A stretch of 64,000 nt of DNA from Blautia sp. Marseille-P3201T (GTDB lineage Bacteria; Bacillota; Clostridia; Lachnospirales; Lachnospiraceae). Positions 1-64,000 of the stretch are shown here, in pieces. The stretch's first letter is position 1. Every line of letters begins with the position of its first letter. Under the pieces are notes generated by a model. It saw only the letters and a list, made by a program, of their open reading frames with translations, was not told the origin of the DNA and made no database searches. The DNA is taken from assembly GCF_900120295.1 (NCBI RefSeq), contig NZ_LT635470.1, forward strand, positions 806,001 to 870,000, written 5' to 3'. Position numbers and translations under genes: made by a program.

Positions 1-154
1 TGATTGAGATACCATCCTCCTGCCACAGCACATAAAGAATACGCCCCTGTGCTCCATTAAACGCATCAATATTCTTTTCACTGAGAATCTTCTCAAAAAT
101 CCGGTCTCCAAGCTGTTTTATTTTGGTGACAAGAAATCCTCCATTCATTTCCAT
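1..154 (-). CDS. MarR-family transcriptional regulator, N-terminal part (runs off the window)
   Basis: The first 51 codons of a minus-strand gene are present; the rest lies beyond the left edge. The translation begins MEMNGGFLVTKIKQLGDR and continues through a segment ending RILYVLWQEDG, which is the usual start of a MarR winged-helix regulator (dimerisation helix, then the first helices of the DNA-binding lobe). The ATG is preceded by AGGAG at good spacing, but that ribosome binding site lies inside one arm of a perfect 17-bp inverted repeat (158-205), so the gene is probably autoregulated. MarR proteins usually bind such palindromes as dimers and release them on binding a small phenolic ligand. 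The effector and target genes cannot be told from this fragment. Confidence 0.8.
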   Translation of the reverse strand, partial: MEMNGGFLVTKIKQLGDRIFEKILSEKNIDAFNGAQGRILYVLWQEDGISI

Positions 155-157
155 ACA

Positions 158-213
158 AAAGCTCCTATATAGTAGTTTACCAAAAACATACTATATAGGA
201 GCTTTATTGTCAA
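158..213 (-). promoter_or_regulatory. Promoter and 17-bp palindromic operator of the MarR gene
   Basis: Perfect inverted repeat: arm AAAGCTCCTATATAGTA at 158-174, complement at 189-205, 14-nt loop. On the minus strand TTGACA (208-213) and TATGTT (185-190) are 17 bp apart, so one arm fills the spacer and the other covers the ribosome binding site. A repressor bound here would block transcription, and the transcript can fold to hide the AGGAG. Confidence 0.7.
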
Positions 214-269
214 CAGTTTATATGTCCTAATAGGTAAATTCCGTTTTTTTCAATTCTCCAAACTGGGAT

Positions 270-1004
270 TTACCTTCTGCTCATATAAAATATATCAATA
301 GCTTTACTTGCAAACTCTGCTGTGCCAACTCCTCCAACATCATCAATATTTTCCGTAAGTTCTCCTCCACCGGCATACATTCTTCCAAGACCGCATAAAA
401 TCTTATCAGAACATGTATAAAAATGATCTGTAATGTAATCCTGAAGTTTCCTTACCTGCAACTGCACCTGTTCATCTTCTGGGTCCATTTCTTTCATTTG
501 TCCGAATTCAACAAATAATTGCATAAACTCATTTGCAACAGTAGCTTCATCGTCTTTCGTCCAGTTCTTTGTTTTCTCTTCAAACTCCTTATACTCAGAG
601 GTTTGTCCCCATTGTTCTTTTGCTCGTTTAGAATACTCATCAATCTTTGTTGTATCAAATACTTTAAAATCCATATATTTCACTCCTATTCCTTTTATTC
701 CTCGAGCGAAACTAATAAGATTTTCAAGATGCTCTTTTTTCATAGTTAGCAATTCAATCTGCTGCTCTAATGCTTTGTTCCTGTCAAAGTTAGGGGCATC
801 AATTATCTTTTTAATCTCCTTAAGCGGAAATTCCAATTCTTTAAACAGTAAAATTTGTTGCAGCCTTTCCAAGGATGTATCGTCATACAACCTATAACCT
901 GACTCTGTATATTCAATAGGTTTTAAGAGACCAATGGTATCATAATACTGCAGAGTGCGTATACTCACTCCTGTTAATTTACTTACCTCATTCACTGTCA
1001 TCAT
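270..1004 (-). CDS. MerR-family regulator with TipAS-like effector domain
   Basis: The N-terminus (MMTVNEVSKLTGVSIRTLQY) is a classic MerR winged helix, followed by a helix that dimerises as a coiled coil. The C-terminal ~130 residues match the TipAS antibiotic-recognition type (the EQWGQTSEY start and the long helical region ending near FYMSRR). TipA-like proteins bind thiopeptides or other drugs and activate promoters with overlong spacers. The frame stays open to 1061, but a promoter lies at 1031-1061 and GAGGAGG at 1013-1019 sits about 8 nt from the ATG at 1004, so that start is chosen; an ATG at 1010 is the alternative. No adjacent efflux gene is seen in the window, so its target may be the divergent MarR-side region or only itself. 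Confidence 0.85.
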   Translation of the reverse strand: MMTVNEVSKLTGVSIRTLQYYDTIGLLKPIEYTESGYRLYDDTSLERLQQILLFKELEFPLKEIKKIIDAPNFDRNKALEQQIELLTMKKEHLENLISFARGIKGIGVKYMDFKVFDTTKIDEYSKRAKEQWGQTSEYKEFEEKTKNWTKDDEATVANEFMQLFVEFGQMKEMDPEDEQVQLQVRKLQDYITDHFYTCSDKILCGLGRMYAGGGELTENIDDVGGVGTAEFASKAIDIFYMSRR

Positions 1005-1030
1005 TGTCATTTCCTCCTCTCGATAAACAT

Positions 1031-1061
1031 ATCGTAAACTATTACGTTGCGTAGGAGTCAA
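1031..1061 (-). promoter_or_regulatory. MerR-type promoter with 19-bp spacer and dyad
   Basis: On the minus strand TTGACT (1056-1061) and TACGAT (1031-1036) are separated by 19 bp. The spacer holds an imperfect dyad at 1038-1058 (ACTCCTACG against ACTATTACG, 7 of 9 matching). This is the geometry MerR proteins untwist, and it lies directly upstream of the MerR gene, so autoregulation is likely. Confidence 0.65.
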
Positions 1062-1577
1062 TAGTTTTTCAAAGAAATTTTCAAAATTAACAGCTTGATA
1101 AATTCTAATTTATCATTTTCTTTCAGTATATCATAATTATAATCTTTCCACAAAACAAAAAATTTTAATTCCTACGGATTTTTCTACAAAGCATATAACC
1201 ACATATTATTACACTTCATCAAAAAAACTTTCTAACCCTATATTGAAAAATCGTAACTGAATATCCGACATTCTATCCATCAATAGTTTCTCTTTAACAA
1301 ATATCATCTTAGTACGGTATCCTGTTCCATCTGGTGTAAGTTTTACTACACTTATTATAACTTCAAAAGCAAACGCCCAAACTGCTTTCTTATTAAAAAA
1401 ACTTAGAAGAGACATTCTCCTCTAAGCCTTTATACTTTATCATAGAATACTTTTTACTTTTATATTTCCTCATGGTCACGATGCTTTTTTCGCTTAAATC
1501 CTACCTTTTGAACACAGGATATTACATGTAAAGATTTTACCCCACTAAAGACTCTTACCTCACCTCATAAACTATAA
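1062..1577. other. A+T-rich intergenic stretch with one doubtful small ORF
   Basis: No convincing gene. A 68-codon minus-strand ORF at 1209-1415 has no recognised family and no good ribosome binding site; it may be chance or a gene remnant. The right edge of this stretch (1572-1577, CTATAA) is repeated just beyond the IS3-family element at 2920-2925. Confidence 0.4.
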
Positions 1578-1663
1578 TGGTCTCATAAATTAAGACACTT
1601 TTTCGGACATTTTTTAATGAATCTGATATACTAAATTCAGTATGAAAGAGAGGATTCATAATT

Positions 1664-2011
1664 ATGTCCAGACAAAGAAGAAACTTTAGTGCCAAATTTA
1701 AATCAGACCTAGTAATTGAGCTACTTAAGGGTGAAAAAGATCTCAACACCCTGGCAACTGAAAATAATATCCAACCAAACCTGCTTCGCAATTGGAAGAA
1801 AGAATTTCTGAATAATGCTTCGGCTGTATTTGATGACAAGCGTGAAGAAAATCTCAAAGAAAAGCTTGCCGAAGAACGCAAAGAGAAAGCAGAGTATGCG
1901 AAAAAGGTTGGTCAGTTAACAATGCAGGTTGACTGGCTCAAAAAAAAATCTGAAGAAATTTGTGGACCAGACTACGAGAGTAAATTTAGTCCGAAACCTT
2001 TTGACGACTAA
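1664..2011 (+). CDS. IS3-family transposase OrfA
   Basis: 115 residues with an N-terminal helix-turn-helix of the IS3 OrfA type (SAKFKSDLVIELLKG, then NNIQPNLLRNWKKEF) and a leucine-zipper-like charged helix that mediates OrfA/OrfAB association. It normally binds the IS ends and is fused to OrfB by frameshifting near its 3' end. A run of nine A at 1940-1948, within the WLKKK codons, is the obvious slippage site, and OrfA runs on 63 nt past it. OrfB lies in the +1 frame relative to OrfA, not the -1 frame typical of the family. Confidence 0.85.
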   Translation: MSRQRRNFSAKFKSDLVIELLKGEKDLNTLATENNIQPNLLRNWKKEFLNNASAVFDDKREENLKEKLAEERKEKAEYAKKVGQLTMQVDWLKKKSEEICGPDYESKFSPKPFDD

Positions 2012-2819
2012 AGAACTCCCTGCTTCTGTTGGAGCAAAACTGCTCGATATTAACCGTACAAGCATTTATTATAAAAGCTTGCCCGTCTCAGAAGAAGAGT
2101 TGGAATGCAAAGCGATTATTGATCATCTGCATACAGACAATCCAACTTGGGGAGCAAGGCAAATGTCGGCACAGCTGAAAAACAGGGGATATCATGTGGG
2201 ACGCCGCAAAGCACGTCGGTATATGAATGAAATGGATATTTGTCCTATTTATCCTAAAATGAATCTTTCTAAGCGTATGCAACAGGCCAAAGTATGTCCA
2301 TATCTTCTACAAAATGCCGTAATTGATGCTCCGAATCAGGCATGGTCCATTGATATTACCTACATTCCAATCAAGCACGGATTTCTTTATTTAACTGCTG
2401 TTATTGACTGGTACAGTCGTTGTATCGTTGGTTGGGAAGTTGATGATACCCTAGATACCAGAATGGTTATTAACGCTCTTAAAAAGGCATTTAAAACAGC
2501 AAAACCGCAGATTTTAAATTCAGATCAAGGGTGTCAGTTTACAAGCCAGCGATACATTGACTTTGTGAAAGAAAATGGCATCCGTCAAAGCATGGATGGA
2601 AAAAGTCGCTGGGCTGACAATATCATGATTGAGCGTTGGTTTCGCAGCTTCAAGTATGAGGAAGCGTATCTGACGCAATACAACAACATCAAGGAAGCAA
2701 GAACTGCTATTGGTCGCTATATTCACACATACAACTTTGAGCGATGCCATTCTGCCCTTGGTTATAAAACACCAGCTGAATGCTACTATCCGGCAATGCT
2801 TCTGCCGTATGTAGCTTAA
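1929..2819 (+). CDS. IS3-family transposase OrfB (DDE integrase)
   Basis: The catalytic subunit. After a HTH_21-like segment (GARQMSAQLKNRGYHVG) comes an rve-type retroviral-integrase core: first Asp in WSIDITYI, second Asp in NSDQGCQFTS, and the Glu within the conserved tail (FRSFKYEEAY to the NFERCHSALGYKTPAE motif). The independent frame opens with a TTG at 1929, with no clear ribosome binding site, so expression probably depends on slippage from OrfA at the A9 run (1940-1948). The core looks full length and intact. Confidence 0.85.
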   Translation: MTGSKKNLKKFVDQTTRVNLVRNLLTTKELPASVGAKLLDINRTSIYYKSLPVSEEELECKAIIDHLHTDNPTWGARQMSAQLKNRGYHVGRRKARRYMNEMDICPIYPKMNLSKRMQQAKVCPYLLQNAVIDAPNQAWSIDITYIPIKHGFLYLTAVIDWYSRCIVGWEVDDTLDTRMVINALKKAFKTAKPQILNSDQGCQFTSQRYIDFVKENGIRQSMDGKSRWADNIMIERWFRSFKYEEAYLTQYNNIKEARTAIGRYIHTYNFERCHSALGYKTPAECYYPAMLLPYVA

Positions 2820-3045
2820 TGCATATACGGATCAGGGACCTTTTCTCTGATTCCAGGTAACTACCAATCATATCAGTTCATTATAAAAACCTTAGATTTT
2901 TGTCTTGACAACTGAACCACTATAAACAACCTTCACAAAAACGCCTCTTTTGTTACATCTATATGTAAAGAACTATCTGCTTTTTTACATTTAAAACACG
3001 CTATACCAAATTGTAAAGATTTTACTTTCAAATTTATTTATAAAA

Positions 3046-3083
3046 AAAGCTGTAAGATTCCACTATTAGAATTCTTACAGCTT
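3046..3083 (-). terminator. Strong hairpin, probable intrinsic terminator
   Basis: The arms AAAGCTGTAAGATTC and its near-perfect complement (one bulge) flank a short loop. On the minus strand the stem is followed by a run of seven T. It would end minus-strand transcription coming from the island. Confidence 0.6.
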
Positions 3084-3224
3084 TCATTCTCATCATGTCA
3101 CATCCCTAAATTATAATTATTTATCTTGTAACACTCACACAAAAATCTATGGGTTATTTTCGGGTTATTTCTTCCACACAAATACCTTCCAAGTATTGAT
3201 TTTACTGACTTTTTAAGGAGTTCT
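3084..3224. other. Noncoding DNA at the left border of the island
   Basis: No gene. It contains closely spaced GGGTTATT motifs (about 3151-3170), the kind of short direct repeat seen near recombinase attachment sites, but no phosphatase coding sequence follows the truncated start at 3225-3263. Confidence 0.4.
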
Positions 3225-3440
3225 TCAAAGAGTGCCGTGGCACACGAAAAGTATTTTTATCATTGTTTTGTTTCTCCTTAATTTGCCCGGAAATGCCCTG
3301 TTTTGCAAGGTTTTCTGGGATTATTGTGATATGCTCTAAAATTACAGATTGTGGCAAATCAGAGCAGAATTGAGCACGTTGTTACTACCTGTTAGTAGTA
3401 AAATTGGTAGTAAAACGAAGATTCTTACTACTAAGAATCA
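3225..3440 (-). repeat. Attachment-site-like border A: regenerated 5' end of an LMW protein tyrosine phosphatase gene
   Basis: On the minus strand, AAGGAG precedes an ATG at 3263 that encodes MIKILFVCHGTL and then a stop (3225-3227). KILFVCHG is the signature start of low-molecular-weight protein tyrosine phosphatases, whose next residues are normally NICRSP. The same arrangement, with about 75-80% similar DNA, occurs at 17714-17930. Both copies share a core TGCCACGGCACTC (3229-3241 here), and both carry TAGTAG-type repeats at the far end (CTACTAACAGGTAGT). I infer an element end that supplies a replacement promoter, ribosome binding site and first codons to the target gene. Confidence 0.6.
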
Positions 3441-3441
3441 A

Positions 3442-4911
3442 TCAAATATCTTCTTTATTCACAACCAATTGATCAATTAAATTTTCTTTCAATTCTATTT
3501 CATGAATCTCAGGAAAAGAATAACAATAAATAGAGGCAATAATTATTTGATTTTCACTAAAATCACGCTTTAAAATATTCATCATCAAATCAATATTCTC
3601 TTGATCAACTTCTTTTCCTCTTGGAGAATCAAGAATAATTGGTAATTTTATTTGTAGATGTTTTTCAAGTTCCACAATATACGCCATCTTAAATGCAAAC
3701 ACCGTTTTATGAAGCACGGCTCCTGTCAGTTCTTTTAAATTCGATGTAAATAAATATTTTTTAGTAATGCTTTCTGCATCTCCAATGCCTAATTCTTTCG
3801 CATATTTAACTATTGTTTGGTAAAGTGACAAAACAACTGCATTATCACTTCTTGATATTTTAGCAATCTCATCCCGAACACTTTTTAATTCTTTTTCGAT
3901 TTTTTCAATTTCCTTTTTTATCACAATTTGATTCATTGGAATAGACACAATTCTTTTATCAAATGCAGCAGCAACCGAATCCGATTCAAAAAAAGAAAGT
4001 TGATCATTTTCCTTTTCTTGTTCACGTTGTATTTTTTCTATTTTAGAAACCACAGCAGCCAATTCACATGACAACATTTTTTTCTTTGCTATCAATAAGT
4101 CAATTGCATCATTTAAACCAACAATATTATCTTTAGTCACGGTTATGCACTGTCCCTCATCAGTTCTTACCAGTAATTTCATATCTGCAACAAATTCTTG
4201 AAATTTTTTATTTCCAGATATACTCTGATTAACTCTGCTAATTTCCCTCCTAATCGAAGACTGTTTCATTCTTAACTGTTCAAGTTCAATGTCAGTTTTT
4301 TCTTGATATGTATCATCAATCAAGCTATCTTCATTTATACTGTCCCTGTATTGTGCTATACTGAACATTTGTTTATATTTAGATAAGTCTGCTACAAGCT
4401 TTTTTTCTTTTAAAATTAACCCAGAACAATCTTTACCCGAAATTCCTCTAACAAGTTCATCTATATTAAAATGTATGCTTCCAATAACTACTCCTCTATT
4501 TATTAATAGCGTCCACCCTTTCTCCTGATCAAAATAAAAAGTTCCTAATAAATTGTTTAAAATTTCTTCATTTTCCGTATTAAATATTTTTGAATGAAGC
4601 TCCCTTATTTGTTCTGGTAATACATATATTTTTTCCTCATTACCACAAATAAATGATATAGTCGAATTACTTTCTCTGGTTAAATATACACACTTCCTAT
4701 TATCAAGAACCAATTGTACTTTTACAAAACATTTCTCAAATTTTATTTTTTTTGTACTTGGTATCGAATACCCTAATGCATATAATATAAATCTTACTAA
4801 AGTAGTTTTTCCGCAACTATTTTTTTCGCTATAAATCAAATTTGCATTAGTTCCAAATGAAATATTTCGTTCAAATAGACCATCTCGAATATAAATTGAT
4901 TTTATTAACAC
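3442..4911 (-). CDS. ABC/RecF-like ATPase of a nuclease-ATPase defence pair
   Basis: 489 residues. The N-terminal half-domain has a Walker A variant SEKNSCGKTT (about residues 28-37). A central charged, heptad-like region (about 190-340) is probably coiled coil. The C-terminal half-domain has a signature-like ELTGAVLHKTVFAFKMAY and a Walker B LPIILDSPRGKE, followed by IIASIY. This is the architecture of small SMC/RecF-type ATPases in ABC three-component and related anti-phage systems, where ATP-driven sensing licenses a partner nuclease. The gene overlaps the upstream effector gene by 7 nt, so they are translationally coupled. It ends about 180 bp from border A, making it the border-proximal cargo. 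The assignment to defence is by analogy. Confidence 0.7.
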   Translation of the reverse strand: MLIKSIYIRDGLFERNISFGTNANLIYSEKNSCGKTTLVRFILYALGYSIPSTKKIKFEKCFVKVQLVLDNRKCVYLTRESNSTISFICGNEEKIYVLPEQIRELHSKIFNTENEEILNNLLGTFYFDQEKGWTLLINRGVVIGSIHFNIDELVRGISGKDCSGLILKEKKLVADLSKYKQMFSIAQYRDSINEDSLIDDTYQEKTDIELEQLRMKQSSIRREISRVNQSISGNKKFQEFVADMKLLVRTDEGQCITVTKDNIVGLNDAIDLLIAKKKMLSCELAAVVSKIEKIQREQEKENDQLSFFESDSVAAAFDKRIVSIPMNQIVIKKEIEKIEKELKSVRDEIAKISRSDNAVVLSLYQTIVKYAKELGIGDAESITKKYLFTSNLKELTGAVLHKTVFAFKMAYIVELEKHLQIKLPIILDSPRGKEVDQENIDLMMNILKRDFSENQIIIASIYCYSFPEIHEIELKENLIDQLVVNKEDI

Positions 4912-5914
4912 AATTTCACTCCTTTCTTGATTCGATCTATTGTAAAGCGTCTTTTTATGATATTATGTATGACAATTTTTGCAAGTGCCTCCTGTATCTC
5001 TTCTTCCACACCATCAACGGCAAATTCTGAAATATAGTCTTTCCACTGAATTTCTATAAATTCATTTAATTTTTCACTTTGCTTTTTTTCTGTCTTAAAA
5101 TTGTTATAATCACTTAAAATTTTTATAAAAAACTCGCACTGCTCACAGTGTGAATTAATTACCTCAGAATACCTATTTACCACTTCTTCATACACGCCAG
5201 AATCAAACTGCTCCAGAAACGAATCTTCACATTGTTCAATTTCTGTTATTTGTACAAGAATGGGCCATATAATATCTTTTTTGTCAATTTTATAGCCGAA
5301 TCTTTTTTCCCGCCATTATCAAATACTTGCCAATGCCATGTTTCTAACATCTTCCTTCCAATTCCAGAAATGCTTATATTCAAATTCCCCATAAAATCGT
5401 TTATGCATTCCATAATGACTTTATATCTTTCATTTTCGTCATCTGTTTCAAAAGGTAAAACTTGTATTTTTAATTTATCAGTATCAAGAGGTTTCTCCAT
5501 TTTTGATAAATATCTGTCAACTATCTCCTCAGCCGATGGCGGTAATGTATTATAATTCCTATGTGCATGCCCGTAAAAAACATTTCTAGACTTATCATCA
5601 TTGAAGGGATTGGGTGAATTAGTAATTACAATTAATTCCTTTGCATCAACCCTTTCTCCAGCCTCTGATAATGATGTGAGTGCTTTTTTTAAATTTTTTC
5701 TCACATTAACAAAATCGGAACTCGCTTTTTCGACTGCTTTCGCTTGAGCCAATATCATCTTTCCAGAGGAAAGCTCTAATTCTATATCCTCATAATTACC
5801 TTCGAGACAAATTTTTTCCACATCTTCTATATTTTCCAAGAAAAGAACTATTGCAGCATTAACCTGAAAATCGAATCCAAAAACAACCGCATCTGCTCTA
5901 CGACTCCTTTCCAC
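4905..5914 (-). CDS. DUF4297/Cap4-like nuclease effector, reading frame broken at a slippery A6 run
   Basis: The first frame (GTG at 5914, GGAGG upstream) gives 222 residues. Its N-terminus carries a restriction-like nuclease core: Glu42-Asp43 in NYEDIELEL, then Gln57-x-Lys59 in AQAKA, as in DUF4297/Cap4 effectors. It stops at 5246. Sequence upstream of the second frame (4905-5195, GTG) is open in that frame back to the A6 run at 5277-5282 and reads DIIWPILVQITEIEQ, which continues the first frame sensibly. The junction is A AAA AAG, the dnaX-type -1 slippery heptamer; a -1 shift there yields one 336-residue protein. Either this is programmed frameshifting or one A was lost from an A7 run and the gene is dead. 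It is coupled to the ATPase downstream. Confidence 0.65.
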
Positions 5915-5979
5915 CCTTCTTCACCTCCATTTCACATTCTATTTTATATTATATCGTCATTTTCACTTCTTTTCCACAG

Positions 5980-6010
5980 AAAAAAACGCCCCAGCCTAAT
6001 GCTAGAGCGT
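5980..6010 (-). terminator. Intrinsic terminator of the integrase operon
   Basis: On the minus strand ACGCTCTAGC pairs with GCTGGGGCGT (with G-U pairs) around a short loop and is followed by seven T. It lies 16 bp after the integrase stop, separating it from the downstream nuclease-ATPase pair. Confidence 0.8.
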
Positions 6011-6025
6011 CATCCCACTTTCATA

Positions 6026-7306
6026 TTAAATTACCTTAAACATTTTCTGTGACATCGGTTTCTCCTTCTTCTGCTCAACCTCCGCCTGTGCTTTCCTAAA
6101 CTCTTCCATCCGTTTCAATTCTTCCTCAGCATCATCGAATCCGATATGCGTGTACACATTCATTGTAACCGATATATCCGAATGCCCCATAAGGTACTGT
6201 AGTGTCTTAGGATTCATTCCCGATTTTGCCATATTCGAGCAATAGGTGTGTCTGCATACATGAGGTGTAATATTTGGCATCTGTACTCGGTAAATGTCAT
6301 TGTATCTACCGACCATATGATTGAAACGATGTTGCCAGTGCATTGCCACAAGTGGCATTCCATTATCATCGTAAAACAGGAATCCGCTATATCCATCTAT
6401 GGCTTTCTCCACTTTCGGTGCATTTCTATCCTCAATGATTGCCTGAAACATCTGTGCCACATCCTCCGTGATTGGTAATACTCTTGTTCCGGCATCCGTC
6501 TTTGTGGTTTCTATGATGTATCGCATATCTGATGTTCTCTGCAACTGATGGTCGATGTTCACAGTTCTATTCTCAAGATCAATGTCCTTCAGCGTCAAGC
6601 CACAAAATTCTGATATTCTCATTCCCGTATGAAAGAGTATGTACACCACTTCATAGTATTTGCAGTACACCACATCGTCATGCACAAACTTTAGGAACTT
6701 TCTCATCTGCTCTTTTGTGACTGCCTCTCTTGTGACTGCGTCATTTACCAATACCCCGGCAAGCTGGAATCCGAATGGATTCTTTACCAGAATGTCATCA
6801 TCCACCGCCATCTGAAAGGCCGGGCGCAGCACTCCACGAATAGTATGAATAGAACTGTAGCTTTTCCCATCTTCCTGCTGCAATTTTATAAGGAATAACT
6901 TTGCATCGGAAGTTTTCACACTTCGTATCGTCTTTTTGCCAAATGCTTCCTTCGCAAGTAATCTCTGTACTGTAACATATCCCTGTTTCGTACTTTGCCT
7001 TACTCCTGTCTTTGTTTTCAAATATCGGTCTACCAGTTCACAGACAGTCATCTGTCCGTCCACGATATTTACAAGCAAATCCAAATCTGTGTTTACCTGT
7101 TTTTCCAACTCACGAAGGGAAAGGCATGGCTTTTTGCCCTTTGGAAGTTTATCCGTAGGTTCCAGTTTCCAACTGTATACAAAATGTGGTTTTCCATCAA
7201 TATGATATTTATATTGATATTTTCCGTCTGCCCTTATACTCTCTCCCGGTCTTAATACCCTGCGTTTGGAATCGCGCCTTGTCTGTCCTCTTCCTGCCTT
7301 TAACAT
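6026..7306 (-). CDS. int: Tn916-type tyrosine recombinase (integrase)
   Basis: 426 residues with the domains of Tn916-like integrases: N-terminal arm-binding AP2-like domain (about 15-90), SAM-like core-binding domain (about 95-180) and catalytic domain (about 195-395). All catalytic residues are visible: Arg230 in HTGMRISE, Lys269, His349-x-x-Arg352 in TPHVCRHTY, His375 in LMGHSD and the nucleophile Tyr385 in MNVYTH. It would cut and rejoin attachment-site cores, probably the repeated TGCCACGGCACTC. The ATG overlaps the stop of the excisionase-like gene upstream (TAATG), with AGGAGG as ribosome binding site. The family prefers A+T-rich or gene-internal targets; the phosphatase 5' end as target is my inference from the borders. 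Confidence 0.93.
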   Translation of the reverse strand: MLKAGRGQTRRDSKRRVLRPGESIRADGKYQYKYHIDGKPHFVYSWKLEPTDKLPKGKKPCLSLRELEKQVNTDLDLLVNIVDGQMTVCELVDRYLKTKTGVRQSTKQGYVTVQRLLAKEAFGKKTIRSVKTSDAKLFLIKLQQEDGKSYSSIHTIRGVLRPAFQMAVDDDILVKNPFGFQLAGVLVNDAVTREAVTKEQMRKFLKFVHDDVVYCKYYEVVYILFHTGMRISEFCGLTLKDIDLENRTVNIDHQLQRTSDMRYIIETTKTDAGTRVLPITEDVAQMFQAIIEDRNAPKVEKAIDGYSGFLFYDDNGMPLVAMHWQHRFNHMVGRYNDIYRVQMPNITPHVCRHTYCSNMAKSGMNPKTLQYLMGHSDISVTMNVYTHIGFDDAEEELKRMEEFRKAQAEVEQKKEKPMSQKMFKVI

Positions 7307-7515
7307 TATCCCCGCCTCCTTAGTTCTGGATGGTTACGCAGATACTTTTCAAAGGCTACACGAAGTATCAGCTTGCGTTCTCCGTAGTATGCCAGAAAAT
7401 CTTCTCCATCCGTATTACTCAATAAATCATAAAATTTTCTCCGGCTCAAAACAAAATATTCAATTGCCTCAGAAGGATTTAAAATATCTTTTTCTGCTAA
7501 ACTTGGTCTTGCCAT
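7306..7515 (-). CDS. Small excisionase-like DNA-binding protein (DUF6462-like)
   Basis: 69 residues from the ATG at 7515, which is preceded by AAAGGAAG. The longer open frame upstream lacks a ribosome binding site. The sequence (LNPSEAIEYFVLSRRKFYDL, then a C-terminal basic end) has the winged-helix layout of excisionase-type proteins: helix-turn-helix near the N-terminus and an arginine-rich tail. It is coupled to the integrase by a 1-nt overlap, so it probably directs recombination towards excision. No close family is certain. Confidence 0.65.
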   Translation of the reverse strand: MARPSLAEKDILNPSEAIEYFVLSRRKFYDLLSNTDGEDFLAYYGERKLILRVAFEKYLRNHPELRRRG

Positions 7516-7625
7516 AAAAGTACTTCCTTTCTGCCAAAAGTGGCTGTTTTCACAGGTTCTCGAGGTCATACTATATATCACTCTAAACGCTGATAATATC
7601 AACTACTTTCGGCAGACAAACGGAA

Positions 7626-7850
7626 TTATATCTCCGAAGAGGCACTGATAAATTTTTCAAACTGCGGGCGGATAATCAGATACCTGTTTCCACTGAATAC
7701 CGCAAATCTTCCTCTGTTATCTTCTGCCAGTCTACGCATTTTCTTTGTCCCGATATTAAAATACGATGCTGCTTCTTTGATTGTCAGTGTGTACTTTTCA
7801 CTCACAGGGACAAGTGTATTTTCCGTAGTATCATGTTTTTCTATTGCCAT
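7626..7850 (-). CDS. xis: Excisionase (Tn916 Xis-like)
   Basis: 74 residues from the ATG at 7850, with AAGGAGG at ideal spacing. It carries the LTIKEAASYFNIGTKKMRRL helix-turn-helix and the FAVFSGNRYLIIRPQFEKF wing typical of Tn916-family Xis proteins, which bend attachment-site DNA to favour excision. Two excisionase-like genes in a row (with 7306-7515) is notable; one may instead act as a regulator. Confidence 0.75.
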   Translation of the reverse strand: MAIEKHDTTENTLVPVSEKYTLTIKEAASYFNIGTKKMRRLAEDNRGRFAVFSGNRYLIIRPQFEKFISASSEI

Positions 7851-7900
7851 GTGCAATCCTCCTTCCATACGGGCTGCAGTATTTCCACAGCCCCAACTGC

Positions 7901-8821
7901 TTAGTCTGCTGCCATCTGAAGTATCTTGACTGCATCCTTACGGATCAGTTTTCCGTCCAGATACTCACATCCCAGATACCCTACCTGTCCACGCATGGCA
8001 AACTTTTCTTTCAGTGTGCGGATAGTCAGCGGGAAACGCTGAACGAGCCAGTAATTGCTGAAATCTCCAAATGCGATTACTTTCTGCCCCTTTCCGATAG
8101 CCGGCATGGAATCAACAATCTGCACAGGTTTTGAGAAAATCGTTTCATCACTTTCCTTCCACAGATAGTTTCCGGCTGAATCTTTGAGGGTACGGAGTGC
8201 CAGAGCCGTTTCGTCATTCATAAGCCATGTACCATGTTTACGGTATTTCTTATCCACGGACAGATACAGTTTGATGATTTCATCATAGCTGATAGCAGAA
8301 TCACTCTCTGCCGTCACGCCCGTTTCTGCTCCGTCAGTGGCGTGCAGAATACCTGTCGGCTGATTTTCCCCTGTTCCGTTGATAAACGCCTGTTCCTCGC
8401 TTGTGCCAAAACAACGTGCCATTTTTCCGATTACATAATCCTCTATGGCAAAGGACTGGTCAGAAGCGAACTCCAATCCAAGTCTGACAAGCTCGGACAA
8501 TCTGTATGCCTGTACTTCAAACCGCTGGAAATCATCCTCGTTATCTAGGCCTTCCAGGTTGACCATATCACCCCATTCAGCCTGACCCTCACAGTCAAAT
8601 GTCCAAAGACGGCTGTCACTTCTGGTCGCATTCACAACGGTTGCCAGCTGACGGACTACACTTTCTTTCTGGAGTGCTGCCGTATATTTTTTATTTGATT
8701 CTCCGGGCAGATGGTACGCATTTGTCTTGCTTTCACGGTTGTTATAAAGGCTGTCCGTAACTGCCTGTTTTCCTCTCATTTCGTTCCAAAAATCGTTATA
8801 ATAAGCTGTACTGTTAATCAT
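7901..8821 (-). CDS. HK97-type phage major capsid protein
   Basis: 306 residues. Typical HK97-fold features: an early ESVVRQLATVV helix, the LSELVRLGLEFASDQSFAIEDYV spine-helix region, the GTGENQPTGIL loop before the P-domain, TWLMNDETALALRTLKDSAG, and a final RGQVGYLGCEYLDGK strand region. It lacks the long N-terminal scaffold (delta) domain, and no protease gene is nearby. Its start overlaps the upstream small gene by ATGA. It lies between the primase and the excisionases, in the same operon as the integrase, with no terminase, portal or tail genes. It could build a satellite capsid, alter a helper phage's capsid, or be a relic. Family assignment is firm; role is not. Confidence 0.85.
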   Translation of the reverse strand: MINSTAYYNDFWNEMRGKQAVTDSLYNNRESKTNAYHLPGESNKKYTAALQKESVVRQLATVVNATRSDSRLWTFDCEGQAEWGDMVNLEGLDNEDDFQRFEVQAYRLSELVRLGLEFASDQSFAIEDYVIGKMARCFGTSEEQAFINGTGENQPTGILHATDGAETGVTAESDSAISYDEIIKLYLSVDKKYRKHGTWLMNDETALALRTLKDSAGNYLWKESDETIFSKPVQIVDSMPAIGKGQKVIAFGDFSNYWLVQRFPLTIRTLKEKFAMRGQVGYLGCEYLDGKLIRKDAVKILQMAAD

Positions 8822-9078
8822 AATAAACCTCCTGAAAAATTATTTTGTGTCATATAACCACTCTGTCTGCAATAATCCACTGCTTCAGAATAGGACAGAT
8901 AAAACATCTCCAATGACCCGTCAACCACACGGTAATAGGGCGGGTCACAGGATTCGCTTGCCATGATAATGACCGGGCATCTGTCCCTTAAATTGATGAC
9001 ATTCACACATCTGTACTTGTCTGTTGAAAAATCCGATGGTTCAAACCGCATCGGTGGTGCTGCTTTCTGTTTTCCCAT
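8818..9078 (-). CDS. Small protein of unknown function in the capsid/primase operon
   Basis: 86 residues from the ATG at 9078, with AAGGAGG upstream. I do not recognise a family. The sequence has an acidic-aromatic start, a strand-rich middle (CVNVINLRDRCPVIIMASES) and four cysteines. It overlaps the capsid gene by 4 nt and starts just inside the primase 3' end, so it is part of the same transcript. Possible roles are capsid decoration or assembly or replication control, without direct evidence. Confidence 0.6.
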   Translation of the reverse strand: MGKQKAAPPMRFEPSDFSTDKYRCVNVINLRDRCPVIIMASESCDPPYYRVVDGSLEMFYLSYSEAVDYCRQSGYMTQNNFSGGLL

Positions 9079-9095
9079 GTATACCTCCTTTTTTC

Positions 9096-11405
9096 TTAGC
9101 AGAAGAAATCTCTGCACAAGAACCGATAGCCTGTTAAAAGTGTGGTTTTTTCTCCACCATCCCTCGGACGCTTGCGGACTACCGTACCGATTGTACGGAG
9201 TGCCTGATTAAAATTCCGGCTGTTCTCCGCAAAATATCCATTGTCATTGCACCAGTTGCGGTATGCCTGATACACAGCCGATGTCCGGCACTCCGCATCC
9301 TTCTCCTGTTCCAGAAATTCCTCCACAAAAAGTTCCATCTTATCGCTGTCATGCCGATAGGACATGGTGGCATCTTTTACTACTTTTGGCTGGGCAAAAC
9401 CTTCTTCTTTCAAGATGGTGTAGCCTTCAATCAGCCAGTTTAAGATAGCACTTGCCGCCTCCGGCCTGGAAAATTCTGCTTTCAGATTCTGTTCCTGTTC
9501 CCATTCCTCAAAATGCCTGTCAAAGGGAATGATCACGATACGTCCGCTCGAAAACAGTGTCATATCTGTAATAGCCGGAAGATAATTCGTATTCACATAC
9601 AACTTGAACTGTGGCTTGAAATCAAAACTGTTCTCATGCAGAAATCGTGCATTCAGCGTATCATTTCCCGTCATGCTTTTGATCTGTGCTTCATTCAGCA
9701 CCAGTCCCCGCCTTGGCTCTGAGATATTGGCAAACCGTACTCCGGCAAGCCGTGCAATATCCTCTGTCGGGTTCTGGCTGTTGGCAGACGGCTTTGCAGC
9801 AATCGTTTCCGGGCGGACAGTCAAACCGTAATCTCCCATCACATGAAGTGTGCTTTCCATCAGCGTCCCTTTTCCATTTCTGGTAGTTGCACCATAGTAG
9901 AAAAACATACATTCATAGCGGGTATCCCCTGTCAGACCGTAACCAAGGCTTTTCTGCATGAACCTTGCTTTCTCCGTATCCCCACTCATCACCTCTGAAA
10001 CAAATCTGGTAAAACGTGGATTCTTGGCATTCGGATCATAGGCTGCCCCGGCAATCTTGGTCAGCTTGTCCTGTGGCGTATGCGGATGGAACTCTCCCGT
10101 CTGCAGATTCAGTGTTCCGTTCTGACAGTTCAGGTAATAAACATTGCGGTCGAACTCAGACATTGCAATCGGATACACACTCTGGGCATCACTGATATAC
10201 GTGTTGCGGTAATTCCGGCTCTGCCATTTCGCAGAAAATTCCAGATAGTCCTTTCTTCTGCGCTCATCGGTAATTGTCAGGGCATATCTGACCAGACTGT
10301 CCGCAAGGGATTTTGCAAGCTCCATTGTTTTCAGTCCGCCAATGTCCGGAATCCACCGGGTCCCGTCATACACATACCACTTTTTCCTTTCCGGCACATA
10401 CCTTGCGATATCTTTATACACATCCGCAAACAATCTGCCTGAGCCGTTGTCATTCCACGGGTATCTGCTGTTATCCGACACGTTCAGTTCTATCAGCTTC
10501 TGCAGCATATCATCGAAATCGCTCTCCGCTGATGATTTTGCATAAGGCCTGTAGAAATCCAGTGCCTGTGCCACTGCCTTTTCCAGCGTCAATGCACCGT
10601 AGGTTGATCCACTCTGCACACGGTCCCACTTGCTCCGCATCAATCCCGATCTTCGGAACATCCTGTCCATCTGCTCTGTGTCACCGCCACACCAGAATGC
10701 AAGGATACTTGCAAGCGACATATCCGCATCGCTGTGGGATTTTCCTTCCGGAATTTCTCCATTCCACAAGGCTTTGAACTTTTCGCCCTGTCTGGAATCC
10801 GATGCTAGGCGGACCACGGAATCATCCAACAGATAGCTGCCTGGAATATCCTGCACTTCGTTCTTTTTCTTAGGAATCGGACGAAGCATATAAGTTTCCA
10901 GTATTTCCCCAAGTTCAACGCTTCGCTCCTCAACACCACGGTTACGGATCACATTTCCTGTCAGAGTACAAAATTTCTTCGTCACACCTGCTGCATAGAT
11001 TTCCAGACCAAGTTTCTGATTATTGATGTAATATCTGCCCGTATCATAAGACAGGGAAGATGCCTTACATACAATGCGGACTCCCGTGCCGGAGGGACTG
11101 AATTCTGTATAGGAGTCCATTTTCCACACGACATCTTCTGCCATTTGTGTCAGCTTTCCACCAAACACACAATGGTCGATATCTACCATGCAGAAATCAT
11201 CAAATGCACCCATACCGATTCCGTCATAACCCTCCATTGCATTGACTGCCAATCGAAAATCCGAAAAGGTATTTTTATCGGCACTGCTCGCTTTTCTGCC
11301 ATTTGTCTGATACGGCACTTTTGTCATGCGCCCGTTTCTTTCTTCATATTTCCACAGGCAAAAATATCCATCTTTTTTCAACTGTTCCGGAAGTTTCTCA
11401 TACAT
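9096..11405 (-). CDS. Phage/satellite primase-helicase (PrimPol + D5_N + SF3 helicase)
   Basis: 769 residues. The N-terminal ~190 form an AEP-type primase-polymerase domain with a VDID metal motif (74-77) and SGTGVRIV (105-112). Residues ~360-480 match the D5_N linker, and the C-terminus is an SF3 helicase with Walker A YGATTRNGKGT (about 504-514) and the FANISEPRRG segment as Walker B. Proteins of this P4-alpha/D5 type recognise an origin, unwind it and prime replication of satellites and small integrative elements. The start ATG follows GGAGGAG. It heads the operon that leads to the capsid, excisionases and integrase. A cognate origin may be the palindrome at 12659-12742 or the repeats at 13690-13790. 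Confidence 0.88.
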   Translation of the reverse strand: MYEKLPEQLKKDGYFCLWKYEERNGRMTKVPYQTNGRKASSADKNTFSDFRLAVNAMEGYDGIGMGAFDDFCMVDIDHCVFGGKLTQMAEDVVWKMDSYTEFSPSGTGVRIVCKASSLSYDTGRYYINNQKLGLEIYAAGVTKKFCTLTGNVIRNRGVEERSVELGEILETYMLRPIPKKKNEVQDIPGSYLLDDSVVRLASDSRQGEKFKALWNGEIPEGKSHSDADMSLASILAFWCGGDTEQMDRMFRRSGLMRSKWDRVQSGSTYGALTLEKAVAQALDFYRPYAKSSAESDFDDMLQKLIELNVSDNSRYPWNDNGSGRLFADVYKDIARYVPERKKWYVYDGTRWIPDIGGLKTMELAKSLADSLVRYALTITDERRRKDYLEFSAKWQSRNYRNTYISDAQSVYPIAMSEFDRNVYYLNCQNGTLNLQTGEFHPHTPQDKLTKIAGAAYDPNAKNPRFTRFVSEVMSGDTEKARFMQKSLGYGLTGDTRYECMFFYYGATTRNGKGTLMESTLHVMGDYGLTVRPETIAAKPSANSQNPTEDIARLAGVRFANISEPRRGLVLNEAQIKSMTGNDTLNARFLHENSFDFKPQFKLYVNTNYLPAITDMTLFSSGRIVIIPFDRHFEEWEQEQNLKAEFSRPEAASAILNWLIEGYTILKEEGFAQPKVVKDATMSYRHDSDKMELFVEEFLEQEKDAECRTSAVYQAYRNWCNDNGYFAENSRNFNQALRTIGTVVRKRPRDGGEKTTLLTGYRFLCRDFFC

Positions 11406-11441
11406 CCTGTGCTCCTCCTTCCCCGCTTATTTTCTGACGTA

Positions 11442-11624
11442 TCATTTCTCTGTGGCTCTTGCCGATAACCACACCTTAAATTCGGAAACAGGAACCAATA
11501 CCCGCTTGCCTACACGGACGATTGGGAAATCCGCCTCTCTGGTCAGTGCGTATGCTTTGCTCAGACTGATTCCCATCTGCATTGCCATTTCCTGTACGCT
11601 CATCGTGACTTTATCCATAGCCAT
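11442..11624 (-). CDS. AlpA/excisionase-type helix-turn-helix protein
   Basis: 60 residues with a MerR-like helix-turn-helix (VQEMAMQMGISLSKAYALTR) and the wing motif FPIVRVGKRVLVPVSEFKVW, as in AlpA-type activators and small excisionases. AGGAGG precedes the ATG. It is the first gene of the replication operon and is transcribed away from 11761; the gap of about 136 bp should hold both promoters. It probably regulates the operon, as AlpA does for satellite-like islands. Confidence 0.8.
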   Translation of the reverse strand: MAMDKVTMSVQEMAMQMGISLSKAYALTREADFPIVRVGKRVLVPVSEFKVWLSARATEK

Positions 11625-11760
11625 CCTCCTCTCTGCATTTCAAACATGAATTGCTCTTGTTTTCTATCACAGTATACTTTATAATGTTACCAAAGACTAT
11701 TTTCTATTGGTAAGAACTCGTACCGAAAGAAAGTTCTATCGGTAAGAATGGAGGTAGAAT

Positions 11761-12639
11761 ATGAACGAAGATTTCAGTTTGGGGAAAATGAGTGCGGATG
11801 CACGACTGACCGCAACTTTCAAATACTATGAAAAGACAGAACAGAATAGAAAAATCATAATCACTGCCTGTCTGGGCGAGGGCGATGTCCCAAGACTCAA
11901 CCGTGGATACGGCTTAGACGGAAATGAGCTCTGGCTTTCGCTGAATAACCTGTACCAGAGTATCCGTGGAAAAAATGACAACACTGCTGCCGATGATATC
12001 ATTTCTTGGTGTCAGCAGTACGCACACCCCTACTATGCCTCTGAGGACATCGAAGAATATCGTTGGGATATTGAAAAGGATACGGAATACTGGGATTTTT
12101 CCACTAACATTCTTGGTAATTTCACTTTTGATGTTCACACCATGCGGAAAGATCTCGAAAGCCTGTACCGGGATACCCTTGTCATCCTGATGTTCAAAAA
12201 ATGTCTGGAACGGCTTGACGTTTCCACGGATCTTGCGCAGATCACATGGACGAATGAATTTGCAGATTTTAATTCGTTTCCTATGCAGAAACATCTCGGT
12301 AAAATATCAGCTTACCTAAATAAAATGAGTGGCGTAACCATGAAGTTAGGACTGGATGAAAATGGAGAATTGAAGGTCATGCCGGATTTCCATTCTGTTT
12401 TTGATGCTGCCCGATTCGCTCTGTCGCAATATGTATCTATCCCTACGGATTACCCCATTGCTTATGCCGACCGTGTGGGCGTTGCCACCTGTGAGTGCTG
12501 CGGCCGTCTGTTCATCAAAAACGGAAACCGCCAGAAATACTGTGACAATCCAGAATGTAAAAAGGAACGAAACCGCAGAAAATCCCGCACTGCATATCGC
12601 AGAAAGATACAGGAAGAAAATGATAACCGCTGGGCGTGA
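11761..12639 (+). CDS. CGNR-like zinc-ribbon protein of unknown function (DUF6076-like)
   Basis: 292 residues. The first ~240 are an uncharacterised mostly helical region. The C-terminus has CECCGRLF, then YCDNPECKKERNRRKSR, a four-cysteine zinc ribbon with a very basic tail that probably binds nucleic acid. GGAGG at 11750-11754 precedes the ATG. It is divergent from the AlpA-like gene and convergent with 12803-13468. Similar proteins occur in Lachnospiraceae integrative elements; a regulator or antirepressor role is only a guess. Confidence 0.65.
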   Translation: MNEDFSLGKMSADARLTATFKYYEKTEQNRKIIITACLGEGDVPRLNRGYGLDGNELWLSLNNLYQSIRGKNDNTAADDIISWCQQYAHPYYASEDIEEYRWDIEKDTEYWDFSTNILGNFTFDVHTMRKDLESLYRDTLVILMFKKCLERLDVSTDLAQITWTNEFADFNSFPMQKHLGKISAYLNKMSGVTMKLGLDENGELKVMPDFHSVFDAARFALSQYVSIPTDYPIAYADRVGVATCECCGRLFIKNGNRQKYCDNPECKKERNRRKSRTAYRRKIQEENDNRWA

Positions 12640-12658
12640 CCACGGCTGTTTTCACACT

Positions 12659-12742
12659 GGGGCAAGATGTGGCAAGTAATATAGGTTATTTTCTATATAG
12701 GCTCTATAAGAATAACCTAAATCATCTGCCACAAGTTGCCCC
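12659..12742. repeat. 84-bp imperfect palindrome between convergent genes
   Basis: The outer arms GGGGCAAGATGTGGCA (12659-12674) and TGCCACAAGTTGCCCC (12727-12742) pair at 14 of 16 positions. The inner arms AGGTTATT (12683-12690) and AATAACCT (12711-12718) pair perfectly, and both spacers are 8 nt, so the structure is symmetric. It could be a bidirectional terminator (though T runs are poor), a protein-binding site or a replication origin for the element's primase. Confidence 0.6.
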
Positions 12743-12802
12743 AACTGTTTTTCCATAGAAAAAGGGCATCGGTCTGCACCGACACCCCATGTCATTTTAT
12801 CC

Positions 12803-13468
12803 TTATTCTCCGCAGCGGAATGCTGAATTTCCCGTAAGATTTCTAAGCAGAATCTTTCTCGCTGTCTTATACTCTTTTCCGATAAAGCCAAGTCTGAGCA
12901 GAAAACAGCGGAAAGCATATTTGTCATTGTCCGTTTCGGTCGGCTTTGATGATACCCTTTTTGCATCTCTTGCCATATCACACAGCCTTGAGATAAATTG
13001 CGTGTAGGCTGCAATATCATCTCCATCCACTGTGTATGGAAACCATGTGAAATTTATTTTTTCATCTGTAATTTCAATCTCTGTGCTGTCCATCCGAAAT
13101 GCACGTTGAAAAAGTGTCTGCTTATTTGCTATGATCTTCTGCAAATTTTCCAATGCCGTATCCGTAAGACTATCTTTTGGAATTGCTATTGTCAGCTTCT
13201 CCTGTTGCACTGGCACTTCTTCGGTTACTTCTGCATCGTCCTGAAACCCACACTCTCGTAACTGCAGAATCAGGTCTTCCACCGTTTCTTCCTCTACTCC
13301 CTCCGGGATATGCAGTACTCCCTCTTTGTCCAATCGGTATCCTGCAATATCATATGCACAGCTTGGTACCCGTTCATAATGCGGTGCTGTTCCAAGTATG
13401 TTTCCAATCTTCTGTGCTAGTTTTGGTCTCTGCTTTGATTTCAATGTAAATCTGATTTCCTTCTTCAT
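12803..13468 (-). CDS. Conserved integrative-element protein, often annotated 'virulence protein'
   Basis: 221 residues beginning MKKEIRFTLKSKQRPKLAQK, a start I associate with a family found in clostridial conjugative transposons and islands. The first ~90 residues look like a compact domain ending in an acidic segment (EEETVEDLILQLRECGFQDD); the rest is helical and basic at the end. No catalytic motif is evident. AAAGGCGGG precedes the ATG. Its function is unknown, and the virulence label in databases is not backed by anything visible here. Confidence 0.6.
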   Translation of the reverse strand: MKKEIRFTLKSKQRPKLAQKIGNILGTAPHYERVPSCAYDIAGYRLDKEGVLHIPEGVEEETVEDLILQLRECGFQDDAEVTEEVPVQQEKLTIAIPKDSLTDTALENLQKIIANKQTLFQRAFRMDSTEIEITDEKINFTWFPYTVDGDDIAAYTQFISRLCDMARDAKRVSSKPTETDNDKYAFRCFLLRLGFIGKEYKTARKILLRNLTGNSAFRCGE

Positions 13469-13953
13469 AATATGTACCCGCCTTTCTTATTCGGTAATAC
13501 ATATATCACTCTGACGGCACAGAATAGCAAGACAATTCGGATTATATTTCTGCCAAAATGTACGCAGAAAAACTGTGATTTTTATGCTGCTTTTTACACG
13601 TTTTTTCTGCGTATTTCGGTACTATCCGGCAAAACAAAATCGACTTTAGCGATGATATTCTGCGGATATTTTCACATCAACCGACCTTAGCGGGTATCCC
13701 CCCTGTTTAATTCTGCGAAAATTCGCACAAAGGGGGCCATCGGTCTTCAGGAAAAAAGGCTGTAGAGATTTGGATACCCCCAGCTATCCAAAATAATTTT
13801 ATATTTTATCAACTACCGATTCACTCTATTAAATGTTTTTATTTTCTGATATAATAATATGTGATTTAAATAGATTTATATACTTTATTTCCGCATGTAT
13901 ACTCATGGCTTTATACAGCCAATGATTATTCAAATAACAGGAGGAAACTTATA
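13469..13953. other. 485-bp noncoding region with inverted repeats, origin- or transfer-site-like
   Basis: No gene. Contains GGTATCC (about 13693) and its inverse GGATACC (about 13775), C-rich and G-rich tracts between them (CCCCCC, then GGGGG), and a small hairpin TGCGAA-AA-TTCGCA (about 13717-13730). The last ~120 bp are very A+T rich and supply the ribosome binding site AGGAGG for the downstream endonuclease. The cluster resembles origins or nick sites of mobile elements, but no relaxase gene is present. Confidence 0.4.
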
Positions 13954-15063
13954 ATGGGATTAAAAGAGAACGCTTCAGCCAAACTTAATGCCGCATATGT
14001 CGATGCTCAACGGACTATCAATTCAACATGTGCCCACAAGGATTTTATTGATTTTGTAATTGATAATACCCATCTTACATATAAATATGTGTTATTTACA
14101 GCTATACTTGCAAAAGCAACAGATGAAAGTATTAATACTTTATGTTTACAAAAAAAATCCGAATTGCCAGGTGCATATGATGCAAGAACAATTTGCCATA
14201 AAGTAATTGTGCCTTTTGAAATGGAGGTACTCGACAAGGCATTAGGTGGCTCAAATGAACCATTTTTAAATAAACCTGCTCGTTTTCCAGAACTTTCAAA
14301 AACAAACGCTGTAAGGCGCGGCAATGATCAGACTATCCTTAATTCTCTTTGTGACAACCTTCCTCTTATTACTACATCAACAGATGCTTACGAATGTTTA
14401 GTATATTTACTTTCGAAGCTAATAAATATAAAAAATTCAAAATCAACTATGACAACTTTCACTATAGAAAAAAATGCAAATCTCCCTGCGCATCTTATGG
14501 CATATATGGAAAAAGCCCTAGAGCACAGTTATGAAGGGGAAATCCTTACCCTTCTCGTTGCCGGAACATATCATCTCATGTACAACGAACCAAACGCTAC
14601 CGTTGAGGTACACCCTGTTAATCAAAGCGGTGCATCAGGTCGTGAAATCAGTGATTTAGATATATATGTTGACGGTTCTTTAGTTGCATCTAATGAGTTA
14701 AAAGATAAGGACTATGCCGAAACAGATGTCCGTCACGCGGCAGATAAGGTTCTTTCTGCTGGCGGTACAAAAATGCTTTTTATAGAAGGACCAAGAGCCA
14801 ATGCTCAAGGGGATTTCATAAATAATATTGAACATGAATATCTTAATAAAAATTTTTTACTTCGAGTTATATCATATGAAAATCTTTTATCTTCAATGAT
14901 TGGTTCAATTGATAAAATTGATAGTGAAGAATTTATGCATTTTATAATCGAAACTGCCCAAAATACTAAGTTCAAAGATGAAACCATAGCCTATCTTATG
15001 AAATTAGCAGATGAATTTTTCGATCTAAATCATTCCAAAAACAAAGATGACTCTACTAAGTAG
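13954..15063 (+). CDS. Type II restriction endonuclease, probably SacI-like
   Basis: 369 residues, close to the length of SacI-family enzymes. A PD-(D/E)XK core is visible: SDLDIYVDG (Asp234, Asp236), then NELKDKDY (Glu248-x-Lys250). AGGAGG lies just upstream of the ATG. It is convergent with a cytosine-C5 methyltransferase 45 bp away, the expected protective partner, since SacI-type systems (GAGCTC) use C5 methylation. The specificity is inferred from family resemblance only. The codon use is A+T rich, like the rest of the island. Confidence 0.7.
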   Translation: MGLKENASAKLNAAYVDAQRTINSTCAHKDFIDFVIDNTHLTYKYVLFTAILAKATDESINTLCLQKKSELPGAYDARTICHKVIVPFEMEVLDKALGGSNEPFLNKPARFPELSKTNAVRRGNDQTILNSLCDNLPLITTSTDAYECLVYLLSKLINIKNSKSTMTTFTIEKNANLPAHLMAYMEKALEHSYEGEILTLLVAGTYHLMYNEPNATVEVHPVNQSGASGREISDLDIYVDGSLVASNELKDKDYAETDVRHAADKVLSAGGTKMLFIEGPRANAQGDFINNIEHEYLNKNFLLRVISYENLLSSMIGSIDKIDSEEFMHFIIETAQNTKFKDETIAYLMKLADEFFDLNHSKNKDDSTK

Positions 15064-15107
15064 TTCTACAACAGCGAGCAAATATCAATTTACTCGCTGT
15101 TGCGATT

Positions 15108-16178
15108 TTATACATACTTTTTTTGATATTCAATTACTGCCCTAGCCACAGCTTCTGCTAATTTACATGGTACGGCATTTCCTATTTGTGTGTAGACCTT
15201 GCCTTTATTTCCACAGAAAATATAATTGTCTGGGAAAGTCTGTATCTTTGCTGCTTCCTTTATTGTAATTCTTCGTAATCGACTAGGTGCATCTTTAAAT
15301 TCCGGCACTATTCTTCCATCAATTAACCCCTGATGGTAATCTACAACCCAATCACATTCTGCATTTCCATACAAATACTCTTCATCCACAAATGGTGTCT
15401 TATTTCCACCCATAGATGCTGGTAAAGTATTTGAATACCCATCTACATTAATTGGTCTTCCTTGTCCATTAAAATACATCCCCGCATATGGTGATTTTCT
15501 CATCACTGGATGTGCCGCAAATGTTATCTTTGCTGTACAAGTATTGGGATTAATATCTGTTCCAGCTTTTCCTAATGATTGTAACAAATCACGAATGACG
15601 GGAGCTTTGTTTTTCTGCTGCTCTATCATACCCATCATATGGTGTTCGAAAAAAGGATCAAGACCTGATTTGATTCCTATAAAAAATACTCTTTCTCTTT
15701 TTTGTGATACCCCATACTCTGATGCATTTAAAATAAACGGCATACATTGATATCCCATTTTTGTAGCTCTTTCTAAATATTTCTTTCTAGTTAGTTCCCA
15801 CTTTTCTAATACACCTAATGCTTTTACATTCTCCATTACAAATGCCTTGGGTTGAACTTTTTCAACTACATCTAAAAAGGTAAATATCAATTTACTTCGT
15901 TCATCGTTTGGATCCATTTTGCCAGCAACCGAAAAACCTTGACAAGGTGGTCCCCCAAAAACAAAGTCTGCACCTTCATATTTAGCCATATCATTAATTA
16001 CATTGTTTATATCATCATTAATCATCACACAATTAGAATGGTTTATTTTATATGTTTCGGCTGCTTCTTTTACTAATTCATTTGCAACCACGACTTTAAC
16101 ACCCGCATTCTCAAATCCAATATCCATACCGCCAGCACCTGTAAAGAGTGATACTCCTGTTACGGTATCAGCCATCAT
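15108..16178 (-). CDS. DNA (cytosine-5-)-methyltransferase
   Basis: 356 residues with the ordered C5-methyltransferase motifs: I (SLFTGAGGMDIGF, about 10-22), IV with catalytic Cys (GGPPCQGFSVAG, PPCQ at 77-80), VI (MENVKAL, about 115), VIII (QKRERVFFIG), a variable target-recognition region (about 190-300), then IX and X (PSRLRRITIKEAAKIQTFP, QIGNAVP). It would methylate cytosine in the recognition site of the convergent endonuclease to protect self DNA. It overlaps the AbrB-like gene upstream (stop/start at 16178), so both come from the promoter at 16387-16415. Confidence 0.92.
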   Translation of the reverse strand: MMADTVTGVSLFTGAGGMDIGFENAGVKVVVANELVKEAAETYKINHSNCVMINDDINNVINDMAKYEGADFVFGGPPCQGFSVAGKMDPNDERSKLIFTFLDVVEKVQPKAFVMENVKALGVLEKWELTRKKYLERATKMGYQCMPFILNASEYGVSQKRERVFFIGIKSGLDPFFEHHMMGMIEQQKNKAPVIRDLLQSLGKAGTDINPNTCTAKITFAAHPVMRKSPYAGMYFNGQGRPINVDGYSNTLPASMGGNKTPFVDEEYLYGNAECDWVVDYHQGLIDGRIVPEFKDAPSRLRRITIKEAAKIQTFPDNYIFCGNKGKVYTQIGNAVPCKLAEAVARAVIEYQKKYV

Positions 16179-16360
16179 TACGCACCTCCATTTTCATCGT
16201 GAATTCTAAAAACCAACGACTGATTTTCTGAATCCAAATATATATCAAATTTTGTTTCTCCTTTTTTCACATTAAGATTCGACAACACTGCTTTTGGTAA
16301 GCGTATTCTCATATCCTGCTGAACAACATATGTATCAAGATAAATACATGAATCTGCCAT
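16178..16360 (-). CDS. AbrB/MazE-type small DNA-binding protein, likely R-M regulator
   Basis: 60 residues with a swapped-hairpin AbrB signature (MRIRLPKAVLSNLNVKKGET then DIYLDSENQSLVFR). AbrB-type dimers bind DNA directly and often autoregulate. It is co-transcribed with, and overlaps, the methyltransferase, and its promoter carries two copies of TTAGACTAAAAA placed 22 bp apart around the -10. It therefore plausibly plays the controller role that XRE-type C proteins play in other R-M systems. The ATG follows GAGGAGG. Confidence 0.7.
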   Translation of the reverse strand: MADSCIYLDTYVVQQDMRIRLPKAVLSNLNVKKGETKFDIYLDSENQSLVFRIHDENGGA

Positions 16361-16375
16361 ATTGACGCCTCCTCT

Positions 16376-16415
16376 TTTTTAGTCTAATTATACCCTGTTT
16401 TTAGTCTAACTTCAA
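16376..16415 (-). promoter_or_regulatory. Promoter with duplicated operator for the AbrB-methyltransferase operon
   Basis: On the minus strand TTGAAG (16410-16415), a 17-bp spacer and TATAAT (16387-16392). The 12-mer TTAGACTAAAAA occurs twice: within the spacer (16398-16409) and just after the -10 (16376-16387). The 22-bp spacing is two helical turns, fitting a cooperative repressor. Confidence 0.7.
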
Positions 16416-16631
16416 CCTGAACATAAATTTTCTTGGTACTAATGTTAACATTAATTCTGTCAAATCCCTTTATCCCACAATCACAATACTCAAATTCTCA
16501 CAATCACAAAAAGAGCTTGGAGAAAACTTATAATATTTACTCCAAACTCTCGAGTTTCCTTTGCTTTAAAGCAATTTGTAATATTTCTGAAAAATATAAT
16601 ATTAAAATTATCAAATTTTTCCGTTTACTCT

Positions 16632-17528
16632 CTATTTTTTTTCATTATTTCTTCTCAGGATTTCATCATCGATGAAATCCTGAAATATTGCATAATCTCT
16701 TATCCCATTACCGACCTTTTTCATTTTTTCAAGGATTTTATTTTTCTGATTATCAGAGAGGTTAGTCTTGGCATTTTCTGCTTCATTCATCCAATGTTGA
16801 ATTTCTTGTCCTACTACGCTTTTAATTCCTTGATTCTCGGCAACAATTGTTCCCCTGCCATTCAAAATCTGTGTGTTTGTCCACTCTTCCTGTTCTTCCA
16901 TTGAATAAAATGTTACAATCATAATTCCTAGCAGATTAGATATCGTGAATGAAGTTTTTCCATTATAAGCAGAATACGAAGTAATACTCCTATGCATAGC
17001 TACACTTGGATTTTTTTCAAAATCATAATTACTTGCACTTTCAATTCTATCAAAGAAAAACATATGATTCTGAATATCTGAAACATCTTGTCTCTTACCC
17101 AAAAGATAATCTCTCATGATGTTCTCAGCTCTTAACATTGTCAGTAGTATTTCCTTATCAAAAGTCGCATCACAAGAGTACTCTTCCAAATCTAAATATA
17201 AACTTCTCCAACTTAGTGAAACTATAAAACAAGTTAAATTCTCGTCATAACTGAATTCTCGCTGCTTATGATCTTGCCACGGATTAAAAATATTACTTGC
17301 AAACCAACGTTCCTTGGCACTAAATAGTTCCTCGCAGTCATGGCACAGCATATAATGTTTTTCTATATCCTGTGCTACTTTATTGGGTTCATTTGTTACT
17401 CGAATATTACCAAGTGCTGTCTTTATCATTTTTCGTCCTACAAAACGCTGAACAATATGACTAAGTTGAAGTTCCTTATTTTGCCTACACAAAGCACATT
17501 GGCCATATACTATTTTCTCCTTTCCCAC
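16632..17528 (-). CDS. HNH-like zinc-ribbon protein, possible nuclease
   Basis: 298 residues. The N-terminus has CALC (11-14 region), then LQLSHIVQRFVG, then LCHDCEELF: a two-CxxC arrangement around a Ser-His-Ile, as in HNH-type nucleases and their inactive relatives. The remaining ~220 residues are not recognised. It lies in the island between the R-M locus and border B, with the ATG or GTG region at 17528 preceded by GGTGGGAAAGG. A defence role is suggested by position only. Confidence 0.55.
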   Translation of the reverse strand: MGKEKIVYGQCALCRQNKELQLSHIVQRFVGRKMIKTALGNIRVTNEPNKVAQDIEKHYMLCHDCEELFSAKERWFASNIFNPWQDHKQREFSYDENLTCFIVSLSWRSLYLDLEEYSCDATFDKEILLTMLRAENIMRDYLLGKRQDVSDIQNHMFFFDRIESASNYDFEKNPSVAMHRSITSYSAYNGKTSFTISNLLGIMIVTFYSMEEQEEWTNTQILNGRGTIVAENQGIKSVVGQEIQHWMNEAENAKTNLSDNQKNKILEKMKKVGNGIRDYAIFQDFIDDEILRRNNEKK

Positions 17529-17713
17529 CTCAATATTCCTCCATACATTTTTCTATTGCTTCTAAGTAGTCCACTACTACTAAGGATTTCTCCCAACACG
17601 TTTGCATTTATCCCGATTCCGCTCATGAGCCTTAGTAGTCGAAACCGTAGTAATTCCAAGGATTTCTACCATATTCTGCCCTGTGTTGCCCCAGTCTATG
17701 AAGATATGCATTA

Positions 17714-17930
17714 TCATAAAACTGGAGTGCCGTGGCAGATGAATAATACTTTTATCATTTGCTCCTTTTTGTCCGGAAATGCCGTATTTTACAAGGATTT
17801 CCGGGTTTATTGTTATATTGTTGTTTACTTATCAGCTAGGCAAATTATAGCATAATTTAGCAAGTTGTGACTACCTGTTAGTAGTAGAAATAGTAGTAAA
17901 ACGGGAAGTCTTACTACTAAGACATTTTCA
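17714..17930 (-). repeat. Attachment-site-like border B: second regenerated LMW phosphatase 5' end
   Basis: On the minus strand AAAGGAGC precedes an ATG at 17758 encoding MIKVLFICHGTPVL and a stop (17714-17716). It resembles border A at 3225-3440 over about 200 bp in the same orientation, including CCGGAAATGCC, the TAGTAG repeats and a CTTAGTAGTAAG end. Codons differ between copies (ATA-CTT against GTA-TTA, GTG against ATC) while the encoded KxLFxCHG is kept, which points to coding constraint. Sequence on its left side carries AAGGATTTCTACC and AAGGATTTCTCCC repeats, possible recombinase arm sites of the first element's other end. Confidence 0.6.
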
Positions 17931-20217
17931 ATACACCGCAAGTCATCTCAGAAGTATGTTTTGAAAAAATTTCATACGAAATAGTATCTGGTACATTTTT
18001 AAACACTAATACAGATGGAAAAGCCATTTTAGTATTATGCTTCAAATATCCCAAATGAACAACTAAAACATCCTCGTCTTCTTTTTCATATATCTCGTAA
18101 CAAAAAATCTGATTTATACTATCTTTGTATTTTTGCTTGCTCTCCTCATATTCTTCTTTAGCAGATGGCTGGCTAAAAGGCGTGTTTATCTTGTAATTAA
18201 TTCTTGGTGGCATCATTGGATATCCTGCATAACCAATTATATTCTCTGTTTCTCTAATTTTAAACACCGATTCGGTAAATTGCATTTCTATGAAATCGCC
18301 AATCGTCAAGATACCCTGTATCGGTAGTTCTTCCTTTTTTACGATATTCCCTTTCCCTAAATGAAGTTTCACATCAATATCTTCATCAAAGGTTGTTCCC
18401 TCATTTGCCAATACCAATTCTACAATCTTGTAACTATCTATAATTCCTAAGAATTCACGATATTCATTTAATTCCTCTATTTTCCAATATATGTCCTCTA
18501 TTTCAGAATAGTGCTGCTTCTCATCCTCTCCTCCATTCAATGTTGATCCACCACCTAACATTGGACTAATTAAAGATTTTGAAACAGTTAGATTCCCCAC
18601 ATTCTTAATTTCCGGTACATCGACACCTTCTGAGAATATATCTACAGAAATAATGTAATCCAAAGCATCTTCTGATTCATCACCAGCAAGTCGTTCAATA
18701 GCAGCTACTCTCACAGTTTCTGAATCGTTACCACTTAATACGATGGTTCTCCATCCTTTTTTATTAAACTTAGCTGACAACTCTCTTGCCTCATCAATAC
18801 GACTGCAAAAAATCAGGCCTTTTACTCTTTCTCCACTATATCCAAAAAATTCCGCCTGTTTCATCACATTTAAAACACGTTCATCAGATGTCAAATATCT
18901 GAAATTCTCAACCTTCTCTTCAGACGATTTTCCAGCATCAGCAATAACTTCCAGATCAGTAATTCCAAAGTAATGAAACGGACACAGCAAGTCCTCTTCC
19001 ATCGCATTTTGCAAACGAATCTCATACGCAATCTGGTGATTAAAAATCTCATAAATATTTCTGCCTTCCAGATTATCATCACGCTTGTCCGGCGTTGCTG
19101 TCATACCCAGCCATAACTTCGGTTTGAAATAATCCATAACTTTTTTGTAGCTATCCGCAGAACTATGATGAGCTTCATCTATAATAATCAAATCCCAATG
19201 TTCTTTTTTATATCTACTCAAAGTCTCCTTTTTACTTAATATCTGGACTGTTGCAAACACAAAATCAGCATTATAGTCTTGATACTTACCAGTAACCATC
19301 CCCATAGAAACTTTGCCATCAAATACTTTTCGATAAGCTTTTAAAGCTTGCTTTGCAATCTGATTACGATGAACCAAGAATAACACTTTCTTAAATTCAA
19401 GTTCTCTTGCTGCAAATGCAGACGCATAAGTTTTACCAGTTCCCGTTGCAGAAATCAACAAAGCTTTATCCTCGCCAGTTTCATAAATCTTTCGAAGATT
19501 ATTTATAAAACAAACCTGCATAGAATTTGGTTGCAGACGATATACTTCCAATGACAAAACTTCGGCTTGCTTTGCAATTTCTTTTTGTCTCTGAATAATC
19601 TTATTTTTTGTATAAACATTCGTATAAACTTCAATGAACTGCTCGAATGCCAATGACTGTTGCGCATTCCATAACTGATCAAATTCTTTAACTACATTTT
19701 GTGTATATTCTCCCTGCTTTTTAGAAATAATCTTCGTATTCCATTCCCGATTTGTTGTAAGTGCACTAAGAGTCATATTAGAGCTTCCAACAATAATACG
19801 ATACATTTCCTCTTTTTTAAAGATATATCCTTTCGTATGGAAACCCTCTTTCGCATTCTCAGTTACAAACATTTTCAGTTCAATATTCTTAAAATTCGCA
19901 AGAATACGCAGTGCCTTTGGATCACTAAAGGTTAGATAATCTGTTGTAAGAATTTTTCCAGGAATGCCACGCTGCTCCAATTCTCTAAAAGTCTGGAGAA
20001 GCGGTGTAATTCCACCCAGCGTGATAAACGCCACACTAATAGCAAATTCTTCACATGCCAAAAGCTCATCTTCGATAGAGGAGATAACCTTTCGTCCTTC
20101 TTTATAGTTGTTCGATACAAACTGTGGCTTATAGGCCAAGTTTGATGAAATATTTTGGTCTATAAAAGCTGTAGATAATCCTTTTTTTAATTGTTCTATT
20201 TGTTTAATTATTTCCAT
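17917..20217 (-). CDS. PLD-nuclease / SF2 helicase fusion (defence-type)
   Basis: 766 residues. The N-terminal ~190 form a phospholipase-D-type nuclease: HTK at 127-129 and GSSN at 144-147 (HxK...GSxN). The SF2 helicase follows with Walker A SATGTGKTYAS (256-263), DEAH (347-350), TAT (373-375), and motif V-like DIFSEGVDVPEIKN (about 528-541). The usual motif VI (QxxGRxxR) is not found; that region reads LISPMLGGGSTLNGG. The C-terminal ~150 residues are unassigned. Related proteins occur as restriction-like anti-phage factors. It sits directly next to border B, the same position the nuclease-ATPase pair has next to border A. Confidence 0.8.
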   Translation of the reverse strand: MEIIKQIEQLKKGLSTAFIDQNISSNLAYKPQFVSNNYKEGRKVISSIEDELLACEEFAISVAFITLGGITPLLQTFRELEQRGIPGKILTTDYLTFSDPKALRILANFKNIELKMFVTENAKEGFHTKGYIFKKEEMYRIIVGSSNMTLSALTTNREWNTKIISKKQGEYTQNVVKEFDQLWNAQQSLAFEQFIEVYTNVYTKNKIIQRQKEIAKQAEVLSLEVYRLQPNSMQVCFINNLRKIYETGEDKALLISATGTGKTYASAFAARELEFKKVLFLVHRNQIAKQALKAYRKVFDGKVSMGMVTGKYQDYNADFVFATVQILSKKETLSRYKKEHWDLIIIDEAHHSSADSYKKVMDYFKPKLWLGMTATPDKRDDNLEGRNIYEIFNHQIAYEIRLQNAMEEDLLCPFHYFGITDLEVIADAGKSSEEKVENFRYLTSDERVLNVMKQAEFFGYSGERVKGLIFCSRIDEARELSAKFNKKGWRTIVLSGNDSETVRVAAIERLAGDESEDALDYIISVDIFSEGVDVPEIKNVGNLTVSKSLISPMLGGGSTLNGGEDEKQHYSEIEDIYWKIEELNEYREFLGIIDSYKIVELVLANEGTTFDEDIDVKLHLGKGNIVKKEELPIQGILTIGDFIEMQFTESVFKIRETENIIGYAGYPMMPPRINYKINTPFSQPSAKEEYEESKQKYKDSINQIFCYEIYEKEDEDVLVVHLGYLKHNTKMAFPSVLVFKNVPDTISYEIFSKHTSEMTCGVLKMS

Positions 20218-20407
20218 CTTTCACCTATTTATCAAAAAGCACTTGTAAAATATCATTTTTTAAAATCACACTGGATATATTGACATTTACATAATCAACA
20301 CTCTTCATATAAATTATCGATCATTTGCATTCTCAAAATACTTTTTCAGTCATAAATCTATTTCTATAAATATACCATAATATCGGCAATAAATGCAATT
20401 TTTTACA
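20218..20407. other. A+T-rich upstream region of the helicase gene
   Basis: About 190 bp with no gene; it should hold the helicase promoter, but no box pair stands out. Its right end is the first copy of the IS66 target duplication. Confidence 0.4.
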
Positions 20408-20476
20408 CAATATCAGTAAACGCAAAATAGCGAGTACCTTGACATTTTTAGGCGGCTGCTTTGCAGCCACCAATAT

Positions 20477-22096
20477 TTAAGCTTTGCGGATTCCTGCCGG
20501 AAGTTTTTCTGACCATGGCAAAAGATTTTCCAAAAAGGAACAATCCCTGTCATCCATGTGTTTCGGCATCTCTTCCAAGAGATGCTGCACATAATCAAAA
20601 GGTTTCAGATTATTGGCTTTTGCAGTTTCTACAATACTGTAAATGATTGCGGAAGATTTGGCTCCATGGATCGTATCGATCATCTGCCAGTTCTTCTTTC
20701 CGATACAGAAACCACGGATTGCCCTTTCGGATGCATTATTATCGATCGGAACATCTCCATCTGTAAGAAATACCCGGAGATATTTTTCCTGATTCAGTGC
20801 ATAGCCAACAGCATCACCAAATTTATCCTTCTTGGACACATTTATAGTTTTTAGGTACGCAAAAAACGCATCCACAAGTGGTTTGATAACCGCCTGCCGT
20901 TGCTTAAGCCGTTCATCAGAAGAAAGGTCCTTCAGCTTCCCTTCTTCCCGATAGATTGCCTGAATCTGTTTCATCAAAAGAAATGCATTGGATTCCTTTT
21001 GATAGGATTTCGAAATCAGCTTTAAGGCTTCATCAAATCTGCGGCGACAGTGCACCCAGCATCCGGCAATGGTCAGTTCTTCCAACTCTTTTTCTAAAGT
21101 ATGGTAGACCTGGTAACCGTCTGTTACACAGATGCCGTCGTACCCTTTTAGGAATTCCCGTGGATGGGATGCATTTCTCGTCTGCTGGTATTCATACAGG
21201 ACAATCTGCCGTTTTTGATACAAATGTCCGGAACGGTATACCCACATCCAGCTTTTGCTTCCGGCTTTGCGCCCGTCATGGTTTACAAGCACCGGCGTTT
21301 CATCTGCCTGGATGACGTGGTAGAAATACAATTCTTTATGAAGATAATCATAAAGGATTGATAGATATTCCTCTGCCAAACGTATGCACCAGTTTGCCAT
21401 GTTCTGCCTTGTGATCTGCAGGCCATAACGCTGGAATTCCTGCTCCAATCGATAGAGAGGAACTGCGTTCACATATTTTCCATTGATGATCGCAGCACCC
21501 AGAGATGGTGATACCAGACTCCCATGCAGTAACGTCTTTGGATGGTCTGCTTTCACCATGTGTTCATCTGTTTTGCTGGCATACACACCGATGTGATGTT
21601 CTTCTACTTCTACCTTCGCAGGTACGAAATGATATTTTCTGGAAATGGCATCCGGTAACTGTTTCCAACCCCTGACACCGAATTCCGCTTCCAATTCCTC
21701 CGCGGACAGATAATGGTCGATCCGTCTGACCGGAAGCCCGGAAAGATCTGCTTCTTTCTTTCCCTTACGCTTCGGCTGCTTTGGAGACTTCAGTTCCAGA
21801 TCCTCAGGCTCTGCCGCATTAAGATCACAGACTGCTTCTGCTTCATTGAAAAAGACAATCGTTCCGTTTACTTCTCGAAAACAGATCTGACTGGTATCTT
21901 CCATTTTTTCAGAAGACCTGCCAAAACGGTTCTGCTTACCAAGGATCACCTGTTCCATCAGAAGCTGCATTTTTTCATTCGATGCGTGAAGCTCCTTTGT
22001 TAAAGCATTCAACTGTTCCTGCTGTTGTAAAAGAAGCTGGATAAGAAACGACTTATCAACGTTATTTAATTGTTCCTCCGTATAATTGACTGCCAT
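20477..22096 (-). CDS. tnpC: IS66 transposase TnpC
   Basis: About 539 residues from the ATG at 22096 (GTGAGG upstream); the frame opens two codons earlier with TTG. N-terminal coiled-coil region (LLQQQEQLNALTKELHASNE), a DUF-like zinc-finger segment, then the IS66 DDE core (QADETPVLVNHDG with the first Asp, VTDGYQVYHTLE with the second, NNASERAIRGF with the Glu) and the conserved C-terminal domain. It is separated from tnpB by an unusual ~290 bp gap. Confidence 0.93.
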   Translation of the reverse strand: MAVNYTEEQLNNVDKSFLIQLLLQQQEQLNALTKELHASNEKMQLLMEQVILGKQNRFGRSSEKMEDTSQICFREVNGTIVFFNEAEAVCDLNAAEPEDLELKSPKQPKRKGKKEADLSGLPVRRIDHYLSAEELEAEFGVRGWKQLPDAISRKYHFVPAKVEVEEHHIGVYASKTDEHMVKADHPKTLLHGSLVSPSLGAAIINGKYVNAVPLYRLEQEFQRYGLQITRQNMANWCIRLAEEYLSILYDYLHKELYFYHVIQADETPVLVNHDGRKAGSKSWMWVYRSGHLYQKRQIVLYEYQQTRNASHPREFLKGYDGICVTDGYQVYHTLEKELEELTIAGCWVHCRRRFDEALKLISKSYQKESNAFLLMKQIQAIYREEGKLKDLSSDERLKQRQAVIKPLVDAFFAYLKTINVSKKDKFGDAVGYALNQEKYLRVFLTDGDVPIDNNASERAIRGFCIGKKNWQMIDTIHGAKSSAIIYSIVETAKANNLKPFDYVQHLLEEMPKHMDDRDCSFLENLLPWSEKLPAGIRKA

Positions 22097-22184
22097 AACC
22101 AAACCTCACTTTCCTAAGTGGTATTATAGCAGAATCAACAGTTTTTGGCTATTTTTGCATTCTGTTACCTTCGTTACTTTGACG

Positions 22185-22251
22185 GTGGATAACAGTCATG
22201 AATACCTGAAGATAAAAGCCAGAATTTCAGATATTTATGACTGTTATCCAC
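22185..22251. repeat. 27-bp-arm hairpin between tnpB and tnpC of IS66
   Basis: Arm at 22185-22211 (starting GTGGATAACAGTCAT) pairs with 22225-22251 (ending ATGACTGTTATCCAC). The first 15 bp are perfect and the rest has a few mismatches, with a 13-nt loop. It lies in the noncoding gap 22097-22389, where most IS66 elements have none. It may be a nested miniature element or an RNA structure that controls tnpC. Confidence 0.7.
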
Positions 22252-22389
22252 AATCTGAAAAGTTTTGGAATCCAGAGTATCATAGAAACTCACAGAAAAC
22301 TTTCAGGATGTGAATAACTTTCAATTTTATATTGCACTGGGTAACCCGGTGTGGATGAAAGTGATTTTATTTTCTATGTTTTGCACAAA

Positions 22390-22752
22390 TCATAAGGAGA
22401 ATCCAGGATCAGGAACTTCTTCTATGGGATGTCTGGCAACGATTTCCAGACCCTGCATCAACATTCGATACTGGTCTGTGCTGATCTCCAGCGCTTCCTC
22501 CTGTGTACGAGGCCATCGGAAGTTCCCATTTTCAATCCGCTTATACAGAAGGAGAAATCCATCACCTTCCCAGATGAGTCCTTTTATCCGGTCCGTACGC
22601 TTACCGCAAAATAAGAATAATGTATTCTTATCATAAGGATCGAGCTGGAACTGAAAACGTATGATTCTTGCCAAGCCGTCAATTCCTCTGCGCAGATCCG
22701 TAAATCCAGTTGCCAGATACACTTTTTTGAATCCGGTACCATCATTGAGCAT
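22390..22752 (-). CDS. tnpB: IS66 accessory protein TnpB
   Basis: 120 residues with the IS66 Orf2 signature (VYLATGFTDLRRGIDGLA, LFLFCGKRTDRIKGLIWEGD, GFLLLYKRIENGNFRWP). It is required for transposition in characterised IS66 elements, though its biochemical role is not settled. The start overlaps the tnpA 3' end by 11 bp, indicating coupling. Confidence 0.93.
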   Translation of the reverse strand: MLNDGTGFKKVYLATGFTDLRRGIDGLARIIRFQFQLDPYDKNTLFLFCGKRTDRIKGLIWEGDGFLLLYKRIENGNFRWPRTQEEALEISTDQYRMLMQGLEIVARHPIEEVPDPGFSL

Positions 22753-23107
22753 TTCTGATCACTCCCAAAAGTGTACTTAGAAAGGAGGCAGAAGCCTGGT
22801 CGGTGATTTCCAACGTGAGGTTGCTTCCACTTCTGATTATGGCAGCGATTTTATGCTCTGAGGTCGTATTTACCGGATGGAGTGCAGAGGAAGGAACTTC
22901 TACAAAGGCTTGTGTATGCTCCGCAGTTTCTAAGTAAGCCTCACGGACTTTCCGGAGTCTCCAGTAGTAACTCGCTTTTGTAATGTCGTGCAGCTGACAC
23001 CATTCATCGATTTTCATTCCCTGTGGACGGTTTTGACAGTCTCGGATCAAATCAGCCCATTCATTCAGGCGGGTTTGCTGTGCAACTAAACTTGTGTGAG
23101 ATTTCAT
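22742..23107 (-). CDS. tnpA: IS66 accessory protein TnpA
   Basis: 121 residues with a helix-turn-helix of the IS66 Orf1 kind (RLNEWADLIRDCQNRPQGM, KIDEWCQLHDITKASYYWRL), probably binding the IS ends. It is the first gene of the IS66 operon, about 100 bp inside the right inverted repeat, with AGGAGGTGAGTC before the ATG. Confidence 0.88.
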   Translation of the reverse strand: MKSHTSLVAQQTRLNEWADLIRDCQNRPQGMKIDEWCQLHDITKASYYWRLRKVREAYLETAEHTQAFVEVPSSALHPVNTTSEHKIAAIIRSGSNLTLEITDQASASFLSTLLGVIRNAQ

Positions 23108-23260
23108 GACTCACCTCCTGTGATAAAGTCTAAAAAGTTGAGTACTAAACTATTTAGACTTTGTAGTGATGAGTCTATTATCTCACATCGGATGATTTTG
23201 AACAGGTACTCGCTATTTTGCGTTTACCAATATCATACTTTTATCTTACCAATAAAGAAA

Positions 23261-23392
23261 CAGCCGGGTTCCGGCGAAACTTATTAAAGTGCCCTAATCA
23301 CAAAACAACCATTTTAAATTTTTCAAAAAGTCAGCAGATTGGCACTTTGGGCAGACATATTCCTTTTTGAATTACAGTTTGTGGAAGCTTAA
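23261..23392 (+). repeat. Remnant right end of an older IS4-type copy
   Basis: Similar over ~130 bp to the right end of the adjacent IS4-type element (24845-24975), sharing TTCCGGCG, AATTTTTCAAAAAGTC and GACATATTCCTTTTTGAATT. It ends in TGTGGAAGCTTAA, a decayed version of the intact end TGCGGAAACTCAAG. The younger copy inserted into AAATAATAG directly beside it. Confidence 0.65.
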
Positions 23393-24984
23393 AAATAATA
23401 GCTTGAGTTTCCGCAGTTCTGTCCACAGAACACCCAACCAGTCTTGCTGTTTATACACAACTTTTCAAAAATGCCCAAAATATAAGGAATTCTATCTCTT
23501 TTTGGTGTAAAATTAAAGTGACCAAACGATAACTTTACTAAACAAAAAGAGAAAGGATCCCTTATGGCTAATTTTACATCAAAAACCTACCAAATGAAAC
23601 GGGAAATTTTAACTTTTTCCAATAAATTTTCCAAAAAGCTTCCCAAACCGGAACGAAAGTTTATGGCTGACATGAATTATGGTATGCTTGCTTCCAACAG
23701 TTGTCTGCTTACAGACATTGTTGACCAGTTACATGAGCATTCCAAAAAGATTAATAGCGTCGACCGCCTTTCCAGACATTTATCAAAAGGCACACCAAAA
23801 GACGCTTTAGATGCTTACCTGGACAACATAAAAAAATGGTGTCCGGCTCACCCTGTCATTCATATCGATGACAGTGATGTTGTAAAACCGGATGGTTATA
23901 AATTTGAGTCTCTTGGACGGGTACGTGATGGTTCTGAGAGTACCGCTGCAAAAAATGTTTATAAAAAAGGGTATCATGTCACAGAAGCCACTGTACTGAC
24001 CAACAGCAATCATCCGGTCAGTCTTTTTTCAGAAATACATTCTTCAAAGGAAAAAAGCTTTACATCCATCAATGCTATTACTTTTTCTGCCATGGAGCGT
24101 GCAGCTGCACGCTTTGATAAAGCAACCTTTGTCATGGACCGGGGCTATGACGATAACAAGATGTTCCTCAAGCTGGACTCCATGGACCAGGAATATGTCA
24201 TCCGTCTGACTGCAAAGCGGAAGCTTTTATATCATAATAAATGGGTATTTGCCACCGAACTGCGCAACCGGAGAAAAGGCAAAGTAAAGCTTCCTCTTTT
24301 CTACAAAGGGAAAGAGCACGAGGCTTATCTTTCCCATGTAAAAGTACAGATCACTGCATCCAGAAAAAATATTTATTTAGTCCTTGTTTATGGCGTTACG
24401 GAGCACCCTATGATGCTTGCAACCAATAAAGAGATTAAATCGAAAAATGATGTGATAAAGGTGGCAAAGCTTTATTTTTCCAGATGGCGCATTGAAGAAT
24501 ATTTCCGCTGCAAAAAGCAGATGTTCCAATTTGAAAACTTCCGGGTACGGAAGCTCAAAGCAATCAATGCCTTAAATTTTTATATCACTTTATGTATGGC
24601 ATTTCTGGCACATCTTTCCATGAAGCCGGAAACGAATGCCCTTAAGGCTGCCATTATAAAAAAAGCAGCTCCAATAAAAGTAAAAATATCTTTCTGCTAT
24701 TATCGGCTGGCAAAAGGTGTTTCCGGCATACTGGCTTATGCAAAAGAAGGCATTCGGCTATGGTTCCGACCGAAACGGCCTGCATACCGTCAGCTTTGTC
24801 TTAAGCTGGTAGTTTAAACAGACAGGAAAAATACGTCTTCCAAAGTCCGGTTCCGGCGGGGCTTATTTAAGTGCCCCTAATCGCAAAACTGCCATTCTGA
24901 ATTTTTCAAAAAGTCGGCAGATTGCTCTTTAGGCAGACATATTCCTTTTTGAATTACAGTTTGCGGAAACTCAAGAAATAATAG
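23393..24984 (+). mobile_element. IS4-type insertion sequence with 9-bp target duplication
   Basis: Element at 23402-24975 with perfect 14-bp terminal repeats (CTTGAGTTTCCGCA and its complement), flanked by AAATAATAG at 23393-23401 and 24976-24984. One DDE transposase gene fills it. The intact ends and duplication suggest recent insertion next to an older relative. Confidence 0.85.
23564..24817 (+). CDS. IS4-family DDE transposase
   Basis: 417 residues. Catalytic Asp candidates are in VIHIDDSDVVKPDG and TFVMDRGYDDNK, and the C-terminal Glu is in YFSRWRIEEYFRCKKQ, the YREK-like signature of the IS4 superfamily. The middle domain between the second Asp and the Glu is strand-rich, as expected. 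GAAAGGATCCCTT precedes the ATG. It appears full length, without internal stops. Confidence 0.9.
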   Translation: MANFTSKTYQMKREILTFSNKFSKKLPKPERKFMADMNYGMLASNSCLLTDIVDQLHEHSKKINSVDRLSRHLSKGTPKDALDAYLDNIKKWCPAHPVIHIDDSDVVKPDGYKFESLGRVRDGSESTAAKNVYKKGYHVTEATVLTNSNHPVSLFSEIHSSKEKSFTSINAITFSAMERAAARFDKATFVMDRGYDDNKMFLKLDSMDQEYVIRLTAKRKLLYHNKWVFATELRNRRKGKVKLPLFYKGKEHEAYLSHVKVQITASRKNIYLVLVYGVTEHPMMLATNKEIKSKNDVIKVAKLYFSRWRIEEYFRCKKQMFQFENFRVRKLKAINALNFYITLCMAFLAHLSMKPETNALKAAIIKKAAPIKVKISFCYYRLAKGVSGILAYAKEGIRLWFRPKRPAYRQLCLKLVV

Positions 24985-25049
24985 CTATTGTTTTCTAAGT
25001 ACTACTTGTGCTATTATAAGAAGGATTGAATTTAAGAAGGATGGTTATT

Positions 25050-26129
25050 ATGAAGACAATACTAAAATGGCCAGGTGGAAAAGAAAAAGAACTTCAAATT
25101 ATTCAAAGCTGTATGCCTATAGAATTCAAAAGATATATTGAACCTTTTTTAGGCGGTGGAGCTGTTTTTTTTAATGTTAAATCTCCTGTTTGTTGTGTCA
25201 ACGACAGATCAGCAGAATTAATTAATTTTTATCAGTGTATAACAAAAAAAAATCCTGATTTCATTCATTACCTTGAATTACAGGCTAAAGAATTTACTGC
25301 ACTAGGAACATTTGTAGAAAATCACCCAAAAGATGTTTTGGATTTATATCACTCACAAATATCTGTTAATGATTTCATACATAAACATATTCCTTTTTTC
25401 TCTCAATTGGCAGATAACTATAATGCTATATTTCTCCAAGAATTGAAAAAAAATCTAAACAGCAAAATCAAACGTTCACAAACACTTGAAACAAAAAACG
25501 GCGAACTTCCTAATAAAGACAGACTTGATAACATAGAAGCTTCTCTAAAATCTGCTTACTATATGTTTATTCGATATCTTCAAAATCACCCTAGTGAGTT
25601 AAGCCCTGGAAGACAAGCAGCTGTTTTTTTCTTTATCAGAGAATACTGCTACTCTTCCATGTTTCGGTATAATAAAAAAGGGGAATTCAACGTCCCTTAC
25701 GGAGGTATTTCTTACAATAAAAAGGATTTACAGAAAAAAATTGATTATCTTCTCTCAGATAGCGTATATCAAAAGTTAAAAAATGCTGACATCTGTTGTA
25801 ATGATTTTGAGACTTTCCTCAATGGACTGCATTTAACTCAAAATGACTTTATATTTTTAGACCCACCATACGACAGTAATTTTTCAACATACGCTCAAAA
25901 TCACTTTGACGCAAAAGATCAAATAAGATTATGTGAGTTTCTCAAGCGAACACCGGCAAATTTTTTATTAGTAATCAAAAATACAGAATTTATCTATAAT
26001 TTATACAAAGATAATTTTCAAATACGGAGTTTTGACAAAAAATATATGGTTAGTTTCATGAATAGAAATGACCGCACAACACAGCATCTTTTAATAACAA
26101 ATTACGATATTCCAAAAGAGAACCTATAG
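25050..26129 (+). CDS. N6-adenine DNA methyltransferase, D12 class (M1 of a two-methyltransferase R-M locus)
   Basis: 359 residues from the ATG at 25050 (AAGAAGG 9 nt upstream); the frame is open 8 codons further. Motif X/I region WPGGKEKE at the start, PFLGGGAVFF as the AdoMet loop, and catalytic FLDPPYDSNF near residue 278: the alpha-class order of Dam, DpnM and MboI-type enzymes. A helical insertion around residues 90-180 precedes the target-recognition part. It converges on M2 and the two endonucleases. Pairing of a D12 and a beta-class enzyme is known from DpnII-type loci (GATC), but the endonucleases here are not DpnII-like, so the site is uncertain. Confidence 0.9.
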   Translation: MKTILKWPGGKEKELQIIQSCMPIEFKRYIEPFLGGGAVFFNVKSPVCCVNDRSAELINFYQCITKKNPDFIHYLELQAKEFTALGTFVENHPKDVLDLYHSQISVNDFIHKHIPFFSQLADNYNAIFLQELKKNLNSKIKRSQTLETKNGELPNKDRLDNIEASLKSAYYMFIRYLQNHPSELSPGRQAAVFFFIREYCYSSMFRYNKKGEFNVPYGGISYNKKDLQKKIDYLLSDSVYQKLKNADICCNDFETFLNGLHLTQNDFIFLDPPYDSNFSTYAQNHFDAKDQIRLCEFLKRTPANFLLVIKNTEFIYNLYKDNFQIRSFDKKYMVSFMNRNDRTTQHLLITNYDIPKENL

Positions 26130-26140
26130 TTCTCTTTTGG
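26112..26140. terminator. Bidirectional hairpin between convergent methyltransferase genes
   Basis: A perfect 12-bp stem (CCAAAAGAGAAC and its complement) with a 5-nt loop. The TAG stop of M1 lies at its centre. A- and T-rich arms give U-tracts in both directions, so it can end both transcripts. Confidence 0.7.
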
Positions 26141-26144
26141 GATT

Positions 26145-26846
26145 TTACTTAATTTCTGTTTCTCTTATTCTTTTTTCTGCGGCTTCGAAAAATATAGGAT
26201 CAATTTCACATCCAATAAAATTACGATTAAGCTCTTTTGCAGCAACACCTGTGGAGCCAACTCCCATAAACGGATCAAATACTGTGTCTCCCTCATTACT
26301 TCCTATTGTCATCAAATGTCTTAACAACTTTAAAGGCTTTTGAGAAGGATGTTTTGGATTCTTTAATCGTTCCTTTCCCATACATATCGGACATTCAAAA
26401 TAATTATGCATTTCATTTTGTTTTGAGAAATTCCATTTATGCTTTTTATTCCATAAACACACAATCATTTCACAACTATTCAAAAAACCATTCTTAAATA
26501 TTTTAGGCATAGGATTCGTTTTGTGCCATATAAAATATTGAAAAGTATCAAATTCCGGATCAAATGCTTCATGCCATTTTCCTATCAAATTATAACTGGT
26601 AAAAATAAAAATATTACCGTCTGGTTTCAAAATACGCTTAAAATCATCAACAAAGTCAAATGGATTTATTTCTTTTAAATCCCATTCTCCCAAATCATTA
26701 TTAACAGCGCTTCTCCCCGGCAATGGTATATTACCAGTGGAATACTGAGCTATATTATACGGAGGGTCTGTCAATATCAAATCAATTGATTGATCAGGCA
26801 AAGTCTTTATGTACTCTAAACAATCAATATTAACTAAATTCATCAA
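26145..26846 (-). CDS. DNA methyltransferase, beta class (M2)
   Basis: 233 residues. Catalytic motif IV (LILTDPPYNIAQ, about residues 23-34) precedes the target-recognition region, and the AdoMet-binding FDPFMGVGSTGVAA follows at the end, after HPSQKPLKLL: beta-class order, methylating N6-adenine or N4-cytosine. A CxxC pair (ECPICMG, about residue 150) may bind zinc. It overlaps the upstream endonuclease gene by 4 nt (ATGA), so it is the last gene of the R1-R2-M2 operon. With M1 it would protect the two strands of a probably asymmetric site. Confidence 0.88.
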   Translation of the reverse strand: MMNLVNIDCLEYIKTLPDQSIDLILTDPPYNIAQYSTGNIPLPGRSAVNNDLGEWDLKEINPFDFVDDFKRILKPDGNIFIFTSYNLIGKWHEAFDPEFDTFQYFIWHKTNPMPKIFKNGFLNSCEMIVCLWNKKHKWNFSKQNEMHNYFECPICMGKERLKNPKHPSQKPLKLLRHLMTIGSNEGDTVFDPFMGVGSTGVAAKELNRNFIGCEIDPIFFEAAEKRIRETEIK

Positions 26847-27745
26847 CGCGTTAATGCCTCTTCTATTTTCTTTTCAATATCTTTCTCGATTTCAGAGTCA
26901 TCAAAAGCTTTCTTATACAATTTTACAAAATCTGAAAATTTATATTCCTCCGGTAAAATCTTTTTCCAAAACTCCGAACCACGTAATTGCTTATCCCTTG
27001 CAATTTTTCTAAAAATATCTCCCTGAGGCTCATTCCCTTCTCCCATATTGTTATAACACGTAGCAAAAAAAGACTCTCTAAACGTATAGAAATCAAACAA
27101 ATCATAAAACTCTTCAACTTCTCTTTTATTTGCATCCGTATTCTTTGTATCTAAATTTCCTCCTGCTTTGAGTTCATAACAACTTATAGATTTCTTATCA
27201 GCACCAAATATAAATAATAAATCTGCTATTCTATCTAAAGAAGTTCCCTTCTTAGGTTTAATTCTTTTATGAACTTCCTCGGATTTCTCTTTACTCATCT
27301 CAAAAAAATACTCTTTAAACATGCCCGGTTGTTGCTTTTTATAACGTTTTCTACCATTTTCAATAATCTCATCTGCTTTTTCAATCGAGGATGCCCACTT
27401 TATCTTCTGTTGGTCTCCTCTTCCCATTGGGTCCGATACTGTCTTTACAACTAATCCTTCTCTCGCATCATCATATGAAAGAACCATTAAATTAGGCGCA
27501 TATTCAGCACCATATTTTTTTCTTGCTAAATACAATGCTATATGCTGCAATCGTGTTCCAAGTTGAGAATCAAAGCTTCTTCCCAACATCATATACATAA
27601 TGATTTTTTTATTATCGAAAGCGCAAAATAAATTATGTTTTCTATTATTCATATTTTCATCAAAGTTTTCAAGAATTGTTTTTTTCATCTCGCACAATTC
27701 ATTCTTAATAAACTTTGACAAACATTCATCAAAAGTGTTCGACAT
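26843..27745 (-). CDS. Type II restriction endonuclease subunit R2 (TdeIII-like)
   Basis: 300 residues with a PD-(D/E)XK core: RIADLLFIFGAD (Asp175), then YELKAGGNLD (Glu191-x-Lys193). Shared segments with its neighbour R1 (ELKAGG[N/D]LD, FAT[C/L]YN, GEGN, FW near the end) show the two are paralogues, although identity elsewhere is low. The family resembles TdeIII-type enzymes, but I am only moderately sure of that. It starts 2 bp after the R1 stop. Two related endonuclease genes with two methyltransferases resemble heterodimeric enzymes such as BbvCI or Bpu10I. Confidence 0.7.
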   Translation of the reverse strand: MSNTFDECLSKFIKNELCEMKKTILENFDENMNNRKHNLFCAFDNKKIIMYMMLGRSFDSQLGTRLQHIALYLARKKYGAEYAPNLMVLSYDDAREGLVVKTVSDPMGRGDQQKIKWASSIEKADEIIENGRKRYKKQQPGMFKEYFFEMSKEKSEEVHKRIKPKKGTSLDRIADLLFIFGADKKSISCYELKAGGNLDTKNTDANKREVEEFYDLFDFYTFRESFFATCYNNMGEGNEPQGDIFRKIARDKQLRGSEFWKKILPEEYKFSDFVKLYKKAFDDSEIEKDIEKKIEEALTR

Positions 27746-27746
27746 A

Positions 27747-28613
27747 TTATTTAACAGTCCTTCTTATCATTTCTTTTATTCTTGAATTAAGGTCAAGTTC
27801 CTCTAATGCCATTTTATATAGCTCTGTGAAGCGCTCATATGTAATTCCGTCTGGAAGAATTATATTCCAGAATTTCTTTCCAATAAGGAACATCTCAGGG
27901 AAGGCCATATGTTTCTTAACTGCTCCCGTCCATGTATTCCCTTCTCCGTTTTTATTATATAGTGTCGCAAAATATGCCTTTGAATTAGGCACGTTCAACC
28001 CAGCATAAATTGTAAGAAGCTTTTCAACATTTGCAGGAGCATTTGAACTATCTAAATCTCCACCAGCTTTAAGTTCGAGTACAACCCAGTCTTTTCCATC
28101 AAAAAAAGCCAAATCAACAGGTTTTATGTGATATCCTGCAACTTTATATCTCTGAGCCATTGGAAGTAACGATTTAATGCTGCTCTGAGTAACCCCACTT
28201 TCTACTCTCGAACTTCCCTTACCAGATGCCACATTTGTCGCTCTAAATGTAGAAATATTTCCTCTAAGATCTCCATTATCTGTATCAATGTCCGTAACAA
28301 TTATCTGTCCACTAATTGTGTTAGGGTTGATATTATGTTTTATATTTCTCGGATTAACAATTGTAGGCACATTTTCTTCTCCAAATTTCAATCGAGCAAT
28401 TCTCTTTGCACATGTCTCAATAGCAAATCCACTCTTTGATTCAAAACTGCTTACAAATACCATATTGGCTGTTATTGTTTCATCAAGCTGACTAAGTAAA
28501 AAATTATATCTCTTCTTAATAAAATTAGTTTTGAAATCGCCTTCGATAGTTTTGATTAACTTTGAAAATTCCTCATAAACAATATTATTAATTTGCATTT
28601 CTGTATTAGTCAC
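27747..28613 (-). CDS. Type II restriction endonuclease subunit R1 (TdeIII-like)
   Basis: 288 residues from a GTG at 28613 with GGAGGAG upstream. Core: KPVDLAFFDGKDW (Asp167), then VLELKAGGDLD (Glu180-x-Lys182). FATLYNKNGEGN and FWNIILPDG match R2. It contains a Gly/Ser/Arg-rich segment (about 125-145) that R2 lacks, possibly for DNA contact. First gene of the R1-R2-M2 operon. The decayed HTH gene just upstream overlaps its start by 8 nt, so this operon probably once had a C-protein-like regulator. Confidence 0.7.
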   Translation of the reverse strand: MTNTEMQINNIVYEEFSKLIKTIEGDFKTNFIKKRYNFLLSQLDETITANMVFVSSFESKSGFAIETCAKRIARLKFGEENVPTIVNPRNIKHNINPNTISGQIIVTDIDTDNGDLRGNISTFRATNVASGKGSSRVESGVTQSSIKSLLPMAQRYKVAGYHIKPVDLAFFDGKDWVVLELKAGGDLDSSNAPANVEKLLTIYAGLNVPNSKAYFATLYNKNGEGNTWTGAVKKHMAFPEMFLIGKKFWNIILPDGITYERFTELYKMALEELDLNSRIKEMIRRTVK

Positions 28614-28809
28614 TGCAGTCTCCTCCTATACCTTCAAATAGTTCTGAAATCGTTACACCTAATCCATTTGCAATTTTCTCAATATTTTACAAAAAGATAT
28701 TCCTTTTTCCTGATTCAACCGTCGTAAAGTAAGTTCTGTCCATATCGATTTTAAGCAATGAAGCCATACTCCCAGTAGTCTTCCTACCAATGCTTATGGC
28801 TTTGAGCAT
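28606..28809 (-). pseudogene. XRE-type regulator with an internal stop (former controller protein)
   Basis: In one frame from the ATG at 28809 to the TAA at 28606-28608, the translation has DRTYFTTVESGKRNIFL, a stop (28687-28689), then NIEKIANGLGVTISELFEG. This is the common XRE/C-protein sequence in which the stop replaces a Lys codon (AAA to TAA). The first helix is also degenerate. Its end overlaps the R1 start, the usual C-R arrangement. A restart after the stop would lack the helix-turn-helix. Confidence 0.75.
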
Positions 28810-28827
28810 CATAAAACTTTAAATAAT

Positions 28828-29202
28828 TCACTCTTTTCTGGACACAATTTCAATCCAATAACCATCTGGATCACTGATAAAATAAATTCCCATTTTCGGA
28901 TTTTCATAACAGATACATTGCATTTCTTCGTGTTTTCTATGAGCTTCTTCCATGTTGTCCGTAGTAAATGCCAGGTGTATTTCATTATCCCCTAAATCAT
29001 AATGATCTTTCTCCCAATCGCGCAGCCAGGTCAATTCTAGTTGAAATCCAGTTTTCCCATCCCCCAGATAAACAAGAATAAAGCTTCCATCTTGAGCTTC
29101 TTTACGTCTTACTTCCTTTAATCCTAGCGCCTTTTCATAAAACTGAATAGATTTTTCTAAATCCTTTACATTGTAATTATAGTGTGCAAATTGAAAATTC
29201 AT
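28828..29202 (-). CDS. VOC-family protein (glyoxalase I-like)
   Basis: 124 residues from the ATG at 29202 (GGAG upstream); an ATG 4 codons earlier is possible. Two beta-alpha-beta-beta-beta modules: FAHYNYNVKDLEKSIQFYEK with the metal His, then ELTWLRDW, and IHLAFTTDNMEEAH, then FISDPDGYWIEIV with the Glu. The pattern fits the lactoylglutathione lyase branch of the VOC superfamily, a detoxification enzyme for methylglyoxal. It looks like a resident chromosomal gene caught between mobile elements. Confidence 0.85.
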   Translation of the reverse strand: MNFQFAHYNYNVKDLEKSIQFYEKALGLKEVRRKEAQDGSFILVYLGDGKTGFQLELTWLRDWEKDHYDLGDNEIHLAFTTDNMEEAHRKHEEMQCICYENPKMGIYFISDPDGYWIEIVSRKE

Positions 29203-29239
29203 AATAATCTCCATTCCGCCGCCAAGTCGGCGGCACAAA

Positions 29240-29497
29240 TAGTAATGAAAGTCTTTTAATCCCCCACGTTACTGATAAAATAATTGTTAAAGAAGTTATA
29301 CTACAAAGCACGGGGAGGTGAGTCGTAAAGACTTTCTTCGGTTTTAGACAGCATAATAATCAGTGTGAGTTCCATCTTTCAAGCACAAATAAGTGGCTCT
29401 TTTAGACCGTACAGTAAGAATTGTTTTAACTTCTCTGTTAAATGTGTGGTGGAGCAGTCAATGGCTTCTTTATCTCACTTTGAAAGGAGTTTTGACC
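29240..29497 (+). ncRNA. Candidate bridge-RNA leader of the IS110 element
   Basis: About 258 bp of noncoding DNA upstream of the IS110 transposase, where IS110-group elements encode the bridge RNA that pairs with target and donor DNA. An inverted repeat GAAAGTCTTT (about 29248-29257) and AAAGACTTTC (about 29328-29337) encloses ~70 nt. Exact RNA ends and guide loops cannot be set by eye. Confidence 0.4.
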
Positions 29498-30760
29498 ATG
29501 AAAGTTGTTTATCAAACCTGCTGTGGCGTCGATGTTCACAAATCTTTTCTCGTTGCCACAATCATTAAAACCATTTCCGGAGTAGAACCTTCTTACCAAA
29601 AGAAACGTTTCTCCACCTTCAACAATTCGATCCTGCAATTCAAAAATTGGCTGATTGAAAACCAATGTCGGGATGTCTGTATGGAATCTACCGGTAAATA
29701 CTGGGTTCCTGTATTCAATCTCTTGGAAGACGATATCAACGTCACTATTGCCAACCCCAAATGGGTAAAAGCAGTCAAAGGTAACAAGGATGATACAAAA
29801 GATTCCAAATGGATTGGGGATTTGTTTCGATTAGGTCTGGTTCCTGGGAGCTATATCCCTTGTAAACCAATCCGTATCTTGCGTGAATTCACAAGATATC
29901 GTTACAAGTTGACTTCCTGCCGTACCAGCGAAAAGAACAGATATCAGAATGCGCTTACTGTCTGTAATGTCGCATTAGATTCGGTTGTTTCCGATATCTT
30001 TGGGAAATCAGCTACATCTGTTATTGACTACCTGATTGAACGATCCGACAATTCCATCAACCACGAAGAAATAGCTTCCAGACTTCTCCGTTCCCTAAAG
30101 AAAAAGTCTGGCAGTGTCATTGAATCCATCGAAGGGTATCAGATGACCGATTCCCAAAAATACCGTATGCGCCTCGTCCGCGCACATCTGGATTATATCA
30201 CATCTACAATCAATGATATAGACACTATGCTTGATTCTTTGATTGCCCCTTATGAAAATGCTGTCCAGTTACTGTGTACCATTCCGGGTGTTGACCGTAA
30301 CAGTGCAATTACTGTTATCTCCGAGATTGGTACCGATATGACTCCGTTTTCTAATTCCAAACGCCTCTGTTGTTGGGCAGGACTGACTCCCGGCAACAAT
30401 GAATCTGCTGGTAAGAAGAAATCTGTCAGGATAACACGTGCCGGTGTCTACCTCAAACCTGCATTGGTGCAAGTCGCTCATGCAGCCGTGAAATCCGACA
30501 AGTCTCCTTACTATAAACAGAAATATGAACGTATTATGAAGCGCCGTGGTAAAAAACGAGCCATTATTGCCATCGCCCGGATGATTCTCACTGCTATCTA
30601 TCAGATGCTGTCCACTGGTGAAGCGTGGAATCCGACCGATTTATACAAGATTGATATACCTGAACCTTTGAAAGAAAAGCAAAAGGAAAAGGCTATCAAA
30701 CAGGCTAAGAAACTGCTCATCAGAGAAGGAATTCTTTCCGAATCACAATTAGCTTCCTAG
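29498..30760 (+). CDS. IS110-family transposase (DEDD recombinase)
   Basis: 420 residues from the ATG at 29498 with AAAGGAG upstream. The N-terminal RuvC-like DEDD domain begins CGVDVHKSFLVA and continues with MESTGKYW and the NPKWVKAVKGNKDDTKDSKW segment. The C-terminal Transposase_20 domain has LLCTIPGVDRNSAITVISEI, the catalytic-serine region around AGLTPGNNESAGKKK, and GVYLKPALVQVAHAA. Enzymes of this family cut and join DNA guided by a structured bridge RNA. The long leader with no comparable 3' noncoding part places it in the IS110 rather than IS1111 group. Element ends were not identified. Confidence 0.92.
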   Translation: MKVVYQTCCGVDVHKSFLVATIIKTISGVEPSYQKKRFSTFNNSILQFKNWLIENQCRDVCMESTGKYWVPVFNLLEDDINVTIANPKWVKAVKGNKDDTKDSKWIGDLFRLGLVPGSYIPCKPIRILREFTRYRYKLTSCRTSEKNRYQNALTVCNVALDSVVSDIFGKSATSVIDYLIERSDNSINHEEIASRLLRSLKKKSGSVIESIEGYQMTDSQKYRMRLVRAHLDYITSTINDIDTMLDSLIAPYENAVQLLCTIPGVDRNSAITVISEIGTDMTPFSNSKRLCCWAGLTPGNNESAGKKKSVRITRAGVYLKPALVQVAHAAVKSDKSPYYKQKYERIMKRRGKKRAIIAIARMILTAIYQMLSTGEAWNPTDLYKIDIPEPLKEKQKEKAIKQAKKLLIREGILSESQLAS

Positions 30761-30889
30761 CTTTTCAAAATAATAATTTTTCAAAGGCTGCCATAAGACA
30801 GCTTATTAAAGTACGCCATTTGTTGGCTGTCCTCTACTTTCTTTCACAGTATTTCCTCCTGTTATATAAAATAATAATTAAATTATTTC

Positions 30890-31819
30890 TTACTCCCACA
30901 AATCATCCAACGTATCTGCCTTCATAATAGTCTTATATGATGAATATCTCGGTGCCTGAGGAGCCAGTCCTTTTTTCTTTCCTAATGAAATTTTATTAAT
31001 CCTTCTTAAAGTCCCCTCTCTAAAATGTACAATATATTTGTTCGTATCTTTATACTTTTCAATTTTCTCGACTTCTGCCAAATATGTAATTGCTGAAACA
31101 GGAGCTACTTGATATGCTGCTATATATTTAATTTTATCCAACATAGCCCCAGAAATCCTGATAGCAAACCAACAATTATTTTTCATAAATTCTTCACGAA
31201 AACCATCTTCTCTTGCCGGAGCGACAATGGTATCTAGTTCATCTGCATCAATATCAGATGGTAAATCTGTCATAATTTCACCTTTAAATGGCGAAAAACG
31301 ATGCAATTTTTTATTTCCGGATACATAAGTTTGTACTTCTATAACCTCTGTGCTCATAGTCAGTTGTGCCATAACATGGAACAATTCATCTGTTGCCTCA
31401 TCAATTACAATAATTGCGGCTGGTTTATTTTCGTAAATAACTTTATCCATTAGCTCGTTCATGTTGCTATATCTTGATTTTTCAAAAAACTCCTGCAATT
31501 TTTGTTGCTTTTTACCATCTTTCTCAATTTCAGAAAGAAGCGTCTTTTTCATCTTATACTTATCTGTTTCAGAAGAAATACCAAACCGAAGTATCTGCTC
31601 TCCAATGTGACCATACACATCATGATTATGTAATTCTACTTCCACAAGATATAAACAAGGGGCATTATGAAAAGTCAAATCTAAAAAATAACCATCTGGA
31701 TAGCTATTTCTTGCCCTCCCAACATTCGAAAAAGTATTCACTTTACTTCTTGTAGTCTTAACTTTCACCAAATCCCCTAATACTGCCCTATGGAAGTCGG
31801 CTAATATATAAAGCTCCAT
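30890..31819 (-). CDS. PD-(D/E)XK-like protein of unknown specificity
   Basis: 309 residues. DGYFLDLTFHNAPCLYLVEVELHNHD (split by a turn) looks like the D...ExE core of a restriction-fold nuclease near residues 43-66. The C-terminal part (AYQVAPVSAITYLAEVEKIE then KKKGLAPQAPRYSSYK) is a conserved module I have seen in restriction-associated proteins, but I cannot name it. It overlaps the YgjP-like gene by 32 bp. Only the overlapped start codon has a reasonable position. Role may be restriction or repair; moderate confidence that it is a real gene. Confidence 0.6.
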   Translation of the reverse strand: MELYILADFHRAVLGDLVKVKTTRSKVNTFSNVGRARNSYPDGYFLDLTFHNAPCLYLVEVELHNHDVYGHIGEQILRFGISSETDKYKMKKTLLSEIEKDGKKQQKLQEFFEKSRYSNMNELMDKVIYENKPAAIIVIDEATDELFHVMAQLTMSTEVIEVQTYVSGNKKLHRFSPFKGEIMTDLPSDIDADELDTIVAPAREDGFREEFMKNNCWFAIRISGAMLDKIKYIAAYQVAPVSAITYLAEVEKIEKYKDTNKYIVHFREGTLRRINKISLGKKKGLAPQAPRYSSYKTIMKADTLDDLWE

Positions 31820-32357
31820 TCTCTTTCAGCCACTTCTGACATCTGCGGTATTCCGGAAAAACGCGTTCTACTTCTGCATAAAAATCTGCAGAATGGTTCA
31901 TGTGTTTTCTATGGCAAAGTTCATGAACTACTACATAATCAATTACATCATCCGGAAATAACATCAAGAGGCAATTAAAATTCAAATTTCCTTTGCTGGA
32001 ACAACTGCCCCATCGTGAGCGCTGATTACGGATAGTAATTCTTCCATAACTAACACCCACAATAGGAGCATACTTTTTAACTTTTTCAGGAATAATGATC
32101 AATGCCCTGTCAGCCAGTTCTCGTATTTCAGCCACCGTAAATGGCGAAAGCTGTTCTAACACCCTTTTTCGTTCCTGAAGTTTCGCCAAATGTTTTTCAA
32201 TCCAGCTTTGTTTTTCATGAAGAAATACATTTATTTCACGGCAGCTCATTCCTTTAGGAGCGCGTACAATTAGTTCGTCCATGCGTAATTCTATGGAAAT
32301 AGTTTTACGTTTGCTGTAAATTATGCTTATTTGCAAGTTCTCAAATTGATGAAACAT
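31788..32357 (-). CDS. YgjP-type metallopeptidase (M48/SprT-like)
   Basis: 189 residues from the ATG at 32357 (a GTG lies 4 codons earlier). The zinc motif is VVHELCHRKHMNHSADFY (HExxH plus downstream Glu), preceded by RWGSCSSKGNLNFNCLL, the invariant block of the YgjP/DUF45 family. These proteins are often encoded with type I restriction genes. It overlaps the alcohol dehydrogenase gene upstream by 17 bp and the PD-(D/E)XK gene downstream by 32 bp. Confidence 0.85.
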   Translation of the reverse strand: MFHQFENLQISIIYSKRKTISIELRMDELIVRAPKGMSCREINVFLHEKQSWIEKHLAKLQERKRVLEQLSPFTVAEIRELADRALIIIPEKVKKYAPIVGVSYGRITIRNQRSRWGSCSSKGNLNFNCLLMLFPDDVIDYVVVHELCHRKHMNHSADFYAEVERVFPEYRRCQKWLKENGALYISRLP

Positions 32358-33399
32358 ATCTTTTCTCACATTCCACTGCCACTTTCATCACGCCATCTCT
32401 CTTATTTTCGAATACTTCATAAGCTTCCTCGATTTTTTCAAGCGGATATGTATGAGTAATAAGCGGTTCTGTATTCAGCTTACCTTCTGCAATCAAACGC
32501 AAAATTTCTTCACAGTCACAACCATCTACACCACCGGTTTTAAAAGTAAGATTTTTTCCATACATATCAGGCAGAGGTAATGTCTGTGCCTGATCATACA
32601 GGGCAACAACTGTAACAATTGCATTCGGTCTGGCACATTCCCATGCAAGGCGGAAAGTAGAGTCTGCTCCTGCTGCTTCAATCACCACATCAGCGCCGCC
32701 ATGCTCGCTGTGATTGCGGACAAATTCTTCGCAGACATTCGGTGCAGCCGTCCATACATCTGGATAATGCTCCTTGATAAAACGTACTCGATTTTCATCT
32801 TTTTCACATACAATAATTCGTTTTGGCTTTTTCAGCATAACACACAGTAATGTGCAGATGCCTGTAGGACCTGCTCCGATAATTAAAACCGTATCCTCTT
32901 CTGTAATTTCTGAAATTTTTGCAGCCCAAAATCCGGTAGCCAGCACATCGCCTGCCAGTAAAGCCTGTCTATCTGTAACCAGGTCTGGAATTTTATTTAA
33001 TCCCTGATCTGCAAACGGTACACGGACGTATTCTGCCTGTCCCCCATCAATACGACAGCCAAGCGCCCAGCCTCCATTTTGGTCTGTGCAATTATTTACA
33101 AAGCCTTTCTTACAGAAGAAACATTCCCCACAGAACGTCTCCACATTTACCGTTACTCGATCTCCCGGTTTTACATGCGTCACTTTAGCGCCAACTGACT
33201 CTACAATACCTACCATTTCATGTCCGACAGTAATACCAGGTACAGCACGAGGAACACTTCCATGTTTAATATGAATATCACTGGAACAAATACTTGCAAG
33301 TGTTACTTTGACAATCGCATCTCTCTCATGCATGATAACCGGTTTTTCTTTTTCAACAAATCCAAATTTTCCCTCTGAAATATATGTATATGTTTGCAT
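32341..33399 (-). CDS. Zinc-dependent alcohol dehydrogenase (MDR family)
   Basis: 352 residues from the ATG at 33399; a TTG at 33432 with AGAGAG upstream is an alternative. Catalytic zinc ligands: Cys in SICSSDIH and GHE in TVGHEMVG. Structural-zinc cysteines are CGECFFCKKGFVNNC. The NAD(P) site is VLIIGAGPTGICTLL. It oxidises alcohols or reduces aldehydes with a nicotinamide cofactor; the substrate is unclear. The end overlaps the YgjP-like gene. Confidence 0.9.
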   Translation of the reverse strand: MQTYTYISEGKFGFVEKEKPVIMHERDAIVKVTLASICSSDIHIKHGSVPRAVPGITVGHEMVGIVESVGAKVTHVKPGDRVTVNVETFCGECFFCKKGFVNNCTDQNGGWALGCRIDGGQAEYVRVPFADQGLNKIPDLVTDRQALLAGDVLATGFWAAKISEITEEDTVLIIGAGPTGICTLLCVMLKKPKRIIVCEKDENRVRFIKEHYPDVWTAAPNVCEEFVRNHSEHGGADVVIEAAGADSTFRLAWECARPNAIVTVVALYDQAQTLPLPDMYGKNLTFKTGGVDGCDCEEILRLIAEGKLNTEPLITHTYPLEKIEEAYEVFENKRDGVMKVAVECEKRYVSSI

Positions 33400-33515
33400 C
33401 CTTCTATCCCCATAACTTTCCGAATTTTTCAATATCTCTCTAGAATACGATTATATCATCAAAAGCCCTGTTCCTCAATTCCTTTTCCAATTATGAATTA
33501 CTATGCCTATGCGCC

Positions 33516-33553
33516 AAAAAGGAGCTGCCGCTTGAAAGATTACGACAGCCCCC
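33516..33553 (-). terminator. Intrinsic terminator of the sigma/anti-sigma operon
   Basis: On the minus strand GGGGCTGTCG pairs with CGGCAGCTCC (with G-U pairs) across a ~12 nt loop and is followed by TTTTT. Confidence 0.75.
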
Positions 33554-33568
33554 TGTTTTCTATTGCAT

Positions 33569-35020
33569 TTATTGACGAATATCAACCACTCCTGTTTTCA
33601 GTGCCCCTTCTGTAAATTCCACATTTCCACCATAAGTAGACAAATTCAAATACATCTTATCCAAATCATTTTCATTTACAATCCATGCCATGGATACTTC
33701 TATGCTCTCTCCCGGCTGTAAAGATGGTATATAATTGCTTCCTCCGTAATCTTCTCTTACGCTTCCATACCGCATCTCCGTTGCGCGGGCAACACTGTTT
33801 CCTTCCACATAATCACACGCTTTTTCTGAATTACTGCAAGGATTATAGATAGAATATTTTTCATCTTTATCCTGTAATAACATAATGTTTCCATTATACA
33901 TCATGTGATTTATTGTAGAATCGCTGTTATTCTGATAAGTCACAGTTACATATACAAGTTTCTGTTTCACTGTTTCTGTCTTTACCACCTCATCCAGTGT
34001 TTCTACGCCATCTCCTTTTTTTATGTAAGAAAGTGTATTATCCACCAATTTTCCATCACTTCCCACAGCGTCCTTCCATTCTTGTTGCACAAGTTTTTCA
34101 TCTAAAAGGCTTAAATCATCTGCTGTCTGAACAGAATGAACCTTTACAGAAATATTGTCTGAGGAAATATATTCCCCTGCTTCATTTTCTCCTGAACATT
34201 CCATTTGAAAAGTTTCTCCTACGTCAAAGACTTTTAATTCGTTTTTGAAGACTTCTGTAGTAATTTCAACCTCACTTGTGTCTGTTTCCGGTGAAATAAA
34301 TTCACTCCATGTATACATGTCTTTTGTTTTCGCTACATGTTCTGTCTCAACAAGGGAAATGTTTTCTGCTACTTTAACAGCTTCTTCTTTTAATACATCA
34401 TCTCCGATATACATAATCAATACACGGTATTCTTCCGGATATAACAAATACATACGTTGATTAAAACTTCCGTCCTGTTCCAAATCCTGATACTGTAAAT
34501 ATATGCCCTCATGTCCTCCCCAGGTGCCTTTTTCACTTTCCACAACATTTACATCTGTCAAAGCTTTTCCAAAGTCATTACTATCCAAAAGAACTGTATC
34601 AAAAGCAAATCCACCTAACATAGGCGTGTCCTTGTAAGAAAGATGTGCTTCGTCTCTCCGTTCCATTCCTTCCGGAATGTATCCTGTTTCAATGGTAACC
34701 TCCTTCATTTCTTCAGGTAATCCTTCTTCTTCAGGAATTGTCTCTTTCTCAATTTTCGTTTTTACACTATATTTTCCCTGTTTTTCTATAAGCATACCGT
34801 ATAATTTTGAACCTGCATAAATAATGGTTGAGCCTCCTATAATACAGGCAGCTGCGACTGCTGCCGCATGAATGCTTTTCCATTGCTTTTTCTTCCTTTT
34901 TTCTGATAAATCTACTACAATCTCATTTTTTGCAACTTGTTTCTCCACCTCATCCAAAACTATTTGATGGATAAACTCTGGCGTTTCAGGAATATCTTTT
35001 TTTATATCATCTAATTTCAT
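33569..35020 (-). CDS. Membrane anti-sigma factor (DUF4179-like) paired with ECF sigma
   Basis: 483 residues. A short cytoplasmic N-terminus (~1-50, sigma-binding), a membrane helix (HAAAVAAACIIGGSTIIYAG, about 51-70), then a large extracytoplasmic part with two regions (about 80-230 and 240-480), the latter like DUF5643. The start overlaps the sigma gene stop by 4 nt (ATGA), the normal coupling for an ECF sigma and its anti-sigma. It would hold the sigma factor at the membrane until an envelope signal releases it. Confidence 0.8.
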   Translation of the reverse strand: MKLDDIKKDIPETPEFIHQIVLDEVEKQVAKNEIVVDLSEKRKKKQWKSIHAAAVAAACIIGGSTIIYAGSKLYGMLIEKQGKYSVKTKIEKETIPEEEGLPEEMKEVTIETGYIPEGMERRDEAHLSYKDTPMLGGFAFDTVLLDSNDFGKALTDVNVVESEKGTWGGHEGIYLQYQDLEQDGSFNQRMYLLYPEEYRVLIMYIGDDVLKEEAVKVAENISLVETEHVAKTKDMYTWSEFISPETDTSEVEITTEVFKNELKVFDVGETFQMECSGENEAGEYISSDNISVKVHSVQTADDLSLLDEKLVQQEWKDAVGSDGKLVDNTLSYIKKGDGVETLDEVVKTETVKQKLVYVTVTYQNNSDSTINHMMYNGNIMLLQDKDEKYSIYNPCSNSEKACDYVEGNSVARATEMRYGSVREDYGGSNYIPSLQPGESIEVSMAWIVNENDLDKMYLNLSTYGGNVEFTEGALKTGVVDIRQ

Positions 35021-35508
35021 ACCAATACCTCCGTCTGTTCAAGCCGCACTTTTAATTTTGCACGGGCTCTGGCTAATCGTTTTTGAACTGCTCCCTCTGT
35101 TATCTCCAAAATTTGTGCAATTTCCCTGATGCTGAAATCTTCTCCGTAGTACAAAATAACAGGCATTCTAAGCTCTTCATTTAACGACCTCACCGCCGAA
35201 TACAACTCTCCATAGTCCGACCATTCTCCCACTTGCGTATATGCTAATTCTTCTGCATTTTCAAGAGAAACACATTTACTTTCTTTTCGGATAATGTTAT
35301 AACATTCATTTATTAAAATCCGAATAAGCCATGTTTTCGCATATTTCTCTTTTTTCAATGTATCAATTTTCTGAAACGCTTTCACTATTGTCTCCTGAAT
35401 GGCATCTGCACAGTCTTGATCATCATTTAATATTGTTTTGGCCGTACAATACATTTGACGCTCAGAGTTTATGATTAATTCTCCCAACTTCTCTTTTCTC
35501 AATCTCAT
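35017..35508 (-). CDS. ECF RNA polymerase sigma factor
   Basis: 163 residues from the ATG at 35508 with AGGAGG at good spacing. Region 2 (CADAIQETIVKAFQKID, then KTWLIRILINECYNIIRKE) binds the -10 and core; region 4 (MPVILYYGEDFSIREIAQIL, then EGAVQKRLARARAKLK) binds the -35. Regulon unknown; it probably includes its own operon. Confidence 0.92.
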   Translation of the reverse strand: MRLRKEKLGELIINSERQMYCTAKTILNDDQDCADAIQETIVKAFQKIDTLKKEKYAKTWLIRILINECYNIIRKESKCVSLENAEELAYTQVGEWSDYGELYSAVRSLNEELRMPVILYYGEDFSIREIAQILEITEGAVQKRLARARAKLKVRLEQTEVLV

Positions 35509-35599
35509 GCGCCCTCCTTTCCTCATCGGTAATTTCTTTTACATAGATTAGACGTTTCCTAACAGAAAAATATCCCTGAATTTTTTAAAAAATTTAAAA

Positions 35600-35760
35600 T
35601 TTTTAAAGAGGCTGTTGCTTTAAACATTATCCACAAATATTTATACACTTTTAGCGAATTTGCCAAGCACGCTTTGAGATTACAAGCTCAAAGTGAGCGC
35701 AGACTGAGCGTAAAATGTATAAATATTCGGGATATACACTTAATGCGACGGCCCCTTTTT
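35600..35760. repeat. Nested palindromic intergenic element
   Basis: Three concentric inverted repeats: outer GAGGCTGTTGCTTTAA against TTAATGCGACGGCCCC, middle ATATTTATACA against TGTATAAATAT, inner GCTTTGAG against CTCAAAG. A further copy of the inner part (ATTACAAGCTCAAAGTGA) lies at 43999-44016. On the minus strand the outer stem may also serve as the leader or terminator upstream of the sigma gene. It looks like a dispersed palindromic repeat. Confidence 0.55.
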
Positions 35761-35797
35761 CTAAACATATTTCGATTGTCCTATTAAAAAATTTATT

Positions 35798-36373
35798 TTA
35801 ATCATGCTGATGAATATCACAATATTCTTTAATTTCACCACGCATAAAGTGTTTCCGACAAAGTGGAACATACAAATCATTGGCTCCCAAAGCAATTTGT
35901 TCTCCATCTCGTACAATTTTCCCATCCACAACTCTGGCATTAAAATGCGCTTTTTTTCCGCACCAGCAAATAGTGGGAATTTCCTCAATCACATCAGCTA
36001 ACTCAAATAATCGTTTTGCACCTTCAAACAGTTTCCCCTGAAAATCTGTTTTCAGTCCATAACACAGCACCGGTATGTTATACGCATCACAAATTTCTGC
36101 CAGCCAATCAATCTGCTCTGCCGATAAAAAATTTACCTCATCAACTAAAATTGCATCATACTGGTCCTTTTCTATATGAAAATCCTCGACTAAAATACAC
36201 TCTGCCTGTAAACCTATCCTTGATTTTACAATATTAATTCCATCTCTTACATCAATGCGGGGTTTCAAAATAACAGGGCGTTTTCCTCTTTCCAAATAAT
36301 TATAATGAACCATTAATAAATTGGCAGTCTTACTGCTTCCCATAGCTCCGTAGCGAAAATATAATTTCCCCAT
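35798..36373 (-). CDS. tdk: Thymidine kinase, type II
   Basis: 191 residues from the ATG at 36373. P-loop GAMGSSKT (9-16), DEVNF as Walker B with the catalytic Glu downstream, and C-terminal zinc ligands in CWCGKK and LCRKHF. Phosphorylates thymidine to dTMP for salvage. AGGAAAAAG precedes the start. Confidence 0.93.
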   Translation of the reverse strand: MGKLYFRYGAMGSSKTANLLMVHYNYLERGKRPVILKPRIDVRDGINIVKSRIGLQAECILVEDFHIEKDQYDAILVDEVNFLSAEQIDWLAEICDAYNIPVLCYGLKTDFQGKLFEGAKRLFELADVIEEIPTICWCGKKAHFNARVVDGKIVRDGEQIALGANDLYVPLCRKHFMRGEIKEYCDIHQHD

Positions 36374-36402
36374 CTTTCTTTTTCCTTCCTTATATCTCTT
36401 AC

Positions 36403-36445
36403 AAAAAAAAGACTGTTGCATTTCTGCTTAATGCGACAGCCTCTT
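36403..36445 (-). terminator. Terminator after tRNA-Thr
   Basis: On the minus strand GAGGCTGTCGCAT pairs with ATGCAACAGTC across a ~9-nt loop, followed by eight T. The stem sequence resembles the outer arms of the palindromic element at 35600-35760. Confidence 0.8.
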
Positions 36446-36457
36446 TCCCTTTATAAG

Positions 36458-36530
36458 AGCTGAAAATGGGACTCGAACCCACGACCCCTTCATTACGAGT
36501 GAAGTGCTCTACCAACTGAGCTATTCCAGC
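36458..36530 (-). tRNA. tRNA-Thr (anticodon CGT)
   Basis: Cloverleaf read on the minus strand: acceptor GCTGGAA with TTTCAGC, D-arm AGCTCAGTTGGTAGAGC, anticodon stem-loop CTTCA-CTCGTAA-TGAAG, and T-arm GTGGGTTCGAGTCCCAT. The anticodon CGT reads ACG. No CCA is encoded. Confidence 0.93.
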
Positions 36531-36605
36531 AATCCTACAAATATTAATTTTAATAGACTTACAACTTATTGTCAAGAACATTTTCCCTTTGTTCTAAAAA
36601 GTTCT

Positions 36606-36647
36606 AAAAAAGGAAGATGCACGGCAACCCTCTGCTATGCACCTTCC
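36606..36647 (-). terminator. Terminator of the DUF134/NifX gene
   Basis: On the minus strand GGAAGGTGCAT pairs with GTGCATCTTCC around a loop (hairpin 36612-36647) and is followed by TTTTTT. Confidence 0.8.
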
Positions 36648-36656
36648 ATAATATTT

Positions 36657-37391
36657 TTATTTGCCACAATGTCCGCCGCAGTGGTGATCTTCTCCTTTGT
36701 GTTCCCCACATTCACCTTCATGGTGGTGATGATTACACATCGTATCCGGATTATAATTTAAAGTTCCTCCCAGATATGCTTCCACCTGAATATCTGCGTT
36801 TCCGCATGCTCCCGGAAACAGACGAATTCCGGCTTCTGCCAATGCATTTCTTGCACCTCCGCCAATGCCTCCACAGATTAAAACCTCTGCTCCTAATTCT
36901 TTTAAAAATCCTGCTAATGCGCCATGTCCACTGCCATTTGTATTTACCACTTCTGAGGAAACAATCTTTCCATCTTCTACATGGTAAATTTTAAACTGTT
37001 CTGTATGACCAAAATGCTGAAAAACTTCTCCATTTTCGTAAGTAACTGCAATCTTCATAGTATAAACTCCTTTCTTGCCTCTGCCCTTTCCTTCCATCTC
37101 TTCTTCTATTACAAAATTCCCTCCACGAATACGCAGTCCGGCTGCTTCCACCAGAAATCTGGCTGTTTTTTTTCTTGCTTCTGTATAAAGACTCTGCACC
37201 GTTGCTCTGGCAATACCCATCTCCTTTGCACACTCTGCCTGAGTCATTCCTTCATAATCCAGCAGACGAAGGGTTTCGTATTCCTCTACTGACATTTCAA
37301 TTTCATGGCACTGCTCTGCTTTCCCTTTTGGAAAAAAGCTTTCACAGACAGGCTTTCTCTTTACTCGTTTTGGTTTATTTGGTCTTGGCAT
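36657..37391 (-). CDS. DUF134 helix-turn-helix plus NifX-like metal-cluster protein
   Basis: 244 residues. Residues 1-100 form a DUF134 DNA-binding domain (YETLRLLDYEGMTQAECAKE, then GIARATVQSLY). Residues 110-215 are a dinitrogenase iron-molybdenum cofactor-type domain (KIAVTYENGEVFQHFGHTEQ). A His/Cys-rich tail (CNHHHHEGEC, HHCGGHCGK) probably binds metal. Such fusions occur in anaerobes and may sense or traffic metals or Fe-S clusters. Its exact role is unknown. Confidence 0.88.
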   Translation of the reverse strand: MPRPNKPKRVKRKPVCESFFPKGKAEQCHEIEMSVEEYETLRLLDYEGMTQAECAKEMGIARATVQSLYTEARKKTARFLVEAAGLRIRGGNFVIEEEMEGKGRGKKGVYTMKIAVTYENGEVFQHFGHTEQFKIYHVEDGKIVSSEVVNTNGSGHGALAGFLKELGAEVLICGGIGGGARNALAEAGIRLFPGACGNADIQVEAYLGGTLNYNPDTMCNHHHHEGECGEHKGEDHHCGGHCGK

Positions 37392-37489
37392 AGGCTTTCC
37401 TCTCTTTTATTATTGGCATATATTTATTATTACACTTTTATTAGTATATGTCAATAACTTTTTTAATGTCTTTATACCTCCTGAAAATA

Positions 37490-38356
37490 TCAGCACACAT
37501 GTTTTTCCCTTGTGAAATAGGACAAAACTTCCTTTATATCTCCTACAATATTGATGGATTGTTTTTTAATTTCTGTCGGTATATATGCTTCCGACAAATT
37601 GATGCAGACATAAACAGCTTTTGGATTTTGATAAGTCATTTTCCAGAACGGATATTTAATAATGCCCGGAGTATTCCCTCCTACACCCAATTCCAGATAG
37701 AGAATAGACTGTCCCTTATGCTGCCGTAAAAAATCTTGATACCTGCTGGCTGCCTTGTGCCAGCCGTTATCTTCAACAAAAGTTTGGTCTATCCTCAAAT
37801 TCATGGTCATAGGCGCACCGCAGACAGGACAATATGGAATAAGTTCAGATGGAATACGCATGTTTTTTTGTTCTTCAACCATTCTCTTGACAGCAGCTTC
37901 ATTGTCATACGTTTTCAAATGGCATGGTCTAGAGCATTGCCACAGACCATAATCTCCTTGTGTATAAAAAAGGCGTTGCTTATCAAAACCTGTATTTTGA
38001 AAGCAATGGTCTACGTTTGTTGTCAACACAAAATAATCTCTATTTTTTACAAGCTCTAGCAAGTTTTTGTACAGTTTGTTGGATTTTTGTACATACCGAT
38101 TGATATAAATATATCTGCTCCAATATGCCCAATGCTCCTCTAAAGTTTCATAGGGATAAAACCCTGCTGTGTACATATCCTTAAAACCATATTTCTTAAT
38201 AAAATCAGAAAAATTATGTTCAAAGCGTTCTCCAGAATAGGTATACCCGGCTGAGGCAGACATTCCGGCTCCTGCCCCAATCAAAATAGCATCTGCTGTA
38301 TTAATTTTTTCTTCAAGTTGTTTCATCTGAGAACAATAGCTGTCTGTATATTTCAT
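37490..38356 (-). CDS. SirTM-type sirtuin (protein ADP-ribosyltransferase class M)
   Basis: About 288 residues from the ATG at 38356. NAD-binding motifs GAGAGMSASAGYTYSGERF and TTNVDHCF (with the catalytic-site His), plus a four-cysteine zinc module ending YCPVCGAPM. The sequence follows class-M sirtuins throughout (YTQGDYGLWQCSRPCH, LELGVGGNTPGIIKYPFW), enzymes that mono-ADP-ribosylate lipoylated GcvH-like carriers. The partner macrodomain gene lies directly upstream and overlaps by 44 bp, but it is damaged. Confidence 0.88.
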   Translation of the reverse strand: MKYTDSYCSQMKQLEEKINTADAILIGAGAGMSASAGYTYSGERFEHNFSDFIKKYGFKDMYTAGFYPYETLEEHWAYWSRYIYINRYVQKSNKLYKNLLELVKNRDYFVLTTNVDHCFQNTGFDKQRLFYTQGDYGLWQCSRPCHLKTYDNEAAVKRMVEEQKNMRIPSELIPYCPVCGAPMTMNLRIDQTFVEDNGWHKAASRYQDFLRQHKGQSILYLELGVGGNTPGIIKYPFWKMTYQNPKAVYVCINLSEAYIPTEIKKQSINIVGDIKEVLSYFTREKHVC

Positions 38357-38989
38357 AGTCTGTATCTTTCCAAACATTGAAAACCACTTCCAATCCACTT
38401 TGATTTTGCCGTTTATAATTTGTTACCGTATCAACAGCTATCTCCGCTGCTTTTTCATTGGGGAAATGAAATTCTCCTGTGGATATGCAACAAAAAGCCA
38501 CACTTTTCAATCCGTAATCCGCGGCAAGTGCCAGGCAGGAACGATAACAGTCTGCCAACAAATCACAATCCCTTTTTGTTACTCCGTCCTGAATAATCGG
38601 TCCTACTGTATGAAGTACATAACGACAAGGAAGATTATACGCTTTTGTAATTTTTGCCCTTCCTGTGGGTTCTGCAAATTTCTGTGCTGTCATAATGCGA
38701 GAACATTCTAACCGAAGCTCTATTCCCGCTGCCATAAATAAATCCCCTCTCTGACAGGAGAAAGTTCTGCAAGGGAAACAATTTTTTTGTGTTTCTGTTT
38801 TTCCTTCAAATATTCATCTTGTATGTTTAAAAATTTCTCTGATATCGCCTTTGGTGAACGTATATTCATAAGGGAACGTAATAATCTTTTTTGTTCTGTT
38901 TCATTTTCTGGAATTTCCAGACCATTCCATTCTATACTCTCATTTTTTAAGTATTCAATTAGATAAAGCAATCGTTCCTGCTGTGTCAT
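38313..38989 (-). pseudogene. SirTM-linked macrodomain gene with internal deletion
   Basis: The first part (ATG at 38989, GGGAGG upstream) gives MTQQERLLYLIEYLKNE to EGIYLWQ, the normal start of SirTM-linked macrodomains. It then shifts frame and stops, while the second part resumes as AAGIELRLECSRIMTAQKFA in another frame. The segment normally between them (GDITTL...NAAN loop...CIDN...HT, about 40 residues) is missing. The junction TTATGGCAGCGGGAATA shows GCAG microhomology. This removes the ADP-ribose-binding Asn loop, so the product cannot work. Confidence 0.85.
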
Positions 38990-39060
38990 AACATTCTCCT
39001 CCCTATCGTCTTTTGTGGGCATACATGGAAACAGGCAGAAGACTTTCCGGTATTTTTCGA

Positions 39061-39675
39061 TTATTCCGCTACAACGGAAATTCTCTGCTGAATATGCTTG
39101 CCGCTTACAGCTTCGTCAACCATAGCGATTGCATAATCCGCATAACTGATTACACTTTCGCCTTTGGAGTTCAGTATCAGTTCCTCACCGCCCAGAATGT
39201 ATTTCCCGGTTCTTGCACCCTCTGCTTGAAAATCTCCGGCAGGGCTTAAATATGTCCATTTTACATCATTTCTGGTACGAAGTTCTTCTAATGCTTTCCC
39301 CATGTTAGAAGCTAGCGGTTTGAAAATATCGGGGAAATCAGCACCATCCATAACCTGTGCCGTATGTTCCGGGTTTACATACAGGCTGCCTGCACCACCG
39401 ACAATCAGAAGTCTGGTATTTTTGCCGCTTACAATATCGCAAAGATGTTTCAAAGAAGTGCTGTGCTGGGGAAGTGTTTCCGGAGTCCATGCACCGAAAG
39501 CATCGATAACTACATCAAATCCCTCCAAATCAGAAGCTGTCAGGTCAAACAGGTCTTTTTTGATAACTTTTGCTGCAACAGACTGATTTTCTCCCCGCAC
39601 AACCGCAGTAACATCAATTCCTCTCTCTATAGCTTCTTTTACAATCAGTTTACCTTCTTTTCCGTTTGCAAGATT
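39061..39675 (-). pseudogene. NAD(P)-binding oxidoreductase (NmrA/YwnB-like), 5'-truncated
   Basis: Homology runs from NLANGKEGKLIVKEAIERG at 39675 downwards, through DVVIDAFGAWTPE, LLIVGGAGSLYVNPE and WTYLSPAGDFQAEG, to the stop at 39061. The first ~8 residues expected before the ANGKxGK cofactor loop are absent: no ATG or GTG is in frame there, and upstream DNA is the HxlR promoter region. A GTG at 39600 could start a shortened, non-cofactor-binding protein. Divergent from the HxlR gene, its likely former regulator. Confidence 0.7.
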
Positions 39676-39685
39676 ATGATATAGC

Positions 39686-39705
39686 CGTAAAGCAAATTCG
39701 TAAAG
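39686..39705 (+). promoter_or_regulatory. Direct repeats upstream of the HxlR gene (possible operator)
   Basis: CGTAAAG occurs at 39686-39692 and again at 39699-39705, 13 bp apart, between the divergent genes. HxlR-type regulators often bind such repeats. A TATAGT -10-like box follows at about 39722. Confidence 0.45.
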
Positions 39706-39766
39706 TAAGCACTTTTTTGTGCTATAGTTACCTAAAAGAAACTATTGAAAGAAAAGAGGTTGTTTT

Positions 39767-40090
39767 ATGGGAAAAGAATTACCGGCTTGTCCGGTAGAAA
39801 CAACGTTAATGCTGATTAGCGACCGTTGGAAAGTTTTGATTATCCGCGATTTATTAGAGGGCACAAAGCGTTTTGGAGAATTAAAGAAATCTATCGGAAC
39901 AATTTCTCAAAAAGTCCTGACTGCAAATTTACGTTCTATGGAAGAAAGCGGGCTGCTTACACGTCAGGTATTTCCAGAAGTGCCGCCACATACAGAATAC
40001 ACCCTGACAGAAACAGGGTACAGCTTGAAACCAATTTTAGACGCTATGGTTGAGTGGGGCGAAAATTACAAAACAAAGTTCTCCCAATAA
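39767..40090 (+). CDS. HxlR-family transcriptional regulator
   Basis: 107 residues with the HxlR winged helix: CPVETTLMLISDRWKVLIIR, RFGELKKSIGTISQKVLTAN, LRSMEESGLLTR, then the wing and PILDAMVEWGENY. The conserved Cys8 can be a redox or electrophile sensor in this family. AAAGAGG precedes the ATG. It is divergent from the truncated oxidoreductase, a pairing common in this family. Confidence 0.92.
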   Translation: MGKELPACPVETTLMLISDRWKVLIIRDLLEGTKRFGELKKSIGTISQKVLTANLRSMEESGLLTRQVFPEVPPHTEYTLTETGYSLKPILDAMVEWGENYKTKFSQ

Positions 40091-40097
40091 GGAAAAG

Positions 40098-40128
40098 GCG
40101 GTATAACCCCATTCAAAGGCTATACCGC
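40098..40128. terminator. Hairpin between convergent HxlR and uracil permease genes
   Basis: GCGGTATA and TATACCGC pair across ~15 nt. On the minus strand TTTT follows soon after; a weak two-way terminator. Confidence 0.55.
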
Positions 40129-40149
40129 TTAACTGAAAATATTTTTTCT

Positions 40150-41418
40150 TTATTCCATTTCCTGTTCTCTGTCATTTGTCAATTTCAATTTATCCAAAAT
40201 ATAGAAAATCAAACTTAAAATCATTCCTACAATACATGCCAGAACCATTCCTGTCAGCTCAATCTCACCAATACTGATTTTAATTCCGGACAGACCTGTA
40301 ACGAAAATAACAGAAGTCAATGCCATATTTCTGGAACGGCTATAATCCACTTTACCATCTACCAGAATACGAATACCGGATGTTCCAATCATACCATAAA
40401 GCAGGAAAGAAATACCACCGATAATCGGGCTTGGAATTGTCTGAATAAGCGCTGTCAGTTTTCCAATAAAAGAACAAACAATAGAGAGTACTGCTGCTCC
40501 TCCAATGACATACACACTATATACTTTCGTCATTGCCATAACCCCGATATTTTCTCCATAAGTGGTAGTTGGCACAGAGCCAATAAAACCGGACAGCATA
40601 GTAGAAAAATTATCTGCAAACATAGAGCGATGCAGTCCCGGATCTTTAATTAAATCTCTTCCGATAATCTTTCCTGTTACAATCTGATGTCCGATGTGTT
40701 CAGAAGCAACTACCAGAATAACCGGTAAAATAATAAAAACAGCTTCCACATTAAATTTCGGTGTTGTAAAGTTCGGCAATGAAAAGAATGCTGCCTCTGC
40801 TACCGGTGTAAAATCTACAATTCCACAGATGATTGCAGCAACATATCCTGCTAAAATAGCAATCAAAATCGGAATAACAGATAAAAATTTCCGGAATACT
40901 ACGGAACCAAATACTGCAACACCAAGAGTTACTAAAAATACAATCACGCTTTCTGTCTGAATTTTTTCATCCAGTAAGCCTGCATTCTTTGCCGCAGTGC
41001 CGGAAAGTTCCAGACCAATGAGTGCTACTACCGGTCCCATTGCTGCCGGTGGAAGTACCACATCAATCCAATCCGAACCAAACTTATAAATAATCAGTGA
41101 CAAGATGCAGCCACAAAAGCCAACAACGACAAATCCTCCCAGTGCATATTCATATCCAAACTTGCTGATAACTACCATTGCCGGTGCGATAAAAGCAAAG
41201 CTGGAACCCAGATATGCCGGTGCCTTTCCTTTTGTAATCAAAATAAACAATAAAGTCCCCACACCATTCATGAAAAGAACAATAGCAGGGTTCATGCCAA
41301 ATAAAGACGGAACCAGCACAGATGCTCCAAACATTGCAAACATATGCTGAATACTTAACGGAATTAAAAGTTTTGGCGGCACTTTTTCTTCCACTTGGAT
41401 AATTTTACGATTTTCCAC
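40150..41418 (-). CDS. uraA: Uracil permease
   Basis: 422 residues, about 14 membrane helices of the nucleobase/cation symporter-2 family. The start (LLIPLSIQHMFAMFGASVLV) and HxxG segments (ASEHIGHQ) are typical, as are the GSVPTTTYGENIGVMAMT and GGISFLLYGMIGTSGIRIL blocks. Imports uracil with protons. No PyrR-type leader was recognised upstream. Confidence 0.92.
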   Translation of the reverse strand: MENRKIIQVEEKVPPKLLIPLSIQHMFAMFGASVLVPSLFGMNPAIVLFMNGVGTLLFILITKGKAPAYLGSSFAFIAPAMVVISKFGYEYALGGFVVVGFCGCILSLIIYKFGSDWIDVVLPPAAMGPVVALIGLELSGTAAKNAGLLDEKIQTESVIVFLVTLGVAVFGSVVFRKFLSVIPILIAILAGYVAAIICGIVDFTPVAEAAFFSLPNFTTPKFNVEAVFIILPVILVVASEHIGHQIVTGKIIGRDLIKDPGLHRSMFADNFSTMLSGFIGSVPTTTYGENIGVMAMTKVYSVYVIGGAAVLSIVCSFIGKLTALIQTIPSPIIGGISFLLYGMIGTSGIRILVDGKVDYSRSRNMALTSVIFVTGLSGIKISIGEIELTGMVLACIVGMILSLIFYILDKLKLTNDREQEME

Positions 41419-41490
41419 TCTTTTTCTCCTTTTTCTTTTTATCCGTACTATATTAGCATGAATTGTGTCAAAATACTACAACAATTTTAC

Positions 41491-42897
41491 TTATAATTGA
41501 AATCCAAAATATTCTACTGCATTATTATAAGAAATGCCCTTCACAATCTTTTCTAAAGTTTTCATATCTTTAGGATATTCTCCATTTTCCACCCAGCTTC
41601 CAATCAAATCACAGAGAATTCTGCGAAAATATTCATGACGAGGGTAGGAAAGAAAGCTTCTGGAGTCTGTAAGCATACCGATAAAATTTCCCAAAAGCCC
41701 TAAATTTGCCAGAGAAGTCATCTGTTTTACCATACCTGTTTTATTATCATTAAACCACCATGCTGAACCCTGTTGAATTTTTCCCACTGCATCACTGTTT
41801 TGAAAACATCCTATTATTGTTCCAATCAATTCATCATCTTTGGGATTTAAACTATACAAAATTGTCTTGGGCAAATTTTTTCTCTCATTTACTGCATTTA
41901 AAAAATCCACCAGCTCTGTTCCTGAAGCAATATCTCCAATACAGTCAAAACCTGTATCCGCTCCGATTTTTTTATACATCTTTCTATTATTATCCCTTTT
42001 ACAGCCGTAATGAAGCTGCATAACCCAATTTAACTTTTCATACTCTTCTGCCAGAAAAACCATACATGCTGTTTTAAATTTTGCAGTATCTCTTAAAGAA
42101 ATTTTTTTGTTATAAAGTCGGGCAGAAAAAATTTTCTCTATCTCATTTTCTTTAACCGGAATATAAACCATATAAGTTAAACCATGATCTGAAATACAGC
42201 AACCCATACTTTTAAAATATTCCATTCTCTTTCTCATTGCTTTTTTCAAATCCTGAAAATTCTGAATTTCCATATCTGCCGCCTTTGAAAGCTCTTTCAA
42301 ATAATCCAGATAATCCGACTTTTCTATATTCAAAATTCTATCCGGTCTCCATGTAGGAAGTACCTGTACATCAAAACTTTCCTCTTCTTTTATGATTTTA
42401 TGCCATTTTAAATCATCGATTGGATCATCTGTAGTACAAAGTAATTTTACATGAGACTGTTTTATCAGATTTTGTGCACTCATAGAAAAGTCCTGAAGCT
42501 TAGCATTACAGATTTCCCAGACTTCCTGGGCTGTATCTCTGTTTAAAATACCTCTATAACCAAAATATCTCTGAAGTTCCAAATGACTCCAGTGATATAG
42601 TGGGTTTCCAATTGCCTTTTCCAGCGTTTCTGCCCATTTCTGGAATTTCTCCCTATCTGATGCATTTCCTGTAATATAATATTCCTCTACTCCGTTTGCA
42701 CGCATCTGTCTCCATTTATAATGGTCGCTTTCCAGCCATACCTGTGTAATATTTTCAAACTTTCTGTCTTCTGCAATTTCACCAGGCTGAATATGGCAAT
42801 GATAGTCTATTATGGGCATTTTCGCCGCAAAATCGTGATACAGTTTCTTTGCAGTATTGGTGGACAGTAAAAAGTCCTCATCCATAAACGCTTTCAT
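41491..42897 (-). CDS. uxaC: Glucuronate (uronate) isomerase
   Basis: 468 residues. Amidohydrolase-type metal ligands in YHCHIQPGEI near the start, the WKWRQMRANGVEE-type region (HYKWRQMRANG), LCTTDDPIDDL, and the C-terminal RHEYFRRILCDLIG. Converts D-glucuronate to fructuronate and galacturonate to tagaturonate. The rest of a uronate operon is not adjacent. Confidence 0.94.
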   Translation of the reverse strand: MKAFMDEDFLLSTNTAKKLYHDFAAKMPIIDYHCHIQPGEIAEDRKFENITQVWLESDHYKWRQMRANGVEEYYITGNASDREKFQKWAETLEKAIGNPLYHWSHLELQRYFGYRGILNRDTAQEVWEICNAKLQDFSMSAQNLIKQSHVKLLCTTDDPIDDLKWHKIIKEEESFDVQVLPTWRPDRILNIEKSDYLDYLKELSKAADMEIQNFQDLKKAMRKRMEYFKSMGCCISDHGLTYMVYIPVKENEIEKIFSARLYNKKISLRDTAKFKTACMVFLAEEYEKLNWVMQLHYGCKRDNNRKMYKKIGADTGFDCIGDIASGTELVDFLNAVNERKNLPKTILYSLNPKDDELIGTIIGCFQNSDAVGKIQQGSAWWFNDNKTGMVKQMTSLANLGLLGNFIGMLTDSRSFLSYPRHEYFRRILCDLIGSWVENGEYPKDMKTLEKIVKGISYNNAVEYFGFQL

Positions 42898-42968
42898 AAG
42901 TTTCTCCCTAAATATCTTAAAATTTATCTTTTATTTAAGGATTTCCTGACTTTCCCCGTTTTATTCTG

Positions 42969-43907
42969 TTACCATTTCAACAGCGTACTTCCCCATGTAA
43001 GTCCTGCTCCAAATCCGGTCAGAACAAGGATATCTCCTTTTTCCAGTTTTCCTTCCTTATTCATCTCATCCAGTAAAATAGGAATACTTGCAGCGGAAGT
43101 ATTTCCATATTTTTCTATATTTCTGGGAAATTTCTCTTCTTTTTCTCCCAATTTCTTAGCAACACCGGAAATAATTCTGCTGTTTGCCTGATGAAGAACA
43201 TAATACTTCACTTTTTCTTTTTCTGTTTTTCCTTTTACCAGAACTTCCTCAATACATTCCGGAACTGTTTTTAACGCAAACTTAAATACCTCCTGTCCAT
43301 CCATCTGAAGATAAGAGCTTCTCTCCTCATACCCCACAGAACAGCTTAGAACATTTCCTCTTCTGCCGTCTGCATGCTGCACAGAAGAAAAAAGCCCTGT
43401 TTCCGATGCTTCCAAAACCACTGCACCTGCCCCATCTCCAAATAAGACACAAGTCCCCCTGTCCTGCCAATCTAAAAAACGTGTCATGGTATCTGCACCG
43501 ATTACCAGCACTTTTTTACAAATACCGCTGTTAATATAGGCATAAGCCGTATTTAATGCAAACAAAAATCCTGCACAAGCCGCACTCATGTCAAAGGCTG
43601 CTGCGCTCTCTGCCCCTAAAACAGCCTGTACCTGACAGGCTGTACTTGGAAAAAACGTATCCGGAGAACAAGTTGCCACAAGAATTAAATCAATTTCTTC
43701 TGCATTTACATCTGCAGACTGTAACGCTTTCTTTGCTGCCTCACAAGCCAGACTTGCAGTTGTTTCTTCTTTGGCAATTCTCCTTTCTTTTATTCCTGTT
43801 CTTGTAACAATCCACTCATCGCTGGTATCAATAAATTTTGTAAAATCATTATTTTTCATGCAATACGCAGGAACAGCACTTCCTGTCCCTATAATCTTTA
43901 CTGTCAT
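42969..43907 (-). CDS. fabH: 3-oxoacyl-ACP synthase III
   Basis: 312 residues with the catalytic triad in place: Cys in MSAACAGFLFAL, His in YVLHQANSRI, Asn in YGNTSAASIP. The substrate-entry start (DTSDEWIVTRTGIKERRI) is typical. Starts type II fatty acid synthesis by condensing acyl-CoA with malonyl-ACP. It is a single gene here, not in the main fab cluster, with a strong promoter of its own. Confidence 0.93.
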   Translation of the reverse strand: MTVKIIGTGSAVPAYCMKNNDFTKFIDTSDEWIVTRTGIKERRIAKEETTASLACEAAKKALQSADVNAEEIDLILVATCSPDTFFPSTACQVQAVLGAESAAAFDMSAACAGFLFALNTAYAYINSGICKKVLVIGADTMTRFLDWQDRGTCVLFGDGAGAVVLEASETGLFSSVQHADGRRGNVLSCSVGYEERSSYLQMDGQEVFKFALKTVPECIEEVLVKGKTEKEKVKYYVLHQANSRIISGVAKKLGEKEEKFPRNIEKYGNTSAASIPILLDEMNKEGKLEKGDILVLTGFGAGLTWGSTLLKW

Positions 43908-43967
43908 AATTTCTCCTTGTTTATATTTAATATTTCAAATATTTTGTATATCAAACTATTTTCCTAA

Positions 43968-43996
43968 AGTATACATAGATTTCCTGTATTTGTCAA
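43968..43996 (-). promoter_or_regulatory. Consensus promoter of fabH
   Basis: On the minus strand TTGACA (43991-43996), exactly 17 bp, then TATACT (43968-43973), about 60 bp upstream of the fabH start. Confidence 0.75.
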
Positions 43997-44038
43997 TAAT
44001 TACAAGCTCAAAGTGAACGCAATAAAAGATGACAGCCT

Positions 44039-45001
44039 TTACTGACCATCATCTTTGTAAATTTTCTTTATTTCCTGTGACAATTCTCGGTTTAAATCAT
44101 CCAAATCAATTCCGATTCCAGGTGCCATATAAGGCATCTGGTTTTGTTTATCGTATTGTTTTTTTCCTATTTCATATTCCTGAGTTTTGTCAAACTCTTC
44201 ACGATTTGTCACCTTCAAATCTTCTTCATCATAATCCTCTTCGTCAAAAACATCTTCCTGATATTTTTTCCTTTTTGTCCCTGTTTTCTTATTATTGCTG
44301 CTATTGTTCTTCTTTCCTTTTGTACTATGATTTACTTCTTTGACTTTTGTCTTTTTCACTACTTTTTTCTTCTTTCTACCGCTTGGCAGATGAAACAGTT
44401 TTGCTTCCCAGTCTTTCTCCTTCATAAAAGGAGATGCCTGGACCGCCACACCGATAGCAGCCATAATAAGACCTAAAATCAGCTCCCCTGCTCCGGCATC
44501 TTTTCCCAACATTTCCAACAGTAAATGAATACCGCCCACGCCTCCGCAAAGAGCCGTAATTCCGATAACCATTTGTTTTTCATAACCCAGAGCAAAAGTT
44601 CCGGCAAACAAACCGATTATTAAGGCAATGAAATGCTGTGTAAGCGTTGCGTCCTGAAAAAAAGAAACTGCAATACCATATACCAGTCCGGTACACATAA
44701 CAAACACACCAAACTTATACAAAAGCCATGCCAAAAGTCCGAAAATCAAGGCTCCTGCTGCCGCTGCAAGTCCTGCCATCATCTTGTCCTGCAAAAAGTA
44801 CAGACCGGCTCCAAAGCTGGCTCCACCGCCCATAAGGATACCTAAAATGCATCCCCATACCTTTCTTAATCGATATCCCATAAAACAGTTTAAAAAAGCA
44901 AATACTGTTCCAATGAGATAAATCAATATCATATATTCTTTCGGTACAAAATTCCATAACCCTTTGATAAGTTCTAATATCTGTTCTCCCTGTATATTCA
45001 T
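44039..45001 (-). CDS. Polytopic membrane protein with charged cytoplasmic tail
   Basis: 320 residues. Residues 1-200 contain about seven hydrophobic helices with many small residues (GCILGILMGGGASFGAGLYF and similar), resembling the DUF4203/TMEM198 type. Residues 205-320 are a very Lys/Asn/Glu/Asp-rich tail (KKKKVVKKTKVKEVNH, then EDVFDEEDYDEEDL). Function unknown. The start lies 7 bp after the DUF5662 stop, so the two are co-transcribed. Confidence 0.75.
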   Translation of the reverse strand: MNIQGEQILELIKGLWNFVPKEYMILIYLIGTVFAFLNCFMGYRLRKVWGCILGILMGGGASFGAGLYFLQDKMMAGLAAAAGALIFGLLAWLLYKFGVFVMCTGLVYGIAVSFFQDATLTQHFIALIIGLFAGTFALGYEKQMVIGITALCGGVGGIHLLLEMLGKDAGAGELILGLIMAAIGVAVQASPFMKEKDWEAKLFHLPSGRKKKKVVKKTKVKEVNHSTKGKKNNSSNNKKTGTKRKKYQEDVFDEEDYDEEDLKVTNREEFDKTQEYEIGKKQYDKQNQMPYMAPGIGIDLDDLNRELSQEIKKIYKDDGQ

Positions 45002-45007
45002 AAATTT

Positions 45008-45544
45008 TTACATTCCTTTCAGATATACGTGCTTAATGTACTTGAGTGTTTCTTTCTCCCCTCTGTCTGCTAACATCCTGAGCAAAAATTCCAAATCTTC
45101 ATTCGTCTTTTCATGAACAAACCACAGCTTTTCCTTACTTTTCAGGAAATATTCCAAAGGTGCCGCATCTGTGTATGTAGCCGGATGATAATTTCTCGAT
45201 GCACTAATTCGGTCCATGACCATTTCTGCAATATACTTTCTTGGCATAGGCACTCCCTGAATAATCGTATCGCAATCAATTCCATAATCAACCCAATGTT
45301 CAAAATGATGCTTATTCCTTCCATAATGGTGAATCCATGAAGTAGACAGCCCTGTGGCTTCTCTTTCTGCATTATTAGGACTTCTTGTTCCCTGATAATA
45401 CCTGCATCCTACAGAAAATTCCGTCCATGAATATTTTGATAAATCATGGAGTAATCCCTGTTTATAAAGTCCTATTTTAAAGCAATACTTCATCACTAAA
45501 AGCTTGTGCCTTGTAATCGTTTTAAAATGCTTCCAAATCCGCAT
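45008..45544 (-). CDS. DUF5662 family protein
   Basis: 178 residues from the ATG at 45544, inside the end of the GH13-like gene. Conserved segments RIWKHFKTITRHKLLVM, LLHDLSKYSWTEF and SWIHHYGRNKHHFEHW carry several His and Asp residues, suggesting a metal-binding HD-like site, though no activity is known to me. The frame is open further upstream, but that part is only the overlap with the neighbour. Confidence 0.75.
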   Translation of the reverse strand: MRIWKHFKTITRHKLLVMKYCFKIGLYKQGLLHDLSKYSWTEFSVGCRYYQGTRSPNNAEREATGLSTSWIHHYGRNKHHFEHWVDYGIDCDTIIQGVPMPRKYIAEMVMDRISASRNYHPATYTDAAPLEYFLKSKEKLWFVHEKTNEDLEFLLRMLADRGEKETLKYIKHVYLKGM

Positions 45545-47385
45545 ACGTCCTGTTCCTGCTTTCCTGCTAAAATCATAACTGTCCTTGGAGGTACTTCTAT
45601 GGTTTTTTCTGTAACTTCTGACCCTTCTTGCAGTCTTTCTTCTTTGTTGCTTTCTGTACAAAGAAGAACATTCCATTTTATTTCATTTCCTGCACCCGGA
45701 AGAGCAATCTCATGAGAAATCCAATGAAAATTAAATGCTAAAAATAAAAATTCAGAAGCTTTTCCTGCATATTCATTACAATATAAAATTCCTAAAGAGC
45801 GAACTTCCTTATCCTTTTCTACATACCATGCCTGCCTTCCATGATAAGACATATCCGGATAGCCAAGCGCCTGATAATCACTGCCTTTTAATTCTTTTTT
45901 CCAGTGTAAAATAGGATTTTCCCTTCTGATTTGAATAGCTCTTTTTACAAATTCCCATAATTTTTCCTGATTTTTTCTTCCATTCCAGTCAATCCATGAT
46001 AACTCATTATCCTGACACCATACATTGTTATTTCCCTTTTGTGTATTTCCCCATTCATCTCCCTGGAAAATCAAAGGTGTTCCCTGACTGAATAATAAAA
46101 GAGAAAATGCATTTTTCATCTGTTTTAGACGAAGCTCTTTAACAGATGTTTTTCGAGTCACACCTTCTACGCCACAATTCCAACTGCAATTATAAGAAAT
46201 TCCATCTTGATTTCCTTCTCCATTGGCTTCATTATGACGTTCTTCATAAGAAACCATATCCATAACTGTAAACCCATCCTGATCAGCCATGTAATTGATG
46301 ACACCATTACACAGAGGATTTCTCTTCTGACGGAACATAAATTCTTCTGCCATATTTTCATCCCCTTTTAATACATGGCGCATAGAATATAAAAATCCTT
46401 CATTATATTCTGCTGCATTTTTAAATTTAGGTGCTTCCCCATGTAAAATATTATAACCATCTACATCATGGAAAAACAACTTACAATCTGCCAAAATTGG
46501 GTCTTTCATAAACAGTTCCTGTGAAATCCCCTCTCCCATAATATGAAAACCATCAATATGATAAGTAATCTTCCAATACCTAAGAACATCCAGAATTTTT
46601 GCAGGTGCTGTATGTTTCCCAAAATAAAATTCCATCATACATTCCATATCAGCCTGATGAAAAGCATCTATCATCTCGGAAAATTCCTTTGCCGGATTTT
46701 GGGTTGCACAAAAAGCTGCTTTAGGAGCGAAATAACAGGCATCTTCTGTATACCCCCAGCAGTTTACTCTCTTGTCTGCTGCGCTTTCTTCTGTCGGATG
46801 CTCCCCTGCTTTGCCTCTTACACGAGGTTTTTGAAGTTCTCTATATTCATAAGCCGGCATCAAGAGAACACCTGTAATTCCTAAGTCTTTTAAATACTCT
46901 ATCTTTTCCCTGACCCCCTGAAAAGTCCCCTTATGTTTGACTTTAGAGGTCTTGCTTTTTGTAAAACTGCGTACCTGTAATTTATACAGAATAGAATTAC
47001 AAAGTTCTATAGGAACGAACTTATCATCATTCCAATGAAATTTACTTTCCAGATACCCACAACAGATATTTTCATCTTTTTCTCCAAAAGAAGCCGTATG
47101 ATACAAAATTTTTGCATACTCATCCTGTATCACTTCTCCATTTATTTTATAATTGTATTTCAGCGGATATTCGCAAATTCCTTTTACTTCCATAGAAAGA
47201 AGGTTTCCATTTCTTCCTTCCTGCAAAAATGGGATTTCTAAAACTCTCTCTTTTGTATAAAGCAGCAAAAAAACTTCCGCATCCTTTTCTGCTTCTAAAG
47301 TAAATACAAAACCATCTTTCTTTTTTTCCACACCTTGTATCCATTTATTTCCCGGTGCTGTTTCTATTCTCTTTTCTCCGCACAT
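45496..47385 (-). CDS. GlgX-like GH13 protein lacking all catalytic residues (pseudo-enzyme)
   Basis: 629 residues with an N-terminal CBM48-like beta domain (~1-130) and a GH13 barrel (~140-500). Fold landmarks of debranching enzymes remain (VSYEERHNEANGEGN, SWNCGVEG, GTPLIFQGDEWGNTQKGNNN, ELSWIDW). The four active-site regions are changed: region I reads MEFYFGKH instead of DVVYNH; region II IDGFHIMGE lacks the nucleophile Asp and its Arg; no region III Glu is found; region IV is ADQDGF instead of CHDGF. It therefore should not hydrolyse glycans; a binding or regulatory role in glycogen metabolism is possible. It overlaps the ClC gene by 22 bp. Confidence 0.8.
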   Translation of the reverse strand: MCGEKRIETAPGNKWIQGVEKKKDGFVFTLEAEKDAEVFLLLYTKERVLEIPFLQEGRNGNLLSMEVKGICEYPLKYNYKINGEVIQDEYAKILYHTASFGEKDENICCGYLESKFHWNDDKFVPIELCNSILYKLQVRSFTKSKTSKVKHKGTFQGVREKIEYLKDLGITGVLLMPAYEYRELQKPRVRGKAGEHPTEESAADKRVNCWGYTEDACYFAPKAAFCATQNPAKEFSEMIDAFHQADMECMMEFYFGKHTAPAKILDVLRYWKITYHIDGFHIMGEGISQELFMKDPILADCKLFFHDVDGYNILHGEAPKFKNAAEYNEGFLYSMRHVLKGDENMAEEFMFRQKRNPLCNGVINYMADQDGFTVMDMVSYEERHNEANGEGNQDGISYNCSWNCGVEGVTRKTSVKELRLKQMKNAFSLLLFSQGTPLIFQGDEWGNTQKGNNNVWCQDNELSWIDWNGRKNQEKLWEFVKRAIQIRRENPILHWKKELKGSDYQALGYPDMSYHGRQAWYVEKDKEVRSLGILYCNEYAGKASEFLFLAFNFHWISHEIALPGAGNEIKWNVLLCTESNKEERLQEGSEVTEKTIEVPPRTVMILAGKQEQDVCGFGSILKRLQGTSF

Positions 47386-48929
47386 ACTTCCTCCATATAG
47401 TCATATACTGCCGGAGCATCCCTTTCGTCCGTTAAAGTCACCAGAATGTCTCCCGGAAACAGTATCGTTCTTCCTTTTGGTATCAATTCGTTTCCACCCC
47501 GTTTTATTGATACCAGCAAACAATTTTTAGGCCATTCAATCTGCTGAATCATCTTATTCTGCAGTAAGCTATTATGACAAATCACAAATTCCTGCAAAAT
47601 TTTTTCACCTGTACCTTCCGGGATATTTTCACCCCGTCTCTTTAACAATCCACTTAAAAGGCTTTCATATATAGGTTCTGATTTCAGTGCCGAAGCTACC
47701 AGATATGCCACAATAGACACTAAGGACATAGAAAGCATCTGGCTTGCCTGACCTGTCATTTCAAAAATTAAAATAATTCCTGTAATAGGCGCTCTTACAA
47801 TAGCTGTAAAATATCCTGCCATGGCAAGAAGAACCATATTACTGATATAAGAAGCATCCAATCCCATGTACTGAACTGCAAAATTACTGTAAACTCCGCC
47901 TAAAAGCGCGCCTAACACTAAAAGAGGAAAGAAAATTCCACCAGGAGCTCCCGATCCAAAACAAATCAAAGAAAACAGAAATTTCGCCACAAATAAAATC
48001 AAAAGAGAGGTAAGCATCATGTTTCCCTCTGCCGCCATATCAATCAGAGGATGTCCGCTTCCTAATATCTGAGGCATAACAAGACCTAATATACCGGCAA
48101 GCAAAAAGGGAATAAAAAGCCGTGTTGTTTCATTTAACCATTTTGCTTTAAAGTACAAGCTCTGCACCCAGATTGTCATCTTATTATAAAAGGCGCCCAT
48201 AATCCCTAAAAGAATACCTAAAATCACAATATGCCAATAATACTGAGGCGGCATCTCCATTCCCACATCAAACTGAAATACCGGCTGAAATCCCATAAAC
48301 TGGCTGGAAATATAATCTGCTGTAATCGATGCCGTCATAACAGATATTAAAACCGACACCGAAAAGTTTTTATGTATCTCTTCCAGAGAAAACATAACTC
48401 CCGCTAAAGGCGCATGGAAAGCTGCCGCCAGTCCTGCACTTGCACCACAGGTAATTAAATATTTCTCCTCTGTTTTTCCTCTGTCTAAAGTTTGAGAAAT
48501 TGCTTTTCCTGTCATAGCTCCAATCTGTATAGACGGACCTTCTCTTCCAAGGGATAGGCCTGAAAATAATGATAGAAAACCACCCAGAAACTTTGCAGGC
48601 AGCACACGCTGCCACACCTGATTTAATTTTCCCATCATCTCTCCCTCTACCTGAGGAATTCCGCTTCCGGAAATCATGGGTTCATATTTTACCAGTTTTC
48701 CCACAACACAGGCAATGATAAACAGTGCTACAAACCATAAAACTGCTGCCAGCGGCTCTTGTCTTGCATATTCTAACACTTTATTCATGCCTTTGCCTGC
48801 ATATTCTAAAATAATACGATACAAAAGTACGACAAGACCTGCAACAGCCCCTACTAAAAATCCCTCTGCTGTAAGAATTGTTTTAAAATGCTCTGCTCTT
48901 TTCATTAAATGAGATGTATCTTTCTCCAA
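47364..48929 (-). CDS. ClC-family chloride/proton antiporter with TrkA_C domain
   Basis: About 521 residues from a TTG at 48929 with AGAGGGGG upstream; an ATG at 48986 is possible but has no ribosome binding site. ClC selectivity motifs are GSGIPQVEG, GREGPSIQ and GAPGGIFFPLL. The C-terminal ~80 residues (NKMIQQIEWPKNCLLVSIKR) form a TrkA_C-type regulatory domain. Likely exchanges chloride for protons or exports fluoride-like anions. Confidence 0.88.
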   Translation of the reverse strand: MEKDTSHLMKRAEHFKTILTAEGFLVGAVAGLVVLLYRIILEYAGKGMNKVLEYARQEPLAAVLWFVALFIIACVVGKLVKYEPMISGSGIPQVEGEMMGKLNQVWQRVLPAKFLGGFLSLFSGLSLGREGPSIQIGAMTGKAISQTLDRGKTEEKYLITCGASAGLAAAFHAPLAGVMFSLEEIHKNFSVSVLISVMTASITADYISSQFMGFQPVFQFDVGMEMPPQYYWHIVILGILLGIMGAFYNKMTIWVQSLYFKAKWLNETTRLFIPFLLAGILGLVMPQILGSGHPLIDMAAEGNMMLTSLLILFVAKFLFSLICFGSGAPGGIFFPLLVLGALLGGVYSNFAVQYMGLDASYISNMVLLAMAGYFTAIVRAPITGIILIFEMTGQASQMLSMSLVSIVAYLVASALKSEPIYESLLSGLLKRRGENIPEGTGEKILQEFVICHNSLLQNKMIQQIEWPKNCLLVSIKRGGNELIPKGRTILFPGDILVTLTDERDAPAVYDYMEEVCAEKRE

Positions 48930-49097
48930 GTTCTTTTCCCCCTCTCTGATAAGAACAAAAGTATGCCTACAAAAACAATCATTCATTTTCCATTATACGT
49001 GTCTGGAAATAAAAATGCAAATCCTTTCTGTATTGCATTCCTTTTCCGTATCTGGTAAAATATTTTTAAAACTTATAATGAAGAAAGAGGTCAGAAA

Positions 49098-49502
49098 ATG
49101 AGCGAAAAAACATATACAACCGATATTGAAAGCTGCAATCCAAGCGACTGCGCTTCCTGCACTGCAAATTGTTCCAGCGCAGGTGGAAACAACCAGGGAA
49201 CTATCCCAAAAGTTCCAAATCCTACTATTAAATTAACTCTGGAAGATGACACTGTTTTAGAATGTGCTGTACTTACCACTTTCCCTGTGGAAGGTTTTGG
49301 AGAATATATTGCACTGGTGCCATTAAATGAAAATGGAAAAAATACAGATGGTGAAACTTATTTATTCCGTTATGCTGAAGAAAATGATTCACCAATTGTT
49401 ACTAATATCGAAAGAGAAGATGAATACATGGCTGCTGCTGAGGCATTCCATGATTTCATTGCCAACTTAAAAACTGAAGAAGAACTGGAAAAAGAAAACT
49501 AA
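49098..49502 (+). CDS. DUF1292 protein with cysteine-rich N-terminus
   Basis: 134 residues. After a short cysteine cluster (CNPSDCASCTANC, residues 13-25) comes a DUF1292 domain (LTLEDDTVLECAVLTTFPVE to MAAAEAFHDFI). The cysteine spacing (x4, x2, x3) could bind a metal. GAAAGAGG precedes the ATG. One of few plus-strand genes in this part. Function unknown. Confidence 0.8.
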   Translation: MSEKTYTTDIESCNPSDCASCTANCSSAGGNNQGTIPKVPNPTIKLTLEDDTVLECAVLTTFPVEGFGEYIALVPLNENGKNTDGETYLFRYAEENDSPIVTNIEREDEYMAAAEAFHDFIANLKTEEELEKEN

Positions 49503-49510
49503 TTTTTAGC

Positions 49511-49584
49511 GGATATAAACCTCAGCATTCCATTAACAAACAATAAGACTGTTTTGTTTCCCATGGAATGACTGAGGCATATCC
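49511..49584. terminator. Long hairpin between convergent DUF1292 and fabV genes
   Basis: GGATAT, CCTCAG and ATTCCAT pair in order with ATGGAAT, CTGAGG and ATATCC, and an apical AACAAACA pairs with TGTTTTGTT. No strong T tract follows, so termination would rely on the stem. Confidence 0.5.
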
Positions 49585-49585
49585 A

Positions 49586-50764
49586 CTATTCTATACTTGG
49601 TATTTTAATGTCTATTTCTACATCTTTTTCATAATCCACTTCCGGGAAATGAAATCCAAACATCCGATAAAAATCTTCCCAATATCCTTCAATATCTGAA
49701 ATTTCCGCTACATTTTCGGTTGTTACCTGTTCCCATGCAGAAATCACCTGTTGCTGTACTTTATCTGATAATTCCCAGTCATCCATTCGAATTCTTCCTT
49801 CATTATCTACCGATACCACTTCTTTTGAAAGTTTTTCTTTAAACAAACGAGCAATCTGTTCAATACACCCCTCATGATTTCCCTCTTTTTTCATAACTTT
49901 ATATAAAATAACAAAGTACAGGGGTACAATAGGAATTGCTGCACTTGCCTGTGTAACCAGCGCTTTATTTACTGAAACATAAGCACTGATTTCAGGAAAC
50001 TTCTGTCTGATCATTTTTGCTGTATTTTCCAAATGACGTTTTGCCTGTCCAATGGTTCCATCAAAATAAATCGGATAGGTAAGCTCCGGTCCAATATAAG
50101 AATATGCCACAGTCAATGCATTTTCTTCTATAGCATCTGCTTCTTTTAATGCCTCTATCCATTCCATCCAGTCTTCACCGCCCATAACTTTCATGGTTCC
50201 CTGAATTTCTTCTGGTTTGGCAGGTTCTACTGTTTTCTCTACTATCGTATTATTTCGTAAATCCAAGCTCTTTTCTGTAAATGCCTCTTTTGTAGTTTTC
50301 AAAGAAGACACCCACAAATTTCCATCTTTGTCTGTGCGTCTGGGTGCCGCAAGGCTGTAAATCACCATATCTGCTTTTCCCCAGTCTTGTTTAATTAAAT
50401 CAATGGTCTTTTTCTTTATTTCTTTCGAAAAAGCATCTCCATTAATTGATTTTGCGTAAATCCCTGCTTTACGAGCTTCTTCTTCAAAAGCTGCTGTATT
50501 ATACCATCCCGGTGTGGCTGTGCGTTTCCCATTAGAAGGCTTCTCAAAGAAAACACCGATCGTTCCCGCCTCACATCCAAATCCTGCTGTAATTCTGCTT
50601 GCCAGGCCATATCCTGTAGATGCACCGATTACCAATACTTTTTTAGGTCCTTCTTTTATATTCTGAGCCTTTACATAAGCAATCTGTTGTTTTATATTTT
50701 CTCTGCACCCTTCCGGATGTGCTGTAGTACAAATAAATTCTCTTACTTTTGGTTCTATTATCAT
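49586..50764 (-). CDS. fabV: Enoyl-ACP/trans-2-enoyl-CoA reductase, FabV type
   Basis: 392 residues from the ATG at 50764 with GGGAGG upstream. N-terminal IIEPKVREFICTTAHPEGC, NADH site VLVIGASTGYGLASRI, and the active-site Tyr-x8-Lys in YDG-type region (YSYIGPELTYPIYFDGTIGQAK). Reduces the trans-2 double bond in fatty acid synthesis or crotonyl-type substrates. FabV enzymes are triclosan resistant as a class. Confidence 0.93.
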   Translation of the reverse strand: MIIEPKVREFICTTAHPEGCRENIKQQIAYVKAQNIKEGPKKVLVIGASTGYGLASRITAGFGCEAGTIGVFFEKPSNGKRTATPGWYNTAAFEEEARKAGIYAKSINGDAFSKEIKKKTIDLIKQDWGKADMVIYSLAAPRRTDKDGNLWVSSLKTTKEAFTEKSLDLRNNTIVEKTVEPAKPEEIQGTMKVMGGEDWMEWIEALKEADAIEENALTVAYSYIGPELTYPIYFDGTIGQAKRHLENTAKMIRQKFPEISAYVSVNKALVTQASAAIPIVPLYFVILYKVMKKEGNHEGCIEQIARLFKEKLSKEVVSVDNEGRIRMDDWELSDKVQQQVISAWEQVTTENVAEISDIEGYWEDFYRMFGFHFPEVDYEKDVEIDIKIPSIE

Positions 50765-50834
50765 GCTTTTATCCTCCCGGAGTTCTAAACTATTATGATT
50801 TTCAATTATTTTGACTCTCAAAATATATTATCAT

Positions 50835-50873
50835 AAAAAAAGATAACATGCAAGTGTTTACTGGCATGCTATC
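50835..50873 (-). terminator. Terminator of dut
   Basis: On the minus strand GATAGCATGC pairs with GCATGTTATC (hairpin 50842-50873), followed by seven T. Confidence 0.85.
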
Positions 50874-50880
50874 ACTTCTT

Positions 50881-51396
50881 TTATTTCCCTGTTGTACTGC
50901 CAAATCCGCCATTTCTTACAGCAGTTGCGTCATCATCTACTGTAATTCCATATTCTAAGAAAATTCCCTGTGCAAATCCTGTACCTGCTTTTACCTGAAC
51001 AATTTTTCCTTCGTTAGAATCATTTGTAATTTTAATGAAAATATGACCTTCATTGTCAGAATAAAAATAATCGCTGTCAATAATTCCCACTGTATTATTT
51101 AACTGTAAACGGAATTTAAAGCCTAATCCACTTCTCGGATATAATTTTAATACCCAGTCATTTTCCATTTCCGCACGAATTCCCGTAGGAATTTTTAAGC
51201 TTTCGCCGGGTTTCAGTTCAAAATCTACCGGACTGAAAAAGTCATATCCTGCACTTCCTGCTGTTGCTCTTCTGGGTAATTTTAATGTTTCATAAATTTC
51301 TTTTGCTTCTGCTTCGCTTCTTTCTGCAAAGCAATCCAGAAATCCTTCTACAAACTGTGTCTCACTTACTTTATGAAACTTTGCAATTCTTCTCAT
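50881..51396 (-). CDS. dut: dUTP diphosphatase-like protein
   Basis: 171 residues. dUTPase trimer motifs: SAGYDFFSP (I), PRSGLGFK (II), NTVGIIDSDYFYSDNEG (III, with the uracil-pocket residues), and the C-terminal GGFGSTTGK (V). An extra N-terminal ~40 residues precede the core. Hydrolyses dUTP to dUMP. It starts 9 bp after nrdG. Confidence 0.9.
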   Translation of the reverse strand: MRRIAKFHKVSETQFVEGFLDCFAERSEAEAKEIYETLKLPRRATAGSAGYDFFSPVDFELKPGESLKIPTGIRAEMENDWVLKLYPRSGLGFKFRLQLNNTVGIIDSDYFYSDNEGHIFIKITNDSNEGKIVQVKAGTGFAQGIFLEYGITVDDDATAVRNGGFGSTTGK

Positions 51397-51404
51397 CTTT
51401 CCTC

Positions 51405-51893
51405 CTAGGCATGTAATACCACTGTTCCTGATTTCAAAGACTGCTGCACATCAATAACTCTTTGATTGGAGCTGCCTTTCCATTTCAGAGAAACATCTTT
51501 TTTTTCTTCTACAAATTCTCCATCGACCAGTACATCTACATATTGCATAATATCCATATCACAAATTGTTTCCCATACAAATCCTGTATACAGCCAAATC
51601 GTCTTTTTCGGATATTTTTCTTTTATTTCTCTTGCTAAATCTGTTACATCAGAAACATTCCCCCAATATAGCGGATCGCCGCCGGAAAATGTAATTCCCG
51701 CAATATAACTCTGATTTAGCTGCTCATAAATTTCTTCCTTTGCAGCATCATCAAATTCCAATCCACTGTTGGGATCCCATGTCACCGGATTTTGACAGCC
51801 TTTGCAGCCGTGGTCGCAGCCCGCTACCCACAAAACAGTCCGAAGCCCATCACCATTTAACATATCGTCTTTTGTAATATTATGATAACGCAT
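51405..51893 (-). CDS. nrdG: Anaerobic ribonucleotide reductase activating protein
   Basis: 162 residues. Radical-SAM cluster motif CDHGCKGC (CxxxCxxC), GGDPLYW downstream and RTVLWVAGC before it. Generates the glycyl radical on NrdD using AdoMet. nrdD is not adjacent; dut follows, making a small nucleotide operon. Confidence 0.93.
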   Translation of the reverse strand: MRYHNITKDDMLNGDGLRTVLWVAGCDHGCKGCQNPVTWDPNSGLEFDDAAKEEIYEQLNQSYIAGITFSGGDPLYWGNVSDVTDLAREIKEKYPKKTIWLYTGFVWETICDMDIMQYVDVLVDGEFVEEKKDVSLKWKGSSNQRVIDVQQSLKSGTVVLHA

Positions 51894-51925
51894 ATTCTCA
51901 CCTCTGCATTTTCCTGTTTATGGAG

Positions 51926-51957
51926 AAAAAGGACGGATATTCTTTCCTATGCCGTCC
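51926..51957 (-). terminator. Terminator of pnp
   Basis: On the minus strand GGACGG pairs with CCGTCC (51931-51957, with further pairs inside), followed by TTTTT, directly after the pnp stop. Confidence 0.75.
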
Positions 51958-51980
51958 TTTAACCTCTCTATATACAATTT

Positions 51981-54074
51981 TTATGCTTCTTCTGGAACAT
52001 CTTTCATGCTAAAGCTGATACGTCCCATTTTATCTTTTCCAAGACAAACAACTTTAACAACATCTCCAATAGAAAGTACATCTTCTACTTTCTCAATTCT
52101 TTCTTTTGCAATTTTAGAAATGTGTACCATTCCTTCTTTTCCAGGTGCAAACTCTAAAAATGCTCCGAATTCCTTAATACTGATAACTTTTCCTGTAAAA
52201 ATCTGACCTTCCTGATAGTCTGTTGTAATTGTCTTAATATATTCTACTGCTTTATCCATCATATGCTGGTCTGTTCCGCAGATAGATACACCACCATTGT
52301 CATCAATATCAATTTTTACACCTGTTTCATCAATAATTGCGTTAATTGTCTTTCCTCTCTGACCTACTACATCACCGATTTTTTCCGGGTCAATCTGAAT
52401 TTGAACAATTTTGGGCGCATATTTGCTCACTGTTTTTCTTGGAGCAGAAATACATTTTTCCATAACTTCTGTTAAGATATATTCTCTTGCTTCTTTTGTT
52501 CTTGCAATTGCTTCTTCAATAATCTGTCTTGTCAGACCATGAATTTTAATATCCATCTGAATTGCAGTAATACCATCGTGTGTACCTGCTACTTTAAAGT
52601 CCATATCGCCGAAGAAGTCTTCCAATCCCTGAATATCAGTAAGTACCAGATAATCATCATCTGTCTCTCCTGTAACCAGACCGCAGGAAATTCCGGCTAC
52701 CGGTTTCTTAATCGGCACACCTGCTGCCATTAAGGACATAGTAGATGCACAAATGCTGGCCTGAGAAGTAGAACCATTCGACTCAAAAGTTTCAGAAACT
52801 GTACGGATTGCATAAGGGAATTCTTCTACTCCCGGAATAACCGGTACTAAAGCTCTCTCAGCCAGCGCACCATGTCCGATTTCACGGCGTCCCGGTCCTC
52901 TTGATGGTTTTGTTTCTCCAACAGAATAAGATGGGAAGTTATAGTGGTGCATATAGCGTTTGCTTACTTCAAATTCATCCAGTCCGTCTAATCTCTGTGC
53001 TTCAGATAATGGCGCCAGAGTTGTGATTGTACAAATCTGTGTCTGACCTCTTGTAAACATAGCAGAACCATGTACTCTTGGAATAATATCTGTTTCTGCT
53101 GCCAGAGGACGAATTTGTGTAATTGCTCTTCCATCTGGACGTTTATGATCTTTTAAAATCATTTTACGAACTGTCTTTTTCTGATACTGATAAACAGCTT
53201 CTCCTAATACAGCCAGCCATTCTTCATTTTCTGCAAAAGCTTCTTCCAGTTTTTCTGTAATCGCACGGATATTTTCTTCGCGAACCTGTTTTTCATCTGT
53301 AAATACAGCCTCTTCCATTTCTTCCGGTGTTACAATTTCTTTGATTGCAGCAAATAATTCTTCTGGAACTGCACAACTTTCATAGCTGTGTTTTTCTTTT
53401 CCGCATTCTGCAACAATTTTATCAATAAATGCAATAATTTCCTGGTTTACTTCATGAGCTTTGAAGATTGCTTCAATCATTTTTGCTTCAGGAATTTCAT
53501 TTGCTCCTGCTTCAATCATGATAACTTTTTCTCTTGTAGAAGCAACTGTAAGCTGGAGGTCAGAAATTTCTTTCTGTGCCAAAGAAGGATTTACAACCAG
53601 TTCTCCGTTTACCATACCAATCTGTGTTGCTGCACAAGGACCGTCAAATGGAATATCTGAAATACAAGTTGCAATAGAAGAACCCAGCATTGCAACAACT
53701 TCCGGATTGCACTCTGGATCAACTGCCATAACCATGTTGTTTAAAGTTACATCATTTCTGTAATCTTTTGGGAATAATGGACGCATTGGTCTGTCAATAA
53801 CACGGGAAGTTAAAATTGCGTGTTCACTTGCTTTTCCTTCTCTTTTGTTAAATCCACCCGGAATTTTACCTACTGCATACATTTTTTCTTCATATTCTAC
53901 ACTTAATGGGAAGAAATCAATTCCTTCTCTTGGTTTATCAGAAGCTGTAGCTGTAGACAATACAGTTGTATCACCATAACGCATAAGTGCAGCACCATTC
54001 GCCTGTTTTGCCACACGTCCTATATCAACTGTCAGTGTTCTTCCTGCCAGTTCCATTGAAAAACTCTTATACAT
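51981..54074 (-). CDS. pnp: Polyribonucleotide nucleotidyltransferase (PNPase)
   Basis: 697 residues with two RNase PH domains (first containing GDTTVLSTAT, second with FEVSKRYMHHYNFP and RREIGHGALAERAL), a helical linker, a KH domain (GKTINAIIDETGVKIDID) and an S1 domain (TGKVISIKEFGAFLEF). 3'-5' phosphorolytic mRNA decay enzyme, cytosolic, part of degradosome-like assemblies. Downstream of rpsO, as in most bacteria. Confidence 0.96.
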   Translation of the reverse strand: MYKSFSMELAGRTLTVDIGRVAKQANGAALMRYGDTTVLSTATASDKPREGIDFFPLSVEYEEKMYAVGKIPGGFNKREGKASEHAILTSRVIDRPMRPLFPKDYRNDVTLNNMVMAVDPECNPEVVAMLGSSIATCISDIPFDGPCAATQIGMVNGELVVNPSLAQKEISDLQLTVASTREKVIMIEAGANEIPEAKMIEAIFKAHEVNQEIIAFIDKIVAECGKEKHSYESCAVPEELFAAIKEIVTPEEMEEAVFTDEKQVREENIRAITEKLEEAFAENEEWLAVLGEAVYQYQKKTVRKMILKDHKRPDGRAITQIRPLAAETDIIPRVHGSAMFTRGQTQICTITTLAPLSEAQRLDGLDEFEVSKRYMHHYNFPSYSVGETKPSRGPGRREIGHGALAERALVPVIPGVEEFPYAIRTVSETFESNGSTSQASICASTMSLMAAGVPIKKPVAGISCGLVTGETDDDYLVLTDIQGLEDFFGDMDFKVAGTHDGITAIQMDIKIHGLTRQIIEEAIARTKEAREYILTEVMEKCISAPRKTVSKYAPKIVQIQIDPEKIGDVVGQRGKTINAIIDETGVKIDIDDNGGVSICGTDQHMMDKAVEYIKTITTDYQEGQIFTGKVISIKEFGAFLEFAPGKEGMVHISKIAKERIEKVEDVLSIGDVVKVVCLGKDKMGRISFSMKDVPEEA

Positions 54075-54185
54075 ACTTTTGTCTCCTTTTTCCTATTTAA
54101 CTTAACAGCAAAGCCCGTCCGAAACAACTGAAAAATACACTTCTTGAAATATACTTTTCAGTGGTCTCGGTATCTGGCTTGCGTG

Positions 54186-54212
54186 AAAAAAAGGGCGGAA
54201 AACCTTCCGCCC
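54186..54212 (-). terminator. Terminator of rpsO
   Basis: On the minus strand GGGCGGAA pairs with TTCCGCCC (54193-54212), followed by TTTTTTT. pnp may be reached by read-through or its own promoter in the next ~110 bp. Confidence 0.85.
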
Positions 54213-54228
54213 CGTCCTCTGGTTCTGA

Positions 54229-54510
54229 TTATTTTCTAAGACCTAAACGCTCAATTAAAGAACGGTATCTTTCAATATCAGTTTTCTTCAGATATGCAAG
54301 TAATCCACGTCTCTGACCTACCATTTTCAGAAGACCACGTCTTGAATGATGATCTTTGTGGTTTGTTTTCAAGTGCTCTGTAAGCTCCTGAATTCTTGCT
54401 GTTAAAACAGCTACCTGTACTTCTGGTGAACCTGTATCACCTGGTGTTCTTGCATATTCTGCCATGATTGCCTGTTTCTTTTCTTTAGAAATCATTTTGT
54501 TTTCCTCCAT
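54229..54510 (-). CDS. rpsO: 30S ribosomal protein S15
   Basis: 93 residues, start [20 protein letters not shown] (an internal ATG at the sixth codon is the more usual start). [35 protein letters not shown] and the [13 protein letters not shown] end are diagnostic. Binds 16S rRNA early in 30S assembly. Confidence 0.96.
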
Positions 54511-54637
54511 TAATTTTAATCTAATCGCCGGTAATTAAGGAACGGTTGGAGATTCCAATTTCTGAATTACGGCTAATTTCAACGTTTTGAGTATAGCATA
54601 TCATACATTGCTTGTAAAGAAGTATTTATACAATTTC

Positions 54638-55402
54638 CTATGAAATAAAAAATCTCGCTGCGCTTACAGCATGTGCCCTGTACAAATTGGAAACTTTAAT
54701 TCCCGAAGCCGAACTGCTGGCATGTACTACTTTTCCGTTTCCAATATACATTACCACATGATAAACAGAACCGTTTTCCGCATAAAAAATCAAATCGCCG
54801 GGCAAAGCTTCTTCCACAGAAATTCTGGTGCCTGCATTTGCCTGATCCGCAGCAACTCTTGGCAGGGAAATACCAAATTGTCTATAAATGCTCTGTACAA
54901 ATCCAGAACAATCTGCTCCGTTTGTGAGACTGGTTCCTCCCCATACATAAGGATTTCCTACAAACTGCAGGGCAAAATCCACTATTTCCTGTCGTCTTCC
55001 TGATATTGTTGCCGATGCAGCTACACCTTCCTTTTGCTGCAAAGAATAAGCATATTTCATTTCCTTTTGATTGGTAGCTTTTAAATACTCCTCTTTTGTA
55101 AATCCCGTTTCCAGATAATCCCGAAAAACATATCCTGAAATGTCATTTGAACTGATATAACACCAGTCACCTTCCCAGCGTTCAATTTCACAATATCCGT
55201 CTTTAGGAAGCTGTGCTAAAACCCGATACTGCGTACCTGCTCCTTCACGAATATTAAGACATGTATTTACATCTGCATAAGCACTGTTTTTTTCGCATTG
55301 CGCCTGAGGCTCTGCCCACACCTTACATTCTCCAAAAAATATTCCTGATAAAACAATTCCGGCTGCTGCCATAATAATTTTTAATTTCTGACTATTTCGC
55401 AT
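54638..55402 (-). CDS. Secreted SH3b-NlpC/P60 cell-wall endopeptidase
   Basis: 254 residues. Signal peptide (about 1-31), SH3b domain (NTCLNIREGAGTQYRVLAQL, about 45-100) and NlpC/P60 domain with catalytic Cys in NGADCSGFVQ and His in VYHVVMYIG. Cleaves D-gamma-glutamyl peptide bonds in peptidoglycan. Single gene. Confidence 0.9.
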   Translation of the reverse strand: MRNSQKLKIIMAAAGIVLSGIFFGECKVWAEPQAQCEKNSAYADVNTCLNIREGAGTQYRVLAQLPKDGYCEIERWEGDWCYISSNDISGYVFRDYLETGFTKEEYLKATNQKEMKYAYSLQQKEGVAASATISGRRQEIVDFALQFVGNPYVWGGTSLTNGADCSGFVQSIYRQFGISLPRVAADQANAGTRISVEEALPGDLIFYAENGSVYHVVMYIGNGKVVHASSSASGIKVSNLYRAHAVSAARFFIS

Positions 55403-55443
55403 AATATATCCCTTTCCTGAGGCTTTTCAACAAATTTTGAAAT

Positions 55444-55479
55444 GATAAAAGCCCAAGGGCACTTTCCCTTAGGCTTATC
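55444..55479 (-). terminator. Terminator of the Na/Pi cotransporter gene
   Basis: On the minus strand GATAAGCCTAAGGG pairs with CCCTTGGGCTTTTATC around AAAGTG, ending in a T-rich arm. Confidence 0.7.
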
Positions 55480-55499
55480 TTTTGTATATTATACGTTTT

Positions 55500-57134
55500 T
55501 TATTCTTCCGGTTCCTCGTCCAAAATAGAGAACGCAATATTTGTAGCATGATCTGCCACTCTTTCCAGCCCTGAAATAATATCCGAAAAGAGCATTCCGG
55601 CTTCCTGCCTGCACTGGCCCTTTTTCAGCCTTTCTACATGGGCTTCCTGTAAATCTCTTTCCATTTGGTCAATGCCGTTCTCTAAATCCAGAATTTCCTG
55701 AAGGTGTTCCTTGCTGTTATTGGAAAACATATCAATAGAGTAATTCGTAATCTGAATAACTCTATTCAGCATATTCAAAAGTTCATCTTCTGCTTCTTTA
55801 CTAAAAGAAATGTTCTTTTCTTTCCGCAGTACTGCTGAATCTGCTGCATTTTCTGCATGATCTCCAATTCTCTCAATGTCGTTTACCACATGGAACAGAC
55901 CGCCAATATTTTTCATATCATCAATCGGCAATGTGCTTTGACTGATTTTTACCAGATAATCGGTAATGGCGTGGTTCATGTAATTGATTTTCTGCTCAGT
56001 TTCATAAACCTCCTGTATCATCTTATCCTCTGGTTTGATTAAAACGTTTACGGCTTTTGTTAAATTCTCCACAGCCATATTTCCCATACGTTCTAATTCC
56101 TTTGTAACTTCTACCACTGCTGTATTCGGTGAAAACACACTGGATGGTCCTATATATTCCAGCTGAAAACCTTTTTGTTTTTCCTGTCCTGCTTTATCCG
56201 GTACGAACAGGTATGTAAGTTTTACAATCCATTTTGCAAATGGGAATAAGATAATTACCTGGAAAACTTTAAAGAATGTATGGGCATTTGCCACACATCT
56301 TCCAATATTGTCACCGGAAATTCTGCGAATTCCGGCTTCTACCCAGCTTTCTCCCAGAAGCAGTATCGTAGCGATTACAATCGTTCCTATTACATTGAAC
56401 AGAAAATGGATCATTGCCGCACGTTTTGCATCTTTGTTGCCGCTGATACTCGCCAACAGTGCTGTTGTACAAGAACCGATATTACAGCCTAAAATAATAT
56501 AGAAGCATATCCACAGAGGCAAAAGTCCCTGTTGTGCCATTAAAAGTACAATACTGACTGTAACAGATGAACTCTGAATAATTGCAGTGATGATAAATCC
56601 AATGAGAATTCCCAAGAACGGATTGTCGATGCTATGAAGCATGTCCACAACAAAAGGAGACTCTTTCATTCCTTCCATGCTTCCTGACATCAGGGACAAT
56701 CCCATAAATAAAACACCAAATCCTAATACCACTTCACCAATCTGCTTCACTTTATTGTTTTTACAAAACATTGTAACAATCACACCCAGCATTAAAAATA
56801 CCGGTGCTGCCTGAGACAGATTAAATGCTACCAGCTGAGACGTAATGGTCGTACCTACATTGGCACCCATGATTACCCCTGCAGCCTGAACTAAATTCAT
56901 CAGTCCTGCATTTACAAAGCTGACTACCATAACCGTTGTTGCACTTGATGACTGTACAATAGCGCAGAAAAGCATACCAAACATCATACCGATAAAACGG
57001 TTTTTGGTAAAGAAATCAAGGAAACTCCTCATCTTTGCTCCTGCCGCTTTTTCAATGCTATCCCCCATAACGGTCATTCCATATAAGAACAGACCAAGAC
57101 CGCCTATCAGCGACAATAGGTTTTCTATATTCAT
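55500..57134 (-). CDS. Na/Pi-cotransporter family protein with PhoU domain
   Basis: 544 residues. Two Na_Pi_cotrans repeats with QSSSATTVMVVSFVNAG and QSSSVTVSIVLLM (the QSSS motifs) across ~9 helices, then a PhoU-like helical domain (about 340-540, NDIERIGDHAENAAD and GLERVADHATNIAFS). Transports phosphate or senses it. Both PhoU E-R-x-x-D-H motifs are present. Confidence 0.9.
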   Translation of the reverse strand: MNIENLLSLIGGLGLFLYGMTVMGDSIEKAAGAKMRSFLDFFTKNRFIGMMFGMLFCAIVQSSSATTVMVVSFVNAGLMNLVQAAGVIMGANVGTTITSQLVAFNLSQAAPVFLMLGVIVTMFCKNNKVKQIGEVVLGFGVLFMGLSLMSGSMEGMKESPFVVDMLHSIDNPFLGILIGFIITAIIQSSSVTVSIVLLMAQQGLLPLWICFYIILGCNIGSCTTALLASISGNKDAKRAAMIHFLFNVIGTIVIATILLLGESWVEAGIRRISGDNIGRCVANAHTFFKVFQVIILFPFAKWIVKLTYLFVPDKAGQEKQKGFQLEYIGPSSVFSPNTAVVEVTKELERMGNMAVENLTKAVNVLIKPEDKMIQEVYETEQKINYMNHAITDYLVKISQSTLPIDDMKNIGGLFHVVNDIERIGDHAENAADSAVLRKEKNISFSKEAEDELLNMLNRVIQITNYSIDMFSNNSKEHLQEILDLENGIDQMERDLQEAHVERLKKGQCRQEAGMLFSDIISGLERVADHATNIAFSILDEEPEE

Positions 57135-57179
57135 TTTTCTCTCCTTCGTAAAAAAAGATTTCTTTTTAAAATCTTTACT

Positions 57180-58130
57180 TTATGATAATCGAAGTTCCAG
57201 CACTTGTCCATATTCTTTCTCAAAAAAAGCTCGAGCTGTTTCTACATCTGTGTCTAATTGTGTCTTTAATTCTGATAACGAGCCGAACTTTTTCTCAGAA
57301 CGTAAATATTTGTAAAACCTGACTTCTGCTTCCTGCCCATATAAATCTTCATTGCAGTTAAAAAGATAGGTTTCCACTCCGATAAAATTTTCTTTTACAG
57401 TAGGTTTATACCCTACATTTGTAATTCCGGAATAAATCTTTCCTCCAATCAAAGACTGTGTGACATATACACCATTTGGAGGCAATTTTTTCATTGGCGG
57501 GGGAATTAAATTTGCGGTAGGTACACCTATAGTTCTTCCAAGCTGCCTGCCATGAACAATTTCCCCTTTAATAAAATAAGGATATCCCAGCAGTTTTTCT
57601 ACTTTTTCCATTCGTCCCTGTTCTAACTCTTCCCGAATATACGTACTGCTGATTTCCCTTTCACCGTCTTTTTCTTTTTCAATAATTTCCACTGTAAATC
57701 CGTATTTTTCTCCCAATGCAAAAAGAAGCCGGGGAGTACCACTACGGTTATGTCCAAAATGGAAGTCCGAGCCGATTGCCAGATATTCTGCATGAAGCCT
57801 GTCCACCAGATATTCTTTTACAAAAGCTTCCGGCTCCATATTCATCAATTCTTCTGTAAAAGGACATTCCACCAAAATATCTGCATGAAGCGCCTCTGCC
57901 ACTTCTCTTTTTTCCTCATAAGTCAAAAGCAGCTTTGGTATACATTTTTGCTGATAAGCCTTACAGGATATATCAAAAGTAAAAATTATGGTACGGCAGT
58001 TTTCATTGGATTTTTGTTTAATACATTCCACTAGTTTTTGGTGACCTCTGTGAAATCCATCAAACTTTCCCAGAGTAACTGCACTCCTTATGCCGGAATT
58101 CAAATGAGGTACTTCTGTTGTATAAATCAT
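57180..58130 (-). CDS. ribF: Bifunctional riboflavin kinase/FAD synthetase
   Basis: 316 residues. N-terminal FAD synthetase nucleotidyltransferase (LGKFDGFHRGHQKL, then DFHFGHNRSG and STYIRE) and C-terminal riboflavin kinase (GRTIGVPTANL, NGVYV, ITNVGYKPTV, VETYLFN). Makes FMN, then FAD. Downstream of truB with 15 bp spacing. Confidence 0.95.
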   Translation of the reverse strand: MIYTTEVPHLNSGIRSAVTLGKFDGFHRGHQKLVECIKQKSNENCRTIIFTFDISCKAYQQKCIPKLLLTYEEKREVAEALHADILVECPFTEELMNMEPEAFVKEYLVDRLHAEYLAIGSDFHFGHNRSGTPRLLFALGEKYGFTVEIIEKEKDGEREISSTYIREELEQGRMEKVEKLLGYPYFIKGEIVHGRQLGRTIGVPTANLIPPPMKKLPPNGVYVTQSLIGGKIYSGITNVGYKPTVKENFIGVETYLFNCNEDLYGQEAEVRFYKYLRSEKKFGSLSELKTQLDTDVETARAFFEKEYGQVLELRLS

Positions 58131-58145
58131 AGCTTCTCCTTTGCC

Positions 58146-59042
58146 TCATTGGAAATCCTGAGGGGTACAAAATATTGTCAGTGGCTTGTACTGCTGTCTG
58201 GAAGTATTCCATTCATAAATTCCAATAAAGACGCCACTGCTGGTATACATACGTACTCTTTCTCCAAGAGATTGATCTTTATAAGGAATGGGATTACCAT
58301 TTTGCAGCATTTTATCAAAATGTGGCTGTGCAAAAAAAGCCGGATAATTTGAAAACATTTCTTCTACAGAAACAATTTTCTCATCTATTTTCCCTTCCTG
58401 CACAAGAGCTTCTATCTGCGATAATTTTAAACTGTCCGTAATAGAAAAACGCTCCACTTGTGTTCTGACCAGGCTTTCCATACATCCCATACATCCCAGC
58501 TTTGCTCCGATATCATGGCAAAGTGTCCGAATATATGTACCTTTGGAACATGTTACTGAAAACCGCACAAAAGGCAATTCCATAGATAATATTTTTATCT
58601 CATAAAAAGTAACCGGCCGCGGCTGACGTTCAATTTCAATGCCTTCTCTGGCAAGTTCATACAGTTTCTTTCCCTGTACTTTTAGTGCGGAATACATAGG
58701 TGGGATTTGCTGCTGCCTGCCTAAAAAACCTGCTATACAACTTTCCACTTCTGATGGAGAAACTCTTACAGGGCATTCTTTTAAAACCTTGCCGGAAATA
58801 TCCTGTGTATCTGTTTCTATACCTAAATGGAGAACTGCCTCATAAGTTTTTCTCTTATCTGTCAGTAAAGAACAAAGCTTCGTTCCTTTTCCCAGACATA
58901 CCGGAAGAACACCTTCCGCATCAGGGTCTAATGTTCCTGTATGTCCAATCTTTTTCTGCTTTAAAATTCCACGAAGCTTTGCGACCACATCATGAGAGGT
59001 ATAACCCTTTTCCTTATAAACATTAATGATTCCGTTTTTCAT
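58146..59042 (-). CDS. truB: tRNA pseudouridine(55) synthase
   Basis: 298 residues. GIINVYKEKGYTSHDVVAKL start, catalytic Asp in HTGTLDPDAEGVLPV, KTYEAVLHLG, and RTLCHDIGAKLG. Forms pseudouridine 55 in tRNA T-loops. It starts 2 bp after the nrnA stop. Confidence 0.95.
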   Translation of the reverse strand: MKNGIINVYKEKGYTSHDVVAKLRGILKQKKIGHTGTLDPDAEGVLPVCLGKGTKLCSLLTDKRKTYEAVLHLGIETDTQDISGKVLKECPVRVSPSEVESCIAGFLGRQQQIPPMYSALKVQGKKLYELAREGIEIERQPRPVTFYEIKILSMELPFVRFSVTCSKGTYIRTLCHDIGAKLGCMGCMESLVRTQVERFSITDSLKLSQIEALVQEGKIDEKIVSVEEMFSNYPAFFAQPHFDKMLQNGNPIPYKDQSLGERVRMYTSSGVFIGIYEWNTSRQQYKPLTIFCTPQDFQ

Positions 59043-59044
59043 TT

Positions 59045-60007
59045 CTAATTCGCATCTTTCAATAATTGTTTTTCAATGGCACGCAGCAGATTATTCATGG
59101 CATCATAAACAGATCCATGCAAAGTACATCCTGCGGCAAGAATATGACCGCCTCCGCCAAAATAAGATGCCACTTCATTTACATTTACTTTACCATTTGA
59201 GCGCAGGCTTACTTTAAATTCCTGTGTCTTTACTTCATAAAGGAAAATAGCAACTTCTATTCCTTTTGTCACTCGCAATTGCTGTACAATTCCATCTAAA
59301 TCTTTAGGTGTAACGTTATAAAATTCCATATCCTTTTTACGAACACTTCCAATGATACACTTTCCATCCAACGTCAGAATGCTTTCCATAAGGCATCTGC
59401 CCAAAATCTGATTTTGCACATAGGTTTTTTCGTAAAACGCCTGGTCGACAATTTTTGAAAACTCAATCCCTGTCTCCATAAGCTTTGCTGCAATTCGCAT
59501 AGTTTTCGGTGTTGTACAAGAATATTGGAACACTCCTGTATCATTGACAATTCCTGTATAAATAGCTTCAGCACAGCTTTTTGTTACTTTTTCCTCTTCC
59601 AAAAGTGTATACAAAAGCTCTGAAGCAGAACTGGCTGAAGGACAAATTACATCAATATCTGCAAAGCCTTTATTACTCACATGATGGTCTATACAAATCG
59701 TCTTCTTTGCTGTATCCAAGGCTGCTCCTACCACACCTACTCTGTCTTTCACACTGGTGTCCAGAATAAATATCACATCATATATCTTATTCTCATCCAG
59801 CTCCTTTTTTACCTCATGGATGGAATTCAGGAAGGAAAATCCCTCCTTTACTTCCTCCAAATATACATCTGCCTCAATTTCAGGATAATTCTCCTTCAAA
59901 TACAGATATAAGCCCATACAGGAACCTACACAATCACCATCTGGCCGCACATGGCCGGCAATAGCTGCTGTTTTAATTCCCGCTAATTCACTGGTTATCT
60001 TCTCCAT
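59045..60007 (-). CDS. nrnA: DHH/DHHA1 phosphoesterase (NrnA-type oligoribonuclease)
   Basis: 320 residues from the ATG at 60007 with GAGGAGG upstream; the longer open frame lies inside rbfA. Motifs GHVRPDGDCVGS (DHH I), DTSVKDRVG, the DHH triplet in CIDHHVSNKGF, and the DHHA1 GGGGHILAAGCTL. Degrades nanoRNAs and pAp. Standard position in this cluster. Confidence 0.92.
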   Translation of the reverse strand: MEKITSELAGIKTAAIAGHVRPDGDCVGSCMGLYLYLKENYPEIEADVYLEEVKEGFSFLNSIHEVKKELDENKIYDVIFILDTSVKDRVGVVGAALDTAKKTICIDHHVSNKGFADIDVICPSASSASELLYTLLEEEKVTKSCAEAIYTGIVNDTGVFQYSCTTPKTMRIAAKLMETGIEFSKIVDQAFYEKTYVQNQILGRCLMESILTLDGKCIIGSVRKKDMEFYNVTPKDLDGIVQQLRVTKGIEVAIFLYEVKTQEFKVSLRSNGKVNVNEVASYFGGGGHILAAGCTLHGSVYDAMNNLLRAIEKQLLKDAN

Positions 60008-60374
60008 CTTTCTGCACCTCCTCTTTTCCGGTGACTTCATCAATTAATTTTGACATGGCAACACCGTACTCAATAGACTCGTCTAAAATAAAACGAATTT
60101 CCGGAGTATTTCTAAGATTGATATTTTTTGCAAGCTGTCTGCGAATATATCCTTCTGCACTTTTTAAGCCTGCAATGGTATTATTTTTTGCCTCTTCATT
60201 TCCCATAACACTGATGTAAGCTCTGCATGTTTTTAAATCCGGAGCCACTTCTACTGCTGTCACAGATGTCATAGGATGAATTCTTGGGTCCTTAATCCCT
60301 TCCCGAATTAAGCTTGCCAGCTCATGCTGAACCTCTGCATTTACCCGGGTATTCTTAATACTGTTTTTTCTCAT
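59988..60374 (-). CDS. rbfA: Ribosome-binding factor A
   Basis: 128 residues: TRVNAEVQHELASLIREGIK, DPRIHPMTSVTAVEV, and the LRNTPEIRFILDESIEYG KH-like end. Aids maturation of the 16S 5' end, especially in the cold. The stop overlaps the nrnA start by 20 bp. Confidence 0.94.
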   Translation of the reverse strand: MRKNSIKNTRVNAEVQHELASLIREGIKDPRIHPMTSVTAVEVAPDLKTCRAYISVMGNEEAKNNTIAGLKSAEGYIRRQLAKNINLRNTPEIRFILDESIEYGVAMSKLIDEVTGKEEVQKDGEDNQ

Positions 60375-60399
60375 GATTTCCTTTCCGCTTCTAAAAGCT

Positions 60400-63159
60400 C
60401 TATCTTGGAACTTCCACCATAATATATGCTTCTACTCTGTCTTCTTCTTTGATGTCATTAAAATCTTCAAATACAAGACCGCATTCATATCCTGCTTTTA
60501 CTTCTTTTACATCGTCTTTAAAACGTTTCAGAGAAGCCAGCTCGCCTTCGAAAATCTGCTCGCCCTCTCTGCTGATACGTACTTTACAATTTCTCTGGAA
60601 AATACCGTCCAGCACATAGGAACCTGCAATATTTCCAACACCTGATGCCTTGAAAATCTGGCGCACTTCTGCATGACCGATAACTTTTTCCTCAAATACA
60701 GGATCCAGCATACCCTTCATAGCAGCTTCCACATCTTCAATTGCCTGATAGATAACACGATATAAACGTAAATCAACACCTTCCTGCTCTGCAACAGATT
60801 TTGCAGTTGCATCCGGTCTTACGTTAAATCCGATAATAATCGCATTAGAAGCACTTGCCAGTGTAACGTCAGATTCATTAATTGCACCAACACCGCCATG
60901 AATTACTTTTACAACAACTTCTTCATTGGAAAGTTTTACAAGACTCTGTTTTACCGCTTCCACGGAACCCTGTACGTCTGCTTTTACAATCAATGGCAAT
61001 TCTTTCAAATTACCTGCCTGAATTTGGCTAAACAAGTCATCCAGAGACATTTTCGCCTTTGTTTCTTCCAGAAGACGGTTTTTATTTTCAGATACAAAAG
61101 TTGCCGCAAAGTTCTTCGCTTCTTTATCATTTTCTGTAACAACCAGAATTTCTCCTGCATTTGGCACATCACTTAATCCCAGAATTTCAACTGGTGTAGA
61201 AGGACCTGCTTCTTTTACTTTTCTTCCTTTATCATCAATCATAGCACGAACTTTACCTGAGCATGCTCCTGCTGCAATAAAGTCACCTACACGCAGTGTT
61301 CCTTTCTGTACTAAAATTGTCGCTACAGGACCTTTTCCTTTATCCAGCTCAGCTTCAATTACAAGACCTCTGGCTCTTCTGTTTGGATTTGCTTTCAATT
61401 CTGCAACTTCAGCAGTCAGTAAAATCATTTCCAACAAGTTATCAATTCCTTCGCCTGTGTGAGCAGACACCGGAACAAAAATTGTGCTTCCGCCCCAGTC
61501 TTCTGGAATTAATTCATATTCAGATAACTCCTGTTTTACTCTTTCAATATTTGCACTTGGTTTATCAATTTTATTGATTGCAACAATAATTTCTACTCCT
61601 GCAGCTTTTGCATGGTTAATTGCCTCTACGGTCTGTGGCATAACACCGTCATCTGCTGCTACTACTAAGATTGCAATATCTGTAGCATTTGCACCACGCA
61701 TACGCATTGCTGTAAATGCTTCATGTCCCGGTGTGTCTAAGAAAGTAATCTTCTGTCCGTCTACACTTACCATATAGGCACCAATGTGCTGTGTAATACC
61801 GCCGGCTTCACGATCGGTAACATGTGTTTTTCTAATGCAGTCCAAAAGAGAAGTTTTACCATGGTCAACGTGTCCCATAACACATACAACCGGTGGTCTG
61901 GAAACTAAGGTAGCCGCATCTTCCTCTTCTTCTTTTAAAAGTTCTTCGATTACATCTACTTTCTCTTCCTGCTCTGCGATAATATCGTAATCTAAAGCAA
62001 TTTCCTGTGCCTTTTCAAAATCAATTTCATGGTTTACGGTAACCATAACACCTTCTAAGAAAAGTTTTTTCACAATCACAGACGGCTGCATTTTCATTTT
62101 TTCAGCCAGTTCACGAATTGTCATTTTTTCCGGAAGTGTAATTTCCTTTACTTCTTCTTTCTTTTCTTCCTTAGGATGAGATACCGGTTTCTGAAGCTGC
62201 ATCGCTTTCGGGATTTTCTGTGTCTGACGGCATCCACCCTGATTTGGACGTTTTCCCTGATTTTGATATTCATCTCTGCGGTTATCTTTTTTCTTGTTTT
62301 CTCTGTTTGCTTTACGACTGTCTTTTTCTACAAACTCCAGTTTTGGAGCATCAAATTTAGAGGATTGTTCACGTCTGTTGTCATTTCCTCTTCCATCATT
62401 TCTGCCGCCAAAACGTCCATTTCCACGTTCTCCCTGATTATTTCCGAAACGATTTCCTGAACGTTCTCCATTTCCGTTATTATTGTTGAAACGATTTCCC
62501 TGACGATTTTCTCCGTTTCCATTAAAACGATTATTTGAACGGCCTTCCTGATTATTATTGCCATTATAGCGATTATTATTTGGGCGATTTTCTCCGTTAT
62601 TACGGTTATTTGGACGGCTTTCCCCATTTCCATTAAAACGATTATTTGGACGGTTCTGGCGGTTTTCTCCGTTTCCCCCTCTGTTGTTTGGACGGTTCTC
62701 CCCATTATTTTTGTTAAATCGATTGTTTGAACGGTTTTCCCCTCCGTTGCTATTACGATTTCCCTGACGGCCTTCTCCGTTTTCTTTATAACGATTATTA
62801 TTTGGACGGTTGTTATTTCTATTTTCCTGTTTCAAATCCTGTGTACCTCTGTTTTCTTCGCTTCTATGCTCCTGTGGTTTTTGTTTCTTCTCAGATGTAT
62901 GACTGGCATTCTGAGGGCGGAATACCTGAATAATCTTTTTCTTAGGTTTTTCACCATTCTCCTGTTTTACAGAAGAATTTCCTTCTTGAGCATTCTTATT
63001 TCCTTTTTTATAATTATCTCTTACCATATTGGCATGTGTTTCGTCTACATTGCTCATGTGACTGGTTAACTCTATATTTTTGGATTTTAAAAAATCTAAA
63101 ACCTCTTTATTTGTTTTGTTTACTTCCTTTGCCAGTTCGTAAACTCTTATTGTTGACAT
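60400..63159 (-). CDS. infB: Translation initiation factor IF-2 with long Asn/Arg/Gly-rich linker
   Basis: 919 residues. N-terminal IF2_N module ([20 protein letters not shown]), a low-complexity linker (about 100-310) made of degenerate repeats such as GENRPNNR and RFNGNGEN, then the second IF2_N ([20 protein letters not shown]), the GTPase ([24 protein letters not shown]) and domains II-IV. Brings fMet-tRNA to the 30S subunit. The linker is longer and far more repetitive than the catalytic part requires. Confidence 0.96.
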
Positions 63160-63179
63160 ATATTGCCCTCCTTCTCATG

Positions 63180-63497
63180 TTAATGACCCATTTTTTCCAA
63201 TTTTTTAATCATTGCCAAAGCAAAATTTTCATCCGTCACTCCAAGAGATGCTCGATAATCTTTTCCGATGGCGTTCCCTAACTCCTCCTTTGTTCCTACA
63301 TTATATAAAGGCACTTCATAATATGTGCACATATCGTTAAACTTCTTCTTTGTATTTTCTGATGCATCCTGTGCTGTAAGGACTAAAAAAATCTGACCTG
63401 ATTTTACGCCTTTTTCTGTAGCGAATTCACCGCTTACAATTTTTCCGGCTTTTGCTGCCAGGCCTAAAAAAGCCAGCTCTTTATTTCTGCTCAACAT
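63180..63497 (-). CDS. ylxQ: L7Ae-family ribosomal protein YlxQ
   Basis: 105 residues from the ATG at 63497, overlapping rnpM by 17 bp. LGLAAKAGKIVSGEFATEKG and LVLTAQDASENTKKK are the L7Ae/L30e kink-turn-binding signature. Predicted RNA-binding protein, near-invariant between rnpM and infB. Confidence 0.9.
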   Translation of the reverse strand: MLSRNKELAFLGLAAKAGKIVSGEFATEKGVKSGQIFLVLTAQDASENTKKKFNDMCTYYEVPLYNVGTKEELGNAIGKDYRASLGVTDENFALAMIKKLEKMGH

Positions 63498-63759
63498 TCT
63501 CAAACTCCCTTTCAAGGTTTTCATAAACCTCTTTTGGTATAGCTATCTTTAAAGAACGTTCCAGTCCCCTGTTTTTTGCGGCCTTTTGTAAACATTCTTT
63601 AGAAAAGCATAAATAAGCGCCTCTTCCATTTTTACGGCCGGTAGTGTCTAAAACAATTTCATTCTCTGCTGTTTTTAATACACGCATCATTTCTTTTTTG
63701 TTCTTCATTTCACCACAGCCCACACATTTCCGCATAGGGACTTTCTTTCCTGTACTCAT
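63481..63759 (-). CDS. rnpM: RNase P modulator RnpM (YlxR family)
   Basis: 92 residues. KVPMRKCVGCGEMKNKKEMM start, GRKNGRGAYLCFSKECLQKA. The YlxR fold binds RNA and, in B. subtilis, RNase P RNA. Two CxxC-like pairs are kept. GGTGAGC precedes the ATG. Confidence 0.92.
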   Translation of the reverse strand: MSTGKKVPMRKCVGCGEMKNKKEMMRVLKTAENEIVLDTTGRKNGRGAYLCFSKECLQKAAKNRGLERSLKIAIPKEVYENLEREFENVEQK

Positions 63760-63768
63760 ATGCTCACC

Positions 63769-64000
63769 TTACTCTTCTGCTGTTTCTTCTGCACTTACTT
63801 CCTCTATGCTTTCTTCAGCAGCTGTTTCTTCATATTCTTCTTCATAAAAATCCAATTCACCGGCTTCTCTTGCCTGTGTTTCACTCTTAATGTCAATTTT
63901 AAAGCCTGTCAGTCTTGCCGCAAGTCTTGCATTTTGTCCTTCTTTACCAATTGCCAGAGAAAGCTGGAAGTCCGGGACAATAACAGTTGCACTTTTTTCT
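63769..64000 (-). CDS. nusA: Transcription factor NusA, C-terminal end (partial)
   Basis: The last ~76 codons: end of the second KH domain ([20 protein letters not shown], then [11 protein letters not shown]), followed by an acidic tail of ~40 residues ([17 protein letters not shown]). The remainder lies past the right edge. First gene of the visible translation cluster. Confidence 0.93.

Follow-up and report, generated by a model that had tools for sequence, protein, structure and literature searches.

A phosphatase gene as the apparent fixed insertion point of related gut-bacterial phages and islands, which seem to stack there while the gene still reads whole

Tn916 itself inserts into loose, AT-rich targets with low target specificity. 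The closest precedents for a gene start replaced by an insertion are SXT, whose 5' insertion at prfC brings a new promoter and N-terminus (cited in PMC8409611), and the dusA-specific integrative elements (IMEVchUSA3), for which the same paper reports a tandem pair at the site, a changed N-terminus compared over 35 residues and expression measured by lacZ fusion (PMC8409611). For the mechanism considered here, SXT/prfC and the dusA islands set the precedent; apparently new are the target gene, the integrase family and the slot for cargo that separates integrase from att. As with SXT and the dusA elements, the junction lies within a 5' coding region and the frame is restored by the element, which brings a new N-terminus; the gene, hosts and integrase differ from those of SXT. 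The dusA elements target dusA (PMC8409611), whereas ours target the loop of the low-molecular-weight protein tyrosine phosphatase (LMW-PTP) gene in Clostridia, carry approximately 7-9 residues before the core and use Tn916-type integrases. A search of titles and abstract openings of open-licence papers found no report of integration into a LMW-PTP gene; in PMC10763512 and PMC4632033, the mention of LMW-PTP is an EPS-cluster gene and a reference, respectively, and both are unrelated to integration.

We analysed a 64,000-nucleotide stretch of Blautia sp. Marseille-P3201T, hereafter the window, in which two borders each rebuild the start of a LMW-PTP gene. These borders most likely represent attachment-site junctions of stacked integrated elements, with the insertion point at the Cys-His-Gly codons of the phosphate-binding loop. 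We consider it very probable that Tn916-type integrases dock in this gene and that the element ends replace the gene start. The features are as follows.

1-3232, minus: far (left-end) portion of element 0, continuing left of the window to C10:796443-796913 (genome context L007)
270-1061: MerR-like regulator look-alike ORF in element 0, judged by eye
1664-2819: IS3-type transposase pair look-alike ORFs in element 0, judged by eye
3233-3242, minus: border 1 attachment core TGCCACGGCA, element 1 / element 0; core nearly frozen across ends
3243-3263, minus: border 1 replacement start codons MIKILFV, ATG at 3263; codon variation mostly silent across ends
3264-3440, minus: right end of element 1 with ribosome binding site, repeat-rich, 78% similar to the element 2 end
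3442-5914, minus: cargo between integrase and att, candidate defence system PDC-M46 (PADLOC)
3442-4911, minus: PDC-M46B (PADLOC)
4905-5195 and 5246-5914, minus: PDC-M46A, matched by two separate ORFs (PADLOC)
6026-7306, minus: int1, tyrosine recombinase with Tn916-type DNA-binding domain (PF00589 + PF02920)
7626-7868, minus: excisionase (Tn916-Xis, PF09035)
7901-8821, minus: HK97-type major capsid protein (PF05065, TIGR01554)
9096-11405, minus: primase/helicase, NrS-1-like, D5_N
12803-13468, minus: protein matching a phage amidoligase family (phrog_2443)
13954-16178: restriction-modification pair
13954-15063, plus: SacI-type endonuclease (PF09566)
15108-16178, minus: C5 cytosine methylase (PF00145)
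17728-17737, minus: border 2 attachment core TGCCACGGCA, element 2 / element 1
17738-17758, minus: border 2 replacement start codons MIKVLFI, ATG at 17758
17759-17921, minus: right end of element 2 with promoter-like site and ribosome binding site
17917-20217, minus: element 2 cargo adjoining its att, type IV restriction-like helicase/PLD protein
20218-28700: presumed decayed rest of element 2, with IS-like ORFs, methylases and TdeIII-like endonucleases

Both borders held up as the preliminary description had them, each with a ribosome binding site (AAGGAG) upstream of an ATG on the minus strand (3263 and 17758) and a phosphatase-like start. Border 1 translates as MIKILFVCHGTL followed by a stop and border 2 as MIKVLFICHGTPVL followed by two; the first residues are MIKILFVCHG and MIKVLFICHG, after which come the shared core and the stops. 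Upstream of the two cores, the sequences align in the same orientation with 78% identity across 207 positions, matching the similarity claimed for some 200 bp. With up to one mismatch, TGCCACGGCACTC matched only the two borders in the window (mean of 100 shuffles, 0.00), and an exact search of the whole genome returned the same two sites. The shared core was confirmed at both borders, but the part that also occurs in the phosphatase gene itself is shorter, namely TGCCACGGCA.

The phosphatase body had been placed outside the window, and we found it intact to the left, at C10:796443-796913 of the same genome; its product matches PF01451 (LMWPc) at 116.7 bits over model positions 1-144 of 144 (profile search). 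The gene adjoins a second Tn916-type integrase, int0 (PF00589 + PF02920), and lies 12,356 bp from border 1, core to core. Stacking had been proposed as two elements in tandem; the stacking stands, but the count is three: besides element 1 (14.5 kb) and element 2, which is decayed, there is element 0 (12.4 kb), whose far end forms the DNA to the left of 3233. Both starts in the window are orphan starts, each meeting another element. Stacking is also present in other genomes. The stretch at 2922-3314 is 94% identical at locus L059, and most of it is matched at 97% by L086. A relaxed core search and an integrase search for the far-left end of element 2 gave nothing credible, so its left boundary is a guess, set by the glyoxalase gene at 28828-29238, which borders the stack in genome G004 as well.

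We further surveyed relatives of the integrase. Close relatives of int1 occur in, for example, Eubacterium ramulus ATCC 29099 and Blautia massiliensis GD8. Among 68 named-genome loci having 1 kb or more of downstream DNA, 64 showed the same phosphatase start codons within 5 kb downstream on the same strand (56 of 68 before the start-codon motif was widened post hoc), which supports an integrase family inserting in early phosphatase codons and, unlike Tn916 itself, points to one fixed target; the integrase domains (PF00589 and PF02920 in int1 and int0) and the excisionase (PF09035) match those of Tn916. The reverse-strand count was 0 in 1,124 kb, and named-genome loci with less than 1 kb downstream had the motif in 1 of 12. 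It was absent from 4 of the 68 named loci and, among 22 viral loci that had sufficient DNA, from 8. The 65 motif-bearing loci comprise 45 that join an NICRS/NVCRS gene and 20 orphan starts. From the gene side, same-strand upstream integrase sequence, some of it fragmentary, was present at 16 of 34 phosphatase genes in a family sample with enough upstream DNA, and an orphan start alone at 3 of the 34. The core was within one mismatch in 17 of 19 occupied versus 6 of 14 unoccupied genes (Fisher p = 0.007); the exceptions, L216 and L221, are occupied genes with 3 core mismatches, and the L221 junction lies roughly 100 bp ahead of the gene's own loop. Integrase pieces lie between orphan start and gene in the opposite direction in G378; between those of G168 no integrase was found. 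The proposal was to be abandoned if LMW-PTP genes elsewhere lacked an element/gene junction at this codon, or if the end was unlinked to Tn916-type integrases; many such genes show one, and ends of this kind do occur linked to these integrases in other genomes. A clean empty site was sought in the window's own genus and not obtained: G016 has no integrase in the 18 kb upstream of its phosphatase gene, but cannot count as one because the ORF beside the gene resembles one inside the G004 stack. ADH, a flanking gene of the stack in genomes G000 and G004, has matches at approximately 60% identity in 13 other genomes of the genus; in three single-contig genomes it lies 1.5-1.9 Mb away from the phosphatase, in nine it sits on a different contig, and one has no phosphatase match. 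A search for a circular form of L081/L082 found that the contigs overlap once, without closure.

Comparison of junctions showed upstream end and gene to dissociate at the core in both directions. Upstream ends at 99-100% identity are followed by phosphatase genes at only 67-70% and, conversely, two phosphatase genes 99% identical have upstream ends at 61%. L082 and L083 share 99.95% identity over 3,894 bp, ending 8 bases past the core's GGC, beyond which one runs into the phosphatase gene and the other does not. The sequences show that the integrase-side end of an element holds a ribosome binding site followed by the start codon and early codons as far as TGCCACGGCA; where it meets a phosphatase gene, the body follows on in frame, and where it meets another element, the orphan start runs into unrelated DNA and mostly soon stops.

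It is quite improbable that the start codons are conserved as an integrase-binding half attachment site and not for translation into the phosphatase. The core TGCCACGGCA is nearly frozen even at wobble positions across 48 orphan-end clusters, as DNA recognition predicts, and sequence to its right is random in unjoined ends. To its left, however, variability at third codon positions is 0.87-1.69 bits over codons -6 to -1, yet the encoded residues remain similar, with I at codon -6 in 42 clusters, K/R at -5 in 47 and I/V at -4 in 46, all three being positions that the search pattern left free. Such mostly silent change, which bears out the earlier claim of a peptide kept while codons differ, is not favoured by binding alone, and a Shine-Dalgarno-like motif no more than 20 nt from the start, present in 39 of 43 gene clusters and in 40 of 48 orphan clusters, also argues for translation. 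Equally small is the chance that the ends resemble each other through recombination or duplication between elements, with only one integrase targeting the gene. Ends, bodies and integrases may indeed swap, as in L059, where the primase (91%), excisionase (90%) and capsid (85%) are closer to element 1 than the integrase (75%); nevertheless, the integrases of L089 and L032, 41-44% identical to int1, still adjoin the same start codons, and border 1 and border 2 disagree at 22% of positions. Decayed phosphatase duplicates, pseudogenes unrelated to integration, or chance peptides would resemble a gene start and run into stop codons, but this reading has a negligible probability and was rejected on the element/gene junctions; the break falls on one and the same base across unrelated genomes, and a same-strand integrase lies upstream of it.

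Under the preferred reading, integrases docking in the phosphatase gene, the crossover of recombination would fall within the core, excision would require Xis, and selection to leave the phosphatase intact would keep the start codons. Translation of the phosphatase, and in some elements its transcription, would then depend on the adjoining element. Each element had been thought to bring a promoter plus first codons; the first codons stand, but a promoter-like site was found at border 2 (17873-17844, minus strand, 10 of 12), while border 1 has no such site in the correct orientation and the element 0 end has none. Across 78 distinct ends, 23 had such a site versus 14.1 expected, a mild enrichment that only faintly suggests a substitute promoter.

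Element 0 has a relaxase beside its integrase (MobA_MobL, PF03389, L007:8653-10227), as in an integrative mobilizable element. Element 1 resembles phage satellites such as PICIs in carrying integrase, primase, capsid and restriction/defence genes within 14.5 kb, but no terminase or other packaging gene was recognised among its proteins scanned. Enrichment of the cargo for known defence genes was considered but found no support. PADLOC (1e-10) matched 8 of the 30 cargo proteins scanned, each being the largest ORF at its locus (30 of 33 loci, leaving out L129, L167 and L178), versus 5 of the 20 control ORFs taken from the chromosome, out of 41 drawn. The matches among the controls were of housekeeping type, a class for which no rule was set beforehand.

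If true, these findings fix the insertion site and one exact end for a large phage/island family in gut Clostridia, show Tn916-type integrases with strict site choice, provide a natural series of gene-start replacements at a single locus, and mark the integrase-att interval as a place of variable, largely unannotated genes worth screening. A broader view, which we hold as speculative and rather unlikely, is that the LMW-PTP loop is a general docking port in Clostridia where tailed prophages, capsid-bearing satellites and mobilizable islands compete and stack, the adjoining element setting the amount of phosphatase to its own benefit. We also found that int1 is 44% identical to a phage IPP61 protein annotated 'transposase', which we take to be Tn916-like, and that PV036456.1, deposited as a 'complete' phage genome, has the first 126 LMW-PTP codons at its edge.

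The phosphatase body, which the preliminary description suggested seeking left of the window, was located at C10:796443-796913, the better of two PF01451 matches in the source genome. This gene, beginning MEKIKVLFICHGNICRSP..., is the phosphatase missing from the window, and it is intact. The claimed tandem stack was also recovered, with three elements rather than two; from the gene outward, it comprises elements 0, 1 and 2:

Features of the stack and its borders
C10:796877-796886, phosphatase core (the short attachment sequence, Cys-His-Gly codons of the phosphatase loop, common to gene and element ends)
12,356 bp adjoining the phosphatase gene, element 0
window ATG 3263, minus strand, border 1 start; AAGGAG ahead, peptide MIKILFVCHGTL then stop
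window 3233-17737, 14,495 bp, element 1
window ATG 17758, minus strand, border 2 start; AAGGAG ahead, peptide MIKVLFICHGTPVL then two stops
window 17737 to perhaps 28.7 kb, element 2

Both phosphatase-like starts with ribosome binding sites described earlier are present, and the upstream ends of the two borders, put at ~75-80% similarity, share 78% identity over 207 compared positions. TGCCACGGCACTC matched only these borders, whether one mismatch was allowed (search of the window) or an exact match was required (search of the whole genome). The integrase of element 0 (int0), a second Tn916-type integrase, ends 160 bp ahead of the phosphatase ATG, with a MobA/MobL relaxase and ORFs resembling a primase and a single-strand-binding protein (judged by eye) upstream. 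For element 2, an integrase and a far end were searched for and neither was found. Element 1 contains one HK97 capsid gene and a primase (window 7901-11405), no packaging gene was recognised among its scanned proteins, and it may be a satellite or a prophage remnant.

We further compared the junctions in 2,016 pairs of 64 gene loci (gapped identities, without a random baseline). The 150 bp upstream were identical between L025 and L086 and 99% identical between L003 and L025, while the genes were 67% identical in both pairs; L015 and L016 showed the reverse pattern (upstream 61%, gene 99%). L082 and L083 share 99.95% identity over 3,894 bp and diverge 8 bases past the GGC of the core, where L083 continues into the gene. 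Across 48 clusters of orphan ends, in which the first phosphatase codons run into unrelated DNA, the core was conserved (TGC 45/48, CAC 44/48, GGC 47/48, next base A 48/48) and was followed by random sequence with stops. Ahead of it, third codon positions vary (0.87-1.69 bits) and residues are alike (codon -6 I in 42/48, -5 K or R in 47/48, -4 I or V in 46/48), in agreement with the proposal that codons differ and the peptide is kept. The search pattern preset part of codons -3 to +2. Apart from requiring a start codon, it did not constrain codons -7 to -4, and the core wobble choices and the final A were likewise left free.

Integrase-linked copies, for which a search had been proposed, were found in other genomes. 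Among the best 80 named-genome loci of the matches listed in the integrase-alignment scan, the first motif (the phosphatase start codons) occurred in 56 of the 68 with at least 1 kb downstream; eight of the 12 misses, on rereading, carry it with M or C in place of L, and the motif widened after this reading lies within 5 kb downstream of the integrase on the same strand in 64/68, and in 1/12 loci with less than 1 kb. No reverse-strand motif was detected in 1,124 kb of these loci. Nine more same-strand motifs fell beyond this 5 kb range, and seven of these precede the respective integrase; none of the nine continues as NICRS, and they therefore look like ends of other elements. In viral contigs, the motif was found in 14/22 with at least 1 kb downstream and 0/12 with less. 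One edge of a 'complete' Monoglobales phage (PV036456.1 positions 1-380; L200:27881-28260) consists of the first 126 LMW-PTP codons (MIKILFVCHGNICRSPM...), annotated solely as 'similar to hypothetical protein'. The integrase of this phage shares 73% identity with that of element 1 (int1), and a search of the final 6 kb at its other end found no core.

An ACNC-type pattern for orphan starts occurred at 16 places in 14 of 396 genomes, 13 of them (11 genomes) with an in-frame start codon close by, and a reversed-pattern control gave no matches in the 396. Besides the source genome, G168, G342, G378 and G409 carry an orphan place and the gene on one contig, in all four with the start upstream, in the same direction and 5 to 79 kb away. 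Between the two, G342 has full-size integrases and G378 just integrase pieces in the opposite direction; no integrase was found in G168, or in the far 18 kb examined in G409.

In a family sample, the phosphatase gene (E up to 1e-25) was present in 44/60 genomes at 46 places. Of these, 40 loci were fetched; G000 and G007 were omitted as members of the window's own genus and G029 and G064 because of contig ends, as were two second copies. Six of the 40 were set aside as too short. Integrase sequence, partly fragments, lay upstream on the same strand in 16 of the remaining 34 genes, and an orphan start alone in three further. Element presence goes with the core, which was found within one mismatch in 17/19 occupied versus 6/14 unoccupied genes (Fisher p = 0.007; excluding one gene in which no loop was recognised), and all seven genes with a CLG or CWG loop were unoccupied. 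In eight of the 40 sampled genomes (L213, L214, L215, L217, L223, L224, L232, L235), the contig breaks off no more than ~0.8 kb ahead of the phosphatase start, a pattern to be expected if the sequences next to the site are variable or repeated.

Within the genus, 19/20 genomes have the gene, 10 of these with integrase sequence upstream (G003 and G008 retain mere remnants of it, and G007 a fragment). Among the nine in which none was seen, G016 lacks an integrase in 18 kb upstream, and ~1.5 kb was read in each of G005, G006 and G018; in G010, G012, G014, G015 and G019 the contig breaks off in the gene itself or less than 1.5 kb away. In G001 (L027/L028, C1:1639747-1640218), the phosphatase is in two pieces, one with an internal TGA, and an integrase lies upstream.

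Stacking was also observed elsewhere. IMG contig 2846323532 (L058, L059) has an element-1-like followed by an element-0-like unit, in the order of the source genome; G004 has three orphan starts (C1:1205409, 1208736, 1238625), all ahead of the gene; and element ends run into DNA other than the phosphatase gene in 20/65 named loci. Two orphan starts in G004 flank a 3.3 kb unit (L106:6410-9737) with an integrase remnant and, judged by eye, AlbA-like and glutaminase-like ORFs; a similar AlbA-like ORF lies directly ahead of the phosphatase in G016.

Like dusA islands and SXT at prfC (PMC8409611), phosphatase-site elements insert within the 5' coding region of their target and supply the gene with a replacement start; they differ from these islands in target, hosts and integrase family. 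No report of integration at the LMW-PTP site was found in the open-licence literature searched, and the mentions of a tyrosine phosphatase in PMC10763512 and PMC4632033 proved unrelated.

Border 2 has a promoter-like site (10/12, with TG) as a candidate promoter in the element end, and such sites occur at 23/78 end clusters versus 14.1 expected (first-order resampling). On the same strand, neither border 1 nor element 0 shows such a site, and read-through from the integrase may be an alternative source of transcription.

Finally, we examined the slot between integrase and start in 57 loci of the strict-motif set. It exceeded 700 bp in 33/38 loci with an integrase at least 65% identical to int1 and in 0/19 below this identity, and slot ORFs were codirectional in 43/47 of the former class. 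On the integrase tree (82 rows, 67 labelled), this trait required 6 changes versus 20.4 when shuffled, with 0/500 shuffles as low. PADLOC matches were no commoner in cargo (8/30 proteins) than in controls (5/20). In the window, the slot of element 2 encodes a type IV restriction-like protein and that of element 1 a candidate defence system, PDC-M46, which may be inactive here, since two separate ORFs match PDC-M46A (4905-5914).
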